From: Polytrichum commune
Lineage: Eukaryota > Streptophyta > Polytrichopsida > Polytrichales > Polytrichaceae
Assembly (NCBI GenBank): GCA_950295325.1
Contig: OX485803.1
Span: 52,777,554-52,841,553, forward strand
DNA: 64,000 nt
Reading direction: 5' to 3'
Each line of letters begins with the position of its first letter. The first letter of the stretch is position 1. The notes beneath the pieces were generated by a model. It saw only the letters and a program-made list of their open reading frames with translations. It made no database searches and had not been told where the DNA came from. A program made the translations under genes and the position numbers. Positions 1 to 64,000 of this stretch are shown here, one piece after another.

Positions 1-2188
1 ATCAATCATGAAATGAATAGGCCTTTATCACATGTATAATTTACTTTCCCTTTCCAATGAGAAAGTCATTGAACATTTTTTTCTTTCATAGAATGCAACT
101 CATAATAATCCGACCCTAAAACTCACATCATTGAAGCTAAGGAAATAATGACAATGGATGAAAATGTAAACTGGATGAACCTAATTTTTTTTTTGTCAAT
201 TTGTTCTCTAAATCTTAGGGCCCCCTTGTGTACATTTACTTTCACTCCATATTTCTCAATTGCCTTTTTAAATGTACACACTAAAGAGAAATAAACTCTC
301 TTCCTTGTGTATATAGTATGTACGCTAAGGCCTTAAATAATACCCCTTTTTGCACTCACATGAGTTCATACGATTCACCCTTGATATGTGTTACCCCAAT
401 AAGTGTTAAACTTACCTATGTGTTAAGAAAATTCGAGTACCCAACCAAAAAAACAAAAAAACAAAAAAAAAACACTACTAATTGTTATTTGTTAATTGTT
501 AACAAATTTGATAAAAATCATGCTCCCCTCTTCAATGAATTCACCTCAAAAAGCGTTAATTTGGATGGAAGTGAGGCTATGAAATCTTATAATTTGGATG
601 AAATTTAATTAGGTCCATCATGTATTTGACTTTTGTAGAGAGTGAGATTGGACCCACGATGATTGCACATGGGTTCATCAAGTATGAATTGGAATTTGAT
701 CTAAACAATCCCTACATAACTACATTGAATATGATATTTATTGTCACGTGGTATTTTACGTCACTATGATAACTTTTTGATGGCACTTCTTATGAATAAG
801 TGAACAAATACATTCATGAATGATGGATGATGACTTTTACTTCATCTATTGCCCAAAACCCTACTTGCTCTTGTTTGCCCACTCTTCTTTAAGTTGTGCC
901 ATCTCCACCCTAAGGATTTCTCCTTTCACAATGTGCTTGAGATTTTGCTTGTAGGGTTTCCTTGAGGGTTTCCTTGAGAGTTTTTCTTGAGAGTTTGCTT
1001 GTAGGATTTGTTGGCTTTGTCTATAGGACAGAGACTATGCATCAACTTCTTCGTTTCAAGAGCAAATTTCCTAACCACTTTGTGTTCACACTTGGACGTT
1101 ACTTGTTCTTGTTATTTTTGGTCCACTTTATGTAATGTGGATGTTAACTATAGTTTATATATATATATATAAGTGCTCCCTAAAATACATTGAAAGAAAT
1201 CTAGTTAACTATAGTTATTTCGGTAGTTCTTGATTATTTATTTTAAAATTTTTGGGTGATAAATGAGTAGCTTCAATCCTTGACCTGTATTTGAGAAGGA
1301 GGTGCACAAAATCCAAGAAAGGTTTGGTATAGTGAATAGCCATGAATTGGCATGAGCAAAGTGGATAACTACAATTATAGTCTTTCATAATAAAGGACAG
1401 AGCCTCACGGTTCTAACGTTTTCTTGTTCTGAAACATCAAGCATTTGCAAAGTTGCTCTGAAACAATTTACCACGTGCTCTTAAACTTCAAGCATTTGTA
1501 GAAACAATAAGCTATGATTTGTCGTCGTGTCAAAATGAAACATGTGCAACCTCCGACTCAACTAAAGTTGGTTCTAGCATTGAATCCCTTTAATCTTTGA
1601 CCTTGAATCTTCGATTGTATCGAAGCATGAGCAACTTCTAATTCTCCTCACTTAGGTGCACCTCCTCATCATGAGAATGTGGATCTCACCTTTGCAACTT
1701 GAACAGATGCTTCACTTGGATCAACGCCAAAGATGTGCACAAGAATCTCATCAAACTACTTCATATTTGTTCTTTCATTACGCATAGATATAAGATAACA
1801 TTTATATCTTGTGTATTTTCATCCTTTATTTATACGAGTGTTACTGTTTTATATTCCAAAGTCACATATGTGTCATTCATAAAAGTGTTACAAAATTGTC
1901 TACGCTACCCCTGATGAGTGTTAAAGTATTAATACCACATAAGTGTTACAAGTTTCCTTGTTTCGAAGTGTTCAGATTTATCGAGGGTAAATTTTATACC
2001 GTATGAAGAGTCCACCCCTTGGGGCATGTGCTCAAGCTCAAGCTTCCAAGTTTGGTGGGCCATAATACGTATCCTTCCATGTGCCTAAAATGGTAGAGCT
2101 TGATTCCTTCTTATTTTAAATTGTTTGATTTTTGAATATTTATGTATTTATATTATGGATAAAATTTATAGTTCAAGTCCAAACTCTA
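1..2188. other. AT-rich intergenic DNA, no gene seen
   Basis: Only short chance reading frames occur here, with no recognisable domain or splice-linked coding signal. The stretch near 215-292 is a copy of a dispersed repeat also seen near 41792-41860 (shared core around GGCCCCCTT and AAATGTACACACTAAAGA). A short (TA)n run lies near 1157-1171. Confidence 0.6.
215..292 (+). repeat. Dispersed repeat, copy 1 (partner near 41792)
   Basis: The segment shares GGCCCCCTT, a T/C-rich middle and the ending AAATGTACACACTAAAGA with 41792-41860 in the same orientation. Nothing identifies the family; it could be the edge of a larger mobile element. Confidence 0.5.
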
Positions 2189-2299
2189 CCATAGTAGTGT
2201 TATGTGGGATTGACGTTATTCCACATAGTATTCCCCACATTAAAACTGAATGTGGAAAATATATGAGAATATTCTCAATCCCACACAACATTGTTATGG
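2189..2299. repeat. 111-bp imperfect hairpin
   Basis: The left arm beginning CCATAGTAGTGTTATGTGGG pairs with a right arm whose reverse complement begins CCATAACAATGTTGTGTGGG. Roughly four fifths of positions agree over about 50 bases per arm, leaving a loop of a few bases (AAAACTG). Both strands carry mirrored reading frames because of this symmetry, so those frames should not be taken as genes. It could be a tiny MITE or a microRNA-precursor-like foldback; no clear target duplication was found. Confidence 0.6.
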
Positions 2300-2923
2300 A
2301 TCTGACTAATGTTATGTGAATAACTATAATATTAGTCTCCTTATTGAATTGATGGCAAGAGTTATGGGACTCCATGGATTAGGTGGGAAGTTTCTGAACC
2401 AGTACACTATGAGTTGATTTAGTTAATTTTTTTTTATCAAAATAGAGAGCCGTCTGCAGTAAACTTTTAAACTGCAGTGTGGCCTAAGTGTAGAATTTTC
2501 ATGTAATTGTAATCTCCCTATGCAATCTAATGTAACCTTTGCTGTGCTTCCTCCTCAACAATCATTATGCAATTGGATCGGTTTGGTTTTTTAACACCTA
2601 TCGAGGGTGTAATAATAGAATCTGACCCCTTATAGGTTGGTTGTTGATTCATCCCAATTTAAGCTCACGAAACTAATTTGGGGTTTCTAACCTCAATTTA
2701 GAGATAAAATCAATTAAAATGACAATACCCAAGCTCTAATAGTAATCAAAATTTCCATCTTGATAGGTGTTGTGAACATTCACCCCAATTGGATTTTATA
2801 AGGAGCTAGTAGCAATAAGAGATTTTTAATTCTAGATCTAGTTATTTGGTTCCACCTAAGTTTGCTACATTCCCTCAATGGATGTGTTAGTATCATTTAC
2901 ACAACTTGCATGTACCTAGTAGC

Positions 2924-3760
2924 CCCAACTAGGGTGGGGGGTCCTTGGACCTTGTTGTATGGGTACCTCCACGGGTAGGTCACTTAGTGCATTTTAAAAA
3001 CGATGTGCGGCATAATATAGAGAGGATTAAAATCATTTGAAATAAAAATTATAAAGGAATTCCAAATAATGAAGGGGCCATTAAATGTAGACAATCCCAT
3101 TATAAGTAAGTTAGATGGACATAAAATGTGGGCCATTATTTTTTTGTAAAATTAATATAGGGGCTGAAGATAAGGATCCTAGAAGGTATGTTTAGTATGT
3201 TTGCTATGGTCTCCTATGTGTTTTCTTCATAACTTTGTTTGCAATGATATTATTGTTTGCACCCTTCTTTGTTTCCATGGTTTCCCTTAACACTCGTCAA
3301 TGCGTTAGGAAGTAGATTAGCTTTTATTACTTAAAAGGAATATAGAGTACAAAAAATTGCAGTGACTTGGACAATATAAGTAATGGAAGGGTGCAAACAA
3401 ATGGGCCATTTTTGAAATTTAAGTAATTATAGGGAGGTTTTAATTCAGCCCTTGAAGGTAAATAGCCCCAAAACAAAAAACCCCCAGCCGCACGTGGTGC
3501 ACAAAAATGCCTTAGAGTGACCTACCCGTGGGTACCTCAAAGCCCTTTGGGGGGATACCATGTCCGGTATCTTCAAGGCACTAGTGGCTAGCTAGGAACT
3601 AGTATAGTGTGTCACTATACTGCCCATCCTCGAAAGGGGAGAGTAGTAATGCCCCAATGTCCCCTTGTCCGGTGGGCATCGGGTCATTGACATTACGAAC
3701 GGACACTTTATTCACGCCGGCCCCTTGCTAAAAAGGGACCGGAGTTTCTATCTATCTATC
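2924..3760 (+). mobile_element. Short non-LTR retroelement (SINE or 5'-truncated LINE) holding a nested MITE
   Basis: A 13-bp direct repeat TGTACCTAGTAGC flanks the segment at 2911-2923 and 3761-3773, which is the expected target-site duplication of target-primed reverse transcription. The 3' end carries a short simple tail, (TCTA)n, at about 3747-3760, which sets the orientation as +. Removing the nested MITE and its target duplication leaves about 268 bp of GC-richer sequence. I could not find a convincing pol III A/B box, so a SINE and a truncated LINE end both remain possible. Confidence 0.65.
2970..3530. mobile_element. hAT-like MITE, 561 bp, nested in the retroelement
   Basis: Terminal inverted repeats of about 45 bp begin CACGGGTAGGTCACT on both sides (15 of 15 identical, then diverging, both ending GTGCGGC). 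An exact 8-bp duplication GGTACCTC flanks the element at 2962-2969 and 3531-3538. An 8-bp target duplication with a CA-starting terminus is the usual pattern of hAT elements. The AT-rich interior has no transposase frame, so it would be a non-autonomous derivative. Confidence 0.75.
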
Positions 3761-3773
3761 TGTACCTAGTAGC

Positions 3774-5619
3774 TTCTTCAAACCTCAATGGAACTGTATC
3801 CTAGGTTTATCCTTGAACTTATATTATGGGCATGGATAAGTTAAAAAAGACCGAAAACGATGAATGACCACTATTGGTACACTAGACTAAGGGTAGAATG
3901 ATTCTTGTGTGGATCCTAAACGACTGATTATAAAAGTGGTGGCCCAAAAAGGATGTAGTGAAAGGTGGGATACAGTGAAAGGTGGGTTGCAATGATAGTG
4001 GGATGCAATGATTGGCCAAATATGTGTTGTTTCACACTACTTGCAATCACTTTTGGGTGCTATTGAGTTAACCATTTGTGTGTATTCATATGTACATAGG
4101 ATATTTAGATGCTCAAATTAAAGAGACTCTGCTATACAAGTGGGGGTTTGACTTGCCTCTTTGAGAAAACGTAACTAATTATGTACATGGGATAAAATTG
4201 TGAAACAACTTGCATTCCTCATCACTTCCTCCACTCCACCTCTGAAAGGTATAGCACAAATTTCAAGCCACTCTTTCTGGCCAAATATACTAGTTTTCAC
4301 TGTTTTTCGTATTTCTACCTTAGTTTTGCAGTAGATATGATGAAAAAGCAACACCCAGAGTGATCTATTTCCATGTAAAATAACGACAAGGAGCGTGTGT
4401 TGGCCTTGCTGCATTTGGGGCCATTGGTTCAGCCAGATGCTTATTGCTGTCTGTGACCTCCACACGAATGGAGGTCTTCCCACGTGTCAAGTACGGAGAA
4501 AAGTTTTATTGATTCTTGAATACAACCATCTATCACATGAAAGGAAAGGCGACAATAATGAGTCATACACACTTTTTAGGTTCGGTTTCACTTTCACTTT
4601 CACAATTCTATGTGACGTTTTCTGTGTGACCATGGCAAGAAAGAGATAACCTCGCACATCTAGGCAGTACATTGCACCCCGATATCCTTGGTTCCAGTGA
4701 TCAAGAAACAATCCCATTGGAAATGGTTACTTTTTCCTGGAACACAAGAATGCCACCTTGTTGAAGTGCTTGGCCTGAGGCTTTTAGTCATATCCTGCAG
4801 TTGACAGTTGGAAAGACAACCTTTTCCTCTGCACAAAAGTGGTGGAGCTTTCAAGACAGAATATCAAAGTTCAATCAATGACAGCCGCCGAAATGGCATT
4901 TATCTTGGTGCTAGTAAAATGTGGGTGTGGGCACACTTCCTGATACTGCGCTAAATCATAATGGCTAATATCTTTTGTGTTAGTTCAAAAGTTTCATAAT
5001 TTCATCCAACCCAGTCTGTCACTTTATCAACATCCCGAAACCGGATAATCCACTGCTGCCAATGCACATCTGTCAATACCTATTCACAAGGAGGAAACGT
5101 AAATGCCCACCCACATCACAAACTAAGGTATTCTACCAAATTTACTTTTGTGTCAAAATGTGATTTGTACCAAAAAAAAACTAGTTTTTAAGATTAGTTG
5201 TTTGAGCCTGTCGCACTGCAACAAGCTCCATTCTAGTTGTTGCTTGCTGATTTGTTAACGTATATCCAGGCCTTCTCCACAACTTGCTTACACGCTACTC
5301 AATCAACCACTTCCATGCAATATTATATGCAAGATATTATATGCAATAAGATTGTGGTCTATAATTATCATGTGCAAACACCCTAGTGCATTCTGCAAAA
5401 CTCCATAAAATCTCAAGAAATCTGTAACAAATGAACTCTCCCAATGCAATATTATCAACATGAAGTCAAGGACTGTGGATTTGTAACCTTGAAGCCATGT
5501 GAAAGGCATTTAAAGTTTCAGATTGCATAATCTTAAGCTGAACATCCTAATTTCCATTCATGATCCTCCAGTTTCTATTGTTGTATGGATTCAAGTGTAA
5601 GTTCTTTCGTTCAAGAGTA
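3774..5619. other. Intergenic, nothing recognised
   Basis: No domain, splice-linked reading frame or clear repeat was found. Several frames of 60-100 codons overlap on opposite strands near 4.2-4.9 kb, which argues against any of them being real. Confidence 0.5.
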
Positions 5620-5699
5620 ATTGGCTCCTTCGAACCTTCTCCCTTGCTATAACCTTGAAATTCTCACCCAACGCCATGTAGTTAGTAACTGCAAACAAC

Positions 5700-5974
5700 A
5701 TAGAACCAAAGATAGCAAACTACAACCATCCCAACCGTCCTCAACCATGCCTTGTATTGTAGTTGGTAGTTGTGGTTGTCATCAGTGCACCTTATCTCAG
5801 CTTATTCCTCAAAAATAGAGCCAAAGAAAGTAACCTAACTTATAGCCATCAACACTTGGTTGTGTGTAACTTATAGTTTAAATCCCACTTATAAAATCCC
5901 TTCCTTCATCAAGGAGGTTTAAACATTACACACAACCACGGTGTTGATATTTAGGTATGGGTTACTTTCTTTAG
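5700..5974. mobile_element. Foldback MITE family 'ACACACAACCACCG', copy 1
   Basis: A hairpin at 5823-5974 has arms starting AAAGAAAGTAACC and containing ATCAACAC..GGTTGTGTGTAA. The part at 5700-5830 matches 6700-6860 closely (ATAGA.CCAAAGA.AGCAAACT...CAATGCACCTTATC). It is therefore a second, rearranged member of the element at 6424-6906. Confidence 0.55.
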
Positions 5975-6423
5975 CGCTAATGTTATGAGTTCCCATATGC
6001 AGATGAATCTGATTCCAAAAATTATCTTTAACATGTCAAAGACCTCCTGAAATTCTCTCTGCAATTGAAGTTCCTCCAATTTGTAAAACCCCCTTCCAAA
6101 AAAACCAAAAGGCCTACTAAAACTGCACAAGACTTGCACGCACCTTGCAGTGATCTCAGTGTTGCAAAACCTGTGGCAAGTTGTGCTGACATTGTGAGAC
6201 AGCAGAACTTTTTCTTTGTTCCGCAAAATTCTGTTTCATGGCAAACATCAAAGCATGCATGCATGCATTCTGACACCAAACTTCAGAGGATGAACACAAA
6301 ATGCCAACACAGTTTAATGTCTACATCTCAAAAACCTCATGAGTACAGGACCAGTGAGTTGCAGGCTGCAAGTTATAGTTTGAATTCCGTTGTGAAAGTG
6401 TAGAAGTCTCCTCCTAAATTCAA

Positions 6424-6906
6424 GGTGCGCTTACACACAAACACCGCGGTGGTTGAGACTCATGTGCTTCGGGCCCACTTTCAACCACATCTATGGTTTT
6501 TTTTTTTTTTTTTCGTTTCCGCACAACTACCCTTGTAATTGAAGAGTGAATTCGACTTCAACGATCGTCCCTCCTATTGGTGCAATCTGTGGAGTGGACA
6601 CAAGCAAATTATGAATTCTAGTGGAGAGTTTGTTTGAAAGTGATTGCCTCCCGTAAAGCCTCTACCATGCTTTGGCCTTGAGGTTCTCTCTCGGTGCCAC
6701 ATGGCAATAGAGCCAAAGAAAGCAAACTGCAACCTTCACAACTACTCCCAACTACACCTTGCATCATTGTTGGGCACGTTATTAGAGTAGTTGTAATTGT
6801 AGTTGTTATCAATGCACCTTATCCCTCCTCATCCAACAAAAATAGAACCAAAGAAAGTAAAATACAACCATCAACCACCGAAACGGTGGTTGTGTGTAAA
6901 CGCACC
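6424..6906. mobile_element. Foldback MITE family 'ACACACAACCACCG', copy 2
   Basis: Inverted ends GGTGCGCTTACACACAA and TTGTGTGTAAACGCACC are followed inward by CACCGCGGTGGTTGA-type sequence. The interior shares about 130 bp with copy 1 and holds a 23-base poly-T run near 6490-6513. I see no transposase and no certain target duplication, so the superfamily is unassigned. Confidence 0.55.
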
Positions 6907-7017
6907 GTCACAATTTCATCGAAGCAACGGAATCCTCGATATAATGATGATACTGGACCTAGGTAGCATAGAATCTAACTTAAATGCGCAATCAATCTCT
7001 GGATTTACGCCAGAGAT

Positions 7018-7036
7018 TAGGGTTTAGGGTTTAGGC
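7018..7036 (+). repeat. Interstitial telomere-like motif (TTTAGGG)n
   Basis: Two and a half copies of the plant telomeric unit TTTAGGG occur in tandem. Such short telo-boxes are common in plant promoters and are not evidence of a chromosome end. Confidence 0.5.
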
Positions 7037-7269
7037 CACGGACAGTTTCGGAAGGTTAGGGTTACCTCTCATACTGTAAGTCTATCTCTGGAATGACAGT
7101 GCAGTCACCGAAGAAAGCTTGATTCGAGAAGAATCCATTAGCGCCGCAACTGCATCCCGAGCAAACAGACACACGTTCCGAAGAACTTCTTTTTTGTAAG
7201 GCATGTGGGCCTTATTTGGTCGCTCTTCTTAGTGAAACACCTATGTTTGTAAGTAGAAATTGACACCAG

Positions 7270-7660
7270 AAACACATCATGAGATTGAACTATGTGCATA
7301 AAACATATACACCATTCTAGGCTCAATTGTGAACATCAAAATTGGGGGAGGGCATGCTACGCAATAGCTTCGCAAGAGAATCTTCACTTTGGACTCTCAT
7401 AAGTTTCGCATCTCAACTCCGATTCTGGATGAGGCAATTCCAACTCGATTTGCACTTGCTGACTGGATGGTACGATGTGATTGGACTATTTGCACAAAAT
7501 AAAGACACCATTCTAGGTGCAATGGTGAGCATCACAATTGGAAGGGCATTCTATACAATGCAGAGAAAGAGAATCTTCACTTTGAGTTCGTACACCTTTC
7601 GCATCTCAACTCCGATTCTGAAACTTGAAATGACAATCTTCGCGATTCGCAAGCGCTAAC
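7270..7660 (-). repeat. Dispersed repeat family 'GGTCATATAGGTCCCC', two tandem copies
   Basis: Two units of about 200 bp follow one another. Each has GATTG(A/G)ACTAT.TGCA...CCATTCTAGG.. and later GAGAATCTTCACTTTG and CGCATCTCAACTCCGATTCTG. They align with the reverse-oriented copy at 39535-39830 (GATTGGACTATGTGCTCAAAA...ATCTAGGTTCAA...AATTGGGGG) and with + copies at 13447-13660 and 35575-35905. Family unknown; no coding capacity. Confidence 0.55.
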
Positions 7661-9954
7661 TGGATGAGACAGATCCTAAACCGATCCAATAATCTCAAAT
7701 GTTTCTGGAATTGGAAGTGCCTAGCACAATAGGTAGGGCTACTTACCTTGCTGCACAGGAGGCATCAAGACCACAAAGTCTTCAACCTTAAACCAAAATA
7801 TTCCAATCTTGGAGCCGCCCCATAAAATAAACTACAAACTGTAACTTGTCATATGATTTGCCTCATGATTAAGTTTGGTCGAATGCCGCTCCTGTTCAAG
7901 TACTGCTCACTTCGTCATCACCACAACAGGAGTAAACTTACGTAAGAGGGCGGTTCCAAGTTCCCAATGTAGGAAGCAGCGGATTGCAAGCGCCACCGTC
8001 GGAGAGTGTCATATGGGTGGGACCCAATCAAAATATCAGCAAAAAGTAGATGTAGGGTTAACTTAAAGTAGGACTTAAGCACAGGAATGCCGCTGCGTCA
8101 GACATCTCGATCTGCTTCCTGAGGCTAGCACATGCCCTGAAGGCGGTAAGATCGAATCATTATAACTTGTAAGTTAGGTGATAAAGGAGGCACCGTCCGT
8201 TATCAACTGCCATCATAAGGGCTTTCTTGTTTTCATGTACTTACAACAACTAATTACCCATCTTTCTCCATATACCTTGAACTTACAGTTTCTTAGAGAT
8301 TCCAAGCTGTAATAAGTACAGAGGGCCCTGGAGAAAGGTACTTAGGGATTTTCAGCTACCCTGACCACCTAGTATGTAAGTACATCTCATATGGACAAAT
8401 GATATGTGTGACACGTGCATGCCATAGATAGGAATACGGCCGCTGGCAAAGGCATTTGGAGCCATTGAAATTTGAGCAGAAATGATCATGTTGAGGCTCT
8501 GAAAAGGAGATGTAACATAAGTACTTAATAAGTGAAATGGCAATGGGCATGGTCAGTCAAGGTCAGCCTATGAATCACTTAGGGTTTATTCGGGTTTAGG
8601 AATGTATGATATGGCAGTAGCTGTCGTGATTGATGCTACCATCATCATGTTGCAATACTAATAGCCTGCCTCATGTGGTAACATGGATGGGTGGGTAGAT
8701 TTGTTTCAAGATGTCTCTTTCGGGGTGCCACTCTGGTTATGACGGAGTAGGTATGTAGCCTGCTAGGAAGAGAAGAGGAGGATGCATACGGGCAACTTGC
8801 AGGTGATGGGTTAAGTTAGATAGGTACGAGAGAAGACAAAAGGGGGTGATGTAGCAATCTCTTGGACAACAGTAGCACCGTGGTGCTTGTGGTGGCTTTT
8901 TCCATCGATTGTTGCTTTCTTCAACTGCTGCTACTGTAAGTAGTAGTACTCTCCGTAATTTATTGGTTCCTTAGCCAACGAGTCCCTTAAGTTTCTGCAG
9001 GTTAGCCTTGTCAAAGAGTAGCAAGCACCCCTTGTTCTTGTTCTTCTTCGGCGCACGACTTTACTCAGATTAGTTCATGGAGCATGGACTGCGGATGCAA
9101 TTGGTCATCTTGTTTAGTTGGCCCTATTCCATTCTTTTGCAGGTTTTTGCAGGTTTTGCAGGACTTTTGAATAATTCAAGGCGGTGCTCTTTGCAATCTG
9201 GGTGTTGTTGATGCCTTTGCTCACGTTGAATTAATTTTTTTTCAGGTGCTCCTCCTCCTCCTCTCCGTAATCTGCTTTCAAGTTTCTCATTGTGAGTATT
9301 TCAACATGTGTAGATTCATGGTGGGCTCCGAACTATTTTTTATGCGGCGCTTATCTCTGCCGGACCTTGCAGCCTTGCATCATGATGATGATGTCTCTGT
9401 TTGTATTGTAGCATTGCCCTAACCTCATCAGCAGGGGATATTGGTCGCATATTATTATTCGAGTGTTGCAGATGATCTTGGGGCTAGCCGAAACATCATC
9501 CTGATTTAGAGATCTGCCTTTCTTAGTAAGTGGCAGACCTTTCCAGTGGAGACAACATAAATTTTAGCTGCTGCTGCTGCCATTTGTAACTCAGAAGGGC
9601 TGGTGGGTTGGTTTCGTTTACAACTAAATCAAGTTCAAATTCATATTCCGTTGTGAGGAATTGGGTGGATACTTAAGCTTTCTTTTTTCTCACCATTTCT
9701 AACCCATCGTGTCCGCCAGTTCCAGGCTCCACTTTCCACATCGCCCGCACATCGGATTATACCTCGTGATCCGGCCGGCTTCAGGAATTCGGTGAGTTTT
9801 TGCATATGAAGGATTGGGGATGGCAATGGGGGTGCTCAGCGAATTGTGTAGAAAACTGTGTAATTTGTTTACAGGCGTCCATAAAGTGGCTTCATCTGAC
9901 TCTCCTGGAGCATATTCTGGCCATGGCCGAATCTGGAGCTTTTGCTCTAGATTC
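7661..9954. other. Region upstream of the transporter gene, no coding exon recognised
   Basis: From about 8.8 kb the sequence becomes richer in CT- and TG-rich stretches than the DNA to the left, as in plant 5' leaders and promoters. No reading frame here shows a known domain. An untranslated upstream exon of the gene at 11169 could lie here but cannot be placed from sequence alone. Confidence 0.4.
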
Positions 9955-9962
9955 TATATAAG
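9955..9962 (+). promoter_or_regulatory. Candidate TATA box
   Basis: TATATAAG follows CTCTAGATTC about 1.2 kb upstream of the transporter start codon. It could serve the gene if the leader is long or holds an intron; nothing else supports it. Confidence 0.25.
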
Positions 9963-10740
9963 TTGGGCTTTCTGTCTTAAATGAGCCGGGCGGAGATTCC
10001 AGTGTCAGAGCTGTTTGTCTCTTTCCTATGAACTTCCTTTGGTGGGTATCTATCTTTCACGGTACAGCTTCCGACTGCTGAATAAAAAGCTTCAGGGGAG
10101 TGAATTCGTTGGGTAGATTAGAATCATAGGGGCTGCATCTTTCCTGACCTTTTTCTTATCACGCCATATTGAGTGGGACATACCTTCAAATTTGTTGATT
10201 ATGGTCAAAGAGGAAGGACTCCAGGTAGTGAAGTGAGTGTTTCCCAATTTTCAATGCAATTCATGTCACCTTCTAAGATGAACATTTGCAGGAACTGAAG
10301 CTTCTGTTGAATTTTGCAATTCGTGGCTGCTCTGACCAGGGAGCATATGTGCGTCTGTCTGTGTGCCTGTCCTAGGGATTGATTGACTTGAGAAGAAGCT
10401 ACCACCAGGTTTTTTAACATTTCTGCGGGCTTCTGCTGTTGGCTGCACCAGATAACTGTTGATTAGGATGTGAAAATCCACATGACTTTTGGAGTAACAT
10501 AAGTGACAGATACCAAGACATCTATTGCACAGAGTTCTGTGCGATAAAATGCGACCGTGGGCAACAACTGTGGATGATAAATGCAGGAGTTAGAAGTTCA
10601 GTGCACTGCACTGTGAGGAATCAGTCAGCTTATGAAACTGTTGGGTGGGCGGTCAGCATGTCTCTTGCACATGTTGGCCAGCCAGACCATCTTGGTTTAG
10701 AGATCTGCTTTTAGGACAAACTTCTAGCTGCCATTTAGTT

Positions 10741-11080
10741 GCCATCCGAATTCGTATTCTGGATTTTGCAAAGGAGCCAACCAAGCATGCCATTATGAAA
10801 AATTCTAGTGAGCTCTGCCCTTCCTTCTTGTCAATCTAGAAACGAGGTCTTTCCAAATCTTGCGGCTAGGCTAGGCTGTTGTGAAGTCAATTAATGCCCT
10901 GTTGAAGCCATTTGCCCCAAATTCGTATTCCGGAATTTGCTCACACAGGAGCCACACGCGCATGACATTTCCAAAAAAACCTAGGACTCTTGCCCCTCCC
11001 TTCTTGTCAATTAAGAAACAGGATCCTTCTGATTCTTGCGTGTTGTGAAGTCAACTGTTGCCCTGTTGATGTCACTTGCC
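10741..11080 (+). repeat. Tandem duplication just upstream of the transporter start
   Basis: Two units of about 170 bp lie side by side. Each contains AATTCGTATTC(T/C)GGA.TTTGC, then GGAGCCA.., then CCTTCTTGTCAAT, then TTGTGAAGTCAA, then GCCCTGTTGA. They have diverged by substitutions and small indels. The second unit ends about 90 bp before the ATG, so the duplication sits in the proximal promoter or 5' leader. Confidence 0.7.
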
Positions 11081-11168
11081 TGCCCAATTATATGACTTGG
11101 GGTCGTTCGTGGCTAGCACATTGGTTGGTAACATTTGTGCCCTGGGTTAACATCAAAATCCTCAGGCC

Positions 11169-14100
11169 ATGGAGTGGAATAACAGATGGGTGGTGCTCAT
11201 AGCTTCCATCTGGTTGCAGTCATGCTCTGGGATTGGGTATGTGTTTGGCAGCTTGTCGCCAATCATCAAAAGCTCTTTGAACTATAACCAGAAGCAAATC
11301 AATCGACTGGGAGTGGCCAAGGACATTGGCGACAGTGTCGGCCTGTTGGCGGGTGTCCTGTGTGACTGGCTGCCACCCTGGGCTCTCATCTTGGTGGGAG
11401 CAGTGCAGAACATTGTGGGCTATGGTTGGCTTTGGCTTATTGTTGTCCACCGCGTCCCTCCAGTCCACTTCGGCCTGGTACGCTATCAATCTCTGCAAAA
11501 TGTGGGTGGGTAGTGGAAAAATCATATGTAAATATACCGAGCCTGTCTACAAAGGCTTTGCTTAGTTGCTCTTAAGCATAATCAACCTCACAATCTCAAA
11601 GTACAAACAGCTTACCCAATATAATGCTTGTGAGAGGGGGCCTAAAGTGACAGAATATGCAACTTGTCCTTTATTTATATAGTGGAAATACCTAATATGC
11701 AATAGAGGACGCTCGCTCCTAGGCAGAGGAGAGTGACAGAACAGAGCGGTAGTGACTTTGGATGTTGCAAATTGTGAGTGGGTACTAACAATCATACTTA
11801 AAAACCAGAGCTTGGCTACAAAGGCTTTAATTATATGCTTAAGGTATACTTTACCTACCAATCTGTTCAAGTACAAACATCCAGACCAATTCAATGCTTG
11901 TTAAAAGGGGATCTAATGTGGCAGATTGTGCAACTTGTTGAACATGCATTTCGAGAAACAACCAAACTTGCAAAAACCAAACGTGCCACAATTTTATTTT
12001 GGATGTTGCATTGTGTGTGGGCAGGTGTGCATACTGATCTGCATTGGAACGAATGGAGAGACCTACTTCAACACAGCGGCCTTGGTGTCTTGTGTCCGTA
12101 ACTTTTCTCAATACAGGGGCCCTGTGGTGGGAATTTTGAAAGGATTCGGTGGCTTAGGTGGTGCAATTTTCACATGCATTTACACAGCCCTGTATGCCCC
12201 GGACCAAGCCTCTTTCATCTTCATGGTAGCAGTGGGTCCGACAGTGGTGGCCATCTTGGCCATGCTTGTGATCCGGCCACTCTCCTTCGAAGGAGAAGAC
12301 AGTGCGACACAGGCGAAGAAATTCAACTTTGTGTATGTCATCTGTTTGCTACTCGCAGCGTATCTCTTAGGGACCATCATTCTACAAGAGAGCCACCCGA
12401 TGAATAGGAACTTCAACAAAATATTTGCAGTCGGGTTGATCCTTCTACTCGCGCTACCCTTGGCTCTTCTCATCCCTTCTGCTTTTGGAGAAATGCCTGC
12501 TTCTCCTCCTGAATTCGATTTTCAGGATGAGGTTAACCAACTAAGGCTTCCTCTTATTGAGGAAGATGATGATGTCGAAATTGCGGCGAGCAATGCTGCG
12601 GATGGCAAAAAAGAGGGTATTGCTCCCGAAAGTAGTAGCACTGAGAAAAAGGCGCAAGGTGGGTTCCGACAAAACGCAAGGCGAGGCTCGCGATTTAAAG
12701 AGGAAGCGCTCGTGTTTAGTGAGCTTGAAGATGAAAAAGAGACATGGCCAGAGCCTGTGCGGCGCCAACGATTGCTTCGTGCGAGTTCGCGTCTGTATCG
12801 TGCGGTAGCGGAAGGTGCTATTAAAATCAAAAGGAAGAGGAAAGGGCCACGTAGAGGCGAAGATTTTACGTTGCAGCAAGCTCTCATCAAGGCAGATTTC
12901 TGGTTACTGTTCTTCAGCCTTGCGTGCGGAGCAGGGTCGGGGCTCACGGTCATTGACAATCTCGGTCAGATTAGTCAGTCGCTTGGCTTTCCCGATCCTC
13001 ACATTTTTGTGTCGATGATCAGCATCTGGAACTTCCTTGGTAGGCTCGGGGGTGGTTATGTGTCCGAAGTGATTGCCAGGTAATTCTTACTCTCCTAACC
13101 AGGTTTTGTTGTTTGGGTATCATTTTTTGTGTTGAAAGAAACTTTAAATTTGATACCAGGCAGGTCATGGTATTGAATATATTCATAAAATTTCCAGTGG
13201 TGTATCCGTGATACCGTTGGATCTTTGCAATGGTATATGTCTAAATATCAAGTGGGTATTGGAACTGGTATTGAAGGATCTGATTTTATCTAGGGGCTTG
13301 CCCTTGGGAGGGATTAATGTGGATGGGCCTTTAATGCTTACTTTTTCTGACTACCCAACTTCTCCAAGGATATGTAAGACACGATTAGTACGGGATGGTT
13401 AGCCTTTCTAAATAAAGGCCGTAGCAGACTGTACTTCTAAAATTTGGAGCTCAAACGAATATTTTATTCATTGTCAAAGTGATGATCTTGTGCTTGTTAA
13501 ATGGTCATATAGGTCCCCCAATCATGTTGACTATTAAACATAGAATGGTTAACATATTTTGAGCATGTGGTCTAATCTCTTTAAAACACATATCTTTTTG
13601 GTGTCCATTCTTGGATGCACACCTAATGACACACCACTCAAATATAGGTGTTCATTTAAGACCAGTACTCGAATTAGGCAAATCTATGTTGAGTGCTGGT
13701 TGGCTTGTCCACGCCTGTTGAAGTTGATCACCTTGGAAAGAAGACAAAAGTTCTTCGAGATCCGTCCTATCCTTGCGATCTCCATTTTGGAGTTGCATAT
13801 AGAATAAAAGTAACATCAAGAGAAAGCAACACAATCATTTCCGCTGGTGACAACCTTGGAGTCATAACTTTTTTATTCCAAACATCAAGTTGTGCACAGC
13901 TGACAAAGAGATTGGGGGTGTGAATTTGCACAGGCAGCATGCATTACCAAGGCCAATACTACTAGCGGCCGCGCAAACATTGATGGCCATAGGCCATGCA
14001 TCTTTAGCTGTAGGTGTACCTGGTTCCCTATACATAGGCTCCCTGCTTGTGGGTATGGGCTATGGAGCCCACTGGGCAATTGTTCCGGCGACCGCTTCGG

Positions 14101-14471
14101 AGCTCTTTGGGCTCAAGAATTTTGGCATGCTCTACAACTTCCTGTGCATGGCAAACCCAACTGGGTCACTCATTTTTTCGGGGCTCATCGCTGGTACTCT
14201 TTACGACCGAGAGGCACAAAAGCAGAAAAAGGATTCTCTCCATGGTGAGGACGCGCTCAAGTGTGAAGGAGTTGTGTGTTTTCGAGAAACACTCTTCATT
14301 ATGACGGGTGTGTGTATGATTGGAGTTGTGCTCAATTTGGTGCTCATTGCACGTACACGACGTGTGTACAGCATGTTGTATGGCAAGCAACGGGACCAAG
14401 ATGCAGACGATGAGGGTCGAACAAGGCCGATTAATAATAATAATAACAAGGTGGCTAGTAGTGTACATTAG
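11169..14471 (+). CDS. Nodulin-like / NFD-type major facilitator superfamily transporter (3 exons)
   Basis: This gene encodes a predicted 633-residue membrane transporter of the plant nodulin-like MFS group (Nodulin-like plus MFS domains); substrates of this group are mostly unproven. Exons by GT-AG rules are 11169-11477, 12025-13079 and 13934-14471, with introns of 547 and 854 bp in phases 0 and 2. The N-terminus has the family signature: RWVV..ASIWLQSCSGIGYVFG, then SLNYNQKQI..LGVAKDIGDSVGLLAG. Exon 2 adds RNF...RGPV.GILKG, a charged cytosolic loop at about residues 255-390 (acidic EEDDD, then basic KIKRKRKG), then WNFLGR.GGGYVSE. Exon 3 gives LPRP and SELFGLKNFG..YNF. Exon junctions restore the conserved motifs without frame breaks, so the gene looks intact. 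The start fits the conserved N-terminal block. Intron 1 is internally duplicated and intron 2 carries a dispersed repeat. Confidence 0.9.
11515..12024 (+). repeat. Tandem duplication filling intron 1 of the transporter gene
   Basis: Two diverged units (about 11515-11784 and 11785-12024) share ACAAAGGCTTT, AGTACAAAC, CA.T..AATGCTTGT, GCAACTTGT and GGATGTTGCA.. in the same order. The second unit ends in the real acceptor (TTGTGTGTGGGCAG). The first has the matching site in altered form (AATTGTGAGTGGGTA), no longer an AG acceptor at that point. Confidence 0.7.
13447..13660 (+). repeat. Dispersed repeat family 'GGTCATATAGGTCCCC', copy in intron 2
   Basis: Shares GGTCATATAGGTCCCCC.AATCATGTTGAC, GAATGGTTA.CAT.TTT.GAGCA and the following 100 bp with 35690-35905 in the same orientation. 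It lies wholly inside intron 2 and does not touch coding sequence. Confidence 0.7.
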
Positions 14472-16370
14472 TTGATTTAGTAGTTGTTGTCTGTGGACTC
14501 TATGGGGGATTGGATGGCTCTGATCTTTTTGTCATGGGGATGGTAATGACGAGTTGTTGGTTGCACATGCTTGTGCTTCCTACTGTCAATTGTATGAGTT
14601 TAAAGTGAGACTTGATACCTACATATACTTTCACATGAGGATTATACACAATTTGAGTTTGTTGTAGGTGTTTATGCCTACTTCGGAGGACGACATGATT
14701 TTTTTATAAATTTTATAAATTCTTATAATTGGCAGGGGGAACTCCTTGTCACTTGATGATTCTCCTAGAACACCTGTGTTGAAAAATAATATGTTTCAAC
14801 CAAATTCAGTTGCCGAATGCTGTACTTGTTCTGGCAGTGCAGGCTGCTTCAGAAAATAGTGCACCAACACTTGTAAGTCTTGTAAGTCTTCAGCTACTGG
14901 AAAACTTCCAGTTGAGGTTTGCAGGGAGTATACAGACACTTTTTGCAGCGTTTTCTGAGCTTAATTTTATGAAGGTTAGCCACACATAAACCCTCAATGT
15001 TCTTTAGGTTTAATGTAATTTCAAGTTCAGTTTTACAGTGAGATTTGCAAGCTTGATGTATAAAACATTCATGATGTGAAATTGTTGACACACTTCACAT
15101 ACATATGAGTTAGACCTTCTATATAAGGTCATGAGCTTCATGTGGGCATTATAAAAAGCCCTCATAAAATGGAATTGACATTAGCTTGCGTGGATGTTTT
15201 GTAGTACATAGATATGAGTTTGGGATTTGAGCTTTCTGGATCTTAGGGTTGCCTAGAATTTGATGGCAGATGCTAAGTTCCCCCATACGAACTTTCAGGG
15301 GGGCAGTCATATACGGTCAGAAGCTCCTGAGGACCCAAAACCCAGGCTGCCTCATGTTGATGTCATCGCCATTGCTCACCAAAAAACTTTTCCATCTAGA
15401 GCATTGCATTGTCCATTGGACAACAAATGGCCTCCACACCTCCAGGCTTGTGTCATGCAAGAACTCTCATTTAGTATCCTAGTTTGTTCTTAAGTTCTTG
15501 TTTTTGAAGTTCTAGTTCTAGTTGCGAAGTACTGTAAAGCATCTACTTCATGTCATGTTGTTTAGGACAATGTCTTGCACATCTAGTTCTTCACATATGT
15601 TTTTTTCCAAAATTTTCAGATTTGAATCTTTTCCCTATTGAATCTCAACGGGCTTCAATATCCTTCTTTGTTGTTTTGCGGGCTCTACGGAGTGGTATTG
15701 TTTTTGCACCGTTCTTTGCTTTCTCCATGTGTTTTGATCATCTTTGTTCTTTGGTCTTCGAATCATATGAGATGTGCACACGAAGATGCATTCTTTGAGG
15801 GGTTATTGTTGCGATCAACAAAGGTCCAGCGGTTTGTTGTCATTTATATCTAAAGTGGGTTTATGGTTAGTTTGCTTCCCTCCTTGCTTCCCTCCATGGA
15901 ATGGAGTCAATTGACCATCATATTGCAAGCACCCATCATCCACGTCCTATGTCCCATGAAGAATTTCAATCCTTGTTTAATTCAGATGAAGAACTTGACC
16001 AAACCGACCTTGCAGGGTTTTGAGCAAGGCAACTTGAGCTAATCATGGCGTTGAGAGAGAGAGTGTGCAAAATCCTCCTTTGGGCGTATTTTACATGGAG
16101 GAGTTAGTATGGATTGACCATGTAACAAATGGTAAGGAGAAATACAAAACCTCTATGTTTTTCATCATTTTGTGGGAACAATGCCATAGTCAATTCCAGT
16201 GCAAATACATCAAAGAAATCTTAAGGGTTAACTAGTTGAATTCTTTGAGGATTCCTCGTGCTGATAGTCTGACATTTTTATTGAGGTACTCATTGTTCCC
16301 CATGTTCTTCATATGAATCTTTGCTAACTAAGCAACTAAATAAAACATAAGTTGCATTCAATAATCAATA
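14472..16370. other. 3' flank of the transporter gene and intergenic DNA
   Basis: The first few hundred bases are presumably the 3' UTR, though I see no clear AATAAA signal. Short frames at 15260-15800 and a 41-codon frame from the ATG near 15900 have no recognisable domain. Nothing else is seen. Confidence 0.4.
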
Positions 16371-16629
16371 CTGTTGGGATGTAATAATTACAAAGCGAAA
16401 GTGTGGCAAATATATGTGTCTTTCATCTAGTTTCTTTATCCTTCATGAAGATATTCAATTGAGGAATCTCATTCCATGTGTCCTGCATTTGGTGCATGTC
16501 TTGTTGATACACCTTTAGTTGCATCTTGTATCTTTATAATACAATACATGTAAGCCAACATATATACAATAACCCATCATTTCTCACCAATATAACAATC
16601 AAAATATTATTCAAAATCTTTTTTGTCGT

Positions 16630-16721
16630 GTAAATAGCGATCGTATGTCATTTTAGCTCGAGTACCAACCATCATTAATAAACAACACTAAAACATAGTA
16701 AAGTCACACATAAACAACACA
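16630..16721 (-). repeat. Putative LTR-start segment, partner at 28136-28230
   Basis: On the minus strand this reads TGTGTTGTTTATGTGTG...GGTTGGTACTCGAGCT...CGCTATTTACAC and matches 28136-28230 on the plus strand. Its position next to the purine tract at 16731-16740 suggests it is the beginning of the fossil's 3' LTR. Confidence 0.45.
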
Positions 16722-16730
16722 CCTCGACTT

Positions 16731-19700
16731 GCCCCCCCTTAACTGACTATGGAGTCCCGCCAAACAGCTAGAACCAATGCCAATCCAAAGGGCATGGATA
16801 ATAAAAGATTGTTCTGCAACCAACTAGTGTGGTGAACGTCATTCCAAGGAACTATAGGCTGGGTGCAATGTGAGCCCCATTTTTAATCGCCTCTGATGTT
16901 TGGCCATCATATTCCAAAGAATTAATTCCACCGTCTCATGTTTAATTGCGTTTCTAATTCATAACTCCTCATTTACCATTTGGGCAAGCTTAAGATGATG
17001 AAAACCACACAGGATCATTGAGTACGAATGGTGGAAGCACCAAGTACTGAAGATCCTTGACAGCGAGGACAATTCCACTGTCCAGATGGTAGAGAAATCA
17101 AGGGTGGCCTCAAGCATGTTATGTACCAACCACGTTGACATTGATCACACAATAGCATAGTAACCGCTCATTTCTTCTCTCCACACACAAAACATGAAAG
17201 ACCCTCTAGTACGACGGCCAGTTCATGATGAACTGTACCCTCAATGCGTAGATGACATGGGCACAGTTTTTGGATTGCTTGCGATATTCCCTGCCATCCT
17301 TGCCTTCCAACAACAACAAACCACTCGACAACACCTCCTTCACCCGAATGATAGTGCGCCCCGTCCTGACATCCAATATCGTAGGCACCTCATATTGAAG
17401 ATAAACATAATTTCTTTGCTGGAATCTCCGCAACTAAGGTCGGTAAGCACCATTGCGAATGCGTGCATAACGCAATGTGTCACGGTGCTAAACAATGAAC
17501 AAATTCTCCATGGCCCTCTGGAAGAATCGAGCCCGCTCCTGCAAACACTCTGCCCAAATGTTTGGTCATCCAAGTTCACAACAAGAGCTAGCTTTTCCCG
17601 AATAGAATTCGGGAGTATAGGCTCACGTCCATACAACAACTAATACGGGCTGTAGGACGCCAAAGAGGCCTGCTTACTAAATCGATAGCCCATAGCAATC
17701 CAAGGCAACATAAGGTCCCAATCCCGGTGGCTCCCCCGAAGTAATCCATATTTCCTCAAGCCATGCTTGGTTGTCTGAACAACCCGTTCAGCCAAGCCAC
17801 CCGCCTCCGGATGATCCCGAGAGGTGGTGCGGTGATCTATGATCGCCTTAGTGCACGACTCCTCAAAAACACCAAGGAATTTCCTCCCTTTGTCCGTCAA
17901 TTCCTCAGTCGGTGCTCTAAAACGTGCCAACACATGATCCAAAAAGGCGGCCACGGCCAACTCTGTAGAGTTTTGGAGTAAAACAACAAGCTCAATCCAC
18001 TTGCTAAATGCTCCACCATCACCCACATGTATTTTTCTCCACGTGGCGTGACAACCAACGGTCCTGCAAAGTCCAGCGACCAACGGTAGCCCAATCCCAT
18101 GATAGGTAAGGGTTGTAACTGAGGTGACAAGGTGTTAAAGCTAGACATGATCTGGTCACAAACTTCGCACCTCCCAACATAAGCAGCCACCTGCTAATAC
18201 ATGCCAGTCCACTAATATTGACCATGCAACATCGAATGTGTCCTGTGTATGCCAAAATGGCCAAGTTCCTCGTGCACTTGTCGCACCAAGGAGGCCCTTT
18301 GATCCGGTCTAGGGACAATATGCCTTGTCCCATCCGACCACAATCGAAATAACAAACCGTTCTCCCAACGAAACCTTGTTATTTGATGTCCAATCCTATC
18401 CATTTTCATTGCCGAGGTAGACAAAGGAAAAGTCCCCTGCTGAAGCTTATGCAATACGGGAAGATCCTTCCATATATACGCAATAGCTTGAGGTCGATTA
18501 GTCTCATCATCCGAGCCCTATATCGGAACCTCAACAGTCGCACCAGAAAATAAAGTGAGGTTACCAGCTGCGTGCCACCTAGAACCGCCTCTCGATCACA
18601 ATCTCTATGCCACCTGGCCCCAGTCAAATCCTCATCCGAAGGGCTTGGATTGCGTGAGAGTCCATCTGTATCCAGGTTGGTAATCCTAGCACGGTGCACC
18701 ACCTCAAAGTCATACTTTTGAAGCAACAAAGCCCATCTGGTGAGCTTGCCAATAAGCTTATCCAACTCCATGAGCCACCGTAACGGCTGATGATCAGTCA
18801 CCCAAATAAAGCGCTGACCATAAAGATATGGCCGAAAATGGCAATAGCCCACACCGCCGCCAATGTTTCTCCCTCGTAGGACGAATAATTGGCCTCCGCC
18901 ATGTTATTGGTTCGTGAAGTGTAAGCAACAACATACTCCCGGCCAAAATCATCCTTCTGAGTGAGAATTGCTCCCAAACCTAATGAACTCCAGTCCATAT
19001 GCAACTGGAAGGATTTGGAGACATCCAAACGTCGAAGCACTGGAGCTGCACCTAGTTTCTGCTTCAATGTCTCAAATGCATGCTGCTGCTCACGACCCCA
19101 AGTCCAAGGTTGGTCCTTACTCGTGGTAATGGTGAGAGGCTTGGCTATCAAGCTAAAGTTCTTGACGAATCGACGATAGTAATTTGCCAAACCCAAAAAA
19201 ACACGAAGTCTCGGCACATTGATCGGTGTCGGAATTTTCTGCAAGGCGTCCACTTTAGCTTGTTGTACACCAAGACCTCTTGGAATAATCATATGACCTA
19301 GATATGCTAGCCAGTCATAGAAAAACTTGCCTTTGTCATGGTGCAAGCGCAATCCCCACCCCCGCAACTGCTAAAAAACGGCTTGCGGATGCCTTAAATG
19401 CTCATATGGTGTTTTGTTGAAAATGATCACGTCATCAATGTAACATTGAGCAAAGGGCATGCTAGAGAGAACTTGATCCATCACTCACTGAAACTCAGCA
19501 GGTGCATTCTTGAGGCCAAATGGACGAAACTTCCAATGATACAGTTAATCCTTCCCATCCTAAGCAACTCCCCAGAATGTAGTTTTCACTCGATCTCCCG
19601 CAAGTAATGGGAGCTGGTAATAGCCGGATCTCAAGTCCAGGGTGCTAAAGACCTGAGAAAATTCGATGACATCGAACAACTCCTCCGGGATTGGCATGGA

Positions 19701-22500
19701 ATATTGATCCGACTTGGTCTTCCGATTAACTGGACACTAATCCCCGCACATCCGTTTCTCCGTTCAATTGCCAAAGATATCCTTCTTCGATGGCATAACC
19801 GTAAGACAAGTATACTCCCCGTTGGAAAGTTCGATTAGCCTTGCTACCAATAGCTCTCAGCAACGAGCCTAAACGCCAATTTGCTCGAAAACACTCTGCC
19901 TATAAGGTCTTCGAAAAATAGGATGGTCGTCCTCCAACTGAATGTGGATGGGTTCTTCAAGACCCTAAAGGCTAAAAGAAAAATACCTTCGGTACGAGCG
20001 AATAAACGCTCATACTTTCCATGCCTCAGCACTAGTGAGATGAGGGCATAATTCCAATGGCCAATCATCAAACTTTGTGGTCTCCCTCTCCACCAAAGGG
20101 GAACCACCTGATGTTGACATAGACTCTAACTGCTACTCAGAGGAGGGGGCATTAACCAAAGCAGTATAAACCCGTTGAGCTCAGAGCTCCTCCATTATAT
20201 GTTGCTCGAATCGAAAGATTCGTTCGGCTTCTCCAACCATGACCTCAATTCCCTCCTCCATGAATGTGGACCCCTATGCCCCTTGATTAAAGTCCTCTGC
20301 CCCCACAGACAACAACTGGTCAGTATGATGCCGTTGCAATGCAAGGCATAAACCAATAGTCCATACCATGATATGAAGATCCATGGCTTGGCCCAATACG
20401 AAGTGTCATTGGCCCTCATAAAGGCTAGGAGCTGTGGTAGTGCCAGTGCAGAATCCCATGGCACGCTCCCGTTCGTCAACCAATGATTCAGTGTGGGTTT
20501 TGGTATGAGCATCCCACACCATACCTGGCCCTCGATCGCGGAATGCGAATGACTGTGGAAACGTCATAAAGGTGGGGAAGGCCCTTCGTGGTGTCCCAAC
20601 TTTGTTGACCAATGCCAATGGGGGTAAATCGTCTCGAACAACTGGCAAAGAGGTCCGGTTTGGATCCAAGATGTCATCCACCTTCTGATCAAAATGTGGA
20701 GGCATTGTAGAAAATAGGGTTCTTGGCCATCCAAGGCATGTGCGTCAAAAATACGTAAAGACCTCCGCTGCAAGCCTCGCTCGCCGCTTGGCCACTTTCT
20801 CAAGATCCTCCGTGGTAGGAAGATCAGTGGTGGCTTGAGCCACAGTCAGAGAAGACAGGGATACCTTTCCTTCCAAAATCCTACTTGCTAGGTGAAAAAC
20901 CTTAGCTGGTTGGATGCCGGATGACGACCACTTCATCGTTGTGAATAAAGGTGTGTACAACATTTTGTATGCCAAAGTGAGCACCACGTCGGTCGTCGGA
21001 TTCAAAACCTCCAAGCTCGAATTACGACCACTGATAGATTGGACAACATCCACCAATCCAAAAAACAATGGCAGACGTGCTTGATTAATGTGATCCATGG
21101 GATCATTGTCCCAAGTTCGTAAGCTGTCTACAGACTATCATGTGGTCGAAGGCATGGCTTGTGACACGGATTGAGCACATGTTACCGTTGCGGAACTCAT
21201 TACCTCCCCCGAAGCTCCGAACATATAATAATCTGAAATGGAAGAACTAGCCTTAGCTCCAAAAGAAGACAGTATGTCCAAGATTTGGCCGGATGATGCC
21301 AAATTCTTAAATCTCTCCTCCAAGGCGTCAATTTTTGCCTCCAACATTTTTTCCCGTTCGGAAGAAGGACGTTTATCTGGATGGAGAGCGAAGCAATTCT
21401 TCACCGCGTGATTGTTTTGCCTACAATGAAAACACTTCAACTGTTTGGGTAATTGATTACCCACCCCCTTCATCGAATTCTTAGCATAAACAATTGGTTT
21501 CCACTTCGGATTACATATGATATGGGCTTGCCTTTGCTTCCAAGGACAATTATTTTTAGCGTGGCCCGCCTGCCCACAAGACCAACAATATAAGATCTTG
21601 TCAACCCCTGCCTCCGCCAATCTTGCAACTGCAATCGAAACCTTCCGGCATTTGCTAGAATTCACTAACAAGGACACCAAATCAGTGGCATCGTGTTGAC
21701 ACAACGCACAATCACACTACTTCACAATAGTGAAAATCTTTGCAAGTGTCGTCCGACCACCATAATTCATGATCATCATGGGCAACGCTAAGTCAATGAG
21801 GCGTTTGTCAATCTTTGACAAAAAGACCTTCACTAACTGGTTTTCCGCGAAAACACCGCCAGATTCTCTAACAAATCTCGCCAACCTCGTATACATGGTA
21901 CCAGGTGTGTCTTCTTTCTCCCACCGAAAGTTTTAGATTCACTACATTTGATCCCGGCGGAAACCTCCATATTCCTCCTCCAAATGAAGTTGGAATTCTT
22001 GCAGATGATCAAAAACAGACGGAGTCCTAAAGAGGCTAATGTTACCTATGTAGCCTGGGCATAGCGGGAGAGTGGGAAGATCGGGCTAGACGTACTAACG
22101 GATGCGGAAGCAGGAATTTTTTTCTTAGGTTCACTAAGAAAGACTCCCTCCACGTCTACTATAAAGACGTTCTCTACCTGCTTGCTCCGTCTTCACCATG
22201 GGAGGGGCTAATGAACTAGAAACTGCATCCTCCTTCAACGCGAAAACCAACTCCACCCGAGTTTCCCAGTACCGTTCCACCTGGTGCAGCTCCATCTACT
22301 GAGCATCCCTTCATTACTTATAAGTCTGGAGTGCTTCGTGCTACAAATGTTGGAACAAAAGCTCAAACGCATATCAATAATGAAAATTGGTATTGCGTTG
22401 ACGCTTCTCTTGCATCTATGTCCTAAACTAAATTTTCCAGTCTTGTAGAAAAATGGTCTCTGCTCGACCAGAAAACCGGTCTCGGACTCCACCTCGTGTC
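16731..22500 (-). mobile_element. Ty3/gypsy LTR-retrotransposon fossil with a PHD-like segment
   Basis: Reading leftward on the minus strand, traces of each part occur in order: capsid-type gag (about 22.06-21.7 kb), two CCHC knuckles (CWSCGQAGHAKNNC and CFHCRQNNHAVKNC, 21.2-21.7 kb), reverse transcriptase with a FLGLANYYRRFV motif and RNase H (about 19.8-18.6 kb), integrase with its HH-CC region and core (about 18.4-17.6 kb), an integrase tail, and a PHD-finger-like cluster (CFVC, CDQCQRGW, CPRC; about 17195-17055). A purine tract AAGGGGGGG at 16740-16731 followed by TGTGTTG at 16721 is a candidate for the 3' LTR boundary. The element is old and thoroughly broken, with many breaks across gag and pol. 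The PHD-like module instead of a chromodomain is seen in the sequence; its role is inference. LTR limits are uncertain. Confidence 0.85.
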
Positions 22501-22928
22501 TCCTCCTCCATATCGTTGAAGGTCCCTATCTAAAGGACGTGAGACCGAGTGGCAGTCCTTCACGCCGAAGTAAGCTGAAAAACCTCGTCGGGTGCTACCA
22601 CTGGTTCAACGTTTGAGAGGTCAAATGATCGATCTTCCGATGCTCCTAGAAATGGCGACCGGTAATGTTGGCTCCGAGTCGTCACCATAAACCCATATTA
22701 AATATGATAATTAAAGCCAACAGCCTCCACTACTCTGGTGTCAAGATAAAATAAAAAAAATAAAAAAGTAACATGCACCTGTAATCACCACCAACCTTAT
22801 GATATGATGGTCATTACTCCAACCTCACCATGAGAGAATACAAACACCGCCTATTTGGTGTACACACAAAGATTCCGTTGGTCATCACTCCGACATCATT
22901 CTCACGATACCTTATCACAAACTAGAAC

Positions 22929-23030
22929 AACACAAAATTGGGCAATGCTGGCAACGTCCAGGAATACAAAATTGGGCAATGCTGACAACGTCCAGTAATA
23001 CAAAATGGGACTATGCTGGCAACGTCCAGC
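22929..23030 (+). repeat. 34-bp tandem repeat, three units
   Basis: The unit AA(C/T)ACAAAATTGGGCAATGC followed by TG(G/A)CAACGTCCAG occurs three times head to tail with few changes, ending at the fourth partial start AACACAG. Confidence 0.8.
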
Positions 23031-24369
23031 AACACAGCCCGGTACGGGGGAAGGTACTACAATAAAATACGGGAAACAATGCAGTTGCAACACTGGATTT
23101 TCTTCTCCAAACAACAAATAAACAAAATTCAAATTGACTGCGGCCAACGGGCACTCACATGCGGTTGATGATCAAGCGTGAAATACCCTTGTTGCCGTGA
23201 AAAATAATTGGTACATAAACACATCTTTTATACCCACTACAACATAAAAACTCCATCCCACAACAATCCCCCAGAATCTGTGTTGCTAAATATAATTTGA
23301 CCTTAGCAACTATGTGGTTAAGTGGAATGGTGATTTCATATGCCACACAACTCTTAATGGCAATTCCTTGGCAATCCCATACACATATCTCTAAATAAAT
23401 TCCAACGCCCATAACTCGCCCCCCAAGAAACAAGTATGTGGTTGTTTATTTGTTTTTCTCTTATTTTTCTTTTAAGCAAAAGAAAATAAAAACCGCATCT
23501 TATGCGAAGTACCCCTTATAACTTGATGTGGAGGAAGAGTGAGCCAACGGCAAGCTCGCCGCAATCTTACGTCCTCCGCGTATTCCCGGGTGCTTCTGCG
23601 AACCCTTCCCGCGATGCTCCACCCTTAATATCTCATAAGGTACTTGTGGGGTCATAAAATTAAAACCCGCAAACCTCTTCTCAACATCATTTACAGTTGA
23701 GACTAAGACGGCATCTAATCGTCTTTGAGCCCCCAAATTTTGTTATTGATCAATGAGAACACATGTGGCAAATGCGTTCGCAATCATTCGTCTTTCATAA
23801 ATCCACGAATTTCACCATGAGAATGAAAATACGAATGCCCCCAACCGTCCTTATTAATCATTATTCCGGTCTCGAAGACCAACAGGACATAACCCAAGTC
23901 CCATCGAATTATTCCATGCTAATGTATTCAAACAAGCTTACTGTTGGCTGCCTCCGAAATAACTTCCGACTCTGCCGCCGATTACCGCCAACCCCACCGC
24001 GAAACTGTGAAGAGAGGGTGGACATGACCGGCCAGGGGCTCCGGCTTCCCTCCCCTTCATTTAAAAAAAAAAATCAAATTTTTCCTTTACTTAGCATTAA
24101 AAATTCACCTTAACAACTCAATGTCGTGAATTCAAGCCTAGAAGCGGCCAAGTAACAAGAAATTCTATGAAAAACTCAATGATTTCTCACTAGAATTCAC
24201 TTTGATGTGACATTTACAAGTAGACATTCTTCTTCTTGTTGCTCCTCAAATCCGTGATGTTCTTCGCTCCAACACTCCGCAACTTCGTCACTCCTTATCC
24301 TCACGGCCTTCCTTGTGCGTAATATCTCAATAACGAAGAAGAAAAGAAGAAAAATGAAGCAATTCTTGC

Positions 24370-24432
24370 CAAGTGAGAAGGAAGAGAGTCAAACCCTTGC
24401 AAGAGCTTTAATTCTCTCTTCAAATGCACACA
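24370..24432 (-). repeat. Short dispersed repeat, partner at 28068-28130
   Basis: The reverse complement reads GTGCATTTGAAGAGAGA.TT.AAGCTCTT.CA.GGTTTGACTCTCTTCCTTCT, matching the sequence that directly follows the Tc1 fragment at 28068. Confidence 0.55.
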
Positions 24433-25030
24433 ATGAGTTAAGCTATCTCTCACTCCACCACGGAAAAATCCAAGAATGTAAGAAAGGGGAGAAGAACTCA
24501 AGATTTATTACAAAAACATGCAATCTTCACCTTACACAAGCTCTCTCCACATACTCACTCACAAGATTTGACTTGGCAAGAATGCCAAGCCAAGAAGGAG
24601 GCTCCTCATTTAGGAGCCTCCCTCTCCACATCTAAGATTCATCCATCCAAATCTAAATGGATGAAATCCAACGGATAAGGTGCGGCCACCGACGCCGCAT
24701 ACCGTGACTTCTTCCTTTGTCATATTAAATATAGGTGCACCTTTAATTCCAAGGATAAGTCCACAATAGTGCCCTAGAATATGCAAGCGCTATTGAAATC
24801 CACCCAAAGGAAAAGGAAGAAGAAAGTAGAGTAGAAAAAATAGAAGGTTATACTGGAATACAACGCCTTCCCGGTCAGCAAAGCCATCCATCCAAAGGCT
24901 ATGTGCATTGGTAAAATACTTGCTTGAAACTCTATGAAGCAATGATGACAACGTTGTCAAAGAAGATAAATTGTACCACTCTTTATGTTTGTTGACAATA
25001 TATAAAAACACTAAATACTTTAATGCCCAA

Positions 25031-25105
25031 GGAAAACACCACCATAGCTCAATGGTTAGTGCCTTTTGATATGCACATACGTAGGTCCGGACTATTCAAG
25101 GAATC
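25031..25105 (+). other. tRNA-like sequence, degenerate or SINE head
   Basis: TAGCTCAATGGTTAGTGC is a good match to a tRNA D-arm and pol III A box, and ACTATTCAAGGAATCC downstream weakly resembles a B box. The anticodon stem does not pair and the D stem is imperfect, so a working tRNA is unlikely. It may be the head of a tRNA-derived SINE or a tRNA pseudogene. Confidence 0.3.
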
Positions 25106-25189
25106 CTTCAATGTACTTCATGTTTGCTCCTAACTGCCAAAAAAATCCTCATGTCATTCAAATTTGGTTATGATTTGTATCAAACCACG

Positions 25190-26851
25190 TGTTAATTCAT
25201 GCAATATGCCGTCTTCACATTATCCATTATACATGGTTATGGTTTTCGATGATTGGAGAAATAGGATACCTATTGTTTTCTACATCATTTTGTGACCACG
25301 CAAACAAGATCTCTACCCTATTCTCTAGACTTTGCACTACAAAGTTCAAAGTATTAGAGACAATTGGAGTCTTATATCATTCTTGTTGACAATCTCCAAG
25401 CTCAGATTCACACCTTGAGGTTAGTTATTTTCTTAATGTACAAATTCTTCAATTTGCTTAACATGTTCTTCAATGGTATATGAATGTACTTCTAGCATTT
25501 CTCATAATTTTTTTGCCCTTTTATAGTTGCTCCACCTGTACAACCTGGTATAGCCCAATGCTAGGATATTTTTGTGTATCTAGCATGTTTGCAAGGCTTG
25601 GGAAGAGAATGTTGTGAAGAAAAACACTACAATTGCATAATACACCACTATTCTTCAAATGCTTGAGGATATAATGTATAAAAAAGAGTGTGGCATTGGC
25701 AAGGATCCTGTCGATTGGGCCCTTATGCAACTCGACAAAATTTCCAACACTCACCCAAGAGCAATTGTATTCATGAGGTACATCAAGGATGTATGGAGAC
25801 CCAAGATGTCAATGTGGTGTGTTGGAGCCCGATAGATATACCATGCAAAACAAAACACAAATGTGGCCCTTGAATTCTATCATTCCAACTTGATGAGCAT
25901 TTTAAACTTAGTGAAGGATAGGTATGTGGGTTGGCAAATGAACTGTCTAATTCAACACTTAATGAGTGATGTTGTTACACACTACTAGTACACCGTCCAA
26001 TGCAAAGCATTTGGTTCTATAAGCAACATGAAACAAGAGGGTATTTTCGTGTCAACAATTACAAGAATCGACGCCAAACTTGATACAAATGTCTTGATTC
26101 GCATGGACGAGGATGTTGCATATGTTGGGTATGAAGGTGTGGACCATCCATGCTCCGGACTCCAAGTGGGCACAATATGATTGCCCTGTCATCAAAAAGG
26201 GTATGATATGCAAATATATTGTCAAAGTCTTCAAGATGCTCCACCCTAGTATCAACGATAGTGTCATTGTTTATGAAGCAGGTACAAAACACATTGTGGA
26301 CCATGCAATTTTAATATTGCAGTGTTACACAAACCTCTCCCAACAATCCACTCAACTTCATACTCCCGTGGATGTTGACAAACCCGCCAATGTCGATGTT
26401 GTCATGCATGACAATGCTCTTCATGTTGATGGTGACACAAACATATATTAGGTGGCCTTGAAGAACTAATAATCTTCTATTCACAAGATTAGTCCTTGAT
26501 TTAATTTCTTCCTAGATTTCACATGGTGATGCCCTACATCCCATAATTTTTTTCCAAGAGAATTTTTCACAGGCAACACCTACAATGATCGCAAATGACA
26601 TATACAATTCACTTACAAAGAAGGTTGTAGAATATCCTTTTCTTCAAGATTCCTTATAAGTTGACCTCAAGCACATCCGAGGGCATCAAAACCAACTAAT
26701 AGCATGCAATGTTGTGACAATGCAAGTGACTCCTATAACTTTTTCATTTCCAAAATGGACTAGGGATAATTCTCTCAAGCCACATCAAAGTTTTTTGGAG
26801 TGTCCATTACCTAAGAAATCTAGGGTGAATAATATCTCTGCCTCTAAGTAG
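25190..26851 (+). pseudogene. MULE-type transposase with SWIM zinc finger (degenerate)
   Basis: The segment is the C-terminal half of a Mutator-like (MULE/FAR1-related) transposase. In order I see a degenerate catalytic-core strand (YPLYMVMVFDD, about 25.22 kb), HV.KAWEENVVKKN (about 25.59 kb), MLEDIMYKKECG (25.66 kb), FMRYIKDVWRPKM.MWCVGAR (25.77 kb), FGSISNMKQEGI, MDEDVAYV, then WTIHAPDSKWAQYDCPVIKK with the CKYIVKVFKMLHPS continuation (SWIM-like, about 26.15-26.26 kb), and a conserved tail (LTKKVVEYPFLQD, DLKHIRG.QN.LIA, RDNSLK.H) ending at TAG 26849-26851. Several in-frame stops (for example TAG in place of a tryptophan before HVCKAW, a TAG after WCVGAR and one after VVTHY) and at least one frame change near 26.12-26.17 kb show it is dead. 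The N-terminal half is not seen. A domesticated host protein of this family is the alternative origin. Confidence 0.8.
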
Positions 26852-26979
26852 TGACTGTGTCCTGTCTTTCCTTGAACCTCTATCTGTAGGGTTTGGATTA
26901 CTTATATGTATTGTTTTTAATCTTCATTTGTTCCTCACATTGTTCCACATCCTTCATGTTGTTACTTGTCTTGCTTGTG

Positions 26980-27030
26980 GGACCCTGACCTCTCAGCCCC
27001 CTTAAAATGCGTATGGGGGAACGGATGTCT
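26980..27030 (+). repeat. Short repeat, partner at 28747-28800
   Basis: GGGACCCTGACCTCTCAGCC, then TTAAAATGCGTATGGGGGAA, aligns with GGACCCTGCCCTGTCACCCC, then TAAAGTTTGTAGGGGGAAAC, at 28748. It follows the MULE pseudogene by about 130 bp and may be part of its 3' untranslated or terminal region. Confidence 0.5.
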
Positions 27031-27524
27031 TTTATGTTGTAGTTTAACCATTTCATATTTATGGCATGGTTGATTTTTTTTCACTATTGCCCATCAATAT
27101 TGGGTCTTATTCATTATTGTGTATAACGCAATGATTATTAGTGAGTCCATAGCATGCTATATTTACTAGTACCTATGCACCTATAGTGATGAACAAAATT
27201 GAACACTCAACTGAGAACTTCAATTCTGGCAAGTAATATATGGCGATTGAAATTTGATATCATTGAAGTAATTAAGCAAAGTATGTGTACAAAGTAGTCT
27301 TCTTCATGTATGTAAAAAGAAAATTTAAAAATATTAGGGTTTCTGACAATAGCCATGTCAAATCGGCTAGGGTTCACAGACTTAGTTTTGTTTGGAGCCA
27401 CCAACTGTACTTCATTTTTCATTTGCATACTGATTTGTGGTTAATTTTGTTAGATCATTAGTGCATTGTGACACTCTGCAATTGGAGATTGTGTAGTAGT
27501 GAGCATTCGTGCAATTGCTTCCAT

Positions 27525-28068
27525 ATGCCTCATTCATCTGCGTCGCAAAAGCTCCAAGCGTTGGAGCAACTTCGGAATGGCAATTTAACACGAAAAATTG
27601 CGGATGCAATAAGGATGAGTCAATCTTGGGTAGTTAGGCTTAGAAAGGAGATTGTGGGGGAGCTTGAGAGGCAAAAAGGAGGACGCCCAAGACACCTTAC
27701 TGCGAGAGAGAGGCGGAGATGTGTCACCTTGCTTACGGAAGGGTGTTTGGGAGTTGCATCAAAGGTGATAGCAGAGATTCGAAATGAATCAGGTAAAAAT
27801 GTGTCTGATGTAACTGTGAGAAGTGTTTTGCGATGGGAAGGTTTCGTTGCACATGTGCAATAGAAAAAACCGTTGTTGACAAGAAGACGTGTTCAGGCAC
27901 AGGTGAGGTTTGCTCGCAAGTATGTAAATTGGAGCGTTCATGATTGGAAATGCGTTATTTTCAGTGATAAGACGAAGATAAACATGTTCAATTCCGATGG
28001 TAGGACTTGGTGTTGGATAACAGATGGAGAACATGTACAACCACAACATGTCCAACAAACAATGAAAC
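27525..28068 (+). pseudogene. Tc1-like transposase, 5' half only
   Basis: The fragment begins at an ATG (27525) with a paired helix-turn-helix region (LEQLRNGNLTRKIADAIRMS, GGRPRHLTARERR, VTVRSVLRWEGF), then KKPLLTRRRVQAQVRFARKY, then DWKCVIFSDKTKINMFNSDG with the first catalytic Asp, and QPQHVQQTMKHV. One in-frame TAG (27861-27863) interrupts it. Just after KHV, where Tc1 proteins continue with GGGS.MVWG, the sequence changes to an unrelated dispersed repeat, so the second Asp and the Glu of the DDE triad are absent. The FSD.TKIN.F.SDGR.W.W pattern resembles fungal Tc1 elements more than the mariner-like elements usual in plants; this comparison is from memory. Confidence 0.85.
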
Positions 28069-28230
28069 ATGTGCATTTGAAGAGAGATTTAGAGCTCTTT
28101 CAGGGTTTGACTCTCTTCCTTCTCTGTGTAGGTGTGTTGTTTATGTGTGTTTTTGCCATGTTTTAGTTGTATTTGTTAGTGGTGGTTGGTACTCGAGCTG
28201 CAGTGACACACAATCGCTATTTACACAACA
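28068..28230 (+). repeat. Composite of two dispersed repeats truncating the Tc1 gene
   Basis: 28068-28130 matches the reverse complement of 24370-24432, and 28136-28230 matches the reverse complement of 16630-16721. Both partners lie on the minus strand near the two ends of the gypsy fossil, so this may be a small deleted remnant of a related LTR element that landed in the Tc1 gene. Confidence 0.5.
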
Positions 28231-30955
28231 TAATAACTCCAAAGTGAGATCTTCAAGATGATGGGTACTAATCACTTGCAACTGCTCCCTACAATGATTC
28301 CGCACTCAAATCCTAAAGGTGATTAGCACCTACACACCTCAAATTATGAGCATTGAGCACTTAAAACCCCAGACGTATCTTCATGCATGGATCTCCATCA
28401 ACAACCCCAAACCCCTCAAATCAACATAGAGTCACTACGAAAACATGCAAACATCATGTCACCGCGAGTAGGAGTATGGGCGATGGACAAGATGGACTGA
28501 AGAACATGTAGATAGTGATTGTAGATCAATAACGCAGGACATAGCAATAGCTAATGAGCCAAAAGAGTCATGTAGCTTGGGAAGAACATCCAATCTCCAA
28601 GACAACCCAACACAATTTACAAAGAACTAAAAACTACACCCTTACATGTTCATCATTGTCCTCCACGTCTTGAGGGTGCTTGGTTTGTGTCGACTATTGA
28701 CCTCTTGTTTTAGCCACCTCCCTTAGATGGGCATGCACCATTTTTTAGGACCCTGCCCTGTCACCCCTGTAAAGTTTGTAGGGGGAAACTTAGCGTCTGC
28801 TGCATTTGACTGATAAATAATGTGTGTTGACTCTTACATTGTATACGGTAGTGTGCACTTTTTACTCTCATTGGAGAGCCAGTTCGGACTCCCTCCCAAC
28901 TTCCAAGAAGAGCCCGTGACATCGATTGAGAGAATTTCCAGGTGGCTGCCACGTGTCCGCCGTTGAGTAGACTGGCGACGTCGTCAATGGAAGATGCCAC
29001 ACAACAGTGGCCTCCACGGTGTCATGGGCTGGCTTGTTCCCCAAGAAGTGAAGGGACCTTGGCTTTTCTCCTCAAAGAACAACAGCAACAACAACAAAAT
29101 CCATTCCCACACCACTTTGCGAGTTCCCAACCCCTCTTGCATCATCACAACAATTGCAGTTGGAGCAGGAACACAAGAATTTGAGGAGGAATTAACCCAA
29201 CCCAAGGTAGCTGAAGTAGGAGGTACGTTTGGTGTGGAGCTCCTTTTACATGTAACTAAGCCTTCTTTAGGAAGGGTGGGAGTGACTCCACCTCTTCAGT
29301 GATATAAGTGAGAGTGATGGCATGGAGTGGGTGCAGTAGTGATATAAGAGCAGGACATGGAGGTTGAAAAAGGCTTGTCTTGTTGTTTTTGAGGTCAGAG
29401 GTGGATATGGTGCCTAATTTCTTACTCAGGGTTGACAACTTGCAAGTGTAAGTGCAAATCGCTTCTAAAGGTTTACAGAGTTCCGTTACTTGAAGAAGAA
29501 AATCATTGTTGTGAAATTGTAACGCTGTAAGATTGTTGTTGAGCTGAACTTGTTGGGACTGATTTGATTGTGAGAAGACTCTGGTTACAAAGATGGAGGG
29601 ATTCCTAAGTCATATGTTGGATTTTTGGTGAGGAGTGGGTTCTTATAATCTTTGTGAACCTGCGGTGTTGGTGGATCCTCTCCACAAGATTATCCTCATC
29701 GCAGTCTAAATCATCTGCAATTTTTTGGTAGCTTTGAGGGGTCTCAAGGTCGATCTGGAATTTGCATCGTTCTGGGGGTTCTCCATAAAATCATTCATTT
29801 ATATGTTCGACCTAAATTCTGTCAGAGCGGAGAATAAGAATGGACCTTACCGAAGTAGGATTACTGAAAGGTTTCCCACCACATCAAAATCTTTACTGCC
29901 GTAACGAAGTGAGCCAACCTTAGATTTAGAGCTGGTTTAAAAAATAAAATTGTTTAAAAAAAAACGAGTGTCAAGTGCCTGGTACACAATTCCTGGACAC
30001 AAGCCGATTTATCTGCCCTCTCCAACTTGCAGTTTCTTTTCTGCTCCAGATTGCAAACTGGGACTTGATTAGTGACTTGTTTAGTGAATGTGCAACTTGG
30101 GTGTAGCAAAAGTGCAAATTGAGGTAGAACTTCTGTTTGTCAGTCACACAGAAACAAGGGAGAGGTTTAGGTTATAGGTTGTGTTCATTTCCTTATCAGA
30201 ACGTTAAAAAATGTTCATGCTAAAAAATGTCCTCCTTTATGTCAAGAAGGGATAATAATATGCTTCAGAGTGTGTGGATGAGGGATACCAAGTCATCTCT
30301 TGGTAACCTAGAGCTAACACAAGAATGTTTCAATTATGCAGGTTTCGTGGAAGCTGCAAAAATCTGGGAATTCAACCTAACCCATATGCCTAATACAAAG
30401 AGACACCTACACAAAAACAGATTGTTGATCTAAGACGACATGGTGTGTAGTCCTGATATTGACAATCTTGGAGAGTATGATTTAAGACACATCCTTGGGC
30501 TTGCAGGTGAGCATGCTTAAGTGGCACTCATGCCCAAAAAGCATGTGCAAGTGCGTTTCATTGAATATCCTTGAGGTGAGCTCTCCTTACTACCACACTC
30601 TTGTCAAGAGAGATAAATTATGGAAACTTTTTTTGTTTTTCAGCTGTGAGGTGGGCTATGTAGTTTTTAGATGCCATGTTTTGCATGAGTGCACATACAC
30701 ATGTCCTTGTAGATTACGTGCTCTGAGAATCTGAAATCCTAAAAAGAAGAGGGAATTCTAGAAAAGAGATCGCTTTGATGTTGCCACCGGCATAAATTAT
30801 GGTGTTGCTTCATTGTCGAGTTGGTTTAACTCCATAATGCAATCCTGAAACATGCATTACGAGAATTAGAGGGCCCTCAAAGACTTCCGCCTCTATTCCT
30901 CGGCATTTAGGCAGTTTAAACCAGTGTTGGTCTGGATTATAGGTTGAATGCATGG
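28231..30955. other. Region between transposon remnants and the YIP gene
   Basis: No gene is supported. A repeat partner of 26980-27030 lies at 28747-28800. CCACGTGTC at about 28950 is a G-box/ABRE-like core. A CAA/CAG-rich stretch near 29070-29100 gives a spurious glutamine run. A leader exon of the gene at 31471 could lie here, because TTGGCAG|ATTC shortly before its ATG could be an acceptor, but no donor can be chosen. Confidence 0.35.
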
Positions 30956-30959
30956 TTAT

Positions 30960-31260
30960 GAATAATCAACATCAATAAGGGTATCAAAGAACCTACCCAT
31001 GGGTATCAAAATTGTCATTTCAATCAAATATTGATGTTTGATGGGTATGTCAAGGTGAGAGAATCCTGAATTATTTTTAGGTGAATACCACTCTAAACCA
31101 TTTTGATACTAGGGCGATCTTGCCTAGGTATGAAGGGTTCTCGTGTTGTATATAGACCCGAATGGTTTAGAAAACAACAATATCATCAAATACCCATATC
31201 ACTACTTGCAGTAAAAAAGAGTGTGAAACTGTCATATTATAGTTGCCCGAATGGTATATA
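30960..31260 (+). repeat. Dispersed repeat family 'GGTATCAAAATTGT', copy 1
   Basis: Shares GAATGCATGGT, GGGTATCAAA.AACCTAC, GGTATCAAAATTGT, ATATTGAT..TTG.TGGGTAT, GAGAGAATC, CCTAGGTATGAAGG and TATATAGAC with 35925-36280 in the same orientation. Confidence 0.65.
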
Positions 31261-31286
31261 AAAAAGACGATACCAGACCAAAATTG

Positions 31287-31438
31287 GTTTCCATGGGATC
31301 TGTGTTTCGGCCTTGGGTTTAAGCCACCTACAATTTTAAACTTGACATATTGAGCAGTAGGAGTTCCCACAGGATCTGAGCTCAGGCCTTGGGTTTAAGC
31401 TGCCTGAAATATAATCTGACATATCGAGCGAATTGGCA
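31287..31438 (+). repeat. 76-bp tandem duplication upstream of the YIP gene
   Basis: Two adjacent units read GTTTCCATGGGATCTG..., then GGCCTTGGGTTTAAGCC.CCT, and GTTCCCACAGGATCTG..., then GGCCTTGGGTTTAAGCTGCCT, each ending TGACATAT.GAGC. The second unit ends about 35 bp before the ATG at 31471, in the leader or core promoter. Confidence 0.75.
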
Positions 31439-31470
31439 GATTCTTATTACCTAGTGCAAGGGCAAAGAAA

Positions 31471-34400
31471 ATGCGGGATGATGTTGCACTTTCGTTTGAT
31501 AACATGGAAGGGCAACCTTATCTAAGAAGACCTGCCAGTCAAATGCAACAACAGCAGGGCCGAGCGGTGCCTTCTTCATCGACAAGTAATAATAATGGGC
31601 AGGGCATGGCACTCCCTTTCATGACTTTCGACTTGCCATCAAATTCCGGGTCGAATAAACCTCTGCCTTATGGTGGTGGTGCCTACAATGGTGGTGGTGG
31701 CAGCTATGGCAGTGGAGGAGGAGGTTTTGCTTCTTTTGAAGATGAACCTCCTCTTTTGGAAGGTATGTGCTTTGATCACCATAGAGTTATCCTTTAACTC
31801 AACTCAATGGGACTTTTGGTCGGGAGTTCGTCCCCTTTGGATTTTCATCGATTATTTGCATACAGAATTCATTAGTTTCTTTCCACTCGCAATGCATGCT
31901 CGGAGGTAGTGTTTGAATTTGAATGAAGGGCATTCTATATCGGTTCATTGACAGCCAAACTCATTGTAGCACCTCTTGGAATGCCAAATGAGTCTGACCT
32001 TGAATGAACCAATATACAATGTTCTTGGGTTCAAACCTCCTCAGTACACTAAACAGTAGGACTATTCATGTGGGTGGGAAATTAGCATGGGCCACTTAAA
32101 TTTTCTAGTCAGGGTGGAATTAAAGTGGGTCCAAGACCCGGGGCCTTTCCCTGAGTCTTCCTTCGAGACTTCCAACCAACACCTTACATGAAATAAAATA
32201 GTCGTCTTACATCAAAAGTAGCATAAAATAATTCATCCACCCACATCAATTTCCTAGACAAACAACTCTTGGGGCCCACGCTAATTTAAAACTAAAGATT
32301 TGCGTGGGTTGAAAATCATTGTCGACTCAAAAGAGTCACTGTGGCCCACACTTACTCCAATATGAATGCACCAAAAACTTCCTGAATATGGAATGTGTTG
32401 TATGCAGAACAACCAACTCCTGACCAAAAGTCTCGTCGAGTAGTACTTAGTAGCCTATCATCTTTTTGGGTGAAGGTTAAACCCATTCCCAAAACTTGGT
32501 GGTACGGTAACGTTGTTGTCGCAAATACAGCCTTGCTAATGAATCCCATGCACGTGTTGTGCAGAGCTTGGCATCAATGTGACTCAAATCACACAACGGA
32601 TGCTCTCGATTCTCAACCCGTTTAAGATGAACACAAGCTTGCATGAAGACCCGGACCTGTCAGGGCCGTTCATGTTCTGTATGTTGTTTGGGTTATGCCA
32701 ACTTCTGTCAGGGAAGGTGCATTTTGGGGTGATTTTGGGTTGGACATCGGTCGCATCAATGTTCTTGTATATGGTGTATAATCTCCTGGCGGGGCGCAAT
32801 GGCAATCTCGACTTATACCGTTCCGTTAGTCTTGTTGGATACTCCCTTGTGCCACTCGTTCTCTTCTCCTTGGTATCTGTCTTCATCCCTGGCAGGTATG
32901 ATGGCTCCAAACTCCAATCCTTGCCTTCTCTCCAACATTATGTTTATCTAGAGGTTTTATTTTTATTTTAAATAGTTTTAAATAGTTTTAAATATTATTT
33001 TGAATTTATTTTTAGGTTGGGTTTTTCTTATAAAATTTCTTATAAATTACATAGCTCATAGGAAAGTCCATAACATGTTGACGTGGAGGTGTGCTCCACT
33101 TGGGGTCCAACAGCACAATCCTGGCTAAGGCTCCGGTTAGAGTAAGTAACCACTTAAATTAGTTATATTGTGTCCATGCTGCCTAGTGAAGAGAATCAGT
33201 TGGTGCATGAGGTTAGCTAACCTATGTCAAAGCAAATCTATCTCACGGCCGCACCACCTAGTTAAAATTAAGGTTTAAATGAAAGTTATCAAAATAGAAG
33301 TTAGCTAACTCTTGGGATCTTGCTTTTGTGAAGAAATCCTAACTCATCCATACCCCTAAAGCTAACTAACTTTTACAAATGAGTAGCCCAAGTTTTTGTT
33401 TGGAATACTTGCCTTTCATTTCCCCCATCTCATCTCTGTTCCATTATGAGGTGGATGGTCGACCACGCTATTTCTTACATTGTCCTAAATTAGTATACAT
33501 TTAAAATGATAACATAGTATTAAAATATGGTAATCAATGTTCAAATTTAGATTGAAAATAATAATATTTAATTGTGATTATAATACAAAATAATTTTCAA
33601 TCATTGTGAAACACAAGTGGTGTGGGCCACAAAATTGTAATGTATTATAATTAGTGTCATGTTCAAAACTTGGGCAAGTTGAGCAAAATTTTGGTCAGTT
33701 AACCTTAACTCTCTTAAATTGGTCAACCTTTGGTTAGTGGATAGTGGTCAACAATGATGTGCGGCCGGCTGATCTGTTAGCTCACATATGAAATCATCTT
33801 TACATGTGCCAAAATGTGGTTTCCACATGGGATCAAGTGCATCATGGTGAATGTGAGCATGACACGTGGCAACTTTTGAGGGGAAAATAATTAGTTTGTG
33901 TTGGAATAGAGAGCTGTCTACCATAAGATCATCAAGAACTCATGCTAAATAACCATAACAGGTAGAATTATGCTACTAGTTCTCATGGGTCAATGTTTGC
34001 TGTCTCTTCAACATGATGTTTATCTACAGTCTCTCTTTTTTAATAGAAGATCGCGTAGCTCAAAGGGGAGACTACAACATGCTTACGTGGAGGTTGTACT
34101 CCACTTAGTAATATTTTTGGATTAAAAGTTAAGCATTGGAGATGTTGTGCATAAGATCATCAAAATTTCATGCTCAATAACCATAACTCGTAGAACTATA
34201 TGACTAGTTCTAATGCTTCAACTTTAGCCCTCTCTTCAACATGATGGTTATTACAGTTTTTTTTTTAAAGAAAATCACGTACCTCAAAGGAAAAGTCCAC
34301 AACATCCCTAGGGTGGAGGTGTACTCCACTTAGGAATATTTCCTGCTTAGCAGTAAATTATGAGAGATGTTGAAGATCATCAAAAACTCATCCTCAATAA

Positions 34401-35252
34401 CGATAAGCGATAGCAATATTCAACTATTTCTATACTCCAGGATTACCAAGAGCTTGATAGTTCTCATTAGATTTATCTGCAAACTCCCTCAAATAGAGAC
34501 CAAGCAAGGAGTTTGGTCCGACTTTGAAGCTTTTTCTTTAAAGAGCTCATTGGAGGCTAAACATGGGTGAAACTGCTTCCTCTTTCAGTCCAAAAGTTGG
34601 TGAGAACTTAACGATTCCAAAATAGGGCCACTCTAAATCCCAGCTCAACGTATGCAATGTTGCATTAGCCCACCCATCCTTGTACGACAAGCTACAAACC
34701 CAGTTTATTCATAACCCAAACCTGAACCTTAATAAAACCTCAGGTTAGTTAATGCATAAGCTCTCATATGCACCTTTTAGCCCACTCACCCAGACTTTGA
34801 CCTTGAGAAGAGGAAGAGAGATTGTGGCCAAGTGCATTCAACTTGCTCACTTGTTATTACTGGAACAAGTAGTTTTAAGAAACTATACATGATATATCCT
34901 TGGTAGACTGTTTCATGGTAGGTAAGTGACATATCCTGTGTCCTTTTTAAGCTCCCAAGTCAATGTAAGTTATTGGATCCAAACAAATGACTTTCCCATC
35001 GAATAGATTACGTGCTCCATATATATGAATTTTTGACCACAAACAATCTTTATAGCTAACTTTACACTGTGTTCAAAATTTCGCAGGAGCATTTTTCGGT
35101 TCATTGTGGCCGCAATAGCAGTGTTATGGTCCACAAGGGCATGCACCACACTGATGGTTGCCCTACTCCCCCATGCAGATGAGCTTCACTCTTTGATTGC
35201 CTTCCCATGTGCTTTGATTTACATGGCCTTCTCACTACTGGTATTGTTCTAG
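31471..35252 (+). CDS. Yip1-domain protein, YIPF5/YIP4-like (3 exons)
   Basis: This gene encodes a predicted 262-residue Yip1-family multispanning membrane protein, a family that binds Rab GTPases and acts in ER-Golgi and trans-Golgi transport. Exons by GT-AG rules are 31471-31762, 32565-32895 and 35087-35252, with introns of 802 and 2191 bp in phases 1 and 2. Residues 1-90 are polar, Q/S/N- and then Gly-rich, as in the cytosolic tail of the family. The joined exons 1-2 give EDEPPLLEELGIN, the family hallmark, followed by DLSGPFMFC...LL.GK..FG and a run of membrane segments to the C-terminus (about five, ADELHSLIAFPCALIYMAFS before the stop). Length is close to the animal YIPF5 size recalled from memory. 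Junctions restore the hallmark without frame errors, so the gene looks intact. Intron 2 is swollen by local repeats. Confidence 0.9.
32910..34440 (+). repeat. Local repeat array in intron 2 of the YIP gene
   Basis: Units of about 230 bp at roughly 33905-34140, 34141-34367 and a partial one at 34367-34440 share AAGATCATCAA...CTCATGCT.AATAACCATAA, TCTCTTCAACATGATG, then GTCCACAACAT.....GTGGAGGT and GTACTCCACTTAG. An older copy spans about 32920-33115, and a weak one lies near 36600-36680. The beginning of the array resembles sequence right after the exon 2 donor. Confidence 0.6.
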
Positions 35253-35574
35253 CTGAACCTTAGTCGAGCATACCAATTTTTGTAGATTGATTTGTAAATT
35301 GTAGATAAGTATTTTTAGAAATTTTTGTATCTATAACTGGTCAAGGTATGTAAAACACCCATACACAGGCTTCTCAGTCTGCCTCCAGTTTGGAAATGAT
35401 TGCATCGCCAATACAAATGAAAGTGCCATACTCAGGCTACATTAAAGTGAAAAGTTGCCATTTATTGTGTGCATTCACTCCTCTTGAATCTGAATTGCAT
35501 CTTCTCAAATGGGCTTTGTGCTTCTGTGAGTCTGATCCAGTGTTGGCAAGGTGTAAGTAAGACGTGCCTTAGAT
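35253..35574. other. 3' flank of the YIP gene
   Basis: Presumably 3' UTR and downstream DNA. TTGTA-type T-rich elements are present near 35270-35340, but no firm poly(A) signal can be chosen. No further gene is seen. Confidence 0.4.
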
Positions 35575-35905
35575 GGAAACTTTTCTCTCTGCGACCACTT
35601 CTCGTAGGATATGAAACACGAAATTAGTGCAACACGATTAGCAAATCCAAATTGTGCCTGAAGCCAGTTTCCCTCGTGATTTTTGGAGCTCATATGAGTA
35701 TCTTATTCATCATCAAAGTGAAGATTTCTGTGGTCGTGAAGTGGTCATATAGGTCCCCTCAATCATGTTGACTAATGAGTCTAGGATGGTTAGCATGTTT
35801 CGAGCACATAGTTCAATCTCCTTTAAACAATGTCTTTTGAGTGCCAATCCTTAGATTCACACCTAACCACACACTAGTTGTATATAGGTGTCTGAATTAT
35901 TGTTG
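35575..35905 (+). repeat. Dispersed repeat family 'GGTCATATAGGTCCCC', long copy
   Basis: Contains GGATATGAAACACGAAATTAGT, TTGGAGCTCATATGAGTATCTT, GGTCATATAGGTCCCCTCAA and CGAGCACATAGTTCAATCTC. The reverse complement of 39535-39830 has the same blocks in the same order, and the intron copy at 13447-13660 matches its second half. Confidence 0.7.
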
Positions 35906-35924
35906 TCGCACGTTCATCTTACAT

Positions 35925-36280
35925 TTGAATGCATGGTATCAATAAACAATATAAACAATGGTATCAAATAACCTACTCAATTGGTATCAAAATTGTAATA
36001 CCTATCAAGTATTGATACTTGGTGGGTATCACAAGATGAGAGAATCTTTGTAAACTTGAGCTCCTATTTGGGTCAATAGGATCCTAAGACTATATTGCTA
36101 GTAGGTCAATTTTACCTAGGTATGAAGGTCCTTGCAAGTAGAGTATATAGACTTAAATGGTATTGACAACTAAAATATACTCAAATATGTGTACGCGAGT
36201 GGCATTAAAAAAATTGAATTCCCCATTATATATTCCCAAGAGGTACCAAAGAATTGTGATACCAACCCAACATTCGGCTG
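35925..36280 (+). repeat. Dispersed repeat family 'GGTATCAAAATTGT', copy 2
   Basis: Direct-orientation partner of 30960-31260. It follows the previous repeat within about 20 bp, so the two families may be halves of one larger element. Confidence 0.6.
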
Positions 36281-37503
36281 ATCCTTGGATTGGGGGAATT
36301 ATTTTGACGAATCTTATGGCATGCGAAACACCAAGCATGTGTTTGTAGTTCAAAGTAAAATATTCTTTTTGCTTCATGGGTGAGGACATTGCTTAGGGGA
36401 CATGGTCCATCGGGTACATTGAAGGCTTAAATTTGGGGTCTCTGACTCTATTTCCGGAGTCAAATCATCTCAAAATATTTTTTTACAGGTTATAATATGA
36501 TTCACTACATTATCACCTTTGTAACATATGAGTTTACGTAAACACCACGACCCCTAGCCCAAATTCTTGGATAAGTTATAGTTTTAAATGAAAGTTATTC
36601 ATAAAGTGGGAAAGGAGAGGTTCATAGCATTCTCATAAAGGTAAGTGTACTTCCACATTTGGTGATGGTGTTAGTAAGACATCTCCATTGACATTAAGGA
36701 CGTTAAAAGTCCCTCTTACATAAGGTACGTAGAAAGTTGGTTTTTAATAGCCCAACAACACTTTTTGAGTATGGTAATTTAATTTTTAAGAAAACTTGGA
36801 TCACACATTTTAGCCAACTCAACAGAAGTTTGATTCCAAGACTTTACTAATAGCTCTAAGGTGGCAAGTGCTTAAACCAACACTTCATGGGAGTCTAGCC
36901 TATTGTTGGATTCCATACAAATAAGTGATATGCTTGACCGGCTAGCAAGCTAGTTTAGACATAGTAGTAACTATATATATATATATATATATACACAATT
37001 TCTTGAAGCCACTCACTCCCCGCTTCCTAAATTCCTCCTTAGACCCACACATTTGGCCACTGCAAATGGTTCCCAAACCCGTCCTCACACTAATCCAAAA
37101 CCACCCCTGATTTTTGCCCAAAACCAACTCGCACTAAAACCAACACCCCACCCAATGAAAACTTTGGGCCCTTATAACATCTGCATGGGATTTTAAGAAA
37201 AACATTTAAGTAACCACCTCTAGCTACATCCTAACACTTGCCCAAATATAACCCACTTTCACCTAAAAAACTAACCTTGCACTCTCCTAAAACCACCATG
37301 CATTGTAACCCAAATTTGCCCTTGCTTTGCGTTGGAGGCATTCAAACAGTTTAATGTGTATTTTGTTTACAAAAGTAGGAGGCTTGTGTAGGTGTTGGTT
37401 TTGGATGGGGTGTTAGCTATACAACCCTATACCTTGTTGTTGATGGGACCTAAATGGTGGATTGTGCTCACCATGTTTTGTTTAACCTTGATCATGTGTC
37501 CTA
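36281..37503. other. Intergenic, nothing recognised except a (TA)n run
   Basis: A dinucleotide run (TA)n lies at about 36971-36992. Apart from a weak copy of the YIP-intron repeat near 36600-36680, no gene or element is visible. Confidence 0.5.
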
Positions 37504-37820
37504 CTCCCTCTGTTTCAAAATAAAACCGTGGTTTCTATTTCAGTGCGGGATTAAGAACAGTGACCAACTTTGAACCACAATGCGTTTTTTAACCAAAATT
37601 GGGAGCTGCCGAAAATTAGCAAGCTGGCACGGAGTATACAGTATTTACCGAGCCTACTGTAGATTCTTAGATAAATATACCATATTTATTAGTAGGCCCA
37701 GCTGCACTGCCGTTGTTAGCAGTGAATGATAGGCATGAGTAGTGGTAATAACGAAACCATGGTTTTATTCTGGCACGGAGTTTATGCAGAAACCATGGTT
37801 TTATTGTGAAACAGAGGGAG
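37504..37820. mobile_element. Stowaway-type MITE, 317 bp
   Basis: Terminal inverted repeats begin CTCCCTCTGTTTCA on the left, and the right end is TGAAACAGAGGGAG. They are flanked by TA on both sides (37502-37503 and 37821-37822). These ends and the TA duplication define the Stowaway group of Tc1/mariner-related MITEs. The inverted repeat continues inward with AAAATAAAACC(G/A)TGGTTTCT-type sequence. There is no coding capacity, so movement would need a transposase supplied from elsewhere. Confidence 0.93.
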
Positions 37821-37822
37821 TA

Positions 37823-39534
37823 TATGTTTGCTCAAATTTGTCTTGCATTTTGGTCCCTATAATCTACTGTAAGGTAACCTGCCCTACTATAGTGTTCTAC
37901 ATGTTGAGCAATTTTTAATTTATTTTTATGTACATTGGCATGTGGCATGAAATTTTCTACCCATGTAGAGGAAATGTACAAACAAAAATGTCCTAATTTT
38001 TTAATTCAATTGAATTTCGAATTCAATTCATTCTTGAAATAGTTATGAACTTTTTAAGTATTATGCTAGTGTGTTCTATGATAGATTTCAAAAGGTCTCA
38101 TTTTAGAAACTCTTATCATAGAACCAAATCTTGTCTATCTATGATCTAGCTAAGTTTATATTTACACACTCATCATGTGTCTTCGAACCGAAGCCTAATG
38201 AGCTAATTACACACTAATTTGGCTCTAAATACCCCTCACCAAGTGTCCTATATCTGACACCCTAGCCAACCAATCACAACAAAGGAATAGGAAGGAATTT
38301 GCTTGTCCTTGATACCATGCTTACTTTGTCATAATTAGATAGATTGTAATATGTATTTTCGGTATTGTAGAGGCACTATAACTTATCACTTAAGAGATTC
38401 TACTCCAACTCTAGAGAAGTATAAGGCGATGCAAATGTTTCCTGTGTAGGAAGATAAAAATTAGGACTGCAAATTTTTTAACAATTTTATTCCTTGAATC
38501 AAAAGTACTGTGAAATTTGGAAGCCAAAATTTGGCCCGAACATATTACCAATTGGCCTAGAATCTACTATAACCATACATTTTAATTTCTCATTTCTCCT
38601 TGCTTTAGCACTCAAACAAAGGACATTTGTCATGGCACTATCAATTCTGACTTGATCAAAATTTAGCCTTGGCCTAATCAAAATTACAGCACCCTACAAG
38701 TTCCCAATGGGGTCTTGATCGGGAATAGGCGCCTCTACTACACTTGCCTCTCCCATGTAAGTCCTTATAAAATTTCTTCATGGAGATGGGCTCCACCTAC
38801 CTCTAACACCTCCCCTTCCTCATGAGTTCATTACATGGGGAACTTTGGGAACCCTAGCACCCAATTTTTGGAATTCGTTCCCTAGAGCTCGATGAAAGGG
38901 CACCCTCTCGGAAATAAGACAGGTTGCCTTAGCCTGTAATTCTTGATGAAGTTGGCATGGGGACTCCTATCATGTACATTTGGATTCTTGCTCTCCTTTT
39001 TCATTAAGACATGTTAATTTGGGCAAGAAAGTGTCATGTTATCCGAATGTCGTATTCTTGGCAAAATGACAATTTGGTCTCAAATGTTGTATTATTGAAG
39101 TTTTTCAAGAAATTGAACTATTTCAATGTAAAACCTCGTATGTAAACATAATGAAGATACATAAGTATGAAAAAATATATGGAATAAATATGCTCATAGC
39201 ATTCTCCAAGGTTCCTCAATCCTTACAATGTTCCCCAAGTACTAACCACATATGAACCATTGAAATACATGTGGGTCCCACCATTTATGCACATTAGTTA
39301 CCTTTATTACATGACAAACTGGACCTAAAATGACATATTACGAATGTTGTAGTTGTATTATGGAGGTAAATTAACAGCAGAAAGTTTGGTTGATGAGAAT
39401 GTTTCGTATTGTTGAGGTGTCGTATAATCGAGCGTCATAATGTGGAGGGTATATTGTAGTGATATCAAACAAGCATCAAGCAATCACCTAATTGGGTTGA
39501 TTGTAATACGAGTGAAGTAATGATCTTTCCATAG
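37823..39534. other. Intergenic, nothing recognised
   Basis: AT-rich DNA without a supported gene, repeat pair or element. Confidence 0.5.
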
Positions 39535-39830
39535 GACCCCCGAAAAGACATGTGCTCAAAAGAGATTGGACTATGTGCTCAAAATATGTTAATCAATCTA
39601 GGTTCAAACATCCACATAATTGGGGGGGGATGTACATGACCATTTAATGAGCATGAGATCTTCACATTGAGAATGAACAAGAGACTCATATGAGCTCAAA
39701 AGTAATGAGGAAAGTGCCTACAACCTTGATTTGGACTTGCCAACCATCTCATACTAATCCCGTGTTTCATATTCTAGGAGTGGGCTAGTAAAAGAAAGTG
39801 ACAATTTAAGATCCATCTACTTATTGAGTG
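39535..39830 (-). repeat. Dispersed repeat family 'GGTCATATAGGTCCCC', inverted copy
   Basis: On the minus strand it reads ATATGAAACACGGGATTAGT, GAGCTCATATGAGTCTCTTG, AATGGTCATGTACATCCCCC and TTGAGCACATAGTCCAATCTC, the same order as at 35575-35905. Confidence 0.7.
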
Positions 39831-40859
39831 TCAATTTCATTTCCTACCGTAAAGCTACATTCTAAGCAATTCCTTTGTGTATGGTATTTAGTAGCATTGG
39901 GCCAATAGTGTCACTCATCCTATGTTGAAGCTTATGTGTAAGTTACACCAATTGCCTTAAGGTTTTATCACAACGGTTTAAGTAAAACTGGATTAAGGGG
40001 CACTTTACTTTGGACCTTGAGGGCCCATGACCATGGAAAACTTGAATCTCTCATTGGTGGAAATGTCAAGACCGTCCCACTTACTTGCCATAGAGTTTGA
40101 GGGCTAAAAGGGCCAGGGACCAAGGAGTTTAAATTGATGGAAAACCCCGGGAAGTTCACTAAAGGGTGAGTAAAGGGTGCAAGTAGAAAACCACATGAAA
40201 TCAATAATAGTTTGAGTTAAATACATGGAGGCTTAAACTCCCAATATGCATAAATATGGTATTATGGGGAGAAATAGGGAATTTTTTTGTATAAATACTT
40301 CATGGTTCCATGAAAAATAGTCCAATACATAGTTATTAGATGTACTTAAGTGTATGGTTTATTCCGGAGGAAAATTTTTCTAGACTGTAATATGATGTGA
40401 TGATGGTAGGGGATTCAAGTATCCATAGCCATTTTCCTAACATTTATCTGGAGCTCATAAGAAAATCTTATTCATTGCCAATGACTAACATGAATGAAAA
40501 AAATGACATGGCATATAGACACTACATGGCATAGTTTAATGTTTTACAGTGTATCTAAATTTACCAATGCCCCTTTGAAAATGCCTAGAAGTAGTTTTTT
40601 GTTTTCTACTTATAGGGAGGGAAAACAAAACAATTTGTAAGTAAATCCCCCCCCTCCCCAATTAAGTACTCTCCAAGCACGAGTGTATCCCTACTTTGAA
40701 GAGCCCACATGAATTAGATGGTAATGAAATATCATTTGGTTGAGAGCCCAATGACTATTGTGTGCTCCACCAAGCATTATGATTCTTGTCAAAGTGGGAG
40801 AAAGTGTTCATTTTCACTCCACGGGCTGCACCAATGGAAGAGATGATTGTTGAGATGAT

Positions 40860-40985
40860 TGTTGATTACAAATCAAGTCTTCAACCATTGCGATGGTTGT
40901 GTGTAAATGGAACAATAGCAATTGTAGTTGAAAGTGGGCCCAAACCACAACTCAACCATCACGGTGGTTGTGTGTAAAGACTCAC
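40860..40985 (+). mobile_element. Foldback MITE family 'ACACACAACCACCG', partial copy 3
   Basis: Two nested ends, CAACCATTGCGATGGTTGTG and CAACCATCACGGTGGTTGTG, each followed by TGTAA, lie 80 bp apart around GTAGTTGAAAGTGGGCCC, which also occurs in reverse at the left end of the 6424-6906 copy. Confidence 0.5.
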
Positions 40986-41791
40986 ATGTTGTCTCATGTA
41001 TACATTGCAACCTTAAGAAAAAGAGGGGTGGTTGTAGCGTGTCTATCACATTTGGCATACTTGTTGGTGTAAGATGTTGATGAAAGACAAGTTATAACGT
41101 GCCTTCTTGTGTGCCCCTAGATGTTTGTCATGTTGTCACGGATGATTTGACTCCCTACCAGATTCTCTAAGAGTTATCCTCAACTACTCAGATAGCATGA
41201 GCTGAAACACAAGAAAATTGCTCAAATTCATAGGCAATTATATTTTGTGCATAGCTTGTCCCTCCCATATTAGGCTTTATATTACAAATCTAAGCACATA
41301 TTCAAAGAAAATTTTCACCTTTTTTAATCTCACTAGAATTTGGTTCAAAGTTTAGTGTAGAGTTTTATTGTTTTCTCTTGGGAACATATAAATTGAGCTT
41401 GGAAACTTCTTAGGAGTTGCAAGGAACTATGAGGTTGGTGGGTTTGGCATGTCTATATCTAGAGCATTTGTTGGGACCAAAAACTTTCTAACTAACACAC
41501 CGTAGGCCATGGGGAGGCCATGATACACCTCCAACTACTAGATGATTGCTTCCTTCCTTTTATGAACACCTCTACTATGTCAATACAATTTTAGACAAAT
41601 TTGAGCTTCCATGTAAACAATACATTACCAAAAATTCAAAAAAATTCAAAATCTTATCCCTCACTCAACACCAACAATCTTATAAACTTATAACTCATAA
41701 TAATACAATCTTGAAACACATGTCAAAAATATAAAGTAAGGTAAATCAGATGAAATTAGCACATCTATTGTTAGTTTTTTTAGTATCGCTA

Positions 41792-41860
41792 AAGGCCCCC
41801 TTTTATACATCTATCTTTACATTTCATAGCCTTTTAAAATGTACACACTAAAGAAGAGTC
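41792..41860 (+). repeat. Dispersed repeat, copy 2 (partner near 215)
   Basis: Same-orientation match to 215-292, ending AAAATGTACACACTAAAGAAG. Confidence 0.5.
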
Positions 41861-42546
41861 CATCCCCCCCAAGCTAGATGTCATACAGAAGAGGCATATA
41901 TAACTCACATGACTTCATGGTTGGAGTTGGCTAATTCTGTGATCTTAAAAGCATTAGACTACCAACAATTCTCGACCTTTGACAGACACACTAATTATTG
42001 TATCTAGTGGGGTCACCGGGGGTTTCATTCTCAAGCAACCATGAAGGCATCTCATATTGCATTACCTTATCAGTTTGGACACTTTGGTTCACATGTACCT
42101 CACTTCTCATACATGCGTTGAAGTTTTTTTTGGTTTGTTTTGTTTTTGGGCCAAGGGGGATTGTTCATTTAGTGTCTCTTCCATGGCTGCCAGTTAGAAT
42201 TGGAAAGAGTGAAACTTCTCTTTGGTTGGGGCCAAGCGGTCCAAGACGGCGAAGCCCTAGAAGTTTTTGTGTGAGTTGTAAGGAGGTAGGGGGGAAAGAG
42301 GTAAGAGTGGAAGCGGCAACTATGTTGCTCCTCGGACCTCTCTCCCCCTGGCCACCCACCTCCTGCGAAACCGAAGAGGCACACCCGCTGCTCTGACCCA
42401 CCTCTGAAATAACCTTAAAAAACCTCCAAAACTCACTGTCCCAACCACTTATTTCACCTACAACCGAGTAGATCTGTGCGAGAGCGGAGACAAGACCACT
42501 CTAAGTCCACAAGTTTGCGTGAAGGAAGCTGCAAAGCCGCCGCCGA

Positions 42547-42612
42547 GGAGTCTACGCCTGCCGAGGAGCCTGCACTGCCGAGGAACCTGCACTGCCGAGG
42601 AGTCTGCGGAGG
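42547..42612 (+). repeat. Short tandem repeat CCTGCACTGCCGAGGA
   Basis: Units of 15-18 bp (CTGCCGAGGAGCCTGCA, CTGCCGAGGAACCTGCA, CTGCCGAGGAGTCTGCG) follow head to tail. Confidence 0.75.
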
Positions 42613-42690
42613 AGAGATCGTAAGCAACCACAACCCGAGTTGTCAACACTGGAGGGAGAACGCGAGTAGCCACTGGAGTGTGACTACCGG

Positions 42691-42890
42691 AGGAAGATCC
42701 ACATCCACAGCCGCAATCGAGGAAGTGTAACTACAACGACGCCACCTGACAAATTATAGATCCACGCCTAACACCGATAGTACCAGAGAGGAGATCCACA
42801 CCCACAGTTGCAGTCGCGGGAGTGTGACTACAACGATCCGACAGACAAGCTATAGAACCACGCCGAGCACCGACAGTACCAGAGACGACA
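42691..42890 (+). repeat. Two-unit tandem repeat of about 100 bp in the LINE leader
   Basis: Both units contain GAGATCCACA.CCACAG-type sequence, GTGT.ACTACAACGA, CTATAGA.CCACGCC and ACCGA.AGTACCAGAGA in the same order. Confidence 0.75.
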
Positions 42891-43850
42891 TCAACCGAGG
42901 ATAGTTGTCACCGACCCTTGAACTCACCACGAGACTAAACAAGTAGAGCGGCAGCAACTTCTAAACACACAACAACAACACGCCAGTAGAGAAGACTAGC
43001 CGACATCTAGATCTCGTTTTTCATTTACCAAACCTTATGCTAGTAGTGTAAGAGAAGTTGCCCTGTAGATCTATCTTCAAGCGTTAGATAGGCAATACAT
43101 GCTTGGCTGATAAGTGTGATAGAATGCCGCAACACTAGCACCTGCCGCAACTTCAGATTACATCTTGGATAGTCTATAGAATCAACACTGCTGGGAATGC
43201 TTGAACTCGGTTGACCACAACAGGAGGATCGTTGCCCGGTACCAACATTAGAAGAAACCAGTAAGTCAGACACTGGTTAAAATTGCTGAGAAAAAAACCG
43301 CTACTTCAAAGAGATCTGCCGAGGAGAGGAGAACCAAAAGTCTGCGGAAACCAAAAGCCCGCTACAGGAAAACTCAGGAGTAGATACCTGCTGATTTCTG
43401 CTGCCACTATCAGCAAACTCCAAACTTGTGAGACTTGAGTGGAAGATCAGCGATTAGGGAAATCTGGGATCTACACTTTAGGCACTAGAGATCCTGTGTT
43501 TGAAAAAAACAAACCTGTTGCACGCTAACATCCTCCTGTTTTCTTCCATGGAGATTACTAAGAAAACCTGAAACCTTAGTAATAGCTTTTGCTGCAACTT
43601 TAGGTGAAAAACATCCTGCCCACACCTCCGAGCTAAGAGGGTACTGCCTGGAGGAAGAGCTGCCTTGGTGACCAGTGAAGAGGCCCGGTTAGACTTCGTT
43701 CAATTGACACAGATAGGGCTGCCCGAAAGTGATTCAAGAAGGCGAGTGCTGCTGGAAAGGAGAGGCGCTGTAAAAGACTAGAGGGTGGAAGGACTGTTGC
43801 TGTCAAGGCTAAACTGCTGCAGCTGTGATAAGGCAGCCTCCAAGAAGTCT

Positions 43851-43855
43851 GCTGT
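43851..43855 (+). repeat. Target-site duplication GCTGT, left copy
   Basis: GCTGT immediately precedes the outer LTR terminus TGTGAGCCCA at 43856. The same five bases follow the other outer terminus at 57436-57440. Five-base duplications are normal for Ty3/gypsy integrases. Confidence 0.9.
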
Positions 43856-45699
43856 TGTGAGCCCAAAAGGGTGCCCACATTTAGTCTTAGACCCCTGAAA
43901 TGTTAGTTGATGCACTTTGAAGTAGCATGTTACTTCACAAAAATATAAAAAGAGTGAAATGTTAGTCTTAGAAGTACCATGTTGTAAGAGGCTAGGATGT
44001 GAGTTGTTATTGTGTTTTTACCTTCGGAAGGATTTGAGTGAATGAGGATAGGTAAGGAGAACTTGGATTGAGTAGTTAGTGAGTAGGCTAGTACAAATGG
44101 ATGGAGACAACCAAAGTGACTCAAGAGGCAAGTGCATTCGAATTGGGATGAATGGAGGATCACATGGAGCGCACAAGTGGACCACCTCATCATGGCCACT
44201 TAATGGGGAAGGCCCAAGGAAGAATGCAAGGTGGAGGATAAGCAAATTCTCAAAGCACCAATCAAATCACGAGTTAAGCATCGTGGTTTGAATTAAGTGG
44301 TGAGCGACGATTTGGGAAAGTAAGGGGAGAAAGTTATGGCGGCGGAAAGCGAAGGAGGCTAAGTTTGGGTTGAAGCATCCCAAGTTTGGTAAAGTGTGGT
44401 AGGTAGAAAGCCAAGGCTAGTTAAATGTTCGAATTAGGATCCTTGTTGATCATTTGAGGGAGGAAGGCTTAGAAGATAGGATTGGCGCCTACTAAGTAGG
44501 AGGAAATCTCAAGGGCTTATCGTGAGCCTTGAGGGTGCTCACCCCCTCAAGCTTACTATATAATCCCTCATTCTTCCCTCACTCATCCTCTCTTTCTTTT
44601 GTGCTCCAAGGCACCCCACGAGTTATAAGTGTGGGTGTGGGAAGCCATATTGGAGCACATGTGTGTGCTTAGTTTTTAGTTTGAGAGCCAAGGCTTGTTA
44701 GCCTTGAAGAGGGCTTGACCTCTTGGTAGAATTAGTGTTGACGTGAAGGATTTTAAAGTTAATTCATGATTCCAATTTGTGGTACTTAAAGTTCATGTTT
44801 TGAATACACGTGGTTGCAAGTTCCATGTTTAAGAGTTGAGCACTTGATGTTGTGATGAGTGCAAAAATATACTTGTGTGGATTAGTTAGTCTTAGTGAAG
44901 TTAGGAAATTCTCTCTCCCCCTCTCCTCTCTAGGATTTTAGGATTTTAGGATTAGAGAAGAATTGTGTGATTAGAAAGGGGTTGTTAGTAGAATTAGGGA
45001 AATTAGGTAGGAAGATTAGTTAAGGGCTTGAATAATTAGTGAGGTAGTTGGGGATTACAACTACAAAGTTGTGGGTTCATGAAGGAGCTGGGTTTATGAA
45101 GGAGCTGGGTTTGTTTAGTTAGAAAGTAAAGAGCTGGGTTTATGAAGGACCTGGGTTTGTTTAGTTAGAAGCTAAGGAGCTGGGTTTATGAAGGAGCTGG
45201 GTTTATGAAGGAGCTAGGTTTATGTAATTAGAAAGTAAAGAGATGGGTTCATGAAGGAGCTTAGTAGATAGCCTACCTAATTAGCTCATAGACAAATAGT
45301 TAGTTACATTATGCTAGTTAGTGTTATGTGTGGCTTTCACAAGTAAATGTATTTGAGATTGACTATAGAGAATAGTGTTTTTTTAACACTTGCATCCTCT
45401 CTTTAAAAATAAACCACGTGCACAAATTAATGGAGAATGTGGAGCACTCTCGCGATGGCAAGACAAAGGAAGCAAAGACCAAAGGTGCGAGGGAGAGATT
45501 GACATAAGTCACATAAGTATTTCTTAATACTTAAAGGCTTATGTACGGTATGGAGACACCAATTAAATCCAAGACCACTTGAAGGGTGAACCTTGCACTA
45601 TGGACTCATCCAAGTCCAAATCCAATACCGCGGAGGAATGTGAGCCCAAACCCACTACTCGGACTACGGACGCTTAAGGGTGGGGGGTTTGGCCTCACA
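43856..45699 (+). repeat. Outer LTR, left arm (1,844 bp)
   Basis: The LTR starts TGTGAGCCCA and ends GGCCTCACA, forming short inverted termini (TGTGAG/CTCACA), and is followed after four bases by the primer-binding site. A TATA-like ACTATATAAT at 44556-44565 precedes a CT-rich tract and is a candidate promoter. A minisatellite occupies 45072-45262. Confidence 0.88.
45072..45262 (+). repeat. Minisatellite within the LTR, left arm
   Basis: About nine variants of GGAGCTGGGTTTATGAA, some extended by TTTAGTTAGAAAGTAAAGA, follow head to tail. The mirror copy is at 56029-56219. Confidence 0.85.
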
Positions 45700-45703
45700 T
45701 AAT

Positions 45704-45721
45704 TGGTGCGTCCGCCGGGAG
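45704..45721 (+). promoter_or_regulatory. Primer-binding site, probably tRNA-Gly type
   Basis: TGGTGCGTCCGCCGGGAG lies four bases after the LTR end. Its complement matches the 3' end of plant tRNA-Gly(UCC) as I recall it at 17 of 18 positions. The mirror copy is at 55570-55587 on the minus strand. Confidence 0.65.
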
Positions 45722-46608
45722 CGAAGCGGAAGGTAGTTACAAGACTTGGAGGCGACTAGGAGACTTGGAGGCAACTAGGAAAAATTGGAGACACAAACTT
45801 GAGAGAAGGGAAGGAGCACCCGAAACTCGGTAAGTATTCTCTCTTTGGGTTACATTTGAATTCATTGTATTTCAACTATTCCTTGGAATGAATTGCATTG
45901 TCAATTACGCAAATTCATTTTTGAGGAAGGAGCGCGGCGAAGGTACGTCCTCAACCTTTTTGGGGATTTGCTAAGAACTTAAAAGGAACCTATAACCGAG
46001 TAGCTCATTAAAACATTAGAGGGTAAATTCACCTTAGGACATTGAACTTTGACACTCACCTCGGGGTGAGTCTCAAAGTTTTGGGAGTTGTCATTTCATG
46101 CTCTAGATTAAATTAATATTTCACAAAGTTTATGGTGTTGTTACATTGAGTCACGATTGAGGGGAGTGCTAACTCACAGGGGGATGCGATTGCTCAAGGT
46201 ATGTTTATTTCTTCAAAGTGAACTCATTAACTAATTAAGGAATGTCTTTTGTACTCGTGATTGTTGTTATCCGTTGTAGAGGGTAATTCCCGAATTGTGG
46301 ATGGTGTGAGAAGTTGAAGGGTGAAGCCTCGACTTTTAACATAATCTACTCGGAAGGTCACCCCCTCACAATCGGTATTGTGGTGAGTGTTAATTTGCGG
46401 AAAGGTGCGGAGGTGATGCTCCGACTTAACCAAAAAATTAACATGAACATGCCTATCCCCTATTGGGATTCTTTCACCTAAGTGGGCTTGCAGGTTCTTT
46501 TCCTCACCTCCTAAAAAAATTATAACCACACCAAGACAAGTGAAAATATTAAGAGGGGAATTGCTAGGATTATGTGTGGTCAAGTGAGGGTCGATCGATT
46601 CTTATGGA

Positions 46609-49600
46609 ATGCAAGGTAGGACTCGCTCACAAAAACCAAGTTTGATAGTAGGACTAGAGAAATCTACTCGAAAGAGGCGGTCCTCTAAAATCAGTGATAG
46701 ATTAGAACAAGATAATGTTAGAATAGAGAGTTGTTTGAACGTCGAACCTAGGACTAGGTCAATCCTAGACACCTTAGAACTTGGAGCTCAACTTGAAGAG
46801 GAGATCACTCCCTCCAAATTGAGTGGTGAAACTTCTTCGGAAAATTACACACTTAGAGAAGAATTCCCGGTAGAAGTTGATAGGGGATTGTTGAATAGTT
46901 CACCGGTCACCATGGCCGAGGAACGGGGGATGGATCCACCACCCATACCCCCAATTCCGCCCATACCTCCTATACCTCCAATAGACCCATTGGTTAGGCC
47001 AAGAGGCCTACCAATTGTGGTTCCACAAAATTTAGCGGCGATGGATATGCCATCTCATCTCCCTAAATTTTATGGGACCAAGGATGAAGACCCCTCTCGG
47101 CACATGGAACGGTATATCGAACGGTTGGCTAGCTTCCTCATAACCGACCCGGGTTATTGGTTAGTGTGGTTTCCTACCACTCTAGAGGGGGAAGCCTATA
47201 AATGGTATCGGGATCATGCCGAGGGACATTTTAGGGGATGGGAACAATTACAAAAGGAGTTTCTTAACGAATTTAGGCCGGAAGTGGGTCAAAGTACCGC
47301 ATTAAGGGCATTGTCGTCATTGAAGCAAGGAAGGGAGGAAGAAATTTCGGCTTACATTAGGAGGTTTGATTTAGTGTGCACTAGATTTGTGGGTACCATG
47401 CTCAACGACGACACGCTAAAGCAATTTTTCATTCAAGGGTTTTTTAAGTCCGGAACTATTAGGGGTGTTCTAGAAAGGAATCCCTTGACCTTGGCGGATG
47501 CCAAGCGTGCGGCTAGAGATATTGAAAACTTGGATAAAGATCACGAAAGGCTATGGAGAAGGGAGGATGAATTGATCCCACAATTCATCCCCATACGCCC
47601 TAGGGTGGTAGCGGTAGAACCCGCTAAGTATGAGAACCAAATTCCATATGCCATTGTGGACACCGGTCCCCGACCTTTAGCGGTTAGGGAACCGGCACCT
47701 CTTTTGGCACTACCGGCCCCTAGAACGGATCCACACTTGGAGGAGGTTGAGAGAAGACTAGGTGCTAGCCAACTAGGATTCCAAGAGGCTATGATAAAAC
47801 AAATGCAAAGCCTCACGGATCAAATGTCATTAATGATCTGGAGTCAACAACCGGGGCCTCCACCCCCGGTTGAGTCGGGTAGGCATTCTTCCGGATTATG
47901 GTGTGTCCAATGTGGCCAACCGGGCCACACGCGTCAATTTTGTAGAAGTGGACAAAACCGTGACCAAAGAGGAAACGGTAACCCACCTCAACAAAATCAA
48001 CGAGGTCAAGCGCCACCTCACTATGGAAATGGAAGCAATAGAGGACCACAACCTAGAGGGCAAGGTGGCCAAAATTTAGAGAAGAAGGAATTTCATCCCT
48101 TTTGTGGAAGGTGGCACGCTCAAGGACAATGTTGGTCCGAAGGTCAAGAGTTTAATTGTAGCAATTGTGGAGGAAGTCATCCCTCGGATACGTGTCGCCA
48201 ACCGGACAAAATAATTAATGTCCCTTACCCGGTGGCTAATCCACAACAACAAGCAAGGGATAATATGCGAGGTGCTAGGCCACAAGGAGTACCGGCCAAT
48301 GAACTTAGGCCACCTAACTTATACTATGACCATAGTAATGCTAGGCAAACTTTTCATCCACCGGCGGGCTTGCAAACTACAACCGGTTACATTCCAATAC
48401 AAAATAGACAAGGAGTTCCACCTAATGGTAGTAACGGGAGACAAGCGCCTCCAACGGATCCGGGACCATCTAACTCCCAAGATGTTAGGTTCATGGATGG
48501 AGTGTTGGAGGCCACATGTGATGACATGCTTCCTCTCCCAACGAGAATTGGAGAGGAGCAAAGTCAATGGCCTCCTCACACCAATGCTATTACATATGAG
48601 TTAGTGAAGGGTAAGGGTGTGGTTGAAGAAGCACCTGCACTAGCGGTAACTACTAGGGCTAGGAGAGGGGATGCCCCGTTGGAGGTAGGAATAGGAGAGC
48701 AAGGAAATTACTCTTCGGATGAAGAGATTAATCTCTCCGAGTTGGATAGGGTAGCTAGAAGAGCTACTAAGGATGTGGAGAGGGAAAATATAATTTTACA
48801 AGATAGGGAGAGGACTAATGCGGTACATGACTTGGATAATAGCGATGTGGGTGAATGGGAAGGACCGGGGGTTCCCGTAGACGAATTCGACGTAGTGGGT
48901 AATTCTAAGGTGGAAAGATCTACCGGGTACGACTTGTGGGCGGACCTTAGTACACTCAAGGCGGATATTACTTTCGGCCAACTATTGGAAATTTCACCCA
49001 CGGCAAGGAAAACATTAAAGGAGGGAATGCCGGTACACAAGAGGATGAGGAAGGTGAAAGCTAAAATAGCCGCTAGGATCCAATCACAAGGTGGAAGAGA
49101 CGTGAAAGCTATAGAAATAGAAGTTGTTATAGTAGATAAGGTGGTTCCTAATGTGCTAGTCGACGGAGGGAGTAGTCTAAATATACTACCGGAGGATACT
49201 ATGAAAAAATTGGGACTTGGACTCACGGGGCCTTCACCTTTGGTCATAAATATGGCAAATCAAAGTTCGACTACGCCTTTGGGGATGATCAAGGATTGTA
49301 GAATGACTACGGGAGGTGAGCAGTACTTGGTCACCTTCCATGTCATTAAAATGCACTCCAACAAGGACACCTTCCCCATTTTGCTAGGTAGGCCTTGGTT
49401 GCGGATGGCGAATGCTATGGTCAATTGGGGTGGACCTAAACCATCCATCACTTATGGTCCGGAGGGTAATAGGGTCATAGTGTCCATTGGTTCATTAGAA
49501 GGATGGATGAAGAAGGAGATGTATTTGCCATTGGAGAAGGAAATTGATGACTTAAACGAGAATGAGATTGGCAAAACATTGGTGGGAGTCGTCCATCCCG

Positions 49601-51786
49601 AAGGTCAAAGGGTTGTTATAGATTCGGGCTCGGGAAGTCTAGGTCCTAATTTTTACAATTATGGGGATAATGGGGATTATGCCCAATGGCTAAGGGAGTA
49701 CCCCGAGTCCGAGGTTGATGTAATGGTTACATTTCACCAAGTAGGCTTAGGGAGTGAATTTCCTAGTGTTAGTTTAGGAGAGGGCTCATTGTTGGAGCCA
49801 TGTGAGGTGCTCACCGAGGAAGAGTGGGTTAGCGGTGGGTTAACACCTTGGGTAGATGACGTGGAAGAGGGTGAGGTTAGTTTAATTCATGTAGATGGGA
49901 CTCAAGAGGAGGATGTGATTATTGAGTCATCGAAATTGGAGGAGCCTTTACATTTCAAGACCACGTCTACGGGGATAGTTGTAGGTCAAGATGTGAAAGA
50001 TTACCCCAATGTGCCTTCCGATTGGTATCGGAACAAAGAGGAACAAGCACATGTGTCGGAAGCGGATTGGCGGTACGTGGATGTGAAATTAAAGAATGGA
50101 AAAACCCGACAAATGAAGATGGGCTCCAAATTGGGGGAGAAAGAGGTTAGGGAGTATAGCAATTTGGTGGATGAGTTTAGTGATACTTTTGCATGGTCCT
50201 ACGATGAGCTTAAGGGAATTCCTAGGGAAATGGTAGAGCACCGGATTCCTTTAATTCCGGGGGCGAGGCCAATTAGACAAAAGGAGAGGAGGATGAATCC
50301 TCAATTGCAATTGTTGGTGAAAGCGGAATTGGAAAGGTTATTGAAGGCCGGGTTTATCAAGCCGGTGGAAATCACGGATTGGGTTTCTCCTATGGTCTTA
50401 GTAAAGAAAAAAAATGGGAAATTAAGGGTTTGTGTCGACTATAGGAAATTGAATTCGTGCACACAAAAGGATCACTTCCCCTTACCTTTTATCACCTTGT
50501 TGCTTGAGGAGGTTGGAGGTCATTCGCGATATACCTTTATGGATGGGTATGCGGGTTATAATCAAATTTCCATAGCCCTCCAAGATATCCATAAAACGGC
50601 TTTTACTACACCTTGGGGTACTTTTGTGTGGGTAGTGATGCCATTTGGGTTATGTACTGCCCCGGCTACTTTCCAACGATTAGTAATGTATATCTTCACC
50701 GACTTGTTGTTCAAATCCATGACCGTCTTTGTGGACGATTTTAGCACACAAAGTAATGTGGATGATCACCTACATTGTGTTAGGGAGGCATTGGTTAGGT
50801 GTAGGAAGATGAGGTTAGCATTGAACCCGGATAAGACATTTTTGGGAGTGAATAAGGGAGTGTTGTTGGGTTATGTTGTTAGTGAGAAAGGTAGAGAACC
50901 CGATCCGGATAAGATTGCGGCCATAAGCGACTTGGCAACTCCAACCAATTCCAAGGGGATCTCTAAGTTGTTAGGACATGTGGGATGGTACCGGGAACTT
51001 ATTCCTAATTTTTCAAAGATAGCGGTGCCCATTACCCATTTGCTCAAAAAGGATGTCAAATTCGAGTGGACGGATGCTTGTCAAAAAGCCTTTGAGGAAT
51101 TGCGGGATAGGTTGAACACCTATCCGGTGTTGATACCACCCAATTGGGGTAAACCTTTTCACGTCTATTGTGATGCTAGTAATGTGGCAATAGGGAGTGC
51201 GCTTTGTCAAGCAACGGGAGAAAAAGAGAAGGATCAACCTATAGCTTATGCGAGTAAGCAATTGACCCCCGCCGAAAGAAACTACTCTACAACGGAGAGG
51301 GAGTGCCTAGCCATGGTGTTTTCCGTTAAAAAGTTTAGACATTACCTCATGTGCAACCCGGTTGTATTTTTTGTTGACCACATGGCTATCAAGTATCTAA
51401 TTAACAAGGCGGAGTTAAGTGGTAGGTTAGCTAGGTGGGTTTTGTTATTAGAAGAATTCGACTACACGGTGGAATATAAACCGGGTCGTATGCATTTACA
51501 AGCGGACCACTTGTCTAGGTTGTCGGAGGAGATAGGAAAAAATCCGGTAAATGATATGTTAGTAGATGATAGCCTCTTTGTGGTCACTTCTACACCGGAG
51601 TGGTATGCGGGCATAGTGGAATTTCTAACAACCCACAAGTTGCCCAAAGAGTGGACAAAAGAAGAGAGAAGGAAGGTGAGGGTAAATAGTAGGCAATTTG
51701 TTGTAGTGGGCCATAGGTTGTTTAAAAGGGGGTCCGATGGTATTTTACGACGATGCGTGTCAAAAACGGAGGTTGAAGCGATTTTA
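46609..51786 (+). mobile_element. gag-pol reading frame of the left arm and centre (fossil part)
   Basis: One open frame encodes gag and pol together. In order: a proline-rich PPIP repeat at about residues 110-125, a capsid-type gag domain at about 150-310, CCHC knuckles CVQCGQPGHTRQFC at about 433-446 and CSNCGGSHPSDTC, an aspartic protease with VLVDGGSSLNI at about 855, reverse transcriptase with FVDDF at about 1375, and RNase H with the YCDASN motif. Fused gag-pol frames are usual in several plant gypsy lineages. The frame reaches the edge of the single-copy centre, where the mirrored arm begins. Confidence 0.88.
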
Positions 51787-54682
51787 ATCCTTCTAATGAA
51801 CCAATGGACACTATGACCCTATTACCCTCCGGACCATAAGTGATGGATGGTTTAGGTCCACCCCAATTGACCATAGCATTCGCCATCCGCAACCAAGGCC
51901 TACCTAGCAAAATGGGGAAGGTGTCCTTGTTGGAGTGCATTTTAATGACATGGAAGGTGACCAAGTACTGCTCACCTCCCGTAGTCATTCTACAATCCTT
52001 GATCATCCCCAAAGGCGTAGTCGAACTTTGATTTGCCATATTTATGACCAAAGGTGAAGGCCCCGTGAGTCCAAGTCCCAATTTTTTCATAGTATCCTCC
52101 GGTAGTATATTTAGACTACTCCCTCCGTCGACTAGCACATTAGGAACCACCTTATCTACTATAACAACTTCTATTTCTATAGCTTTCACGTCTCTTCCAC
52201 CTTGTGATTGGATCCTAGCGGCTATTTTAGCTTTCACCTTCCTCATCCTCTTGTGTACCGGCATTCCCTCCTTTAATGTTTTCCTTGCCGTGGGTGAAAT
52301 TTCCAATAGTTGGCCGAAAGTAATATCCGCCTTGAGTGTACTAAGGTCCGCCCACAAGTCGTACCCGGTAGATCTTTCCACCTTAGAATTACCCACTACG
52401 TCGAATTCGTCTACGGGAACCCCCGGTCCTTCCCATTCACCCACATCGCTATTATCCAAGTCATGTACCGCATTAGTCCTCTCCCTATCTTGTAAAATTA
52501 TATTTTCCCTCTCCACATCCTTAGTAGCTCTTCTAGCTACCCTATCCAACTCGGAGAGATTAATCTCTTCATCCGAAGAGTAATTTCCTTGCTCTCCTAT
52601 TCCTACCTCCAACGGGGCATCCCCTCTCCTAGCCCTAGTAGTTACCGCTAGTGCAGGTGCTTCTTCAACCACACCCTTACCCTTCACTAACTCATATGTA
52701 ATAGCATTGGTGTGAGGAGGCCATTGACTTTGCTCCTCTCCAATTCTCGTTGGGAGAGGAAGCATGTCATCACATGTGGCCTCCAACACTCCATCCATGA
52801 ACCTAACATCTTGGGAGTTAGATGGTCCCGGATCCGTTGGAGGCGCTTGTCTCCCGTTACTACCATTAGGTGGAACTCCTTGTCTATTTTGTATTGGAAT
52901 GTAACCGGTTGTAGTTTGCAAGCCCGCCGGTGGATGAAAAGTTTGCCTAGCATTACTATGGTCATAGTATAAGTTAGGTGGCCTAAGTTCATTGGCCGGT
53001 ACTCCTTGTGGCCTAGCACCTCGCATATTATCCCTTGCTTGTTGTTGTGGATTAGCCACCGGGTAAGGGACATTAATTATTTTGTCCGGTTGGCGACACG
53101 TATCCGAGGGATGACTTCCTCCACAATTGCTACAATTAAACTCTTGACCTTCGGACCAACATTGTCCTTGAGCGTGCCACCTTCCACAAAAGGGATGAAA
53201 TTCCTTCTTCTCTAAATTTTGGCCACCTTGCCCTCTAGGTTGTGGTCCTCTATTGCTTCCATTTCCATAGTGAGGTGGCGCTTGACCTCGTTGATTTTGT
53301 TGAGGTGGGTTACCGTTTCCTCTTTGGTCACGGTTTTGTCCACTTCTACAAAATTGACGCGTGTGGCCCGGTTGGCCACATTGGACACACCATAATCCGG
53401 AAGAATGCCTACCCGACTCAACCGGGGGTGGAGGCCCCGGTTGTTGACTCCAGATCATTAATGACATTTGATCCGTGAGGCTTTGCATTTGTTTTATCAT
53501 AGCCTCTTGGAATCCTAGTTGGCTAGCACCTAGTCTTCTCTCAACCTCCTCCAAGTGTGGATCCGTTCTAGGGGCCGGTAGTGCCAAAAGAGGTGCCGGT
53601 TCCCTAACCGCTAAAGGTCGGGGACCGGTGTCCACAATGGCATATGGAATTTGGTTCTCATACTTAGCGGGTTCTACCGCTACCACCCTAGGGCGTATGG
53701 GGATGAATTGTGGGATCAATTCATCCTCCCTTCTCCATAGCCTTTCGTGATCTTTATCCAAGTTTTCAATATCTCTAGCCGCACGCTTGGCATCCGCCAA
53801 GGTCAAGGGATTCCTTTCTAGAACACCCCTAATAGTTCCGGACTTAAAAAACCCTTGAATGAAAAATTGCTTTAGCGTGTCGTCGTTGAGCATGGTACCC
53901 ACAAATCTAGTGCACACTAAATCAAACCTCCTAATGTAAGCCGAAATTTCTTCCTCCCTTCCTTGCTTCAATGACGACAATGCCCTTAATGCGGTACTTT
54001 GACCCACTTCCGGCCTAAATTCGTTAAGAAACTCCTTTTGTAATTGTTCCCATCCCCTAAAATGTCCCTCGGCATGATCCCGATACCATTTATAGGCTTC
54101 CCCCTCTAGAGTGGTAGGAAACCACACTAACCAATAACCCGGGTCGGTTATGAGGAAGCTAGCCAACCGTTCGATATACCGTTCCATGTGCCGAGAGGGG
54201 TCCTCATCCTTGGTCCCATAAAATTTAGGGAGATGAGATGGCATATCCATCGCCGCTAAATTTTGTGGAACCACAATTGGTAGGCCTCTTGGCCTAACCA
54301 ATGGGTCTATTGGAGGTATAGGAGGTATGGGCGGAATTGGGGGTATGGGTGGTGGATCCATCCCCCGTTCCTCGGCCATGGTGACCGGTGAACTATTCAA
54401 CAATCCCCTATCAACTTCTACCGGGAATTCTTCTCTAAGTGTGTAATTTTCCGAAGAAGTTTCACCACTCAATTTGGAGGGAGTGATCTCCTCTTCAAGT
54501 TGAGCTCCAAGTTCTAAGGTGTCTAGGATTGACCTAGTCCTAGGTTCGACGTTCAAACAACTCTCTATTCTAACATTATCTTGTTCTAATCTATCACTGA
54601 TTTTAGAGGACCGCCTCTTTCGAGTAGATTTCTCTAGTCCTACTATCAAACTTGGTTTTTGTGAGCGAGTCCTACCTTGCAT
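51787..54682 (-). mobile_element. Mirrored gag-protease frame, right arm (fossil part)
   Basis: The minus-strand frame from 54682 repeats the left-arm gag, knuckles and protease residue for residue. It belongs to the second arm of the palindrome and is not an independent gene. Confidence 0.9.
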
Positions 54683-55591
54683 TCCATAAGAATCGATCGA
54701 CCCTCACTTGACCACACATAATCCTAGCAATTCCCCTCTTAATATTTTCACTTGTCTTGGTGTGGTTATAATTTTTTTAGGAGGTGAGGAAAAGAACCTG
54801 CAAGCCCACTTAGGTGAAAGAATCCCAATAGGGGATAGGCATGTTCATGTTAATTTTTTGGTTAAGTCGGAGCATCACCTCCGCACCTTTCCGCAAATTA
54901 ACACTCACCACAATACCGATTGTGAGGGGGTGACCTTCCGAGTAGATTATGTTAAAAGTCGAGGCTTCACCCTTCAACTTCTCACACCATCCACAATTCG
55001 GGAATTACCCTCTACAACGGATAACAACAATCACGAGTACAAAAGACATTCCTTAATTAGTTAATGAGTTCACTTTGAAGAAATAAACATACCTTGAGCA
55101 ATCGCATCCCCCTGTGAGTTAGCACTCCCCTCAATCGTGACTCAATGTAACAACACCATAAACTTTGTGAAATATTAATTTAATCTAGAGCATGAAATGA
55201 CAACTCCCAAAACTTTGAGACTCACCCCGAGGTGAGTGTCAAAGTTCAATGTCCTAAGGTGAATTTACCCTCTAATGTTTTAATGAGCTACTCGGTTATA
55301 GGTTCCTTTTAAGTTCTTAGCAAATCCCCAAAAAGGTTGAGGACGTACCTTCGCCGCGCTCCTTCCTCAAAAATGAATTTGCGTAATTGACAATGCAATT
55401 CATTCCAAGGAATAGTTGAAATACAATGAATTCAAATGTAACCCAAAGAGAGAATACTTACCGAGTTTCGGGTGCTCCTTCCCTTCTCTCAAGTTTGTGT
55501 CTCCAATTTTTCCTAGTTGCCTCCAAGTCTCCTAGTCGCCTCCAAGTCTTGTAACTACCTTCCGCTTCGCTCCCGGCGGACGCACCAATTA

Positions 55592-57435
55592 TGTGAGGCC
55601 AAACCCCCCACCCTTAAGCGTCCGTAGTCCGAGTAGTGGGTTTGGGCTCACATTCCTCCGCGGTATTGGATTTGGACTTGGATGAGTCCATAGTGCAAGG
55701 TTCACCCTTCAAGTGGTCTTGGATTTAATTGGTGTCTCCATACCGTACATAAGCCTTTAAGTATTAAGAAATACTTATGTGACTTATGTCAATCTCTCCC
55801 TCGCACCTTTGGTCTTTGCTTCCTTTGTCTTGCCATCGCGAGAGTGCTCCACATTCTCCATTAATTTGTGCACGTGGTTTATTTTTAAAGAGAGGATGCA
55901 AGTGTTAAAAAAACACTATTCTCTATAGTCAATCTCAAATACATTTACTTGTGAAAGCCACACATAACACTAACTAGCATAATGTAACTAACTATTTGTC
56001 TATGAGCTAATTAGGTAGGCTATCTACTAAGCTCCTTCATGAACCCATCTCTTTACTTTCTAATTACATAAACCTAGCTCCTTCATAAACCCAGCTCCTT
56101 CATAAACCCAGCTCCTTAGCTTCTAACTAAACAAACCCAGGTCCTTCATAAACCCAGCTCTTTACTTTCTAACTAAACAAACCCAGCTCCTTCATAAACC
56201 CAGCTCCTTCATGAACCCACAACTTTGTAGTTGTAATCCCCAACTACCTCACTAATTATTCAAGCCCTTAACTAATCTTCCTACCTAATTTCCCTAATTC
56301 TACTAACAACCCCTTTCTAATCACACAATTCTTCTCTAATCCTAAAATCCTAAAATCCTAGAGAGGAGAGGGGGAGAGAGAATTTCCTAACTTCACTAAG
56401 ACTAACTAATCCACACAAGTATATTTTTGCACTCATCACAACATCAAGTGCTCAACTCTTAAACATGGAACTTGCAACCACGTGTATTCAAAACATGAAC
56501 TTTAAGTACCACAAATTGGAATCATGAATTAACTTTAAAATCCTTCACGTCAACACTAATTCTACCAAGAGGTCAAGCCCTCTTCAAGGCTAACAAGCCT
56601 TGGCTCTCAAACTAAAAACTAAGCACACACATGTGCTCCAATATGGCTTCCCACACCCACACTTATAACTCGTGGGGTGCCTTGGAGCACAAAAGAAAGA
56701 GAGGATGAGTGAGGGAAGAATGAGGGATTATATAGTAAGCTTGAGGGGGTGAGCACCCTCAAGGCTCACGATAAGCCCTTGAGATTTCCTCCTACTTAGT
56801 AGGCGCCAATCCTATCTTCTAAGCCTTCCTCCCTCAAATGATCAACAAGGATCCTAATTCGAACATTTAACTAGCCTTGGCTTTCTACCTACCACACTTT
56901 ACCAAACTTGGGATGCTTCAACCCAAACTTAGCCTCCTTCGCTTTCCGCCGCCATAACTTTCTCCCCTTACTTTCCCAAATCGTCGCTCACCACTTAATT
57001 CAAACCACGATGCTTAACTCGTGATTTGATTGGTGCTTTGAGAATTTGCTTATCCTCCACCTTGCATTCTTCCTTGGGCCTTCCCCATTAAGTGGCCATG
57101 ATGAGGTGGTCCACTTGTGCGCTCCATGTGATCCTCCATTCATCCCAATTCGAATGCACTTGCCTCTTGAGTCACTTTGGTTGTCTCCATCCATTTGTAC
57201 TAGCCTACTCACTAACTACTCAATCCAAGTTCTCCTTACCTATCCTCATTCACTCAAATCCTTCCGAAGGTAAAAACACAATAACAACTCACATCCTAGC
57301 CTCTTACAACATGGTACTTCTAAGACTAACATTTCACTCTTTTTATATTTTTGTGAAGTAACATGCTACTTCAAAGTGCATCAACTAACATTTCAGGGGT
57401 CTAAGACTAAATGTGGGCACCCTTTTGGGCTCACA
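55592..57435 (-). repeat. Outer LTR, right arm (1,844 bp, inverted)
   Basis: Exact mirror of 43856-45699. The outward terminus, read from the right on the minus strand, is again TGTGAGCCCA, so both ends of the insertion are the same LTR end. Its minisatellite lies at 56029-56219 and its TATA-like site near 56726-56735. Confidence 0.88.
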
Positions 57436-57440
57436 GCTGT
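57436..57440 (+). repeat. Target-site duplication GCTGT, right copy
   Basis: Directly adjoins the right outer LTR terminus (...GGGCTCACA|GCTGT). Outside these five bases the two flanks are unrelated to each other, so the mirror symmetry stops exactly at the insertion boundary. Confidence 0.9.
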
Positions 57441-58042
57441 ACTGCCGGAGCGAAAGTTGCAGCTGTAACCAGGCCACAGCTGCGGTGAAAGTACATTGCT
57501 GCTGCTACTCGGACTCTAAACCCAGATCGGCGACCTGTGGTGTGTGCCTACAGAGAAGCTGCAAGCAAACACAAGCAGCTGCTGGAGTGCTGGAGCAACT
57601 ACTTGGAGCTATTGAAGGTGCACCAGAAATTCGAGCTGCTGAAAGGGTATTGGGCAACGAAATCCCATCCCAAGTAGGAGGGAGTTCGAGGTGCTGCGAA
57701 GGAGAGGAGCAACCCCAACAAAATACTGCCCGAGCTAAACCAGGTATCACTCAAAACCCCCACTTAGATAGGCACTTAGACACATAGAGAACACACACAC
57801 AAACGAAACAAACTAAAATCACAGTAGATACACACTTAATCAATTAGAAACACACACACACATTAGTTAACTAGGCACTTAGCTTCTTTTTGCTCCCTAA
57901 AAGTAGAAGTAGTTTTGCTGCCCTTCATCCGCTTGGTAAATTTACACGTTAATTTGTTTTCTCATTACTTGCACATAGGCACACACATAGTCTTAGACAC
58001 ATCATAGCATTGATAGGTTTGTTAGGATAGTAAGCAAAATGA

Positions 58043-58060
58043 AGGTTGCATATGCAACCT
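58043..58060. repeat. Perfect 18-bp palindrome
   Basis: AGGTTGCATATGCAACCT is its own reverse complement. It lies 15 bp from a second perfect palindrome. Confidence 0.9.
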
Positions 58061-58075
58061 ACCTTGTTATCATTA

Positions 58076-58095
58076 TGTGGCTAGTACTAGCCACA
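58076..58095. repeat. Perfect 20-bp palindrome
   Basis: TGTGGCTAGTACTAGCCACA is its own reverse complement. It could be a dimer-binding site or a hairpin in the LINE RNA; the function is unknown. Confidence 0.9.
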
Positions 58096-58605
58096 CCATG
58101 CTGGATATACTCTCATAGTGTCAACTCTCACACCACATGGGAATGCCTTACAAACTCTTGCTTTAAAAACACATATAAGAACGTCATAAAACCAAAGGTA
58201 TGGTATAACAACCTTAATGTTCATATCATAAATGAATGTTCCATTAGAAATAATGGATCCGTGGTAGTAACGGTAGATGCTTGTGCTTTTAGTTATACTT
58301 GCCTCAAATGCTTAGGAGATGTATGGAATGGTAGAGTTGTGACAAATCATAATCTACATAAGAGCACTTACAACCAATTTGTAAATACTAATATGAAGAT
58401 TCATATGAATAGGAAAAGGTGTTATAGGATGAATGCAAGTAGTACTCATATGATGTTAGAACATGCAAATCACTTCTTCTTTCACTCTCAATTCCTAGGA
58501 GGCCCACAACTTAATTTGTGGAAAGGAATTAGAGGAAAGAAAATAAGAAGTATACCTCATTCAAAACTAAAGTACAAAACGTTTGTTTGCTTTGCTTATA
58601 TCAGA

Positions 58606-60225
58606 ATGGCAACCATCACTCCAACCTCATCATCCCGTAAGTTGTTTGAAAATGAAAATATAGATTCTACAAGTGGAAAACGTCCAGTGCTTGATGTGGT
58701 ATTGTCAAGTCAAAAAAATGTTAAAGGAATAGCACCCACTGAGAGAACACGCCCCCCCTATTGGCTTGGTTTTCAAGCTATGAACACAATTGCAAAATTT
58801 GCCAACATGCCTCTCATTCAAACACCTTCTTTCACTGAGTTAGTCAAAAAAGGCATGTGTGAGTCTGAAGCACATGAAATGGTGGAGTCATCCCCCTCCT
58901 TTCCGTTCGTTGCCCAAGAAGAGTGGCCTTCTATACGAACGGATGGTAAGGAGGGAATGCACTACAATCTCACCCAGATTCCTTTAGATGTGGAAGTGGG
59001 TGACCATGGATTTGCTTTGGACTATCACATATCTATCCATTTTGAAATTGAAAGAATAGAATTGGATAGAGATGTGATACTCAACTTAACAAAGGATAAA
59101 CTAAAAACAATGAAAATAGAGGTCGGGGAAGTCTTAGGAGAGCCCATAGCTGTCCTTTGTTTTCATGGGACCAAAAGATGGAGTGGAATTATTAAACTCC
59201 ACCTTAAAAACCCTGAAATGGATGGATATGGCCTTCTCTGTGGATTGAGACCTTTCATCCTCAAGCTTGGCTGATTTACACATGCTATAGGCAAAGTGTG
59301 TAAATCCTTTGATACCATTGCAATTGCATCCATGCTCTCCGTCAAAGTCACAACCCCGTCAATCAAGGGTAAAGAATGGTATGATTTGTTTGTAGAAATA
59401 GTTGGGGATGGATTTCGACGTGGCCTTGACTTTGAAATAACGAATGTGCAAAAATCGGTGGATGCAGAGTTTGCTTGGATTAAAGCACCCTCTCCAGAGG
59501 AAGCCAAAAGAATTAAAGCACTCAAACTTTCGTTTTTCAATGAAATAGTAGATGTAAACTTTGCAAGTAACGAAAAACTCTCAGAAGATGATAAAGCCCG
59601 AAAGAATGCACTCATTCTAATTGCCCGTAACCTCAATAAGGTAAAAACAACCATGCAAATCAAAGAAGGAATCCGAAAATGCATGGGAGAACTAAATGTT
59701 CTCGGTTTTTACTTTAAACTTGAGAACGGGAAGCATACGGGCTCATGCAATGTCCAATGCCTCAACTCGTTTGTCTACAAGAAATTTGTTAAGAAAAATG
59801 AAAAAATATTTAGTAAATATGTTGAATTTACCCCCCATCCAAAAAGTCTAGACGGGATAAATGCACCTAGTAAAGAAGAGCTAGTTAGACTTGGATTTTC
59901 AGACGTGAACACCACACTTGCAAACACCATCCAAGCTCTGGAGAATGGACCGCACCAAAACATCACCAACAAAGATCTCAACAAGATGGTAGAAGCAGCG
60001 GTAAAAAAGAGGACGGATGAAATACGAAAAGAAATGGTGAACCTTAAAGGTGAGATTGTGCAAGAGGCAAAAGTTTATGCCGACCATGTGCTAGCGGAGT
60101 CAAACAAGAATTCCAAGCTCCAAATACAACGCCTTCAAAGGCAAATGAAGATTACCTTGGATGCTATCGAAGCGGCTCATCCGGACATATCGGAAATTGA
60201 AAACAATATGGACTTGACAAACTAA
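58606..60225 (+). pseudogene. LINE ORF1-like protein with one in-frame TGA
   Basis: From ATG 58606 (context CAGAATGGC) one frame runs to the stop at 60225, interrupted only by TGA at 59272-59274. Before it come KRWSGIIKLHLKNPEMDGYG and RPFILKLG; after it FTHAIGKVCKSFDTIAIAS and AEFAWIKAPSPEEAKRIKAL. The position ahead of an endonuclease/reverse transcriptase ORF and the charged, coiled-coil-like C-terminus (KKRTDEIRKEM..LKGEIVQEAK) fit an ORF1 nucleic-acid-binding protein. I do not recognise the domain and see no zinc knuckle. Base use is ordinary here (all four bases well represented), unlike ORF2. The TGA is most simply a nonsense mutation; read-through cannot be excluded from sequence. Confidence 0.6.
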
Positions 60226-60347
60226 TTTCGACAAACATCCCGGCGGCGTACAATTATAAATTACTAATAGTATATTTATATACTAAAAACAAAAATATTA
60301 TTACATTATTAATATATACTAAAAATAAAACCCTACCTATAGTATTC
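60226..60347 (+). other. AT-rich spacer between LINE ORF1 and ORF2
   Basis: About 120 bases of AT-rich DNA with repeated TATACTAAAAA-type motifs; no promoter or gene is evident. Confidence 0.5.
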
Positions 60348-60461
60348 ATGAATACTATAACCTCAAAAATTCACAAAGAAAACCCCCCCAACACCTCACA
60401 AAAACAAATCCAATTACTCACAATACAACAATATCCTATCCAATACAACAAAGTACACAAT

Positions 60462-60788
60462 ATGGCCTCGGCCTACCGGCCTCGCCACGAAATAAAACTA
60501 ACAAGATATATACACCACCACTCCCTCAACCCCATCATTAACACAATCACAAAGCCTACCCACCAACATACTAGACCTATACACTACCTACCAAAAACTA
60601 CACAAAAAACAATAATTGCCTTACCTAATCTATTCACAAAAAGTAAATATAAACTACTCACCTTAAATAAACCTCACCTCAACATCAAACACCATCACAA
60701 ATCCTATTTCAAACACCTATTAAACCCTTATTCAAAATACCAACCTCACCCAAAAGATACAATGGCCTCGGCCTACCGGCCTCGCCAC
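60462..60788 (+). repeat. Two identical 27-bp GC-rich islands 300 bp apart
   Basis: ATGGCCTCGGCCTACCGG followed by CCTCGCCAC occurs identically at 60462-60488 and 60762-60788, encoding MASAYRPRH each time. The units they head have otherwise diverged; the later parts still align weakly (ALPNLFTKSKYKLL against AIPNLFTTTKFTII). The islands stand out against the AT- and A/C-rich surroundings. Confidence 0.9.
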
Positions 60789-61025
60789 ACAAATAATAAC
60801 ACATACCACTTCATAAAATACTGGAGACCTAACTCAATAACAAGCCAAAAATCTATAAAAAATACAAACTCACACTTCTCACCCAAACAAATAGAAAACA
60901 TCATACCCGCTATACCTAACCTCTTTACTACAACCAAGTTCACAATCATAATGTATCTAAAACCAAACATGAAAAATCCAAAAACACTCCATTTCCACGG
61001 ATACTATTTTATTAACAAACTAGAA

Positions 61026-61064
61026 TTGCTAAAATGCGGAGACATAGAACCCAACCCCGGACCA
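61026..61064 (+). other. 2A-like ribosome-skipping motif in LINE ORF2
   Basis: The codons read LLKCGDIEPNPGP. GDIEPNPGP (61038-61064) satisfies every position of the 2A consensus (G/H)D(V/I)ExNPGP. In known 2A peptides the ribosome fails to form the last Gly-Pro bond, giving two proteins from one frame. Here that would release the duplicated leader from the endonuclease/reverse transcriptase. Confidence 0.85.
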
Positions 61065-64000
61065 ATGCCTAACATCCTACATACACACCCTGCTACACAA
61101 AAAAAAAAAGCCAACATCTACTTCATTCCAAACACTATAAAACTACAACCTGAATACCAACACATAGCAAATACATTTGCCCCCATACTAAAAAACACAC
61201 ACCCACTACACCCTCAAGCAATAACCACCTACCCGCATCTACATCAATATATCCAAACACAAAGGCAATCACCACTAACCCATATGCTATACGCTCTAAT
61301 CATCACCATCCACCCCTCAATAGACACATGCAATAACATACTAGCCCAACCCCAAAATTACCACTTTAATAACATATGGACGAACACATTGATTATCAGA
61401 CTGGTCAACCTCACCAACCCCCCCGAAAGGCATATATCAGCACCTCACCCCTACACAACTTTTGTAGAAAACAATCAAGATATAATATACCCAAAAAATT
61501 CAATACACACAGAGATATATGAATTTATCCACAACCAAGATACTACACCAACACCAATTACCCTTCAAAATAAATTTCCCTTCCTCCCAAATCAATTTAT
61601 CACCGAAGCACTCCGATGCCTAGAAAGCATCAACGAATATTCACACCCACCCCCACCCCCAGCTACTCCCACACCAACCCCAAGAATTAACAACGACACC
61701 GAACACGAAACAAACATAATAACATGGAATGCGTCATCACTCAACACATCATTACCAAACCTACAAAGCCTAATAAACAACTCGCTAAACAACACAGCAA
61801 TCATACATATCCAAGAAACCAAACTAACTGCAAATAAATCTACAAAATACATACAAAACCTATTTCCAGAATTTAAATTCATTTTCAACAACACACATGC
61901 ACTCACAAGATGCATACAACAAAGAATGCCTTATACCCCCGGAAGAGGAGGCTTACTCACACTTATCCACAAGAAATATGCATTCCCTAGGAATATCACC
62001 AAAATTCCCACGCCAGTAAATATATCCCCATACCTACAAATAATTAAAATAAACAATCATCCACTAATACCTTCGCTAATCATACACATGTACATGCCTA
62101 CACACTTAGAAGACACATGCCTCATTCCACACCTTAAGAACGAAATCACTAACGAAATCACTATACACCCCAATCACATGTATACATTATGTGGGGACTT
62201 TAACCGAGATATCGCACTTAGAGGCAGACAAAATAACAACATTAATACCCCCCCACAAGAAGAAGATTACCAATGGAAAATTTTCACCGCATCACTCAAC
62301 CTACAATATATCCCAACTAACACTAGCATCTCCAGACAAGGAGGCTATAATTACACATCAACAAGTCTAATAGATGGATTCTACATTCACTCACCAGACA
62401 ACAGTAAATTCATTTCTACCACAAACACAAACATGAATCTAAATTCAGACCATTATCCAGTTGTACTACATATCCCCCATAACACCCTTATAGCCAGATC
62501 CCCACCCCCACAAACACGTCACCAACTAGAATACTAAACCCAATACCACCAGAAAACATCGAAAAATTCAACATAACATTCTTCAAAGAAAACTCTGCAC
62601 AAATAAAAGCCCTTACCACCCTACTCGAAAACCACCAACACCTAAGCCCGGATCAATGGGCGGAAGCCTGTACAACATTCGACCACATTGTATACAAAAT
62701 TTCAGAAACAATTGAAGAAACCTGTAAAGCAGACTCACTACCCAACCTTACGAACAGAACAACACAACAAGGCGGGTTTTTGCCACGCAAACTTGCGAGA
62801 AAATAGAAAAGACACCTCAACACATATCACCTCATCAGGAAAACCATATACATTGCACAACACGATCCACTCTGGCAAGCACACCCAATTCTAAACGATA
62901 TACGAAACCACCAACACACAAACATCCCACACCCACCTGTTACAACGGCACCTCCTACTGAATGGATTGATGCCATAGCAACCATCGCAAAAAATGCAAA
63001 TAAAGAAGCCAGGAAAATCACCACAAAATACACCAAAGACTGCATTCTAAAGGCCGTATCAAAATACCGTCAAATGTATGAAAAAAGCCCCAAACAGATA
63101 AATCGAAAAGTCTTCAAGAACACTGAAACCTCACCCCTGGATTCCATTATTGATAGACAAAATAATATATTAACCAACCCAGATGACATCGCAGCAGAAA
63201 TATACACGCAACAATTCATCAGTAACCGTCCTACAGTTCCCACATGCCAATATCAAAATACACACCCACTACACTGCACATGTGGAATCCGGCAATATCC
63301 ATGGCATGACTTAGACGGATACATCATTGACAAACAAGGAGAACCCTAAACCCCCCTACACACGTATTTTGACCAAGAAACATACGACTTTTGTCTTAAA
63401 CACCTAAGTAATAATAAAGCCCCAGGCCCAGACAAAATACCCAATTCAATTCTAAAAAACATGCCTCCATGCTTCCATAAATTACTCTTCTTATTTTTTA
63501 AACATTGTTATAAACAAAAACAAATCCCTGCATCATGGAAAACCAGTCTAACAGTTTCACTATACAAAAAAGGTAACCCATCACAACTAATAAACCATAG
63601 ACCTATTCCACTAGCTAACACCATATATAAATTCTACACGAGTACATTAACTTCTATCCTATCAGCGTATGGAGAAAAATACCAAATATTACACGATAGT
63701 CAAGAAGGGTTTAGAGCAGAGAGAATCACTTCTAGAAAAATCCAATTATTAATCGCAGCGCTTGAAGACGCAAGACTCACGAACCAAGATATATATATCC
63801 TTTACATTGACTTCAAAAACGCCTTCGGCTCCATTGATCACGCCAAACTTTTAGCCATAATGAAATATCTGGGATATCCCACTGACTCCATAAATCTCAT
63901 AGGAAACATATATTCACAATCCTCAACAATATTCACTGGTGAACACTTCGGTAAAACCTTACCAATCCCCATTCAAAGAGGTACAATACAAGGTGATACC

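Follow-up and report, generated by a model that had tools for sequence, protein, structure and literature searches.

A palindromic Ty3/gypsy-derived element with two U3 ends in Polytrichum commune, most likely formed as a mirror-image cDNA before integration

A palindromic derivative of a Ty3/gypsy retrotransposon occupies positions 43856–57435 of the window, the 64,000-nt stretch of Polytrichum commune contig OX485803.1 analysed here (positions 52,777,554 to 52,841,553). Most likely, a mirror-image cDNA was formed before integration, because such palindromes recur in the family with duplications of their own, while other inverted pairs differ. With a probability of about two in three, this cDNA arose by fold-back of one cDNA strand, which was copied to its own U3 end and inserted in one step with duplication of GCTGT. 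The features are given below; E numbers are element coordinates, with E1–5649 corresponding to 43856–49504 of the window.

43851..43855, no strand: target site duplication GCTGT, left copy, directly outside the left end
43856..49504, plus strand: left arm, E1–5649, with LTR, primer site, leader, gag and protease
43856..45699, plus strand: LTR, E1–1844, TGTGAG...CTCACA, U3 start outermost
45639..45699, plus strand: LTR-terminal hairpin, E1784–1844; mirror copy at 55592–55652, minus strand
45704..45722, plus strand: primer binding site TGGTGCGTCCGCCGGGAGC, after TAAT; mirror copy at 55569–55587, minus strand
46609..51816, plus strand: ORF for gag, protease, RT and RNase H, the final 30 nt lying beyond the joint, within the right arm
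49505..51786, plus strand: single-copy centre, E5650–7931, 2,282 nt
51722..54682, minus strand: inverted ORF for gag and protease, extending across the joint
51786..51789, no strand: inversion joint, with 3 nt ATC (51787–51789) common to both templates
51787..57435, minus strand: right arm, reverse complement of E1–5649, one mismatch
55592..57435, minus strand: inverted LTR, mirror of the left LTR, U3 start outermost
57436..57440, no strand: target site duplication GCTGT, right copy, directly outside the right end

The original prediction of two 5,649-bp arms around a 2,282-bp centre, with the mirror axis x <-> 101291-x and zero indels, proved correct to the base. The sole mismatch between the arms is 47088 A versus 54203 C (E3233), and arms so long and so alike cannot have arisen by chance. 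GCTGT was found immediately beyond both ends, as had been claimed, with both copies in the same orientation; two given 5-mers are expected to match in about 1 in 1,024 cases (plain arithmetic, with bases assumed equal). The length of this duplication is normal for the family, since ordinary copies too have 5-bp duplications. The symmetry ends with the element, mirror agreement in the 40 nt outside the palindrome ends being 7/40. Hence the mirrored host flank and the unmatched or swapped outer duplications typical of genomic inverted duplication were not found here. The outer termini are TGTGAG...CTCACA, and the AATTA located upstream of the 3' LTRs in other copies compared is absent at both ends, as it would be after trimming by integrase.

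The element is not an intact family member. Its left part, which breaks off where integrase begins, comprises LTR, gag, protease, RT and RNase H, and its right part is an inverted copy of LTR-gag-protease; the U3 start of the 5' LTR is thus present at both outer ends, and the 3' LTR is lacking. Domain matches in the ORF were Retrotrans_gag, Asp_protease_2 (slightly below its cut-off), RVT_1 and RT_RNaseH. Together with the arm, the centre encodes RT and RNase H; it stops ~9 residues after the start of what in an ordinary copy is the integrase zinc-binding match. The integrase domains H2C2 and rve are absent from the window copy but lie downstream of RNase H in L031, an ordinary copy, and with L031 taken into account the gene order of Ty3/gypsy elements (gag, protease, RT and RNase H, followed by integrase) is observed. 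The primer binding site TGGTGCGTCCGCCGGG, after TAAT and 3' of the 5' LTR, is also as in Ty3/gypsy elements, as are the TG...CA ends with the 5-bp target duplication; the site TGGTGCGTCCGCCGGGAGC presumably fits plant tRNA-Gly. The direct LTRs of such elements are present in ordinary copies, whereas those of the window copy are inverted. A polypurine tract before the 3' LTR was not found: all four versions of the sequence have 7 purines among their last 20 nt, and these versions were drawn from 20 matches including some loci that are the same copy. ARAGORN, which detects whole tRNAs rather than tRNA-like primer sites, revealed no tRNA gene in L031, L040, L043 or L069, and a literature search on retrotransposon families without a polypurine tract gave no matches.

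A search of the assembly for more mirror-image family members revealed three additional U3-U3 palindromes, each with its own matched 5-bp duplication (ACTTC, GGGGA and CCTCG) and flank mirror identities of 11/40, 10/40 and 9/40, respectively. Formation of U3-U3 palindromes, newly found here, is therefore recurrent in the family. The joints of two of them, L059 and L068, fall in the hairpin E1784–1844, which ends, on its 3' side, at the LTR terminus. In the third, L060, a 13-nt loop separates identical arms of 1,904 nt, both of which stop at one and the same nucleotide. Judged from their sequences, all three joints would fit a fold-back (self-primed) cDNA. In L059, E182–453 is missing from one arm, and the centre of L060 contains filler sequence; both features count against fold-back. 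The full window joint was matched by the window locus only, among 40 scored places.

Another five inverted pairs in the family are without a matched outer duplication and bear signs of genomic rearrangement, with host DNA mirrored or duplications swapped. Several pairs with palindrome-like LTR spacing were rejected: C3:32.3 Mb, which consists of two unrelated insertions; C1:56.90–56.93 Mb; L061, which contains inverted host DNA; L075, in which the mirror extends into host DNA; and C3:54.27–54.30 Mb, where GTTAT is common to L008 and L006, as after inversion. At C2:54.73–54.75 Mb the U5 ends point outward, yet the host flank is mirrored at 597/597 nt. This incomplete survey of inverted LTR pairs also yielded, as further candidates at ~30–35 kb, C1:434742/466011, C1:692561/722778 and C3:35563278/35597938.

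The claim that a mirror-image cDNA was formed first and then integrated as a normal one is supported by the matched duplication, the non-mirrored flanks and the integrase-type ends, and is strengthened by the three further palindromes and their contrast with the five rearranged pairs. As to the route, for which fold-back and tail-to-tail joining of cDNAs had both been offered, fold-back has the best support in the family (two U5-hairpin joints and one hairpin with a 13-nt loop), and joining could still account for the window copy. We infer that a single strand folded rather than that two molecules were joined, that it was the plus-sense strand, and that the hairpin was opened by further synthesis. 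Such a strand, begun at the U3 end, would have lost its normal template and then formed a fold-back held by 3 nt of pairing. Copying of the folded strand back to its own U3 end would have given a hairpin with a 5,649-bp stem and a 2,282-nt loop, which would have been opened by a second round of synthesis to give a linear palindrome with U3 at either end. Integrase would then have trimmed both ends and inserted the palindrome in a single step, duplicating GCTGT. Evidence in favour of fold-back includes the single arm difference per 5,649 nt, set against the greater divergence of L069 given below, the variants shared by both arms, and the identical arms and 13-nt loop of L060.

The window joint, with its 3 nt pairing and 2,282-nt loop, is equally well explained by microhomology joining of two cDNAs. 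Microhomology end-joining would have linked, tail to tail, two incomplete cDNAs from the same source, ending at E7931 and E5649, and the product would have integrated via its two U3 ends. The different end points of the two parts and the 3 nt common to both sides of the joint agree with this, an identical matched duplication is predicted, and two RNAs per particle would be available, as retroelement particles contain two RNAs. However, both arms carry variants such as E2390, E2546 and E2909, absent from the other compared loci (0/13, 0/12 and 0/8, respectively), and a single source for both molecules is therefore required. Moreover, neither the L060 arms, which end at one nucleotide on either side of the 13-nt loop, nor the U5-hairpin joints of L059 and L068 are expected from independent broken ends, and joining is considered an unlikely, though not negligible, origin. 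One molecule and two molecules of a single source give the same picture, because an ordinary parent copy was not found by a genome search with the E1441 A 35-mer or by alignment with L069. The 35-mer with this rare allele is confined to the two arms and the two LTRs of a single C4 element, L069. Alignment of L069 with the left part of the palindrome shows 23 mismatches over 6,234 columns, and alignment with the right arm shows 11 over 3,952. L069 was rejected as the parent on account of the many differing sites and its different LTR structure. Neither was an LTR deletion of ~250 nt private to the palindrome: absent from 28 other loci (0/28), it was found at at least 11 other exact places in the genome. 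An identical first 1.2 kb of LTR was rejected as evidence of origin, as 42/378 pairs are identical among 28 loci selected by a search for similarity.

The inverted copy might instead have been put in place of the 3' part of an ordinary, already integrated element by chromosomal break repair or template switch. Inverted rearrangements after integration do exist in the family, and the terminal 6 bases CTCACA are common to the inverted U3 end and the normal U5 end; therefore, a later copying event could conceal a joint there, placing the outer joint at the extreme end. Nevertheless, two joints would be needed, the outer one no more than 6 bases from the end, at four separate loci. In all four palindromes the duplications match and the flanks are not mirrored, whereas the mirrors of L075 and C2:54.73–54.75 Mb enter host DNA and L061 has inverted host DNA, which makes replacement after integration very improbable. 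An assembly or library artefact is scarcely credible. With 920 exact LTR starts, a young family of this kind may confuse assembly, but in four places the symmetry ends at a matched 5-bp duplication, a different one each time, and the joints vary. The 2,282-nt centre in single-copy order with a 3-nt joint is unlike a missed-adapter read, and the window palindrome sits in a 77.9 Mb contig.

DIRS-like elements have inverted terminal repeats and a tyrosine recombinase, and make no target duplication; a paper on Dictyostelium elements reportedly uses the words 'inverted LTRs'. The window element resembles them in being reverse-transcribed with inverted repeats at its two ends. It differs in that ordinary copies encode a retroviral-type integrase (rve in L031), that there is a matched duplication, and that inverted forms are rare, aberrant products. 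Reverse transcriptases make snap-back (self-primed) cDNA in vitro, the 3' end folding back and priming the complementary strand. The proposed priming is likened to this, although here there are finished genomic insertions, and repeated ones. Mu killer (Slotkin 2005) is said to start silencing; it is an inverted duplication that arose by genomic rearrangement of a DNA transposon. The window palindrome is similarly a transposon inverted repeat and may be a source of hairpin RNA, but it derives from a retrotransposon.

In complex LTR retrotransposons ascribed to template switching, aberrant reverse transcription gives an oversized cDNA that integrase inserts as a unit with a 5-bp duplication; as described in the main text, these carry three directly oriented LTRs and have U3/U5 as their two outer ends, and no inverted case appears there (Sabot and Schulman 2007, PMC1950507). 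The window element is like the complexes of that text in the single integration of an aberrant cDNA, with a matched duplication around a rearranged element, and unlike them in its inverted copy, two U3 outer ends and lack of a 3' LTR. No described palindromic or inverted LTR element was found in a literature search confined to one collection, and the available portions of PMC11624286, PMC12368964, PMC12312487 and PMC12112155 held nothing relevant to inverted LTR elements except a citation of Mu killer.

Insertion by integrase of a cDNA that has U3 at both ends and lacks a U5 end is suggested to occur in nature, and more than once. The U5 hairpin is a defined fold-back site and therefore makes self-priming in retrotransposition open to testing. 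Long LTR-ended palindromes may supply hairpin RNA that acts against a young family, and may also be fragile sites; programs searching for direct LTRs would miss them. A wider reading, which we regard as doubtful, is that fold-back cDNA is a recurrent, integrating by-product of the family, that a tRNA-primed second strand makes both ends equivalent to integrase, and that the palindromes are ready-made silencing hairpin-RNA loci. If second-strand synthesis, like that of the first strand, is primed by a tRNA, self-primed hairpins could be completed and inserted as U3-U3 palindromes, and these, if the reading is true, would be able to silence their own family. The two cDNA edges mirror each other (CCAATTATGTGAG at U3 and CTCACATAATTGG at U5), a CCA-ended tRNA-like stretch, CGATGGTCGCCA, occupies the polypurine-tract position, and the LTR terminates in a strong hairpin.

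Window positions 43856–57435 form a near-perfect inverted repeat derived from a Ty3/gypsy element, in which two 5,649-nt arms enclose a centre of 2,282 nt; the arms differ by a single mismatch and are free of indels. GCTGT is present directly outside both ends in the same orientation. The arm and centre lengths, the absence of a net indel and the duplication had all been called from sequence in the original prediction, and were found to be exact. Features of the element, numbered from its left end (E1 at window position 43856) or by window position, are as follows.

Features of the window palindrome
E1–1844: LTR, TGTGAG...CTCACA
Directly 3' of LTR E1–1844: TAAT and primer binding site TGGTGCGTCCGCCGGG
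46609–51816: ORF for gag, protease, RT and RNase H
51722–54682, inverted: ORF for gag and protease (protease match just at the cut-off)

Among the loci compared, 5' LTRs of ordinary copies (family members with direct LTRs) run into TAAT and the primer site, and AATTA precedes their 3' LTRs. The ordinary copy L031 extends into integrase (Integrase_H2C2 and rve), and the window joint lies ~9 residues inside this match. The anatomy of the LTR, ORFs and integrase break thus defines the window element as E1–7931 fused to the reverse complement of E1–5649. Both outer ends are U3 starts, and there is no 3' LTR.

At the joint, the ordinary sequence reads ...TTTTA ATC GCTT, the source of the inverted arm ...CATCC ATC CTTC, and the palindrome ...TTTTA ATC CTTC; hence 3 nt (ATC) are common to both templates. 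Among the best 40 of 683 candidates, a 200-nt joint query gave a full-length match only at the window locus, and the remaining 39 of the 40 scored places matched its left half only, up to position 103 or 106.

An exact match to the LTR's initial 35 nt occurs 920 times in the genome. Among the loci compared, matched 5-bp duplications flank six two-LTR copies and seven solo LTRs (L009, L012, L015, L018, L019, L026 and L029).

Duplications of two-LTR copies
L004/L003: CAAAG
L010/L011: CCTTG
L016/L017: CAAGG
L020/L021: TGTAG
L024/L023: CACTA
L027/L028: AATGC

The duplication was unmatched at L005, L022 (4 of 5 letters), L025 and L006/L007/L008 (flanks exchanged); L013, L014 and L030 are outside this tally. 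A minisatellite in the LTR (window 45072–45261) occurs also in other copies, and together with a ~250-nt indel it makes LTR length differ from ~1.6 to 2.2 kb; the short form in the window is common to at least 11 other places. Three same-direction LTRs at equal spacing (9,181 and 9,040 nt), seen at C7:39267937–39286498 and C1:23574010–23592124, look as in tandem elements with a common LTR.

Outward-facing LTR starts in (+,−) order were sought in match lists inspected by eye. Among the matches listed, these covered 100 of the 920 plain-pattern matches (reaching 59 Mb on C1), 100 of 137, 100 of 216 and 100 of 174 for a preceding T, G and C, respectively, and 76 of 76 for the 33-nt start with A, though not TA, immediately before it; L059 was found by a separate search. 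Nine outward U3 pairs of ≤29 kb, including the window, were inspected, and in four of these the mirror arms end at a matched duplication.

U3-U3 palindromes of the family (length; duplication; mirror identity outside the ends)
Window: 13,580 bp; GCTGT; 7/40 nt
L059: 3,351 bp; ACTTC; 11/40 nt
L060: 3,821 bp; GGGGA; 10/40 nt
L068: 3,565 bp; CCTCG; 9/40 nt

The search for further mirror-image members suggested in the original prediction thus yielded three, each with its own duplication, and the symmetry does not continue into the flanks of the window palindrome. Ends, duplication, joint and recurrence are direct observations.

Other inverted pairs were rejected. At L075 the mirror runs into host DNA (40/40 nt) and the duplication is unmatched; in the pair at C2:54.73–54.75 Mb, with U5 ends outward, 597/597 nt of host flank are mirrored. 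L061 has outer U3 ends without a matched duplication (mirror identity 6/40). Two opposite elements at C1:56.90–56.93 Mb have CCAAC at the 5' end of one and the 3' end of the other (one 3' flank is outside the data), GTTAT is common to L008 and L006 at C3:54.27–54.30 Mb, and C3:32.3 Mb holds two unrelated insertions. These cases reflect either rearrangement after integration or separate insertions that lie close together, and none of the four palindromes shows such signs.

An LTR of the family lies at or near the breakpoint of host-DNA inverted duplications at L075 (C4:5268330–5273960) and C2:54733300–54752780 (L071–L074). In L061 (C1:13976900–13985350) and L064, an inverted 3' LTR copy with inverted host flank sits in the element's leader. 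The outer ordinary element of L061 has GAGGC at both sides, and the inverted host sequence beside its inner LTR corresponds to the right flank of the element, as judged visually from part of the 3.6-kb region.

Insertion of a preformed mirror-image cDNA, as originally proposed, is the most likely origin of the window palindrome, given the matched GCTGT, the unmirrored flanks and the three similar relatives. Most likely, a plus-sense cDNA strand starting at U3 would fold back and be copied to its own 5' end, giving a hairpin; second synthesis would open this into a linear palindrome, which integrase would insert after trimming extra nucleotides off both ends. The choice of strand, the order of steps and the hairpin opening are what we infer. 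For the window copy, tail-to-tail joining of two cDNAs is a less likely alternative. L068 consists of E1–1783 followed by E1–1844 in reverse complement, and L059, one arm of which is without E182–453, has the same type of joint, with the switch somewhere within the hairpin stem. E1784–1844 folds into this hairpin, its 3' end being the LTR terminus CA (folding energy of E1780–1844 under RNA parameters, −29.8 kcal/mol). If a strand that ends at this CA folded on the hairpin and was copied back, such a joint would result. Near-full matches to a 301-nt query on the L068 centre were found only at L068 and L059 among the best 40 of 1,322 candidates. In L060, identical arms of 1,904 nt enclose a 13-nt loop; its central 31 nt include a ~15-nt piece whose place in ordinary LTRs is 18 nt farther downstream, flanked by short inverted filler (both by eye). 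Since two independent broken ends are unlikely to fall at the same nucleotide, the L060 structure argues for fold-back.

The single difference between the window arms is an A in the left arm versus G in the right arm, L032 and L069; A was present in 0 of 8 other loci compared. Variants common to both arms were found in no other locus compared at E2390 (0/13), E2546 (0/12) and E2909 (0/8), some of these loci belonging to one copy. Thus, as judged from the loci compared, both arms derive from one source sequence, which favours, but does not prove, one template molecule. A 35-mer with the E1441 A is present only in both arms and L069. L069 has 23 mismatches to the left part in 6,234 columns and 11 to the right arm in 3,952, plus LTR changes; an ordinary copy of the source sequence was not found. 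Assuming 1.3e-8 substitutions per site and year, 1 difference in 5,649 sites would put the age of the palindrome at roughly ten thousand years in order of magnitude, an estimate that depends on a single change and on the assumed rate.

No purine-rich tract immediately precedes the 3' LTR in the stretch GGATTCATCCCCCGATGGTCGCCA-ATTATGTGAG. Four sequence versions were present among 20 hits, some of which belong to the same copy, and each version has 7 purines in the last 20 nt. CCAATTATGTGAG at the U3 edge and CTCACATAATTGG at the U5 edge are exact 13-nt reverse complements of each other. The missing polypurine tract and mirrored edges may bear on palindrome formation. In L031:3440–3590 and at the same edge in other family copies, the CCA-ended CGATGGTCGCCA occupies the polypurine tract position; it may resemble a tRNA 3' end, and the primer site presumably fits plant tRNA-Gly.

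Just right of the insertion, three consecutive ORFs (58039–62537, + strand; 411, 309 and 729 aa) gave no Pfam match, and base skew shifts sharply from 60 kb on. The window further includes Nodulin-like and NFD4 matches, which point to a plant genome, and a second, degraded retroelement with RNase H-like and zinc-knuckle fragments (18798–21704, − strand).
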